DNA from: a virus
DNA: 28,201 nucleotides
Direction: 5' to 3' (one strand)
IMG/VR virus record: IMGVR_UViG_3300035698_009858
Span: 1 to 28,201 of that record
Both the position numbers and the translations under genes were made by a program. Below are positions 1 to 28,201 of the stretch, in pieces; position 1 is the stretch's first letter; each line of letters starts with the position of its first letter. A model generated the notes under the pieces. That model did no database searches. It was not told the DNA's origin and saw nothing but the letters and a program-made list of their open reading frames with translations.

Positions 1-318
1 ATTTTGAGAGCAATTGGGTTGTTAGTAAGTCGTTCATATTCTTCACAAACAGACTGAATCTCTTCTTTAGAAGGAGCAGAAGAGAGGATCATGCCGTCAA
101 AGCTGAAGACATGAGTCGTGTAGCCCAGCGTTTTGAAGATTTGTGACAGAGCAGCCACCTTCTCGGTCTCCATTGCGAAGAGGATGTGAGCCAATTTCTT
201 GCCCCATGCGGCTACTTGTCTATAAGGCAGAGAGGCGGTCTGGGGAATCTTGTTTGCGTATTTTTTGATGATGTTCTGTACGTTCTTCAATTCAGAGATT
301 GTCTGCTTTGCACCAAAA
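1..318. repeat. Left copy of terminal overlap repeat
   Basis: Seen directly: these 318 bases match 27884-28201 in the same orientation with 11 mismatches and no gap. Mismatches lie at 53-57, 59, 63, 68, 69, 152 and 209. The match starts at the first base and runs to the last base of the window, which is what a circular or terminally redundant genome gives. A true identical direct terminal repeat would show no differences, so the two ends probably come from different variants of the phage. It covers the 3' part of the TV-Pol-like gene. A real gene duplication is possible but would not normally reach both window ends on one diagonal. Confidence 0.85.
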
Positions 319-1052
319 ATGAGAGCCAAGAACTGTGTCTTTGTGATTCCCATCTCTAAGAGGATGCCTTTGCTGTTGACGTATTCTTCAATAAGAGCGA
401 TGTCTTCATCATCCGCACCGATTCTCTTCAACCAAACAATCAAGTCAGTAGGAACGGAGTTCACGACATCAACATCAGCATAACCGCTGTCACCAAAGAT
501 GATGCTTCTGTATTCCTTCTTCAGTCCTTGAATTGATGGTCCCATTGCAAATAGACGACAACGACCGTTGCTCGTGTCATAGCGTTCGTAGAGGATGTCG
601 TCCTTGATGTTGCGAGCCAGCTCAAGAATAATCGCTGAACCTGCAATGTCACCCATCTTGCGAGCCTTCTTCAGTGCCTTGCGAAAGAGAGCTGGATTGA
701 CTGGAATCGCCTTTTCTATGACTGATTTGCCTGAACGACGTCGGGTGTCAATAACGTCTTCGACCTTGATGTCTTGTAGTAGAGAGTTGATGTACTGCTC
801 AGCACCTTCACGAACGCCGTACATGCGAGTGAAAGAGAAATCAGACTGGAACTTGTGCTCATCATCAATAACGTAGAAGAGCGCTTCAAAGATTTCTTTG
901 TCACCAAGGTGTCGAATGCATGAACGAGCATTGACTGAGTCTGCTTTGTCGTTGAGCTTATGAGCTTTGCGACTAGCCAATACAGTCGAAGCCTTGACAA
1001 CTGTTACATCATCAAGGCTTCGAAGAATGTTTGTTGTGGAAAGTGTGAGCAT
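1..1052 (-). CDS. TV-Pol / superfamily-A-like polymerase, 3' end cut by window edge
   Basis: Likely the phage replication polymerase. My translation from ATG at 1052-1050 (GGGAG upstream) is open to base 1; joined to the right end of the window it becomes 355 residues. Three spaced motifs resemble superfamily-A polymerase motifs. Motif A-like YADVDVVNSVP spans residues 191-201 (acidic D193, D195, then N198 and P201). Motif B-like KTQFLALIFGAK spans 238-249. Motif C-like FSFDGMIL spans 316-323 (D319). This D-x2-N-x2-P, K...FGa, FDG pattern is what I recall for TV-Pol, the compact family described from mobile elements, phages and the Sputnik virophage and suggested to have both primase and polymerase activity. 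No 3'-5' exonuclease domain fits in this length. The N-terminal 185 residues are unrecognised. It heads a minus-strand cluster that includes the lysis genes. The motif reading is by eye, so family membership is an inference. Confidence 0.5.
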   Translation of the reverse strand, partial: MLTLSTTNILRSLDDVTVVKASTVLASRKAHKLNDKADSVNARSCIRHLGDKEIFEALFYVIDDEHKFQSDFSFTRMYGVREGAEQYINSLLQDIKVEDVIDTRRRSGKSVIEKAIPVNPALFRKALKKARKMGDIAGSAIILELARNIKDDILYERYDTSNGRCRLFAMGPSIQGLKKEYRSIIFGDSGYADVDVVNSVPTDLIVWLKRIGADDEDIALIEEYVNSKGILLEMGITKTQFLALIFGAKQTISELKNVQNIIKKYANKIPQTASLPYRQVAAWGKKLAHILFAMETEKVAALSQIFKTLGYTTHVFSFDGMILSSAPSKEEIQSVCEEYERLTNNPIALK

Positions 1053-1242
1053 CGACTTTCTCCCGTTGGGCTGGCGGCAACGGTACCAGCCGATGCTCCT
1101 ATAGATTATATATGGCCTAGCACTCTAAGTTATGAAATTTTGTGCTTTTATTTGCATTTGTACATGCGTTCAATTTGCATCAGAAGAGAATAAAAGCGCT
1201 CTCTATGTATGCGAATATTTGCTCAACTTCCTATTTAGCAAC
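1053..1242. promoter_or_regulatory. Divergent intergenic region with TATA-rich core
   Basis: This gap separates the minus-strand polymerase-like gene from the plus-strand nuclease-like gene and so must hold the signals for at least one of them. An AT-rich stretch, TATAGATTATATATGG, lies at 1100-1115. A loosely similar TATAG...ATATATA stretch occurs at 8869-8883 ahead of the coat gene. No convincing -35/-10 pair could be assigned. An alternative in-frame ATG for the nuclease gene sits at 1132 without a ribosome binding site. Confidence 0.3.
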
Positions 1243-1866
1243 ATGACCAAAAACAAGTTCGCCTCTGATCTCAACCGAAGCCGCCCATCTGTCAACCTGA
1301 CTGCTAAGAATCTGTGTCGCTTAGGTTATGTAGCGCGCGTAGACGAAACTGAACCAGACCTCGGTCGCCACGACCCTGACATTTATACACAGAAATATGG
1401 CTTCGAAGTCAAGGAAGACAAACTTTCAGAAAAGCCTGCGTATGCATCACCCATCATCAAGGGTAAGCACTGCATCTTCTTTGAGAGAGCAGCATTGACT
1501 GACGGCAGTCGAGACGGCTCCGACTTCGTCGTCTATTATGATTGGTCGCCTGATTCCCAGGGTGTGCATGTCCTTCACATCAAGACATTGCTCAAAGAAC
1601 TCCCTGATCTCAGCGGCACCTGGAAATGCGGAAATGCTGGAGATGCACGCTACAGACGTGGCGACTCCAATCCTGGCTGGGTGGTTCCCATTGCTCTGCT
1701 TGATGGACTTCGAGGCAACGTCACACATGCATTAGTAGACGCTGAATGGGTGTCATCATGGACAGAATTAAAGTCTGAACTGAAGCAAAAAGATGCTGCA
1801 CGCAGACGTCGAGAGCATAAAGAACTAGCTCCTCTCAGGTCTGCCTATGCTCGGATGCGAAGTTGA
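1243..1866 (+). CDS. Probable PD-(D/E)XK-fold endonuclease
   Basis: The product is 207 residues from the ATG at 1243. The frame stays open back to an ATG at 1132, but neither start has a strong Shine-Dalgarno site, so the N-terminus is uncertain. The segment HDPDIYTQKYGFEVKED (residues 43-59) has the core of the PD-(D/E)XK nuclease fold: P45-D46, eight residues, then E55-V-K57. It is followed by FFERAALTDGSRDGSDFVVY (79-98), which mirrors the conserved strand-loop-strand seen after the catalytic site in phage endonucleases and resolvases. The C-terminal 40 residues are highly charged and rich in Arg and Lys. Its role could be Holliday-junction resolution, host DNA breakdown or restriction-like cleavage; the sequence does not decide. 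It converges with the small minus-strand gene ending at 1916. Confidence 0.45.
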   Translation: MTKNKFASDLNRSRPSVNLTAKNLCRLGYVARVDETEPDLGRHDPDIYTQKYGFEVKEDKLSEKPAYASPIIKGKHCIFFERAALTDGSRDGSDFVVYYDWSPDSQGVHVLHIKTLLKELPDLSGTWKCGNAGDARYRRGDSNPGWVVPIALLDGLRGNVTHALVDAEWVSSWTELKSELKQKDAARRRREHKELAPLRSAYARMRS

Positions 1867-1915
1867 CCGTTCGTTTAACTTTCAATCACCAGTGAATCTA
1901 CAGTCAAAAAAACTC

Positions 1916-2083
1916 TCATTTAATCCCGAGAACAGACGGACCAGAAGAGAATCGCGTGTTGACATATTCAACAAAATCTTCATCTGACATGGGCGTCCAT
2001 CGAGCCCTCCGTTGACCATCACAGCAGCAGTCTGGGTCGGCGAAGAAATCCTGTTCAATGTCGTCGAATATATTAGCTTTCAT
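1916..2083 (-). CDS. Small acidic hypothetical protein, probable frame break at its start
   Basis: No family recognised. From the ATG at 2083 the product is 55 residues, acidic, with a run of three cysteines (DPDCCCDG). That ATG has no good ribosome binding site. A strong one (AGGAG, 7-base spacing) lies before another ATG at 2115, whose frame stops after six codons at a T6 tract (2098-2103) followed by AA. Adding one T, or a -1 slip on TTT before the stop, would join that start to this frame and add about 11 residues. The real start is therefore probably 2115, with a homopolymer indel or ribosomal slip. Function unknown; it lies among accessory genes. Confidence 0.5.
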   Translation of the reverse strand: MKANIFDDIEQDFFADPDCCCDGQRRARWTPMSDEDFVEYVNTRFSSGPSVLGIK

Positions 2084-2133
2084 CTTGGTCGACGTTAAAA
2101 AAGAGAGGTGAGCATCTTGTTTCTCCTGGGTGG

Positions 2134-2155
2134 TTGCAATGCTTAGCATTGACAA
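2134..2155. promoter_or_regulatory. Dyad in divergent gap, possible operator
   Basis: CAATGC-TTA-GCATTG (2137-2151) is a perfect 6-bp inverted repeat, extended to 9 bp with one bulged A. It lies between the minus-strand start at 2115/2083 and the plus-strand zinc-knuckle gene. An exact TTGACA (2149-2154) overlaps its right arm in the plus direction, but no good -10 hexamer sits 16-18 bases downstream. It could be an operator or an mRNA hairpin; evidence is positional only. Confidence 0.3.
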
Positions 2156-2223
2156 TTCTATTACATGCGGGTTGCAAATTGCACGTGCCGCAGTTTAAAA
2201 CTAAATCCGGAAACATCAAAATC

Positions 2224-2250
2224 TGTTCGCATTGCGGTGTTCGCATTGCG
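2224..2250 (+). repeat. 14-bp tandem duplication disrupting zinc-knuckle gene
   Basis: TGTTCGCATTGCG occurs at 2224-2236 and again at 2238-2250, a period of 14 bases. Because 14 is not a multiple of three, it shifts the frame inside the zinc-knuckle coding sequence, right at the CSHC motif. Confidence 0.85.
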
Positions 2251-2331
2251 AAAACAATGGTCACACGAAAGGTAAGTGCCCAGTACCTAGAAGTTCTTCT
2301 GAACCATCTGAGATTGAATCTAAGCAGCTAC

Positions 2332-2367
2332 GAGAACTCGCTTGGGTGGTTAATCATGCCGAGTTCT
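2332..2367. repeat. Dispersed hairpin element, copy 1
   Basis: An inverted pair AGAACTCG / CGAGTTCT (2333-2340 and 2360-2367) encloses a loop, and 2345-2367 is identical over 23 bases to 23902-23924. Weaker similarity continues downstream (TAGAATT, then a T/A-rich run). Here it lies inside the 3' part of the broken zinc-knuckle gene, where the shared bases encode VVNHAEF. The left arm differs by one base in length from copy 2, so the reading frames of the two left arms differ. That argues for conservation as DNA or RNA, or for a decayed duplication. Confidence 0.7.
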
Positions 2368-2395
2368 TTCGCGTCCTAGAATTAATCTGTCAGAT

Positions 2396-2641
2396 TTAAT
2401 CTGGCATCACCACATCAGACAACAGGTCGATGCAATCGTTCAGCTCATCCAAGCTCTCGCTGTTTTGGTGAACGAATCGAGACATCTTGTCCCATGCTTC
2501 TTGAGGAGCTTCTCCGTCTTGCTCAATCCAGCGGAAGTATTCGAGCGCCTCGTCTAGAGCATAGTTGTTCTTCAGCATGTCTTCAAGACAGGAGATGAGC
2601 ATCTCGGTGTCAGCATAAATTAGGTCGGTGTCTTTAATCAT
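2396..2641 (-). CDS. Hypothetical acidic helical protein
   Basis: The product is 81 residues from the ATG at 2641, strongly acidic and predicted mostly helical, ending LLSDVVMPD. I recognise no family. The ATG overlaps the stop of the upstream gene by 8 bases, and AAGGA just before it serves as the ribosome binding site, so the two are translationally coupled. An in-frame start further upstream (2686) would overlap the neighbour more and is less likely. Its stop overlaps that of the convergent zinc-knuckle gene. A role as a small host-takeover protein is possible but unsupported. Confidence 0.6.
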   Translation of the reverse strand: MIKDTDLIYADTEMLISCLEDMLKNNYALDEALEYFRWIEQDGEAPQEAWDKMSRFVHQNSESLDELNDCIDLLSDVVMPD

Positions 2642-3230
2642 TGTCCTTGTCCGTTCTGAATAGCTGGTAGCTTTGTACTCCAGCATGTACTCTTATTCTT
2701 CTGAGCATAGTGTGTTTGCGGGTATAAAAGGTTTGCTTATTGGGCGTCGTCCCTGGTTCCCAAGGAGCGTATTCCCAGACTGATCTTACGCCTGGTCTCA
2801 GCTCTCCATCTACTCTTAGTTGTTCTTTAGTAGGTAGGATGTTGAACATGGTGAGAACAATGTATTTGTCGAAAGGAGTAGCACTATGTCTCAACCACTC
2901 AGCTAACGACTCGATCGGATCCGTTATGTCTGGTATGTGAATCCATTTGTCTTCGAGCCAGTGAACAAACATGCTCTTAACGATGGAGTGCCAAATTTTC
3001 GTCTTCTCTATAGTGCTGTCGATTGATTCAATCTGTTTCAACCGTTCAGCATAGAATGTAGCACTGGCTAAACTTAGATTCTCTCTCTGAGTAGAACCCT
3101 GAAAGAGCTGACCAATCTTCTCGTGGAACATCGCGAACTCCTTCGCGTCCGATCTGTTCAGGTGTCGAGAGTAAGACCCAGCAACACCGCCATAGCGACT
3201 TAGTAGAATAGCTAATCGTTCTTTTGTCAA
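2634..3230 (-). CDS. Hypothetical protein, first gene of minus-strand pair
   Basis: The product is 198 residues if translation starts at the TTG at 3230, which has AAGGAAG at proper spacing. A GTG at 3248 would add six residues but has no binding site. The N-terminus is basic and helical (MTKERLAILLSRYGG), the middle is rich in aromatic residues (FVHWLEDKWIHIPD), and the C-terminus is basic (KHTMLRRIRVH). It has no recognisable domain. It diverges from the terminase genes across a 14-bp palindrome and is coupled to the 81-residue gene. Its position beside packaging genes suggests an early or regulatory role, but this is speculative. Confidence 0.6.
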   Translation of the reverse strand: MTKERLAILLSRYGGVAGSYSRHLNRSDAKEFAMFHEKIGQLFQGSTQRENLSLASATFYAERLKQIESIDSTIEKTKIWHSIVKSMFVHWLEDKWIHIPDITDPIESLAEWLRHSATPFDKYIVLTMFNILPTKEQLRVDGELRPGVRSVWEYAPWEPGTTPNKQTFYTRKHTMLRRIRVHAGVQSYQLFRTDKDND

Positions 3231-3255
3231 CGTTGCTTCCTTTTGCACCGAGTAA

Positions 3256-3269
3256 TGTATACGTATACA
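3256..3269. promoter_or_regulatory. 14-bp perfect palindrome in divergent promoter gap
   Basis: TGTATACGTATACA is a perfect palindrome centred between the divergently transcribed 198-residue gene and the terminase operon. A TTGCAC (3243-3248) and a TATACA (3264-3269) 15 bases apart could form a plus-strand promoter overlapping it. Such placement is typical of an operator for a dimeric DNA-binding protein. No other copy was noticed in the window. Confidence 0.45.
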
Positions 3270-3293
3270 ACATGCAGAACTGGAGGACCATTT

Positions 3294-3554
3294 ATGTCAA
3301 CAATCGTTAAGTCAACTGGGCGCAAGCCTAGCAAAGCTGCACTGAAGAGAGCCATTAAAACACGTGACATTACCGAGTTTATGTGGGAACTCCTTCAGTA
3401 TGGCATCACTGTATTCGACACAAACAACTCAGCCATGACAATCAAGGACGTTCTCGAAATCGTCAAGGAGATCAACAAGGCTACGCCAACTGGTGATGGT
3501 ATTCCTAAGCAGACAGACGAGCAGCTAGAATCTTGGGTGGCTGGTGAAGAATAG
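3294..3554 (+). CDS. Probable terminase small subunit
   Basis: The product is 86 residues from the ATG at 3294, preceded by GGAGG. Small terminase subunits recognise phage DNA and stimulate the large subunit's motor. The N-terminus is basic with a helical KPSKAALKRAI segment that could bind DNA, and the tail is acidic. It ends directly against the large terminase start (TAGATG). The assignment rests mainly on position and size; it is short for the family (usually 120-200 residues), and no clear helix-turn-helix is visible. It could instead be another small packaging-region protein. Confidence 0.5.
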   Translation: MSTIVKSTGRKPSKAALKRAIKTRDITEFMWELLQYGITVFDTNNSAMTIKDVLEIVKEINKATPTGDGIPKQTDEQLESWVAGEE

Positions 3555-5057
3555 ATGAAGCGTGCACTCCCTAAGAGAATTCAAGACATTCTTGATGACG
3601 GCCTTGCCTTCATCTCACGCCTGAAGATTGTCAACAAAGAAGGAAAACTAGTTCCACTCAGGCCCAATGCTGAGCAGCTTAAGATGTTTGAGTTGCTCGA
3701 GACTGGAGAGGACGCAGTCTTCGGGAAGCCCCGACAAATCGGATCCTCTACCTTCATGTCAGCGTACCTATTCTGGAAATGGCTGACAGCAACAGATCCT
3801 GTCAACATCGCCATCCTGTCCAAAGACTGGGACTCTACGCTACACATCTTCGGAATGTGGAGGACGTTCTATGAGAATCTACCAGTGCCGCTACGCTTTA
3901 AACTCGACAAATGCAACCAAACAATTATGCGAATCGCTGGTACCCAGGCTACCGTTCGTGCCATCTCTTCCAAGAAGCCAGGTGCACTGCGGTCCTACAC
4001 ACAGACGTTCGTGCATCTCTCGGAGCTCGCCTTCACCGACAATCCCGAAGAAGTTCTCAGTACAGCTTATGCTGCTCTGAACGGGAATCAGCTTATTGTC
4101 GAGAGTACAGCCAATTTCTACAACGATGCAGTTCATCAGCTAATCATGAAGGCAGAGAGAGGAGAAGCTGCACTGAATCACACCTTCTTCTCATGGACAG
4201 AACACGAAGAGTACACTTCAGATGTGCCTGATTCATTCACAATGACTAAGCATGAGACGTCTCTTGGTTACACACCAGGACAGATTGCATGGCGTCGACT
4301 ACAGATTCAGAAGCATGGTCTAATCAAGTTCCAACGGGAATACCCAACGAGTGTAGAGGAAGCGTATGCTCAGACAGGTAACAGCTACTTCACACCTGAT
4401 GACCTTGAGAAGCTCACGATCATGCGTGTCGAACCTAAGCCGAAGATTTATTTGGCTGCTCCTGAAAAGGGTGAGTCATATGCCATCGGCTGTGATGTAG
4501 CCAGTGGTCGAGGTGGTGACTACTCTACAATTCTAGCTCTGAGCAAGGCATCGTACCAACCTGTTGCACTCTTTAAGAGCAACACGATTTCACCTGAGAT
4601 GTTTGCTCGTGTGATTCAGGAGTACTCAGCCAAGTATAATGACGCAAAAGTTCTTGTCGAGAGCAACAACTGGGGTCTTCCTGTCTTGAATGAGCTACGC
4701 AATCTAGGGTTCACGAATCTGTGGAAAGACGACAAGGGTCGTGATTGGGAAACAAACTCCAAGACTAAGCTGCTAATGTTCGAAGAACTACGTCAGGCTC
4801 TGAGAGAAGGAGTCATCCACCAACTCGACAACATCACACTTGGAGAACTGAGAAGCTACGTTCTGGACAGCAAGGGATTGGCACCTCACGTGCCGCCCAA
4901 TCTTCCACATCATGGTGACCTACCAATCGCTCTCGCTCTCGCTTACCAATGCCTCAAAACCGTTCGTCAAAATACACGTCATCTTCCAGACTGGATTCAT
5001 CAACAACGTGCAGCAGCTATTAAGAAAAACGGACCTGGAATGGGCAGACGCTACTAG
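3555..5057 (+). CDS. terL: Terminase large subunit
   Basis: This is the ATP-driven DNA packaging motor with headful or site-specific nuclease. The 500-residue length is normal. ATPase motifs are a Walker A-like GKPRQIGSST (57-66), a Walker B-like TFVHLSE (151-157, E157 catalytic) and the coupling motif VESTAN (182-187). The RNase H-like nuclease domain shows D314 in CDVASGRGGDYST, E369 in VLVESNNWG and D455 in HHGDLPIA, the expected three metal-binding acids. The start codon follows the previous stop immediately, with GGTGAAG upstream. It works with the portal encoded just downstream. All key residues are present, so it should be functional. Confidence 0.93.
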   Translation: MKRALPKRIQDILDDGLAFISRLKIVNKEGKLVPLRPNAEQLKMFELLETGEDAVFGKPRQIGSSTFMSAYLFWKWLTATDPVNIAILSKDWDSTLHIFGMWRTFYENLPVPLRFKLDKCNQTIMRIAGTQATVRAISSKKPGALRSYTQTFVHLSELAFTDNPEEVLSTAYAALNGNQLIVESTANFYNDAVHQLIMKAERGEAALNHTFFSWTEHEEYTSDVPDSFTMTKHETSLGYTPGQIAWRRLQIQKHGLIKFQREYPTSVEEAYAQTGNSYFTPDDLEKLTIMRVEPKPKIYLAAPEKGESYAIGCDVASGRGGDYSTILALSKASYQPVALFKSNTISPEMFARVIQEYSAKYNDAKVLVESNNWGLPVLNELRNLGFTNLWKDDKGRDWETNSKTKLLMFEELRQALREGVIHQLDNITLGELRSYVLDSKGLAPHVPPNLPHHGDLPIALALAYQCLKTVRQNTRHLPDWIHQQRAAAIKKNGPGMGRRY

Positions 5058-5069
5058 CCTATGTATAAT
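5041..5069 (+). promoter_or_regulatory. Candidate sigma70-type promoter for portal operon
   Basis: A perfect TATAAT (5064-5069) lies 17 bases after TGGGCA (5041-5046, four of six matches to the consensus -35), 41 bases before the portal start. It overlaps the end of the terminase gene. It suggests that a host-type RNA polymerase transcribes the structural genes, consistent with no phage RNA polymerase being seen. Confidence 0.4.
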
Positions 5070-5109
5070 CTCTCTGCTACAGCATACGTCTTAAGAAATC
5101 GGAGACACA

Positions 5110-6753
5110 ATGAGCAACCCTTCATCAATTAAACTAGTACGCGCTGCTCTCGAAGAGCACACCCATTTTTGGGACAAACTACGCCCGGACATGGAACGAC
5201 TAAACAACATGTACACGTCTCAGTTCTGGAAGTCAGAACCATGGTCTGACAGCATGATCCGACTCGAGCTTCCTGAAGGCTACGCTTTCATCGAAGGCTA
5301 CGTCGCATCTCTGTTTAGCAAGGCGCCTGCTGTGTCTGTTAGTTCAGACATTACTAGTGAGGGCGACGCTGACATTACGCGTGAAGTCGTTGACAGATTC
5401 CTATATGACACTCACAAAGAGTGCGAAGCAGCTACACGACAGGCTCTAATCTATACTCATTCGTTCCTTAAGCTTGCACCTCGTGTTTCTGACAACATCC
5501 TCGACATGATTGCACTGAGAGCTATTCCTCCCTGGGAAGTAATCCTTGACCGAGGAGCGATTCGCTTTGAAGACCAGCGCTTCACGGGCCATGTCTATTA
5601 CATGCCAATCTCTGATGCCAAGTCACGATGGGGTAGCAAGCGCTTCAAGGGAATCCCGAAGGAAGACTTCCTCAACAAGGCAGACAACAAGGGCTCGAGT
5701 ATTCCCAATGAGTTCCTATACATTCAGGTCGTCGAATTCTATAACATCACTGATGATGAGCTCTACTTCTGGTCGCCTCAATTCAAAAACGGTGATGATC
5801 TGCTAGAGAAGCTACCGATTCCTGTTCGCACTCATGATGACAAGCCTCTCCCTGCCCTGGCTCCCCTTTACTACGTGAGAAAGCCAGCGATTCCACTTGA
5901 GGGTCTGAGTTCGCTTGAACGTCAGTACGACATGTACAAAGAGAAGAATATTATTCGTTCGTTCTGGGCTAACTCCATTCGTGCTGACACTCGTAAGTAC
6001 TTGTACAAAGAGGGTTCCTTCGACGCTGAGCAGCGGGCTAAGCTCAGTTCTGGTGTTGAACAAGAACTGATTGGCGTAGACGAAGAGAGTCTAGATGGAC
6101 TGATCCTCCCTGTTCCCAACACATCAATCTCTTCCAATCACGACCGTTATATGGCGCGCATCGATGATGACCTTGCCAAGGGCTCAGTCATGGCGCCATT
6201 CACTCGAGGAGAAGGCACAAAGGGAGCAACAGCAACCGAAATCCGTGCCATGTACGCTTACTCATCTTCAGAAATCGGTCGTCTCGCTCGTGAGCGTGAT
6301 GCAATGATTGAGAAGGTAGCAGAAATCTATACGAGAATGCTCGTTACTCTCATTGAGGACGAGGACGAACGTATGACGATTATAGTTGGAGGGAAACCAG
6401 AGTTTCTGACGATTGCTAAGCTAGACGGTAAGTTCAAGTTCCAAGCACTCGACATGGCGTCCACGCCTCTTGCCGAAGAGATGAAGCAAAGGAGCTTCCT
6501 TGAGCTGATTCCAGTACTGTCTAATCTCGGAATCACTAAGGACCAGATTAGAGAGCATCTTGTTTCTCTCTTTAGTGATGTCTTGCCAGCTTCTTGGGCT
6601 GAGGCCGTTGTCCCAGAACCACAGCCAGGCGCTCCTGCTGTAGGCCCAGAAACATTGAGAACTCCTGCTGCGTTACCACCTGAGCTGAGTTCTCAGGGTC
6701 CCCAGATTGGCAAAGACGGCCTCCCTATAATCCCTAATCCTGGAGAGCTCTAA
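5110..6753 (+). CDS. Portal protein
   Basis: The dodecameric portal sits at one capsid vertex and carries DNA in and out. The product is 547 residues, starting at an ATG with GGAGA upstream, right after the large terminase. The N-terminal part (FWDKLRPDMERLNNMY, then SLFSKAP) and the central segment GEGTKGATATEIRAMYAYSS, followed by a long helix with ARERDAMIEKVAEIYTRML, follow the pattern of podovirus/P22-like portal proteins, whose stem helices follow a TATEI-type motif. The C-terminus is rich in proline and glycine (about the last 50 residues), which is common in portal barrels or tails. Family call by order, size and this motif. Confidence 0.82.
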   Translation: MSNPSSIKLVRAALEEHTHFWDKLRPDMERLNNMYTSQFWKSEPWSDSMIRLELPEGYAFIEGYVASLFSKAPAVSVSSDITSEGDADITREVVDRFLYDTHKECEAATRQALIYTHSFLKLAPRVSDNILDMIALRAIPPWEVILDRGAIRFEDQRFTGHVYYMPISDAKSRWGSKRFKGIPKEDFLNKADNKGSSIPNEFLYIQVVEFYNITDDELYFWSPQFKNGDDLLEKLPIPVRTHDDKPLPALAPLYYVRKPAIPLEGLSSLERQYDMYKEKNIIRSFWANSIRADTRKYLYKEGSFDAEQRAKLSSGVEQELIGVDEESLDGLILPVPNTSISSNHDRYMARIDDDLAKGSVMAPFTRGEGTKGATATEIRAMYAYSSSEIGRLARERDAMIEKVAEIYTRMLVTLIEDEDERMTIIVGGKPEFLTIAKLDGKFKFQALDMASTPLAEEMKQRSFLELIPVLSNLGITKDQIREHLVSLFSDVLPASWAEAVVPEPQPGAPAVGPETLRTPAALPPELSSQGPQIGKDGLPIIPNPGEL

Positions 6754-6754
6754 G

Positions 6755-6940
6755 TTGCCAATCTACGTAATGAAATGCACAGAGTGCGAGAACAAGTTCG
6801 AAGTTCTTAGGCGGATTAGAGACAGAAACACTGTCATTGAGTGCAGTGAATGTCAAGCACCAATGAAAAATGTCCCTGCTGTGTCTGCTTTTCGCGTGAA
6901 GGGGTATAGTTACGCTAACGGGTACAGCAAAAAGGATTGA
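6755..6940 (+). CDS. FmdB-like zinc-ribbon protein 1
   Basis: The product is 61 residues from the TTG start at 6755, with GGAGAG before it. Two CxxC pairs (CTEC near residues 8-11 and CSEC near 31-34) form a zinc ribbon of the kind found in FmdB-type regulatory proteins. MPIYVMKCTECENKFEV is typical of that N-terminus, and the tail is basic. Such genes occur in phage head modules, but their role is unclear; a chaperone or assembly role would fit the position between portal and scaffold. It is followed one base later by a second zinc-ribbon gene, which suggests an old duplication. Confidence 0.7.
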   Translation: MPIYVMKCTECENKFEVLRRIRDRNTVIECSECQAPMKNVPAVSAFRVKGYSYANGYSKKD

Positions 6941-6941
6941 G

Positions 6942-7379
6942 ATGCCACTCTTTGACTACATCTGCACTGAATGCTCACACACCACTGAGGAACTCTTCAG
7001 TGTTCATGAAGAAAAACCCACCTCTATTGAGTGCGAGAAATGCGGAAAGGATGCAATCTTCATCTTCCCAATGATTGCTCGTACATCTGGTCGTTGGGGT
7101 GACTCTAATGCTCACTTCGACTCAGGTCTGGGCACATACGTAGAGAACTCCATGCACAAAGAGCAGATCCTAAAGGAACGCGGCTTGGTCTCTGAGTCTG
7201 ACATGGGTAGTCACTGGCACGAAGACAGAGCAGAAGGTATTAAAGACGCCGACAAGAAAGAAGAGCAGCTGTACAATACTTACAATGCGAACATAAAAAA
7301 GAATCACGGTGACACGATGCAGGCTAGTATAGAAACCTTCCCTGCTCACGACATTATTGAAGGAAAATTTGACGATTAA
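6942..7379 (+). CDS. FmdB-like zinc-ribbon protein 2 with extension
   Basis: The product is 145 residues. The first 45 repeat the zinc-ribbon pattern of the preceding gene (CTEC near 8-11, CEKC near 31-34, MPLFDYICTECSHTTEE), so the two are probably duplicates. Unlike its neighbour it carries a long hydrophilic extension containing GRWGDSNAHFDSGLG, where a virion or assembly partner may bind. The start lies one base after the previous TGA. The function in phages is unknown; an assembly factor is an inference from position. Confidence 0.68.
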   Translation: MPLFDYICTECSHTTEELFSVHEEKPTSIECEKCGKDAIFIFPMIARTSGRWGDSNAHFDSGLGTYVENSMHKEQILKERGLVSESDMGSHWHEDRAEGIKDADKKEEQLYNTYNANIKKNHGDTMQASIETFPAHDIIEGKFDD

Positions 7380-7388
7380 GGAGTCAAC

Positions 7389-7892
7389 ATGCCCGCACAA
7401 GTCCTAACACCCGAAGAGCTAGAGCTACAAGAAGCTTCAGAAGACGCAGTGACAGAAGAGGATGCACTATTTGCTGAGATGGCGCCTGTTGGTGACTTCT
7501 CTGTTCGTAGCATGCGAATCCTTGTCAAGGCTCTCAATAAGGTGCTTCCATTGTTTGACCTTCCCGTAATGGAAGAGTACAAAGAAGACGTCGACAGTCT
7601 ACCCGTAGACTTGACACGCGTCCTCAGCATGATTAGTCAGTCTACACTTGATGCGTCAGCACGGGAAGACATCGAAGCCGAGCTTCAGTTTAGCTTGGAT
7701 GACATTACATCTGATGCTGATTTGAAGGTGCTCAGTGGTAAACTGGAGTCTCTGAGTAAGAACAAGGACTTTAAGAAGTTCCTCAAGGAACCTGCTCCTG
7801 AAGCGGCCGAAGTCGTAGACGCTACCGAAGACGACGCGACTGGCGAACCGACTGAAGCTCAGATTGACGAGCTCTTCTCCCAACGATTCTAA
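7389..7892 (+). CDS. Hypothetical acidic protein of head region
   Basis: The product is 167 residues, highly acidic at both ends (many Glu/Asp in 1-30 and 130-160), with a central helical part (VRSMRILVKALNKVLPLF). The start is preceded by AAGGAG. No family recognised. Its position just upstream of the scaffold candidate suggests a head-assembly helper, such as a co-scaffold or minor head protein. The same acidic style is shared with the next gene. Confidence 0.65.
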   Translation: MPAQVLTPEELELQEASEDAVTEEDALFAEMAPVGDFSVRSMRILVKALNKVLPLFDLPVMEEYKEDVDSLPVDLTRVLSMISQSTLDASAREDIEAELQFSLDDITSDADLKVLSGKLESLSKNKDFKKFLKEPAPEAAEVVDATEDDATGEPTEAQIDELFSQRF

Positions 7893-7935
7893 TAAGAACA
7901 TTTGACGACAACCCAAACAAGGACAGACAAACAAC

Positions 7936-8817
7936 ATGACCGGCCCAGCTATTGAAACTGCTGTTGTAGACAGCACCACTTCAGATTCAACTTCCGTAGA
8001 CACCACATCAAGCACAGATTTAGAAGTTGCCGACAGCGCAGCCTTTGATTCTGGTACAAATGATGACGCAAGCGCTGATGAACTAGGCAACACCGATGAT
8101 GAGTTCACCATTGATGACTTGCTAGACGCAGACTTCTCAGAATACGAAGAGTTTGCTGACGACGTGAATCACAAGGGAATGCGACCCCTCAAGGAGTTGA
8201 TGCAGCACATCACACCCGATGCTCGTAAGCACGTCGCTAATATGCGCTCCATGATGACACGCAAGACACAAGAGGTTGCTGATCTGCGTCGACAATTAGA
8301 GACAGAGCGCGACCAACTGAAGTCTGAGCGTGAAGCGCTGTACAGCGGCGACTTTGCTAAGCATATTAATGAAACAGCTGCTGAGCCTGAGACACCTCAT
8401 GACCTGTTCGACGAAGAGGGAATGTCTGCCAAAATCAAGCAAGAAGCTGCTCTGATGTTCCAGAAGATGATTCAGCCAATGCAAGAGGAAATGGAACAGA
8501 AGGAACAGAAGACCAAGCTTCGTGCTTTCGAATCCGAAAATCCACTGATGACTGATCCAGCGTTCAGGATTAAAGTGTTCACGCTATTAACAGAACGCCC
8601 AGAGTTGAAGCCGCAGGATGCGTTCTACATTCTCAAGGGTAAGCTTGATGCTTCAGCTAATGTTGAAGCTGAGACTGCTCGAAAGGCAGAGCGCTCTGCG
8701 CGCCGTGATGCACTGAAGCGTACTACTGTCGGGAGCACTAGCTCTGCTAACGGTACACCAAAGTTCAAGAATGGTTGGGAAGCATACCAGTACCACAAGA
8801 CCAACGCATCCTCCTGA
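7936..8817 (+). CDS. Probable scaffolding protein
   Basis: Scaffolds direct coat assembly and leave before maturation. The product is 293 residues: a low-complexity acidic N-terminus rich in Ser, Thr and Asp (1-70), a charged coiled-coil-like stretch (about 100-140, TQEVADLRRQLETERDQLK), a Met/Gln/Glu helix (about 165-195) and a basic C-terminus (ARKAERSARRDALKRT). A basic helical C-terminus that binds coat protein is characteristic of P22-type scaffolds. It lies immediately before the coat gene, the usual place. The ribosome binding site is weak (AAGGAC at long spacing). Sequence identity to a known scaffold is not claimed. Confidence 0.72.
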   Translation: MTGPAIETAVVDSTTSDSTSVDTTSSTDLEVADSAAFDSGTNDDASADELGNTDDEFTIDDLLDADFSEYEEFADDVNHKGMRPLKELMQHITPDARKHVANMRSMMTRKTQEVADLRRQLETERDQLKSEREALYSGDFAKHINETAAEPETPHDLFDEEGMSAKIKQEAALMFQKMIQPMQEEMEQKEQKTKLRAFESENPLMTDPAFRIKVFTLLTERPELKPQDAFYILKGKLDASANVEAETARKAERSARRDALKRTTVGSTSSANGTPKFKNGWEAYQYHKTNASS

Positions 8818-8963
8818 TGCTTCGTGAGTTTCTAGAAAAAATGCTGTACGTAGAGAAAAAGACGATTTATAGTGCATATATAAATTTGATGGGGCTCGAA
8901 AGAACAACCTCTCCAAACGCGACAACATACATCGAAGAAGCTGATTCCACGGAACACCAGTGA
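8817..8963 (+). CDS. Possible small coupled ORF before coat gene
   Basis: An ATG overlapping the scaffold stop (TGATG at 8815-8819) opens a 48-residue frame. It is helical at the start (MLREFLEKMLYVEKK) and acidic at the end. The overlap would allow translational coupling, but there is no ribosome binding site of its own and no recognised family. It fills most of the 200-base gap before the coat gene, which otherwise would hold only an AT-rich stretch (8865-8885) that might be a promoter. Confidence 0.35.
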   Translation: MLREFLEKMLYVEKKTIYSAYINLMGLERTTSPNATTYIEEADSTEHQ

Positions 8964-9017
8964 CGATGACGACGAACCTAACCTATTAGTCATCAACTAC
9001 ATACACTGGAGAAACCG

Positions 9018-10028
9018 ATGGCCATCTCAAACGAACTGCTCGCTAGCACACTTTACACGATTCTCAGCGAAGAGAAAGACGCGCTTTACCAAGCAACTCC
9101 TTTCATGGACTGGGCACGCAAGCTCGGCGGAATTATGACCGAAGACGGCGGAACAAAGATTATTGTTCCAGTCGGCCTCGAAGAGCATAGCTCATTGACA
9201 GCACATGCAACTGGTTGGGAACCTGTGGCGATGGCGTTCAACGACGTTATGCAGCCTGCAGAGTACCAATGGGCTGACTTCTCAGCTCCAATCGGCATCA
9301 CCAAGAAAGAAGAGCTCGAGAACTCCGGTGAGAAGGCCCAGGTCAAAATCATCGAAGTCCGCGCGCGCAACGTCATGTCCATGGCAAAGCGTCAGATCAA
9401 CACTCAGATCCTTGCTGGTGCCGGTCTCGGTGGCCTAGAAACTCTGAATGGTGAAGCTTCGGCGACTGGTTTCATGGAAGCCGGCGCTCCTGCTGCAGCT
9501 ACCCAGACCAACACGATTGGTGGAATCACTAAGTCTACTGTAGACGCCGTCGGTTGGTACAACCAGTACCAGACCACAGCTTCTGCCTTCGGTACTTCTG
9601 GTATGCGTCTGATGCAACAGCTCGTCAACACTTGCAATGCTCGCGCACAGAAGGGTCAAGTTAAGCTGACCATTATGTCCGAAGCTGGCTACGCTAACTA
9701 CCGGCGTGCGCTGTTCGCTAACGAACGCTACATCGACGAGAAGGTTCTGGACGGTGGGCGTCTGGCACTGGCCTTCGCTGGTGGAGTCATCGAGCAAGAC
9801 CTCGCGATGCCAACCAACACTGGTGTGGGTACTGATGAAGCTACTGCTTACCTCCTGAACTTCGACTCCCTGAAGCTGGCCGTCCATAAGGATGCCGATT
9901 TCAACGTGAGCCCATTCATGGAAGTTCCTGGAACAACCATTCGCGCTGCTACTCTCTACTGGAAGGGTCAGCTGATTGCTGAGCATCTTGGTAGTCTTGG
10001 CCTGCTCGCTGATGGCGACACCTGGTAA
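9018..10028 (+). CDS. Major capsid protein (HK97-fold type)
   Basis: The main shell protein. It has 336 residues and a strong ribosome binding site (GGAGA). It shows the pattern of phage coat proteins of this size. An N-terminal helix leads into FMDWARKLGG, followed by a beta stretch TKIIVPVGLEEHSSL. GWEPV and AEYQWADFSAPIGITKKEE then lead into the long spine-like helix AQVKIIEVRARNVMSMAKRQ (about 115-134) and a Gly/Ala/Thr-rich loop (140-175). Position after the scaffold, and codon usage that looks richer in C-ending codons than the neighbours, fit a highly expressed coat protein. An intrinsic terminator follows directly. The exact family is not resolved by eye. Confidence 0.85.
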   Translation: MAISNELLASTLYTILSEEKDALYQATPFMDWARKLGGIMTEDGGTKIIVPVGLEEHSSLTAHATGWEPVAMAFNDVMQPAEYQWADFSAPIGITKKEELENSGEKAQVKIIEVRARNVMSMAKRQINTQILAGAGLGGLETLNGEASATGFMEAGAPAAATQTNTIGGITKSTVDAVGWYNQYQTTASAFGTSGMRLMQQLVNTCNARAQKGQVKLTIMSEAGYANYRRALFANERYIDEKVLDGGRLALAFAGGVIEQDLAMPTNTGVGTDEATAYLLNFDSLKLAVHKDADFNVSPFMEVPGTTIRAATLYWKGQLIAEHLGSLGLLADGDTW

Positions 10029-10042
10029 ACACCTAATTGGAC

Positions 10043-10062
10043 GGGAGCTTCGGCTCCCTTTC
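10043..10062 (+). terminator. Intrinsic terminator after coat gene (UUCG loop)
   Basis: GGGAGC-TTCG-GCTCCC at 10043-10058 forms a perfect 6-bp GC-rich stem closed by the very stable UUCG tetraloop, followed by TTTCTT. It lies 15 bases after the coat stop codon. It should end, or partly attenuate, transcripts from the head operon. No strong promoter is obvious between it and the next gene at 10100, so read-through is likely. Confidence 0.8.
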
Positions 10063-10099
10063 TTAGTTCTCTCAAACAAATCCCAAAGGAAAATAACTC

Positions 10100-10531
10100 A
10101 TGTCTAAAATTCAATACCTCGCTGCCGGAATCGGCCCCGCCAATTCAGATCGCGTCGAAACTCAAATCTTCAAGGCTGGCGGAGCAATTTCCGCTGCTGA
10201 CTGGGTTGCTCTTGACAACTCTCAGACGGCTGCTGACAAGGCTCTCTATGTCGTGGAAGCTTCTGGCTCCCTCGGTGTCGTTCAGCCCCTCGTGGTTGGT
10301 GTGTCACTCAACACAGTTTCTGCTGGTGAGCGAGTTGAAGTAGTCGTTCGTGGCTACGTTGCTTCGGCTTCCATTAGTGGCTCGTGCTCAGCCGGTTCTT
10401 CGCTAGTAGTTGACGCAACTGACGGTAAGGCTGACCTATATGCTGGCAGTGACACAACGTCTCCATGCGGCGTGTGCCTCGGCACCGTTACAGCTGAAAT
10501 TGCCGAAGCTTACGTTATTCGTAAGTTCTAA
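10100..10531 (+). CDS. Probable capsid decoration/cement protein
   Basis: The product is 143 residues, rich in Ala, Val, Ser and Gly and predicted mostly beta (VVGVSLNTVSAGERVEVVVR). It begins after AAAGGA and follows the coat gene, which is the usual place for decoration proteins that stud or stabilise the head. The pattern of a short beta domain with a GERVEVVVRGYV-like strand resembles small phage decoration proteins with a pseudo-hexameric or trimeric beta-tulip, though no family is certain. It is separated from the coat gene by the terminator, giving a way to set the ratio of the two products. Confidence 0.6.
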   Translation: MSKIQYLAAGIGPANSDRVETQIFKAGGAISAADWVALDNSQTAADKALYVVEASGSLGVVQPLVVGVSLNTVSAGERVEVVVRGYVASASISGSCSAGSSLVVDATDGKADLYAGSDTTSPCGVCLGTVTAEIAEAYVIRKF

Positions 10532-10563
10532 TTCAGTTACGCTCGCAGCGTGTTAGTTAATCT

Positions 10564-10593
10564 GGGCCTGCTCATCTTGTGGTGGGCAGGCCC
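10564..10593 (+). terminator. Strong GC hairpin after decoration gene
   Basis: GGGCCTGC (10564-10571) pairs with GCAGGCCC (10586-10593) and can be extended inward by a G-U and a C-G pair, giving a 10-bp stem. A smaller hairpin, ACGCT-CGC-AGCGT, sits just upstream (10539-10551). No T tract follows the larger one, so it may be a weak terminator, an mRNA stabiliser, or a barrier against 3' exonucleases. Confidence 0.5.
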
Positions 10594-10612
10594 GAACTCA
10601 TTAGGAGCATAG

Positions 10613-12115
10613 ATGAATCTCACAGTACTCAGAGCTGGCATCAAGTCACACAGCGACTATGTTCCAACGAATCAGATCTACGACAATGAGCTTGACGCTT
10701 ACATCAATCAGGCGTACTGGTACATTTGGACGCTGAAGCGCTGGACGTTCTCAAACAAGTTGAAGACGTTCCGATTCTTCCCAGACATTTCGTCTGCTCG
10801 CGAAGGTGGCACTACTTGTGCTATAGTCAAGTACACTCGTGAAGTCATCTTCTCTGCTCCTGTCTACCCTCTCGACGCTTTCTACGAATGGGAAGGACAA
10901 GTCATTGAGCTCGAAGGCGTAGAGTACGAGATTCTCAAAATCTATGACAATCAAAAGCTGTACCTCACTACTCCTTACAGAGGGGATTCTCAGAACACGT
11001 ATGATGGGTGGACGATTAAGCACAAGTTCTACTACCTGCCTGAGAACTGCCTTGAGCTGCTCTACTTGGGGCATCGCGACGCTCCAGTGCCTGGCTCTGG
11101 ACAGATGACCAAGGGCAAGCAGATTCACGTGTCTAATCTTGCTGATGAAGCATACAATCTTCGCGAAGACAGAACTGCAAGCTCAGCTGATTGGTACATT
11201 CCACTGGCTCCAATCAACATTCCGCCAGGAGAGAAGATTGGACTGACATATACTCAGGTCGCAGATTCTACTGCTAGCATCGTAGGTGCCTACTTCGTGG
11301 AACTCTGCTGGGCCTTCGAGGCAAAGGGTGGCAGAGTTGGGCCGTTGTCGAATCCAGCGATTCTAGAGACTGGTCCCGTTGAACAAGGACAAGCTTACAC
11401 AGTTAAAGCCACGTTCTTGTCGCATGACGGTCAAATCATTCGGGCTCCTGCATACGTCAATACTCAGGACACATTCCCAAACGTCTGGGAGGGCATGCGT
11501 AAGCGCTTGTACTTCAACCAGAACTTCGACCATGTGTCGGGTAAGCGCTTTGGTAACCCAGTTTGGCGTGAAGTCACAAAGAATCAGATCCCTCCGACCC
11601 AGTACGGACACGAACCTGCTAGAGCCAATGACGTTGATGCTGATTACACAATCACTGACATCCAAGCAATGAGTGCCGGCAACCCACGCTACATTGAAAC
11701 AGATGGACAGCACTTCAGGATCCGACCATACCCACGCATCGACAGTTACGATTACTACTACGAATTTGATGATTCTGGTACACCCATTGTTCCCGAAGAC
11801 TACGCTCTCTGGGGAGAGATGCGGTACATCTACAAACCACATCAGCTGGCAACAGCGACCGATTCTCCTGAGATTCCTTATGAGTTCCACGACTTAGTTC
11901 TTTGGACGACTCTCATCGATGTCTACCGTAAGCATGGTGATTTGCAAACTGCTGACATGTATGAACGTCGCATTGAGAAGAGGATTAAGGGTTTGGAGCG
12001 ACGCTACACAGGTTACGTCGACCAGATCCTTGCTAAGGGACGATTCCATGTTGGACAGGGCGGCAGACGACTTGATGGTTCAGTCATCTGGCACAATGGC
12101 AAGAGAGTATTCTAG
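10613..12115 (+). CDS. Probable head-tail adaptor / structural protein
   Basis: The product is 500 residues, with AGGAG before the ATG. The N-terminus (YDNELDAYINQAYWYIWTLK) and the C-terminal helix (YEFHDLVLWTTLIDVYRKHG, then ADMYERRIEKRIKGLERRY) follow the pattern of podovirus adaptor and tail-tube gatekeeper proteins, in which an N-terminal helical module and a C-terminal 'apply to all columns, then helix' module contact the portal. The middle 300 residues are beta-rich and look inserted, so the protein is longer than classic adaptors (about 200 residues). Position between head and nozzle genes supports the call. Not certain at family level. Confidence 0.5.
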   Translation: MNLTVLRAGIKSHSDYVPTNQIYDNELDAYINQAYWYIWTLKRWTFSNKLKTFRFFPDISSAREGGTTCAIVKYTREVIFSAPVYPLDAFYEWEGQVIELEGVEYEILKIYDNQKLYLTTPYRGDSQNTYDGWTIKHKFYYLPENCLELLYLGHRDAPVPGSGQMTKGKQIHVSNLADEAYNLREDRTASSADWYIPLAPINIPPGEKIGLTYTQVADSTASIVGAYFVELCWAFEAKGGRVGPLSNPAILETGPVEQGQAYTVKATFLSHDGQIIRAPAYVNTQDTFPNVWEGMRKRLYFNQNFDHVSGKRFGNPVWREVTKNQIPPTQYGHEPARANDVDADYTITDIQAMSAGNPRYIETDGQHFRIRPYPRIDSYDYYYEFDDSGTPIVPEDYALWGEMRYIYKPHQLATATDSPEIPYEFHDLVLWTTLIDVYRKHGDLQTADMYERRIEKRIKGLERRYTGYVDQILAKGRFHVGQGGRRLDGSVIWHNGKRVF

Positions 12116-12270
12116 TGGTAAGCATCAGAGACAATCTGAGCAACTCTAAGAGCATCAGAACTCAGCCTATACAATCACACCTACAAGGCCACAGCATAGC
12201 ACAGAAGACGACGAAGAGCGCCTGGCTGCTATTCAGAGAATACATGAAGGAGAGAACATGCGTGGTGTAG
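12115..12270 (+). CDS. Possible small ORF between adaptor and nozzle genes
   Basis: A GTG overlapping the adaptor stop (TAGTG) opens 51 codons ending in TAG at 12268-12270, 13 bases inside the next gene. The product would be Ser/Gln-rich and basic, with no known motif. AAGAGAG upstream could serve as a ribosome binding site. It is the only frame filling the 142-base gap, so it may be real, or the gap may be a leader. Confidence 0.25.
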   Translation: MVSIRDNLSNSKSIRTQPIQSHLQGHSIAQKTTKSAWLLFREYMKERTCVV

Positions 12271-14402
12271 CATCAAAAGAAAAACTTGTCCTCGGAATGG
12301 ATGAACGTTACCGCGCTGATCCGAACATGGCGTCTGAAATCTCTAACTTTAGAGTAGAAGACGAGGGTTACGGCTGGATCAACGACCGCGGATGGGAGCC
12401 GCTGATTCCCTTTGCTGACGACTACGCAAATCTGTACAAGACACGTTACGACGTCTACAAGGCTCCGCATCGTTTCCTCGCAATCTGGTCACGACATCAG
12501 GATGCTGAGCAATACTACCTGTTTGAGCAGAAGGGTCAGCTTGCATACGAATACGGCAACGCTGGTGCTGGCCTGTTCAACAACTACGTTCTGCTTGACA
12601 AAGACAGACATGTGCCCAAGGCTTCAGATGCTGGTACTCAGTTTGCTCCTTTCGGTAGGTTTGCTCTGCTGTGCAACGGCTACAATGCTCCGCTTCTCTT
12701 TGGTGGACGAGATTACATTCGCACGTTTGGTTGGACGAATAGACCCGCTTCTCCTGACATTATGCAAGTACAGCCCAATCACTACACAGCAGCCAACGAG
12801 CTTCTGGGTAACACTGTCTGCATCAAGTTCCCAGACACGGGCTACATCGGCTTGGGAGACCCGAGCAATGGCTCTCACAATCGATTCGGCTACAAGGTAG
12901 CATTCGTCTCAGACACAGGATCCGAGTCACCTTCTTCTTTGCCTACTTTCGTCAACTGGGACATTGAAGCTGCAGCTGAAGAGTTCAAGTTCGGCGTCAT
13001 GCTCACTGACATGCCCATCGGACCTAAGGGCACAGTTGCTCGTAAGCTGTACAGAACTCTGAATTTAGGCACAGGCGATGGCAACAACGAAGTCTACTAC
13101 GAGTTGGGAATAATCGAAGACAACGTCACAACTCAGTACGTAGACATTCATCCTGACAGCTTCCTGACAACTCAGGCTTCCATTCAAGACAGCTCTCCAA
13201 TCAGTCACCAATTTGCTTACGCTTGTGAGTACAACGGTCGCATGTGGATTGCTGATGATTACAAGGTGCGCTACTCCAAGCAGGGACTCCTTGAGCAATT
13301 CCCAGACTTCAACTACTTCAATGTTGGCGTTCGTCAGGGTGGACCCATTACTGGGTTGCACAAGCTTGGAGACTCGTTGCTAGTATTCAGAGCACAGTCA
13401 ATCGATGTCATCAACATTAGCAGCGGCAACTACACTTGCAATACGCTAGACAGCAACATCGGCACAATTGCTACGAACACCATTGCTTCAGTTCCAGGTG
13501 TAGGTGTCGTCTTCCTGACTGAAGACGGTTTCTACTCCATCAGCGGATCACAACGTGGCGGCGGAATGTTCCGCATCAATAAGCAGAGCATCGGTCTTGA
13601 GCGTGAGATGAAGCGTCTCAGCACGTCTGCTCTTACGCGTGCGACTGCAGATTATTCTCACCGAGAGAAAGAGTATTGGTGTCACTACCCAGTAGACGGA
13701 CAGACTGAGAACTCTCGTGGTGCAGTTCTACATACGCTTACCGGAAAGTGGAGTCTTCGACATGAAATGGGCTTTACTCAGATTGCTACTGACCGCAACG
13801 GTTGGTTCATTTTGGGCACCAACTTTGGTGACACACCCAAGGACGCGACTGAATACACAGGTTGGCCAGGTCTCGGTCTTCAGGTGTGGAGTGCTCGTCC
13901 CTACTGGGGTGATGATCTAGCTTATGACTCTGAAGACAATGACTTCTATAAATACGTTGCTACACCTCGTGCTCCGCAGAATTCTGTTTGGGCTTCCCCT
14001 TGGGAACAGGTGACAGATGATGCTACCAAGAAGCGTGTTCTCAGTGTCGAGGTAGAGATTCTGACTTTGGGCGACAACCCTATTGAGCTCTTCTACTCCA
14101 TCGATGGTAATTGGGTGTTCACTTCAGCAGGAACAAAGACTCCTCAAGTCGCAGAATACGACAACTCTACGTCAGCTGAGGCTATTTACTCTGCGACTGC
14201 TCCAGTTGTTGGTTCTCGAGTCTCTCTATGGGACAATACTCCTTGGGAAGGCGGAAAGCGCACTCGTTTGGTGTTCGATGTCAGTTCAAAGCTAGCCAGC
14301 ACTTTCAAATTTAAGCTTGAGACAAGCAACACAATGCATATACTTGCATACAAGCTCCTATATGTAGCTGAAGCGTCACAACGCACTATGCGGAGGCCAT
14401 AA
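12258..14402 (+). CDS. Probable tail nozzle / tubular protein B-like
   Basis: The product is 714 residues with GGAGAG before the ATG. It is a large beta-rich protein resembling the distal tail nozzle of podoviruses (P22 gp10 / T7 gp12 type), which forms the tip of the short tail. Features seen are GRFALLCNGYNAPLLFGG, then YNGRMWIADDYKVRYSKQG, then the long GDSLLVFRAQSIDVINISSG and GVGVVFLTEDGFYSISGSQR strands. Repeated 'look up, then display' blade patterns of this kind are what one expects in these beta-propeller-like proteins. It is encoded right after the adaptor. The C-terminal 150 residues are a separate beta domain. Family inferred by architecture and order. Confidence 0.55.
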   Translation: MRGVASKEKLVLGMDERYRADPNMASEISNFRVEDEGYGWINDRGWEPLIPFADDYANLYKTRYDVYKAPHRFLAIWSRHQDAEQYYLFEQKGQLAYEYGNAGAGLFNNYVLLDKDRHVPKASDAGTQFAPFGRFALLCNGYNAPLLFGGRDYIRTFGWTNRPASPDIMQVQPNHYTAANELLGNTVCIKFPDTGYIGLGDPSNGSHNRFGYKVAFVSDTGSESPSSLPTFVNWDIEAAAEEFKFGVMLTDMPIGPKGTVARKLYRTLNLGTGDGNNEVYYELGIIEDNVTTQYVDIHPDSFLTTQASIQDSSPISHQFAYACEYNGRMWIADDYKVRYSKQGLLEQFPDFNYFNVGVRQGGPITGLHKLGDSLLVFRAQSIDVINISSGNYTCNTLDSNIGTIATNTIASVPGVGVVFLTEDGFYSISGSQRGGGMFRINKQSIGLEREMKRLSTSALTRATADYSHREKEYWCHYPVDGQTENSRGAVLHTLTGKWSLRHEMGFTQIATDRNGWFILGTNFGDTPKDATEYTGWPGLGLQVWSARPYWGDDLAYDSEDNDFYKYVATPRAPQNSVWASPWEQVTDDATKKRVLSVEVEILTLGDNPIELFYSIDGNWVFTSAGTKTPQVAEYDNSTSAEAIYSATAPVVGSRVSLWDNTPWEGGKRTRLVFDVSSKLASTFKFKLETSNTMHILAYKLLYVAEASQRTMRRP

Positions 14403-15082
14403 TGTCTCGAACGTACACTAAGAAAAGCTTCATCAACAAGAACATCAATCATGCCGACAACTTCAATGTCGACCTGGATGGCTCTCTGCAGGAGTTCAAT
14501 GGTAAGCTCGACCAACACAACATGCCTCTTCAGTGTGTCGACTCAGCGCAGTTGGTAGGTGCTGAGCTGGAAATCGTGACTGACACTACGTCTTCGTACG
14601 CACCAGTCAATGATTACCACATGACTGCTGACGATGAAGGCCCGTGGACATGGGACTACAATGCTGGTGACTGGAAAATTGGCTGGAACCCGTTCTCAGA
14701 TCAGATGAATGACAAGGGTTCTGTCCTCGTTTTCAACTCTGACGAGGGAATCGTCAAGGGTTCAGTTGTTGCAGATGTAGAACGTCGTAGTACACAGATT
14801 AACACCACTGACCCAGTAGTGCACTCTGAGTTTGGCACTGGCAATTGGTACGAGATTGGTGTCTTCTTGAATGACAGACTGATCTGTCGCTCAGGAAAGA
14901 TTCATGCTCGTCGAATGACATTGGACTTGCCGTTTGCTACGTATGCTGGTAACGAAAACGTGTCTGTTGATGTGCGCTGGAGAGGAATCAATCAGCAACC
15001 TGACGTGGGTCTAGTAGGTTACGTTGAGAAGCCATTCATTGTGCACTCATGCACCATCTGGGCAAGGATGCAAAAGAGGTAA
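14402..15082 (+). CDS. Structural beta protein A of a three-gene set
   Basis: The product is 226 residues. The ATG shares a base with the previous stop (TAATG) and has GGAGG upstream, so it is coupled to the nozzle gene. The N-terminus (INHADNFNVDLDGSLQEFNG) is helical; the rest is beta-rich with many Trp and Gly and ends in HSCTIWARM. Together with the next two genes (217 and 230 residues) it has the same size and plan, a short N-terminal linker followed by a beta sandwich, which suggests divergent paralogues. Tail appendage or head fibre are likely roles; none is proved. Confidence 0.6.
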   Translation: MSRTYTKKSFINKNINHADNFNVDLDGSLQEFNGKLDQHNMPLQCVDSAQLVGAELEIVTDTTSSYAPVNDYHMTADDEGPWTWDYNAGDWKIGWNPFSDQMNDKGSVLVFNSDEGIVKGSVVADVERRSTQINTTDPVVHSEFGTGNWYEIGVFLNDRLICRSGKIHARRMTLDLPFATYAGNENVSVDVRWRGINQQPDVGLVGYVEKPFIVHSCTIWARMQKR

Positions 15083-15085
15083 ATC

Positions 15086-15739
15086 ATGGCAATCGAACAC
15101 ATCCACTTTCAGCCAGGAACAACAGCCAAAGTAGCTGAAGCTAATGCTCCGTACGCAGCGCTACAGACTGAGTCTGCGTCTATTGATGCAGTGAGCACTC
15201 GAACTGAATGGGCAACCACAGAGCATATTGATTTTGATGGTTCATCTCCCATTAATCCGTACTTCGGAAAAATAGAAGACGACTCTCACACAGCAACATA
15301 CAACACGCTGTACCCAACTTGGATTACGATTGACAACGGAGCAGGACCAGCTATTCAGCTGTCGCCTGACATCACACTCAAAAAGGGCGAAGTGCTTCGT
15401 ATTCACGGCAATGCTTTGGTCAAGACTGTTGTGCGTACTACCACAGATGATTTGTACTGGTTCCGATTCTTGTCGAATATGAGCATCGACGGCGCCGGAG
15501 CAGCAGACGTTCAGCTTGGATTCGACTGGGGCTATTCTCTGTCATCACGAGACGAGGTCGTCGGCTTTGGTGGACATCAAATTTATGGCTACCAGCGCGT
15601 TGGCTTCTCGTGGGTTCACATCTGCCAGAACAACACTGAGCTCATCAATACAATCGACCTTCAGTTCTCGATTGAAGACAACACAAGTTCAGTCGACATC
15701 GGCGAAGTTGCTCTTTACGCGTTCAGCAGCACCAACTAA
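15086..15739 (+). CDS. Structural beta protein B of a three-gene set
   Basis: The product is 217 residues, with AGAGG before the start. The N-terminus HFQPGTTAKVAEANAPYAAL matches in pattern the next protein's FAPGTPIDADHLRKNNETL, so these two at least look homologous. The rest is predicted beta (GEVLRIHGNALVKTVV, IDLQFSIEDN, EVALYAFSS), consistent with a jelly-roll or similar sandwich. It is probably part of the virion as a fibre or tail component. No enzymatic motif. Confidence 0.6.
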   Translation: MAIEHIHFQPGTTAKVAEANAPYAALQTESASIDAVSTRTEWATTEHIDFDGSSPINPYFGKIEDDSHTATYNTLYPTWITIDNGAGPAIQLSPDITLKKGEVLRIHGNALVKTVVRTTTDDLYWFRFLSNMSIDGAGAADVQLGFDWGYSLSSRDEVVGFGGHQIYGYQRVGFSWVHICQNNTELINTIDLQFSIEDNTSSVDIGEVALYAFSSTN

Positions 15740-15751
15740 GGATTACAAGAC

Positions 15752-16444
15752 ATGCCGTACATTCCATCGTACACGTTCGCTCCCGGGACTCCCATTGATG
15801 CTGATCATCTTCGTAAGAACAATGAAACACTAAGGGCATACCTGAACAGGCGCATCCCAGCATCAGACGTAGCTGGCTCATCCGTAGACACACAGGAAAT
15901 TGTTAAGGGTGAACCGAACTTCGTCACTGGCGACTACCAATTCACTACGGGCAACCAGTACAATCAGTTCGTGGACAGCGAAGAAATTAATGCCTCTTAC
16001 TTCACGGGTCAAATCAAGACAATCGATGCCTCATCGTATGATGAATGGTGGACGCTAGCTGAGACTGGAAAAAAGATTAGCATGTCTGAGAGCGGTCGCG
16101 TTTTTGTACATGCTGGCATCGAGGTCCTCGGTGACGCTAACTTCGCCATGGACTATGACAACGACGGAACAGTAGACCATGACGCTCTTGGGTCTGAGCT
16201 ACTGCTCAACATCGACGGTACCCTCCATCAGATTACTTCCGGTTGGGTATTTGAAGGAACATCAGCTGCTGCTGGACCGAGTCAAACAGTAAGAGCAGCT
16301 ACGAAGGCTCGCTACTACCCAGTGTCTTACTTGACAGACGTACTTAGTGCAGGTGAACACAGTATATTTTTTCAGGTGAATCCGACAATCGACCAAGGTT
16401 CAGTTAGAGCCAGAAACATTACTTTCGAAATCCTATATACATAA
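15752..16444 (+). CDS. Structural beta protein C of a three-gene set
   Basis: The product is 230 residues, with AAGGA before the start. It shares the Pro-Gly-Thr N-terminal pattern (TFAPGTPIDADHLRKNNETL) with the previous gene product, and again ends in beta strands (GEHSIFFQVNPTI, ARNITFEILYT), as C1q/TNF-like or jelly-roll adhesins do. A DNDGTVDHDALG segment resembles a calcium-binding loop (D-x-D-x-T-x-D), but a single copy is weak evidence. Likely role: a virion surface or tail appendage protein. Confidence 0.6.
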   Translation: MPYIPSYTFAPGTPIDADHLRKNNETLRAYLNRRIPASDVAGSSVDTQEIVKGEPNFVTGDYQFTTGNQYNQFVDSEEINASYFTGQIKTIDASSYDEWWTLAETGKKISMSESGRVFVHAGIEVLGDANFAMDYDNDGTVDHDALGSELLLNIDGTLHQITSGWVFEGTSAAAGPSQTVRAATKARYYPVSYLTDVLSAGEHSIFFQVNPTIDQGSVRARNITFEILYT

Positions 16445-16458
16445 GACAGGAGCAACAA

Positions 16459-17103
16459 ATGCCAGCACCCCTTCTAATTGCAGCAATCGCTAGTGCAGCA
16501 GCCAAGGCTACTCAAGGTCTCCCAGGTGCATTCAAAACAGAATACGACAAGCGCGAAGCTGACCGTATTCGTGCTCTTGAGCGTCAAATGGAAGAGGGCA
16601 CGCTTGGCCTGTCCGAGGCTGAAAGGTCCCAGATCTTCCAAGAGAGCGCTGCTCAGCAACAAGCAACGGAACAGACACTAACACGCGACCGTGAAGCGCA
16701 ACTGGCTGGTGCTTTGGGCGCTGGCAGTGGTGAGGCTTTGAGAACAGCCGTTGCTTCTGAAGAGCAGAGTCGAAAGATTGCAGAGCAAAGAACTCAGGCA
16801 GTTCAGGGAGCAGACATAGCTCGAGCTCGTGAACTAGAAGATGAGTATTGGGCACGCCTTGCCAACAAGTCAGAGCAGAAACGCGCTCGTCAGATGGCAG
16901 CTCTGGGTGCAGGCAAGAGTATAGCTGAGGATGTAGAGGGTTACCAAGCTCAGAAGAACACACTTGAAGGTGCTGAAGTAAGCTCAGCGCAACTCAAAGC
17001 GTCAGGAGCCAAGTATGGTCTAAGTGACGACCAGATGCGCAGCCTCTTCGAAGAGCTTCAGGACAATCCTGAGATGCTTCAAGCTCTAAGTCAGATTTCT
17101 TAA
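16459..17103 (+). CDS. Probable internal virion / pilot protein A
   Basis: The product is 214 residues. It starts with a short hydrophobic Ala-rich helix (PLLIAAIASAAAKA, 3-16), followed by charged helices rich in Gln, Glu, Arg and Ala and a GALGAGSGEALRTAV linker. Small alpha-helical proteins with a hydrophobic N-terminus, followed by two larger virion proteins, are the pattern of podovirus ejection sets (P22 gp7/gp20/gp16; T7 gp14/gp15/gp16), which are injected with the DNA and form a conduit through the envelope. The ribosome binding site is AGGAG. No sequence family claimed. Confidence 0.6.
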   Translation: MPAPLLIAAIASAAAKATQGLPGAFKTEYDKREADRIRALERQMEEGTLGLSEAERSQIFQESAAQQQATEQTLTRDREAQLAGALGAGSGEALRTAVASEEQSRKIAEQRTQAVQGADIARARELEDEYWARLANKSEQKRARQMAALGAGKSIAEDVEGYQAQKNTLEGAEVSSAQLKASGAKYGLSDDQMRSLFEELQDNPEMLQALSQIS

Positions 17104-17112
17104 GGAGTCACA

Positions 17113-18669
17113 ATGCCAGTTCAGCAAATTGCACGTGGTGTATACCGCATTTCATTCCCAACGCCAGTCGACAAGCCCGCTCGCGGAGCGCAGTACAGAT
17201 CTAATTTCTCTCAGGAGAAGCACAAGCAGTGGCTACTCGCTATTGAGCAGGCCAAGCTTGAAATCAGTGACGTCCAAGCACGCAACAAGTATGCTCGTTC
17301 AGCGGCTGAGAATGCACGCGATGCCATTGACAAAGAAATTTCGGCAATTCGTAATCAGACTGCTAACCTTAGGGATGGTGTGGTCAAGTCTCAAGAGTCG
17401 TCTGATCAGTTCAACTCACGCTCAATACAAAAACGACGCGAGTTCAATGCAAGCCAGTCAGCTCAGCGCGAAAGAGCACAAGCACAACTCGACCTGAGTC
17501 GTGAACGTGCGGCTGCTACGTCTGCTAGAGCTTCAGCTAAGTCATCTTTGAACAATGAATTTGTAGAAAATTCTGACCTGATTCTTGCAGGATCCGGCGG
17601 AAATATGGACCTAGCTTGGGACAAGTCGAAGCGAGGTGCAGAATCTGGATTGATTAAGGGTGGAGACGTAGCTCTCGACCAATACGCGTTCGTCAACTAC
17701 GACCGTGCACTTCAAACTAATAGAGACAATGCTGTGTCTAGTAAGGGTGCACCGCTCTCAGCTGCTGAAGAAGCACAGATTACTACACAAACTAAGTCAG
17801 CTATGCCTGCTGACATGATGGCACGTGCTGACGATTACTTGTCAAAGCATACTCCTGAGAAGGGCACGGGAGTCGATGGCGAATCAACAGAGCTTAGAGG
17901 TTTTGGTGTTGGCGAACAACCTAAAGTAACTCCAGTGTCACGTGAAGCTGAACTTCAGGAATTGGCTGACCGATTGGCAGCACTACAGCAGAAGCGTTCT
18001 GGAATTACTGCTGAGCAGCGTGATGTCCCGAACTTGATTCGTACAGCACAACAAGCCCAGTTCGAAGGCTTTGGACCGATTGGTCTGGGACGTAGAGCTC
18101 CAGGTTTTCAGCAACAGGAAGTACTGCGTAATGTGGAAGCATTCATGGACACCAGCATACAGTCTGAGATTGGTAAGCTAGAGCCTGGCTTTGAGCCAGG
18201 AGAACTTGATTTGGCTCGTACACGTGGCATTCAGAATGCTATTCGTATGCTGGGTGGCACAGTTGGTCGTGATGGTCAACCAGAGCCCGAGGTTGCACGT
18301 CCAGTACTAGCTCCCACAGTTCCTGCCCCGCAAGAAGAACCAGCACCTATAGTTAGAACTCCTGAGCAGAGAGCGTTCGCTTACAATGTAGAATCTGCCA
18401 GGCAAGCACAGAGAATGCACAATGAGTGGAAGAAGAATCCTCGAAAAATCGAATTTGTCTTCACCCACGACCCACGCGGCAAGGCTGTAGCAGCTTTGTA
18501 TGATGCAAATAAATCGCTTGGAGACGGCGAGCTCGACTTTGACGACATCTTTGGCAAGGTCGCAACGGAATACGAAGATGACGAAGAAAATAGAGACTTC
18601 GCGCTTCAGTTGCTGCTTACATACAACATGATGCGAAAAGAAAAAGAAACTCCCAAAGTAGGAGAGTAA
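17113..18669 (+). CDS. Probable internal virion / ejection protein B
   Basis: The product is 518 residues with AAGGAG before the ATG. The N-terminal half is long and helical, rich in Ala, Gln, Arg and Glu (AQRERAQAQLDLSRERAAA), with strong coiled-coil tendency. A Pro-rich linker (VLAPTVPAPQEEPAPI) precedes a C-terminal helical domain containing GELDFDDIFGKV. It lies in the middle of three consecutive candidates for the ejection apparatus and is probably injected with the genome. No lysozyme or transglycosylase motif seen. Confidence 0.58.
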   Translation: MPVQQIARGVYRISFPTPVDKPARGAQYRSNFSQEKHKQWLLAIEQAKLEISDVQARNKYARSAAENARDAIDKEISAIRNQTANLRDGVVKSQESSDQFNSRSIQKRREFNASQSAQRERAQAQLDLSRERAAATSARASAKSSLNNEFVENSDLILAGSGGNMDLAWDKSKRGAESGLIKGGDVALDQYAFVNYDRALQTNRDNAVSSKGAPLSAAEEAQITTQTKSAMPADMMARADDYLSKHTPEKGTGVDGESTELRGFGVGEQPKVTPVSREAELQELADRLAALQQKRSGITAEQRDVPNLIRTAQQAQFEGFGPIGLGRRAPGFQQQEVLRNVEAFMDTSIQSEIGKLEPGFEPGELDLARTRGIQNAIRMLGGTVGRDGQPEPEVARPVLAPTVPAPQEEPAPIVRTPEQRAFAYNVESARQAQRMHNEWKKNPRKIEFVFTHDPRGKAVAALYDANKSLGDGELDFDDIFGKVATEYEDDEENRDFALQLLLTYNMMRKEKETPKVGE

Positions 18670-18672
18670 CAC

Positions 18673-21600
18673 GTGGCTACGCTAACTCAAGAAGAAATTA
18701 AGCGCTTACTTGGTGATGACTATGTCGACCCAACTGTAAAAGCTGGGCGACAAGAGACCACCCAAGAATCTCGTGAACTGAAGCTGACTGAGGAAACACA
18801 GACGCTGTTTGGAGCTGAAGATGACGCTGTCCGACAAGAAGGGCTTCGTATTCTCTTGGAATCTACTGAGCCTATAAGCAATGAAGAGATTCTTCTAAGA
18901 GCACGAACAAAGCTCGGCTCTGCTTACGGAAAGCCGCTAGTTCCTGGTTTCGAGAAAGAGGAATTCCCTAGTTCTCTCGTTCTTCCTGAGCCTGCTACGC
19001 CTGAAGAGACTGGCTTAGGTGCAGCATTTCGTCCACAGATCAGAGCAGGTTCTGCTGCTCAGCGTGATTTTGAGATTCAGCGTGAAGCAGAGATTGGTGC
19101 ATCCCGTGTCTTCCCTGGTATTGATGAGTCGAAGCTTGCTGACATGTCGCCAGAAGAGCAGTCAGACATCAGGGTTTATTACTCTGGTGCTGGAGCTGCA
19201 TGGGAAGCGCTTGCCAAGGAAAACCCGCAAGCCTCTGGCGAACAGCTCTCTGCTCTGCTCGAAGATGAGCTTGAAACAATTGAATCGAATCTGTCCGGCG
19301 AGGGCGCTCGCATTAAGCAAACGCTCAGAATTGCTGGACCACAAGTTCCCGGTTCTCTTGCTTTTAAGCCACAGGTTACATCAGCTGAGATTCCAGATTT
19401 GTCTCCTGCACAGAGGGAATTCCTCAGAGCATCAACTCAATCAAAGGCAGACATAGAGATTCCCAACATCATCAGCGATGTGCGTGAGAACTTCAAAGTA
19501 GAAGTAGAAATGGCGGACCCAACGGGTGGCGCAATTACCCAGATGCGCCCGCCATCAGAAGAGGAGATGCAAGCAGAGATTCAGAAGCGCATCACCAAGA
19601 TTACGGATCTGCCTTGGTGGGCAACGGCGGAAAAAGAAAAGACTCTTGAAGCAATGGAGCCACGCACCACATTCACGGGCGGAAAGGTTTACCCAACTGG
19701 TGCAACTGTTGAGTCTCCCGTTTCATGGTTGTTCAGGAGTGCTTTGTCTCCCCTCAATGCTGCTACAGCACTCGGCTTCGCTGGTCTGGAAGCAACTGGC
19801 TTGACTCCTCTCAGAGAGAAGGTGCGTCAAACACGTCCCGAAGGGTACAGAGAGAAGGGTGTCATCGTCGACATGGCTGACGCTGTTGCTCGAAACCGCT
19901 CAGGAATGGCTGAAATCGGTGAGATGTGGGACGTCTCGACAAATGAATCGATTCGTAAAGCAGCACCCATTGGTTATGGTGCTGGCTTCGTTCTTGACCT
20001 CCTGGTTCCCATCGACCTGGGTGCAGCTGAAGTCATTAGAGCTGGAAAGACCGGACTCAACGTGTCTCGCGTAACCAAACAATTAACTGGTGCTTCTGAC
20101 TGGAACTCAGCATTCAAGCTAGCAGGTAAGCAGCTAGTAAGCGATGTCCCTGTTCTCAGAAATGCTGTCAAGAATTCTGGAGATTTCCGTGTCTTCATGA
20201 GCGCTGAAGCTGGTCGTACACTGACTGGTTACCGTGTCCTCAAGGAAGCAACTGAAGCTGGTGATGATTTTGTTACTGCTTTGGGTAAAGTCATCGATGA
20301 AGTCGGAGAAGGATCCTCCTTCGTCAAGGCTGCTCGTAAATCAGGAAGCGCTGAGCGCATTCTCGCTGACCTCACTTCTTCTGTCAAAATGTCTCGTTAT
20401 GTAGATGACCTTGATTCAACGCTTCGTGCAGTAGCTAGACACGCCAAGGGTGAAGTTGATGCTGTGACGTCTGTCAAGGACATGACGCGTTGGGTCCGAG
20501 TCATTGCTAAGGGTGATTCTAGTATTGAAGCGCTACTCAAGGGGAAGCACGGCCTTCGTCCGATGCTCAATGCTATTCTCGAAAACCCGCAGGCAAGTAA
20601 GCTTCTGAGGAAACAAATTGCTTGGGAGCGCGGTGCTGAAGTGATTGCAGAGATGACTGGTAGCTGGCGTGGAATCGCTAAGAACTTAGTCATGGTAACA
20701 CCCAGGACCTGGGCAACTGCTGACCAGGTGCCGGAGATTCTTAAGAGAGCACATGATTCCGCTATTGGGAAGATGTCAGATGAACTTAAGAATAAAACTG
20801 TCTCTTCTGCGCTTGGCGACAGATCTGTCAGGTCTGGATGGAAGTTGTCTTCCGGTGAGTCGAAACAATTGTCTGATCTAGTCATTAGTCGTTACTCTCG
20901 TACCGGATTGCTGAGTGCTGGCGATTCGCGTGTTGTTTTGAAAGAGCTCGGTAATGGATTTCTGTCAACAAATTCTTTGCGCTCCATTGTGGGTGCCGAA
21001 ATCGACCTCGCTGCTCAGGCCATGAAGAAAGGTTTCGGATTGAAAGCTGCTGAGCGTCTTGAGCCGATTGTGCAAAAGGAGCTGCTTGCTCCAATGGAAG
21101 CTCGCAGTCTAACGTCTGGCTTCTTTAAGCGTCACTTCGTTGAGAAGTTTGCTGAGACTCCTGTTGCAGAGAAGGGACTGTCACTCAATGCTCAAAAGGA
21201 ATTGCTCAACCTTCGTAGAGGAATCGCTTCCCTTGACAAGAAGCTCAGAGCAGATGTAAGTCGTCTGCGCACAAAGGGTTCCGAATTCAGGAAGCTCTAC
21301 GGAATCGACCCTGATGTTGCTCTCAGTGCTGAAGATGCAACGATTCACATTCTTATGGGTCCTGATGCTCCTCGAGCAATGGGCGCCACTAGATCTGCAA
21401 GCCTCAAAGCACGCGAAGTAGCACACAAAGAGATGATGGAAACAATTCTCGATTTCTATGTACTCTACATGAAGAAGACTCCGTCAATCGGCGACATCTT
21501 CCGTCCTGCTACATTCGTTAAGAGCGAAACATTCTTGAGCGACGCGGGCCAGGATGCAATGCAAGGAATAGTTTCAGAAGCTAGAAAACGATTGACTGTT

Positions 21601-23844
21601 GTTCGCAATGGTCGCGTTAGCAATGTTTCCCCTGATGTCTTCAGGAGTGTTGTCAACGATTTCCTTGCTGATGTCAGACTCGTTGTCAGGACCCCAAGGA
21701 ATCTGAGCAAGGATGTTCTTGTTGATCAGATTTCTACTCTAGGCTCTAAGCACACTGAGGACATGCTTGCGACGGTGTTCTACCAAACAGAAGCACGACG
21801 TGCTGCCGACCAGGCAATTAGGAACATCATCCGTCAGGATGACATCATCACTGGCTCCCCTAAGATTGGTCTGAAAGATTACCCGCGTGAATACAAAAAC
21901 CTAAGAAAAGCGCTTGGCATGGATGGAGACTACATTAGTGCAATGGAACGTCTCATTGTTTCAAGGGGACAAACACAAGTCGCAGATGTTGCTGAATTGG
22001 GAACTACTCTACGTCGTGGCTTTGATGCAGAAACAGAGTGGATGACAGCTATTCGAGCCATCGCTCCGGATGCCACTGATGCTCAGATTCAAGCAGTAAT
22101 GAAGAGCAAAAGCCATCGCATCAGAATTGGAGAAATGACTATTGTGTCTGATGACACCATCGAACAGATCATTCGTCGCAACGGCATGGCTGCAGAAAAT
22201 CTGTCTCAAATGCTCGAGGGAATGGCAAAGACTCTTGAGACTACCATCGTTACGGGTCGTGTCACGGAAGAACTGTCTGAAGCTGCTCTGGGTCGCGTCA
22301 ATGCTCAGCTCATCAATGATTCTGTTGGCGAAGCAACGAACTTGACGCGCCTCTCCAAGTACATCGAAGGTCTACACAAGACAAAGGACGGAGGAAGAGT
22401 TCTCCCAATGATGCTCTTTGGATTCCGTCGCATGCAGTCTTTCCGTTACAACTTGATGCTCGGTTGGCGTCCTCGCTTCCACGGAAACAATACGATTACT
22501 GCTCCAACAGTCATTCAGCAAACACTGGGTGGTGAACTTGCTCTTCGTACAGCTAACCCAGTGTCGTACGCTAAGGCTGCTGACGTCATGGCTACAAATC
22601 GTTTGAGAGCTGGAGGAACTCGAACTCACAAGATTGCTTTGGTCGACAAGGCTGGGCGGATCTGGACATATGGTGATGTCTACCAGACTGCCATCGAAAG
22701 TGGCGCAATGCGTTCACGTCAGTCGTACCAGATTAATCAAGCACTAATTGATGGCTCCATCAACGAAGCTAAAATCAGAATCAAGGATGTCAAGGTCAGG
22801 AGTCAAGTCATTGGACAACTGACTGGTCCGCCGAAAAAGGTGAATGACTTCGTTCTAGAAATGGCTGAAATCGAAGACAACGTCTGGCGCATGGCTGTCA
22901 TCCTTGACTCCTTGCGCATTGGCGAAGACATTTCTGTAGCCATTCAGAAGGGTCGAATCTCCATGTACGACTATGGTGCACTGACTCCCTTTGAGCAACG
23001 ATTCGCATCTCAGCTTCTTATGTTCTACACATTCTCTCGAATCAATGTTACGCATACACTGAACAACTTGTTCCATCATCCGAATCGTGTCAAGAACGCT
23101 CTTGTTCTGAAGCGTGACATCACTAAGCTTGTTGCTGGTCAGGATGCTGATGACTTGATGTACTACGCACCAGACTGGATGATTAGTCGTCCGATTCTCA
23201 ACTTCTCTAAGGGTGTTGACAAAGAGACTTACTACACAGTGGGTCCTGGTGTTGTCCCAGCTGAAGGCGCAGCAATGGTTGCTGAGGCGTTTCTTGCAGC
23301 AGCAACTCTTGACATCACAGAAGGTGCCTCGGTTGTTGTTGACATGCTTAGCCCAGAGCTCAAGATTATTCTTGGTACTGGCGAGCAGTGGGGTGCCCGT
23401 AAGGGCGTCATTGATCCGCGTGACGTAGCAATGCTTCACACACTCGGTGCTTGGGGTGTATTCCAGACAATGATTGGCGAAGAAGCTGTTGGTGTAGATC
23501 CGAAGGTAGATGAGTCGACATTCAATGGTCGGCGCTGGGTCCTCTCAGACAAGGCATGGGCGAAGTACCGCAAGCTCAAGGGAGTCTCTGATTATGTCGG
23601 TGCAACTACAGTGACTAGTGATGCAACCAAGGCAATCACAACCGTATACCAATCGATTTCTGGTGATGAATCTGTTGCTGGACGTATGCTCACCCTGGGT
23701 GCTGGCGAAGGCGCAATCCCTGCTGGTCTTGAGTTCATCGGTGCAACCACTCCAATCGGCGGCATCACTTCTGAGCAAGAGCTAGAATTCGGTATTCGTC
23801 AGCGTCAACGTGAGCTAGAGGAATACAAGCGGCGGACGCAATGA
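18673..23844 (+). CDS. Giant internal virion protein (1723 residues)
   Basis: This is the largest gene, 18% of the genome, starting at GTG with GGAGAG upstream. Large virion proteins of this sort are injected with DNA in podoviruses (T7 gp16-like). Most of the protein is helical and hydrophilic. A conserved-looking C-terminal part contains FRYNLMLGWRPRFHGNN (1257-1273) and ALTPFEQRF...FYTFSRIN (1436-1458). These resemble the 'N-terminal Asn ... P-F-Y-T-F/W-x-R-x-N' core that recurs at the C-terminus of very large phage and mobile-element polyproteins. No transglycosylase, protease, RNA polymerase or nuclease motif could be seen. It sits last in the ejection gene set and is followed by a hairpin-rich gap. 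Confidence 0.65.
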   Translation: MATLTQEEIKRLLGDDYVDPTVKAGRQETTQESRELKLTEETQTLFGAEDDAVRQEGLRILLESTEPISNEEILLRARTKLGSAYGKPLVPGFEKEEFPSSLVLPEPATPEETGLGAAFRPQIRAGSAAQRDFEIQREAEIGASRVFPGIDESKLADMSPEEQSDIRVYYSGAGAAWEALAKENPQASGEQLSALLEDELETIESNLSGEGARIKQTLRIAGPQVPGSLAFKPQVTSAEIPDLSPAQREFLRASTQSKADIEIPNIISDVRENFKVEVEMADPTGGAITQMRPPSEEEMQAEIQKRITKITDLPWWATAEKEKTLEAMEPRTTFTGGKVYPTGATVESPVSWLFRSALSPLNAATALGFAGLEATGLTPLREKVRQTRPEGYREKGVIVDMADAVARNRSGMAEIGEMWDVSTNESIRKAAPIGYGAGFVLDLLVPIDLGAAEVIRAGKTGLNVSRVTKQLTGASDWNSAFKLAGKQLVSDVPVLRNAVKNSGDFRVFMSAEAGRTLTGYRVLKEATEAGDDFVTALGKVIDEVGEGSSFVKAARKSGSAERILADLTSSVKMSRYVDDLDSTLRAVARHAKGEVDAVTSVKDMTRWVRVIAKGDSSIEALLKGKHGLRPMLNAILENPQASKLLRKQIAWERGAEVIAEMTGSWRGIAKNLVMVTPRTWATADQVPEILKRAHDSAIGKMSDELKNKTVSSALGDRSVRSGWKLSSGESKQLSDLVISRYSRTGLLSAGDSRVVLKELGNGFLSTNSLRSIVGAEIDLAAQAMKKGFGLKAAERLEPIVQKELLAPMEARSLTSGFFKRHFVEKFAETPVAEKGLSLNAQKELLNLRRGIASLDKKLRADVSRLRTKGSEFRKLYGIDPDVALSAEDATIHILMGPDAPRAMGATRSASLKAREVAHKEMMETILDFYVLYMKKTPSIGDIFRPATFVKSETFLSDAGQDAMQGIVSEARKRLTVVRNGRVSNVSPDVFRSVVNDFLADVRLVVRTPRNLSKDVLVDQISTLGSKHTEDMLATVFYQTEARRAADQAIRNIIRQDDIITGSPKIGLKDYPREYKNLRKALGMDGDYISAMERLIVSRGQTQVADVAELGTTLRRGFDAETEWMTAIRAIAPDATDAQIQAVMKSKSHRIRIGEMTIVSDDTIEQIIRRNGMAAENLSQMLEGMAKTLETTIVTGRVTEELSEAALGRVNAQLINDSVGEATNLTRLSKYIEGLHKTKDGGRVLPMMLFGFRRMQSFRYNLMLGWRPRFHGNNTITAPTVIQQTLGGELALRTANPVSYAKAADVMATNRLRAGGTRTHKIALVDKAGRIWTYGDVYQTAIESGAMRSRQSYQINQALIDGSINEAKIRIKDVKVRSQVIGQLTGPPKKVNDFVLEMAEIEDNVWRMAVILDSLRIGEDISVAIQKGRISMYDYGALTPFEQRFASQLLMFYTFSRINVTHTLNNLFHHPNRVKNALVLKRDITKLVAGQDADDLMYYAPDWMISRPILNFSKGVDKETYYTVGPGVVPAEGAAMVAEAFLAAATLDITEGASVVVDMLSPELKIILGTGEQWGARKGVIDPRDVAMLHTLGAWGVFQTMIGEEAVGVDPKVDESTFNGRRWVLSDKAWAKYRKLKGVSDYVGATTVTSDATKAITTVYQSISGDESVAGRMLTLGAGEGAIPAGLEFIGATTPIGGITSEQELEFGIRQRQRELEEYKRRTQ

Positions 23845-23859
23845 CAGAGCAGCTGCCGG

Positions 23860-23895
23860 GAGTTCTCAGTTGCATTCTGTGCTAATTGAGAACTC
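23860..23895 (+). terminator. Hairpin after giant virion gene, terminator-like
   Basis: GAGTTCTCA (23860-23868) pairs perfectly with TGAGAACTC (23887-23895) around an 18-base loop, and TTCTTT follows. Located 16 bases after the stop codon of the giant gene, it could stop or reduce read-through. Its right arm is shared with the next hairpin, so only one of the two can form at a time. Confidence 0.5.
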
Positions 23896-23925
23896 TTCTT
23901 TGGTGGTTAATCATGCCGAGTTCTC
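23888..23925. repeat. Dispersed hairpin element, copy 2
   Basis: GAGAACTC (23888-23895) pairs with GAGTTCTC (23918-23925). Bases 23902-23924 are identical to 2345-2367. It lies in the non-coding gap between the giant virion gene and the small tail genes, and competes with the upstream hairpin for its left arm. The rest of the gap (23926-24027) is AT-rich with a CATAAT (23986-23991) but no good -35. Confidence 0.7.
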
Positions 23926-24027
23926 AGCAGCTTAGAATTCAACACAGACATTTTAACAAAACAACTCAAAACAAATGACAGAGAACATAATACCTATTTA
24001 TGGTAGCATCTGAAGGAGTAGACGACG

Positions 24028-24192
24028 ATGCCTGATTTCACACGCGGCAATATGCATACATACGTGCACGGAGACGACGGATCCGGCACACCCAGCCCGT
24101 TTGCGCTGGGACCCAATGGTGAACTAGTTGTTGAACTCTACAGCCGCACAGCTGAATGCTCGTATGACAATCAGTCCAATCTAATACACTAG
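24028..24192 (+). CDS. Small hypothetical tail-region protein
   Basis: The product is 54 residues with a clear ribosome binding site (GAAGGAG, 9-base spacing). It reads as a real protein: MPDFTRGNMHTYVHGDDGSG, then a Pro/Gly stretch (PSPFALGPNGELVVELYS). It is too short for many gene finders. Its beta-like ELVVELYS segment and place before the fibre genes suggest a small structural or connecting protein. No family recognised. Confidence 0.65.
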   Translation: MPDFTRGNMHTYVHGDDGSGTPSPFALGPNGELVVELYSRTAECSYDNQSNLIH

Positions 24193-24238
24193 ACTAATTA
24201 AAACATTTCTTCGAGAAGAAGAAGAAGGAGAAGAAGAC

Positions 24239-24619
24239 ATGGCTAAAACAGGACATTTCATTCAGTCATCAACTGAAAAGGTCAGCATTTCAGTCGGCAC
24301 GGCTTTCAACTTGGGAGTCCCCGTTGTACTGGAAGACAGGCGAATGGTGCATAGCGCCATATTCGTCCACGTTGACACGATTGCAGCAGGTGCAGAAACA
24401 CTAACTATGCGAATCACGTCAGATGCAGCTGGAGACGTTACAATAATCCCTGACACAGCAGCAGGAATCTCTACAGGTATTACTACAGCGACTGATGGTA
24501 GCTGTGTGTACAAGGTTGACATTGCTATTCCTGTTGAAGATGACACTGTGCACGTGTGGCTAAAGACAGATGCTGGAACAGTGAAAGCTAGAGAAGTAAC
24601 ACTGTCTGCATGGGAGTAA
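24239..24619 (+). CDS. Small beta-rich tail/virion protein
   Basis: The product is 126 residues, beta-rich throughout, with alternating Val/Ile/Thr (AETLTMRITSDAAGDVTIIP; DTVHVWLKTDAGTV). It resembles an immunoglobulin- or jelly-roll-like domain and is probably part of the tail or a decoration. A purine-only run, GAAGAAGAAGGAGAAGAAG, lies just before the ATG and gives a strong binding site. A small hairpin, TTCTT-CGAG-AAGAA, sits at its left edge. The last residues (REVTLSAWE) echo the end of the beta set at 14.4-16.4 kb. Confidence 0.6.
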   Translation: MAKTGHFIQSSTEKVSISVGTAFNLGVPVVLEDRRMVHSAIFVHVDTIAAGAETLTMRITSDAAGDVTIIPDTAAGISTGITTATDGSCVYKVDIAIPVEDDTVHVWLKTDAGTVKAREVTLSAWE

Positions 24620-24622
24620 GTC

Positions 24623-25507
24623 ATGAGCATTAAGAACGTATTCATCAATCAAGAAGGTGGTGACGTCTCCCCAGTTAAGAAAGCTCTTACTTGGCCAGGG
24701 CCAGTCTCTGCCACGTCAGCGAAACTTCCTGCATCCTGGATTCTGAAGGATCCAAAAGGTGCTGACAAGTCTGCACTAATTGTAGGTAGCGGCAACTCCG
24801 TAAGCTTTACACCCCAGGTACACTCGGGCTTGTGGAGCCTTGAGGCCTATGATGGTAACGGCAATCTGATTCATCTTACGCTTGCTCAACTCGGTGACGA
24901 GAATGGTTGGATGACTCTCCCAGACTGGGATGACGCCAGCTGGAGTGAACATTCACAGAGCGCTCCGAACAACATCATTACTGCTCGCAGTGGCAAGAAC
25001 ATTACTATTGCTGACTTTGCCTACACCAACCCCGAACACATGGACATCCTCTACCAGCTCATCGACATTCCTATTGGTTTGAATATGGAGACTGAAGTCT
25101 ACCGTTCCGCGATTAGCGGGGTCGATGACACTTCGATTGTTATGCTTGGTGCTGGTACTAACATCGTTACTACTGCTGGAACACAAGCTGGTATGGGCGT
25201 CGAGCAGACTACTGCTGGCACTCAGAGAGCAATCCGTTTCAAAGATGCTGCTACTGCTTACATCGGTGCAGCTAATGCTACAGTCAGGCGTTGCAGATGT
25301 GACTGGGGCTTAGATTCTAACAGCCGTTCTGCTGGTGTCATCGAACAGTCTCTTACTGATGCTGGCACGTTCTTCAATGTTGCAGCTACTGTCTATGGTG
25401 GACTTGGATTCCACATTACAAAGAACTTTGGACTATGGGTTGGACGCGTAACAGCTAATGGCAACCCTTACACATTCGAAGTGACAGCAAGGATGAAGGT
25501 GTGTTAA
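24623..25507 (+). CDS. Probable tail fibre / spike protein
   Basis: The product is 294 residues, with GGGAG at the ribosome binding site. It is beta-rich with a Trp-rich middle (GWMTLPDWDDASWSEHSQS) and Gly/Thr-rich strands in the second half (TSIVMLGAGTNIVTTAG). This composition and late position next to lysis genes are typical of receptor-binding fibres, but there are no collagen repeats or known spike motifs. The first 80 residues look like a small immunoglobulin-like domain that may be the attachment part. Host receptor unknown. Confidence 0.5.
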   Translation: MSIKNVFINQEGGDVSPVKKALTWPGPVSATSAKLPASWILKDPKGADKSALIVGSGNSVSFTPQVHSGLWSLEAYDGNGNLIHLTLAQLGDENGWMTLPDWDDASWSEHSQSAPNNIITARSGKNITIADFAYTNPEHMDILYQLIDIPIGLNMETEVYRSAISGVDDTSIVMLGAGTNIVTTAGTQAGMGVEQTTAGTQRAIRFKDAATAYIGAANATVRRCRCDWGLDSNSRSAGVIEQSLTDAGTFFNVAATVYGGLGFHITKNFGLWVGRVTANGNPYTFEVTARMKVC

Positions 25508-25508
25508 A

Positions 25509-25691
25509 ATGATTAAGGGCCTACCAATCAAGAATATTGCTGATGAATCTACAGATGTCGTGATGACATATGACTCTGAGTCTAACGAGATTCAGTTGTC
25601 TAATGGCAGCTGGGACGCAGCTGACAAGTGGGAAGTGGATGATGACACCACTGCAGCACTCATTGAATATTTCATCGCCGAGTTGCCATAA
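25509..25691 (+). CDS. Small acidic hypothetical protein
   Basis: The product is 60 residues, acidic, with one Trp pair (GSWDAADKWEVDDD). It starts two bases after the fibre gene stop, with AAGGTG upstream. It is compact with a beta-like start and a C-terminal helix (ALIEYFIAEL). It may be a fibre chaperone or a small tail protein, by position alone. Confidence 0.6.
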   Translation: MIKGLPIKNIADESTDVVMTYDSESNEIQLSNGSWDAADKWEVDDDTTAALIEYFIAELP

Positions 25692-25694
25692 ATC

Positions 25695-26096
25695 ATGAAC
25701 AGCAAACGTAAAAGAGACGTCCGAGATTTCACGCTTACTCTGCTTATTTTGTGCCTGATCTCAATGATGATGCCAGGGATTGCCTTTGGTGCTGAGGCAG
25801 TGGTTGTAGAATCTTGGTATAACACCGTAAACTGGACGAACGTAATTGTGACAATGTTGGGAGGAACCGGGCTGTTTGGCGCCATCAAGTATATTTTAGA
25901 TTACCGACTAGGAAATAGAAAAATGGACGTTGATGAGTCTACAGTTCTCAGACAGGAAATGAAGGAGCTCCTTGACCGAATGCAAGCCGAAGTCAACGGT
26001 CTGCGTAGGCGTGTCCATGATCTGGAGATGTGTCTGTCGGAGAACGACATCCCTATTCCGTTTCATACTGGCGGCTGCAAACTAGAGAGCTCGTGA
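25695..26096 (+). CDS. Membrane protein with coiled coil, holin candidate
   Basis: The product is 133 residues. Basic N-terminus MNSKRKRDVRD, first hydrophobic segment about residues 12-33 (LTLLILCLISMM), second about 48-68 (VIVTMLGGTGLFGAIKYIL), then a charged coiled coil (80-113) and a Cys-containing tail. The first segment could be a signal-anchor or a cleaved signal (IAFGAEA). Two membrane passes plus a coiled coil and location beside the endolysin suggest a holin, or a holin-linked factor. The ribosome binding site is poor, so it may rely on coupling to the previous gene. It converges with, and overlaps by 15 bases, the minus-strand anti-defence gene. Confidence 0.5.
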   Translation: MNSKRKRDVRDFTLTLLILCLISMMMPGIAFGAEAVVVESWYNTVNWTNVIVTMLGGTGLFGAIKYILDYRLGNRKMDVDESTVLRQEMKELLDRMQAEVNGLRRRVHDLEMCLSENDIPIPFHTGGCKLESS

Positions 26097-26276
26097 AATA
26101 GCTTTGTTGTCACACATAATGTTCTCTTCTAGTTTGGTAAGAGCAAGAGATTGCTCTCTACTCTTGGGACTTAGAAGCACAATCAGATCAGCAAGGTGCT
26201 TCGCTATTTCACGAAGAGTGTTGACTTGTTCGATCTGAATGTCGTTGAGTGGGACTGAATCAAATGCTGTAGTCAT
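26082..26276 (-). CDS. Acb2/Tad1-family anti-defence protein candidate
   Basis: The product is 64 residues, all helical. Residues 35-62 (LSPKSREQSLALTKLEE, then NKAISR) match the signature I recall for the Acb2/Tad1 hairpin family (S-R-E-x-S-L-A-x-T-K-L-E-E, then a short spacer and AI). Known members bind the cyclic nucleotides made by CBASS or Thoeris and so act as sponges that protect the phage. A Trp often found after the LEE segment is replaced here by Cys-Asp (IMCDNKAI), which could affect ligand choice. Its ATG overlaps the endolysin stop (ATGA). The family call is by eye, and which signal is bound is unknown. Confidence 0.6.
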   Translation of the reverse strand: MTTAFDSVPLNDIQIEQVNTLREIAKHLADLIVLLSPKSREQSLALTKLEENIMCDNKAISRAL

Positions 26277-26968
26277 GATGTGAATTCCCTGGGTAGTGCG
26301 GCTTTGATTGCTTCAAAGATGAAGTCAGATTCAGCGCCTTGTGTGCATGTGTCTGACATGAAGCGAGCGTCCTTGTAGTTGCTCATAAATCCAATCTCAG
26401 TTGTAATGGCTGGCATCTTAGTCTTTGTCATCATCGACCATTCTCTCTTTACTAGACAGGAAGCGGGTCGTTCGGGCCACTTAGCCCACGATTCATCGAT
26501 GCGCTTGGCATGAATGTTTGTAGCAATCTCATGTGAGCGGTACGTCTGAGCAAAGACTCCAGCAATGCGTTCAGACTCTGAGCCAGCGTTGGTTCCGATT
26601 CCAAACATGGCACCTGAAGTGTTGTTGCCCTCGCCGCGTCCCGTGTTGCTAGAATCTAGCAGGTTATGATGAATCGACACCATAAGCGTAATCCCATGAG
26701 CCTCGTTAACGTTCCGTATACGCTGATTCAGGGAAACGTTGTCTTCTGTTAGTCCATGGGTGAGGAGAATCTTCTCATCGACAAATTCTCCAGACACCAC
26801 ATCGAAGACTCGAGTCTTGCATGACGTCGACAAAAGATTCATGACACGCTTAGCAATTTGTCTGTTGACCAACCATTCATCGACTGTGAAGTCGTCATGG
26901 TTGCTGAACGTGTAATGCTTTATGCCTTTCTCAGGCAGCCCATGTCCAAAATCTATTGCTAACGTCAT
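26273..26968 (-). CDS. N-acetylmuramoyl-L-alanine amidase (Amidase_3), endolysin
   Basis: Cuts the amide bond between muramic acid and the peptide of peptidoglycan to release progeny. 231 residues, single domain, no signal peptide. Amidase_3 landmarks are AIDFGHG (4-10, zinc ligand H9), VDEW (E31, second zinc ligand), the NQRIRNVNE helix, SIHHN (99-102, H100 zinc ligand), and TTEIGFMSN (189-197, E191 catalytic). All expected residues are present. It begins with an ATGA overlap on a 47-residue gene and ends overlapping the Acb2-like gene. Cytoplasmic location means it relies on a holin to reach the wall. Confidence 0.9.
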   Translation of the reverse strand: MTLAIDFGHGLPEKGIKHYTFSNHDDFTVDEWLVNRQIAKRVMNLLSTSCKTRVFDVVSGEFVDEKILLTHGLTEDNVSLNQRIRNVNEAHGITLMVSIHHNLLDSSNTGRGEGNNTSGAMFGIGTNAGSESERIAGVFAQTYRSHEIATNIHAKRIDESWAKWPERPASCLVKREWSMMTKTKMPAITTEIGFMSNYKDARFMSDTCTQGAESDFIFEAIKAALPREFTS

Positions 26969-27108
26969 TTCTTGTCCGCGTCGTATGGCTTGACTCTCAG
27001 GTCTATATACCGAGCAGCTGCTAAGCGCTCTCTGTTAGATTCTGTGATGCACGAGAACTGAATAGGTGTGGTTACTAGGGTGCTGCTCTGAGAAGTCATA
27101 GGATTCAT
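26965..27108 (-). CDS. Small coupled gene between spanin-like and endolysin
   Basis: A 47-residue frame starts at the ATG at 27108, overlapping the preceding stop (ATGA), and ends by the same kind of 4-base overlap with the endolysin start. The two overlaps and lack of other coding content in the gap make it likely a real gene. The product is hydrophilic (MNPMTSQSS..., then NRERLAAARYIDLRV), with no membrane segment and one Cys. Role unknown; it may assist lysis control. Confidence 0.6.
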   Translation of the reverse strand: MNPMTSQSSTLVTTPIQFSCITESNRERLAAARYIDLRVKPYDADKK

Positions 27109-27740
27109 CGTAGAGTACCAGCCAATTTAACTGAGGAGGCTGTTGTTCCAATGCCTGCTACTGCTCCCGCAGCAAACCAAAGCCAAGGTCGGTGCTTCTT
27201 TGCCTTGTCTAGTTGTATAGCCTGAGTGGAACTGTCTAGCAAAATCGGTTCTGTATTCAGGGAGGACAAAGCAAATACCTTGACGGCGACATCTTTGTCT
27301 TGAATCTCGGTGCGGATGTCAAAACTAGTCTGCGGTGTGATGAAATTGTGTGTACCGTTATATGTATAACGTCCTGCCACAAAGCCATTGTCCCAGACAA
27401 AATCATATGTGAAGTCATCTGGCATCTGTTCAACGACAGTAGTTGTCTCTACTTCCTTGACTACGACCTTTGTAGTCACCACATATTGCGGCTTAGACAG
27501 AATAATCGGCTCACTGTGCTCACGAGCGTATTTGCGTAGAGACATGTTCTCAGCCTCGATCAATTCTGCATCGTGAGCTGAAGCTAAGGCTACATTCAGT
27601 CGGCTTTCTAGTTCTTCTATTTGGTTGTCATGCTGATGAGAGCTGACGCATGATTTGATCATCATACTAGCAAACAGCGCGGCAATAGCACACCATGTGC
27701 CATATTTCAGTTTGTCGTTTAGAAGCATGCTAGCACCCAC
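27105..27740 (-). CDS. Membrane-spanning, spanin-like protein
   Basis: Up to 211 residues from the GTG at 27740, or 207 from the ATG at 27728; neither has a strong ribosome binding site. N-terminal hydrophobic segment (WCAIAALFASMM, about 16-27), a coiled-coil-like stretch (about 38-72), a beta-rich periplasmic-like middle, and a C-terminal hydrophobic segment (WLWFAAGAVAGIG, about 186-198). This two-anchor, coiled-coil plan resembles unimolecular spanins or membrane tethers that join inner and outer membrane at lysis. It precedes the endolysin in the minus-strand cluster. Function inferred from layout only. Confidence 0.5.
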   Translation of the reverse strand: MGASMLLNDKLKYGTWCAIAALFASMMIKSCVSSHQHDNQIEELESRLNVALASAHDAELIEAENMSLRKYAREHSEPIILSKPQYVVTTKVVVKEVETTTVVEQMPDDFTYDFVWDNGFVAGRYTYNGTHNFITPQTSFDIRTEIQDKDVAVKVFALSSLNTEPILLDSSTQAIQLDKAKKHRPWLWFAAGAVAGIGTTASSVKLAGTLR

Positions 27741-27820
27741 GATGCTGCTTCAATGATGCCGATCAATGTGAAGCTAGAAACCACAGCAAGGGTGAGAGTA
27801 GTGATGATGTATTTGAGCAT
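27719..27820 (-). CDS. Tiny membrane peptide
   Basis: 33 residues, from ATG 27820 to TAA 27719-27721, almost entirely hydrophobic (IITTLTLAVVSSFTLIGII), with Cys next to the last residue. AGGA lies 13 bases upstream. Its end overlaps the start region of the spanin-like gene, so the two may be coupled. A tiny single-span peptide in a lysis cluster could be a holin partner or pinholin-like factor, but this is inference. Confidence 0.45.
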   Translation of the reverse strand: MLKYIITTLTLAVVSSFTLIGIIEAASWVLACF

Positions 27821-27867
27821 GATGTTGAGTATGTCCTATGTGAAGTTTGCTGTTTGTTGTTCAGTCA

Positions 27868-28201
27868 TTAGAAAATCTCCTTGATTTTGAGAGCAATTGG
27901 GTTGTTAGTAAGTCGTTCATATTCTTCACAAACAGCGATTAGCTCCTCTTCGGAAGGAGCAGAAGAGAGGATCATGCCGTCAAAGCTGAAGACATGAGTC
28001 GTGTAGCCCAGCGTTTTGAAGATTTGTGACAGAGTAGCCACCTTCTCGGTCTCCATTGCGAAGAGGATGTGAGCCAATTTCTTGCCCCATGTGGCTACTT
28101 GTCTATAAGGCAGAGAGGCGGTCTGGGGAATCTTGTTTGCGTATTTTTTGATGATGTTCTGTACGTTCTTCAATTCAGAGATTGTCTGCTTTGCACCAAA
28201 A
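27868..28201 (-). CDS. TV-Pol-like polymerase, C-terminal part (5' end beyond window)
   Basis: Same gene as the one running from 1052 to base 1, seen from the other end of the contig. It holds the motif C-like FSFDGMIL and the true C-terminus (ALKIKEIF, stop at 27868-27870). The frame is open to the right edge and continues in register into the left copy, so joining the ends gives one 355-residue protein. Compared with the left copy it differs in the segment SEEELIAV versus SKEEIQSV and at two single positions (Ala to Thr). The stop overlaps a tiny 10-codon frame starting TAATG at 27868. Confidence 0.6.
   Translation of the reverse strand, partial: FGAKQTISELKNVQNIIKKYANKIPQTASLPYRQVATWGKKLAHILFAMETEKVATLSQIFKTLGYTTHVFSFDGMILSSAPSEEELIAVCEEYERLTNNPIALKIKEIF
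27884..28201. repeat. Right copy of terminal overlap repeat
   Basis: Matches bases 1-318 with 11 substitutions. See the left copy. Differences cluster at 27936-27952, which corresponds to 53-69. Confidence 0.85.

Follow-up and report, generated by a model that had tools for sequence, protein, structure and literature searches.

The question raised by this locus is what a single, small polymerase does in a tailed phage that has no other recognizable replication enzyme. The window, by which we mean the whole 28,201-nucleotide stretch analyzed here, is an IMG/VR virus record of a 28-kb uncultured tailed phage. An earlier sequence-only reading had noted a minus-strand gene of 355 residues joining both contig ends, likened its product to TV-Pol, and suggested that it might be a minimal one-protein replication module. 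Joining the ends and translating across them confirmed the gene. On the minus strand, the first part of the gene (1–1052) encodes residues 1–350, in a frame that begins at 1052, is open over positions 3–1052 with zero internal stops, and runs on across the contig join. Five more residues are gained when the ends are joined, giving 355 in total, with a stop at 27,868. At the other end of the window (27,868–28,201, minus strand), the 3' part of the gene occurs again, with these last five codons and the stop, positions 27,868–28,200 encoding residues 246–355.

The two ends overlap imperfectly over 318 bp (1–318 and 27,884–28,201), with 11 mismatches, nine of which lie within one 17-bp block (53–69). 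Because the ends overlap in this manner, with the mismatches mostly in one block, the window is probably a circularly permuted genome of ~27,883 bp that was assembled from two variants. The two copies of the polymerase gene differ at 6 of 105 residues, and the motif residues are untouched. The block itself (53–69 and 27,936–27,952) belongs to the part of the polymerase gene that encodes residues close to the C-terminus, and possibly represents two recombined strain variants or a hypervariable spot.

The motif A-, B-, and C-like segments of the sequence-only reading are present as described, at residues 191–201, 238–249, and 316–323. Motif A, YADVDVVNSVP (Y191–P201; 450–482, minus strand, as for all positions in this paragraph), contains the candidate catalytic aspartate D195, and motif C, FSFDGMIL (F316–L323; 84–107), contains the second candidate, D319. 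Both palm aspartates were invariant in a 7-protein alignment (A11) and in a 12-protein alignment. Between them lie the fingers segment or motif B, KTQFLALIFGAK (K238–K249; 306–341), located by alignment of TV-Pol relatives, and E295 in KKLAHILFAMETEK (168–170), which aligns with the LAHIL-x-G-x-E of the bacterial TV-Pols L241 and L242. Ahead of motif A is an element bounded by R166 and Q175 (528–557), both invariant in A11 and kept by almost every protein of the 12-protein alignment, in which the conserved columns included those of R166, Q175, D195, K238, a glutamate near E295, D319, and G320. Based on this pattern, we take R166, Q175, D195, K238, and D319 to be equivalent to R573, Q582, D610, K663, and D785 of Taq polymerase. 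In addition, F246-G247, at positions +8/+9 from K238, matches the YG that follows K663 of Taq. Family-A DNA polymerases have a steric-gate glutamate five residues after the motif A aspartate; the window residue at that position (D195+5) is a valine.

The fingers of the window protein are shortened, and the 12-protein alignment was ambiguous there when a conserved fingers aspartate was sought. Of the RxxxK signature of the fingers, K238 is kept and the arginine position is occupied by M234. This arginine is also absent in gp30 of the Microcystis phage Ma-LMM01 and in L241, L242, and L238, and is present in L040, L029, and L243. Because of the M234 replacement, we filed the window protein as a divergent relative of TV-Pol, set apart from the canonical members. 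TV-Pols have, ahead of motif A, a beta-hairpin bearing an arginine that is absolutely conserved (PMC2579912). R166 aligns with the conserved arginine of the relatives and would be the residue meant there, presumably on such a hairpin.

Searches of Pfam, PHROGs, NCBIfam, and PDB sequences with the polymerase returned nothing significant, as did searches of the PDB with profiles A5 and A8, and the protein had no match to Pfam DNA_pol_A. There was also no confident match to an unrelated family, so that the sequence-only reading was not refuted on this point. A weak PHROGs match was to phrog_34692 (E = 0.028), the family containing Ma-LMM01 gp30, and tblastn against phages found only the Microcystis phages Ma-LMM01 and MaMV (E 0.6–0.9). 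No relative was found by tblastn against plasmids or by a single-protein scan of viral contigs, and a scan of viral and genome contigs with a motif A DNA pattern found only L033, the rest being chance matches. With plain phmmer, the window protein recovered L033 among the ORFs of its phage clade (E = 0.0013), along with LMM01-type proteins at E 0.002–0.005 (0.0046 for gp30 itself). A profile of phage proteins searched against ~400 genomes from the phylum of a Comamonadaceae MAG found two proteins, and one further round found three others. These bacterial homologues have YDI..C and HDG/HDA motifs. Genes for serine recombinases or P4-type integrases lie close to three of them, and the surroundings of another one include a tyrosine-recombinase-like gene together with a large helicase-like gene; these gene identities were assigned by eye, and one recombinase zinc ribbon was confirmed by Pfam. 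Such recombinase/integrase islands match the published context of TV-Pols (PMC2579912).

To link the window protein to this set, we used a profile of five bacterial and four phage proteins (Ma-LMM01 gp30 and those of three clade phages) and searched 16,056 ORFs. It matched the window protein at E = 2.7e-7 (30.1 bits), in a test in which the window sequence was absent from the profile, yet which was not wholly blind because the relatives came from searches begun with the window. The match was retained when the profile was reduced by LMM01 (E = 6.1e-7) or by L033 (8e-5), with L015 also left out of both of these smaller profiles. Reversed ORFs scored at most 6.8 bits with the full window-free profile and at most 11.1 bits with any of the three, and the best of 1000 shuffles reached 6.6 bits with the full profile, versus 30.1 bits for the window protein. 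A profile of the bacterial proteins only recovered L033 (2.7e-8), L162 (5.4e-7), and LMM01 (7e-4) and did not reach the window protein directly, so the link between the window and bacterial proteins runs via the intermediates L033 and LMM01. Identity of the window protein to its relatives is ~20–24%. The set of relatives is tied to superfamily A by L040, from the same clade: this protein was matched by the window-free profile (7.9e-5) and also by Pfam DNA_pol_A, at an E of 1.3e-4 that falls short of the curated cut-off. Overall, the leave-one-out profiles, gp30, and the bacterial homologues in their islands support the earlier reading of the protein as TV-Pol-like, although as what appears to be a divergent variant.

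A first structure prediction, from alignment A8, was discarded (pLDDT 35). The second model covers residues 120–350, was based on five distinct relatives in seven rows (two being overlapping copies of one protein), and was of medium confidence (pLDDT 58, pTM 0.53). The order of its elements fits a palm with inserted fingers: a predicted strand at 192–197 bearing D195, helices, a long helix, and a predicted beta-hairpin turning at F318-D319. This medium-confidence model also has helices at 121–133 and 136–152, ahead of the palm; the thumb of TV-Pols consists of two antiparallel N-terminal helices (PMC2579912). Foldseek ranked Taq polymerase first (E = 0.027), followed by mycobacterial Pol I, with E-values of ~0.03 that are below significance. 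VIA-align matched T7 DNA polymerase with a Z of 6.6 over 193 of 231 residues, and its top rows were a herpesvirus helicase-primase and B-family polymerases, with similar scores over ~130 residues. The model is therefore consistent with a polymerase palm, the subfamily being left undecided, and its palm-like arrangement, predicted at medium confidence, does not refute the sequence-only reading.

Two rival explanations concern the gene itself. That its motifs are coincidental, in an unrelated and mostly helical protein, might be argued from the lack of a curated family match and the weak confidence of the model, but we find it scarcely credible in the face of the leave-one-out E-values and shuffled controls, the preserved order of the conserved residues in phage and bacterial proteins alike, and the fact that the best structural matches were nucleic-acid polymerases. 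It is also very improbable that decay or mis-assembly accounts for the gene, which lies across the contig ends in two differing versions. The 318-bp overlap, with nine of its 11 mismatches in a 17-bp block, and the lack of one fingers residue of the family could be signs of this; however, both versions are open, the motif residues they cover are kept, and they differ at non-motif positions only, while in L033 the corresponding region has one intact polymerase gene of almost the same length.

Searches of Pfam and/or PHROGs with nearly all window proteins revealed no other polymerase, primase, helicase, SSB, or ligase, as the sequence-only reading had stated. Nor was there a Pfam VapE match, a D5 helicase, recombinase, or integrase (Pfam/PHROGs), or a convincing Walker A motif in the window. 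The divergently transcribed neighbor of the polymerase (1132–1866, plus strand), with HDPDIYTQKYGFEVK, is a possible PD-(D/E)xK nuclease by motif, its D-x8-EVK spacing being that of some members of a nuclease-like family of the clade. This family, with D-x(n)-E-[VI]-K, was found in 18 clade records, including phages without a visible polymerase; its profile, made from the relatives, did not score the 1132–1866 protein, and the putative nuclease is a lead only. Two small genes between it and the packaging genes (2396–3248, minus strand), encoding 96 and 204 aa, have no significant Pfam or PHROGs family, and no OB-fold SSB partner was recognizable. The large terminase (3555–5057, plus strand; phrog_2, E = 1.1e-29) opens the conserved head/tail block that defines the clade, and an Amidase_3 endolysin (26,273–26,968, minus strand; Pfam E = 1.9e-17) is downstream of the polymerase on the same strand. 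A promoter/terminator scan of the divergent intergenic region and Rfam and tRNA searches returned nothing. Elsewhere, two consecutive small genes in the head block (6755–6940 and 6942–7379) each begin with an FmdB-like zinc ribbon, and 18,673–23,844 encodes a 1723-residue protein with no Pfam or PHROGs family that has long counterparts across much of the clade.

Terminase and capsid searches placed the phage in a large clade of environmental phages that share head/tail gene order; no other phage record in the collection searched was closer to the clade than 22–24% capsid identity. Within the clade, TV-Pol-like proteins were found in the window, L033, G029, G002 (with its near-twin L014), L040, L029, and G042. 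These phages have the same head/tail block, with the polymerase gene lying in the stretch upstream of the terminase, and their polymerases share motifs at very low mutual identity. Some are short, as in the window (L033, 357 aa; L162/G029, 349 aa; L015/G002, 361 aa), and others are long (L040, L029, and G042; ~730–785 aa), with ~500 extra N-terminal residues and a gene for a UvrD-like superfamily-1 helicase nearby (4759–6249 in L040, 3045–5033 in L029, and 6605–8317 in L206, which belongs to G042). Two of the short forms have a small gene beside them that is possibly a homing endonuclease: a GIY-YIG nuclease gene (Pfam 1e-7) adjoins the polymerase gene in L162 (435–1109), and a short gene in L033 (3002–3376) is similar to it by eye.

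Other members of the clade have a different gene in this position. VapE primase-helicases were found in 9 of the 50 records searched, as well as in the fragments L121 and L146, and their genes sit in the slot ahead of a small gene and the terminase. These proteins, VapE-type helicases that also contain a primase part (VapE-like by Pfam, DNA primase by PHROGs), are unrelated to TV-Pol. In near-full-length records of the same layout (G006, G007, G031, G021, and G026, the first three with exact end repeats), neither TV-Pol nor VapE was visible. G010 encodes a Sak-like annealing protein. Comparison of gene content, as proposed in the sequence-only reading, recovered related TV-Pols in some members of the clade, and VapE or no polymerase in others; as most members lack the polymerase, we rejected the idea of a core gene conserved throughout the clade. 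From the near-full-length relatives of the same layout, which show no polymerase, it appears that these phages can rely on the host machinery for replication.

The two kinds of replication gene have been exchanged between close relatives. The terminases of L121 and G042 are 95.8% identical, and their DNA has 85% identity over ~11 kb, in a homology that sets in within the final bases of the L121 VapE gene. Beyond this boundary, on the upstream side, G042 has its TV-Pol gene, the UvrD-like helicase gene, and one more gene, so that the VapE gene of L121, a 13-kb fragment, stands where G042 has a TV-Pol module. The swapped stretches are 1–1899 of L121 and 4343–9123 of G042 (L206). A second, more distant pair (72.8%) is L146, with VapE, and L029, with TV-Pol. 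In a terminase tree, the TV-Pol and VapE labels were interspersed; the tree was read for neighboring pairs only, because it has long branches and many incomplete contigs.

The window gene, with its homology to TV-Pols, its intact catalytic residues, and no other replication gene beside it, and with relatives in which TV-Pols and primase-helicases are exchanged, encodes in our preferred reading a divergent TV-Pol-type polymerase of family A that stands alone, probably primes at initiation and leaves the host to finish replication. We hold this reading with moderate confidence. That the protein starts replication for the host to finish is suggested by the contents of the slot across the clade: other TV-Pols, a primase-helicase, or nothing recognizable. 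In this scheme, D195 and D319 would coordinate two metal ions in the palm, the fingers helix would bind the triphosphate through K238, and R166 and Q175 would lie at the template-primer; homology suggests these roles, with two-metal nucleotidyl transfer as the probable chemistry. Judging by gene context, the enzyme probably acts as a primase-polymerase at initiation and would synthesize a DNA primer or short tract at the origin of the phage, with the fork work (helicase, SSB, processive polymerase, ligase, and gyrase) likely supplied by the host.

Two other roles deserve consideration. It is unlikely that the protein is the main replicase, a single protein that would prime and copy the entire genome and need the host, if at all, only at the fork. 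The apparently complete genome without another polymerase, primase, or helicase is compatible with this, as is the primase plus polymerase activity proposed for TV-Pols (PMC2579912), but no helicase, exonuclease, or SSB was seen, and the near-full-length relatives without a visible polymerase indicate that bulk synthesis can fall to the host. For the same reason we favor initiation over full replication, the more so because the exchange partner is a primase-helicase and not a replicase, and because CcPol, one of the proteins listed as TV-Pols, acts as a primase together with its partner, MP (PMC7581432). The minimal one-protein module of the sequence-only reading was not borne out by these comparisons, and it is decidedly improbable that a 355-residue polymerase with no helicase, SSB, or other phage partner both primes and replicates a tailed-phage genome. 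An accessory role in repair, recombination, or gap filling, instead of initiation, also appears quite unlikely. The gene heads a leftward run with lysis-type genes (amidase) and not replication genes, and there is a precedent in divPolAs, divergent extra family-A phage polymerases of uncertain role (PMC11348598). However, divPolAs accompany a main polymerase, which the window does not have, and the related TV-Pols lie in the region that primase-helicases take up in sister phages.

Several points count against our preferred reading of a TV-Pol-type initiation polymerase. The protein has no direct match to a curated polymerase family, is only ~20–24% identical to its relatives, lacks the RxxxK arginine, and was missed by the bacterial-only profile, and the structural matches of its model (pLDDT 58) were below significance, with the top VIA-align rows lying outside the A family. 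With regard to initiation, the TV-Pols in the swaps are the 730–785-aa form beside a helicase and that of the window has 355 aa. With regard to priming, CcPol alone cannot prime and no MP-like partner was recognized in the window.

To our knowledge, CcPol is the sole TV-Pol that has been biochemically tested. This protein of SCCmec acts as a primase only with MP (PMC7581432). The CcPol-MP system and the PolA-SSB primases (PMC10061031) resemble the window protein, by description, in being small A-family polymerases of mobile elements with a proposed role in initiation; unlike the window phage, in which neither was recognized, CcPol has a co-encoded OB-fold partner and a helicase. TV-Pols were defined by Iyer, Abhiman, and Aravind in 2008 in viruses including Ma-LMM01, and many, but not all, occur with a D5 helicase, recombinase, or integrase, with standalone forms also listed (PMC2579912). 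Ma-LMM01 gp30 adjoins transposase genes, and since that context fits the LMM01 element described, we infer that gp30 is the TV-Pol gene meant in PMC2579912. The window protein has detectable homology to it and to other TV-Pols, with the arginine, glutamine, two palm aspartates, and fingers lysine in the same order, and like gp30 is a standalone protein in a tailed phage. It differs in its ~24% identity to gp30, in being ~150 residues shorter, in having FDG instead of HDG in motif C, and in the absence of a D5 helicase fusion, a linked recombinase, and the RxxxK arginine (the last also absent from gp30).

TV-Pols, their standalone forms, and their presence in a tailed phage are already known (PMC2579912), as is the in situ swapping of DNA polymerases in Caudoviricetes (PMC11348598). 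In those swaps, as in ours, a replication gene is replaced between close relatives with unchanged flanks, but between polymerase families or subfamilies, whereas here a TV-Pol plus helicase is exchanged for a primase-helicase in a clade of ~28–34 kb. What is new is that the only recognizable replication enzyme of a 28-kb phage is a TV-Pol-type protein that is reduced and highly divergent, and that TV-Pol modules are exchanged with primase-helicases inside one uncultured clade. The swapping known for phage polymerases is thereby widened to include primase-helicases as exchange partners. The case for TV-Pols as primases has so far been made mainly with gene-context arguments, CcPol alone appearing to have been tested and needing a partner (PMC7581432). 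The clade offers a natural comparison, in that nearly identical phages have either a primase-helicase or a TV-Pol and helicase in one slot, and the window has the reduced form with the polymerase alone. As the window protein is among the smallest and most divergent members seen here, it also helps to delimit the catalytic core. Finally, the 12-member TV-Pol profile picked up two bacterial proteins of 726 and 872 aa (L245, 682–2859, 8e-7; L246, 1–2616, 4e-5), which have a DMSSAHLALA-type motif A and QHDGVTI as motif C and possibly represent another polymerase branch.
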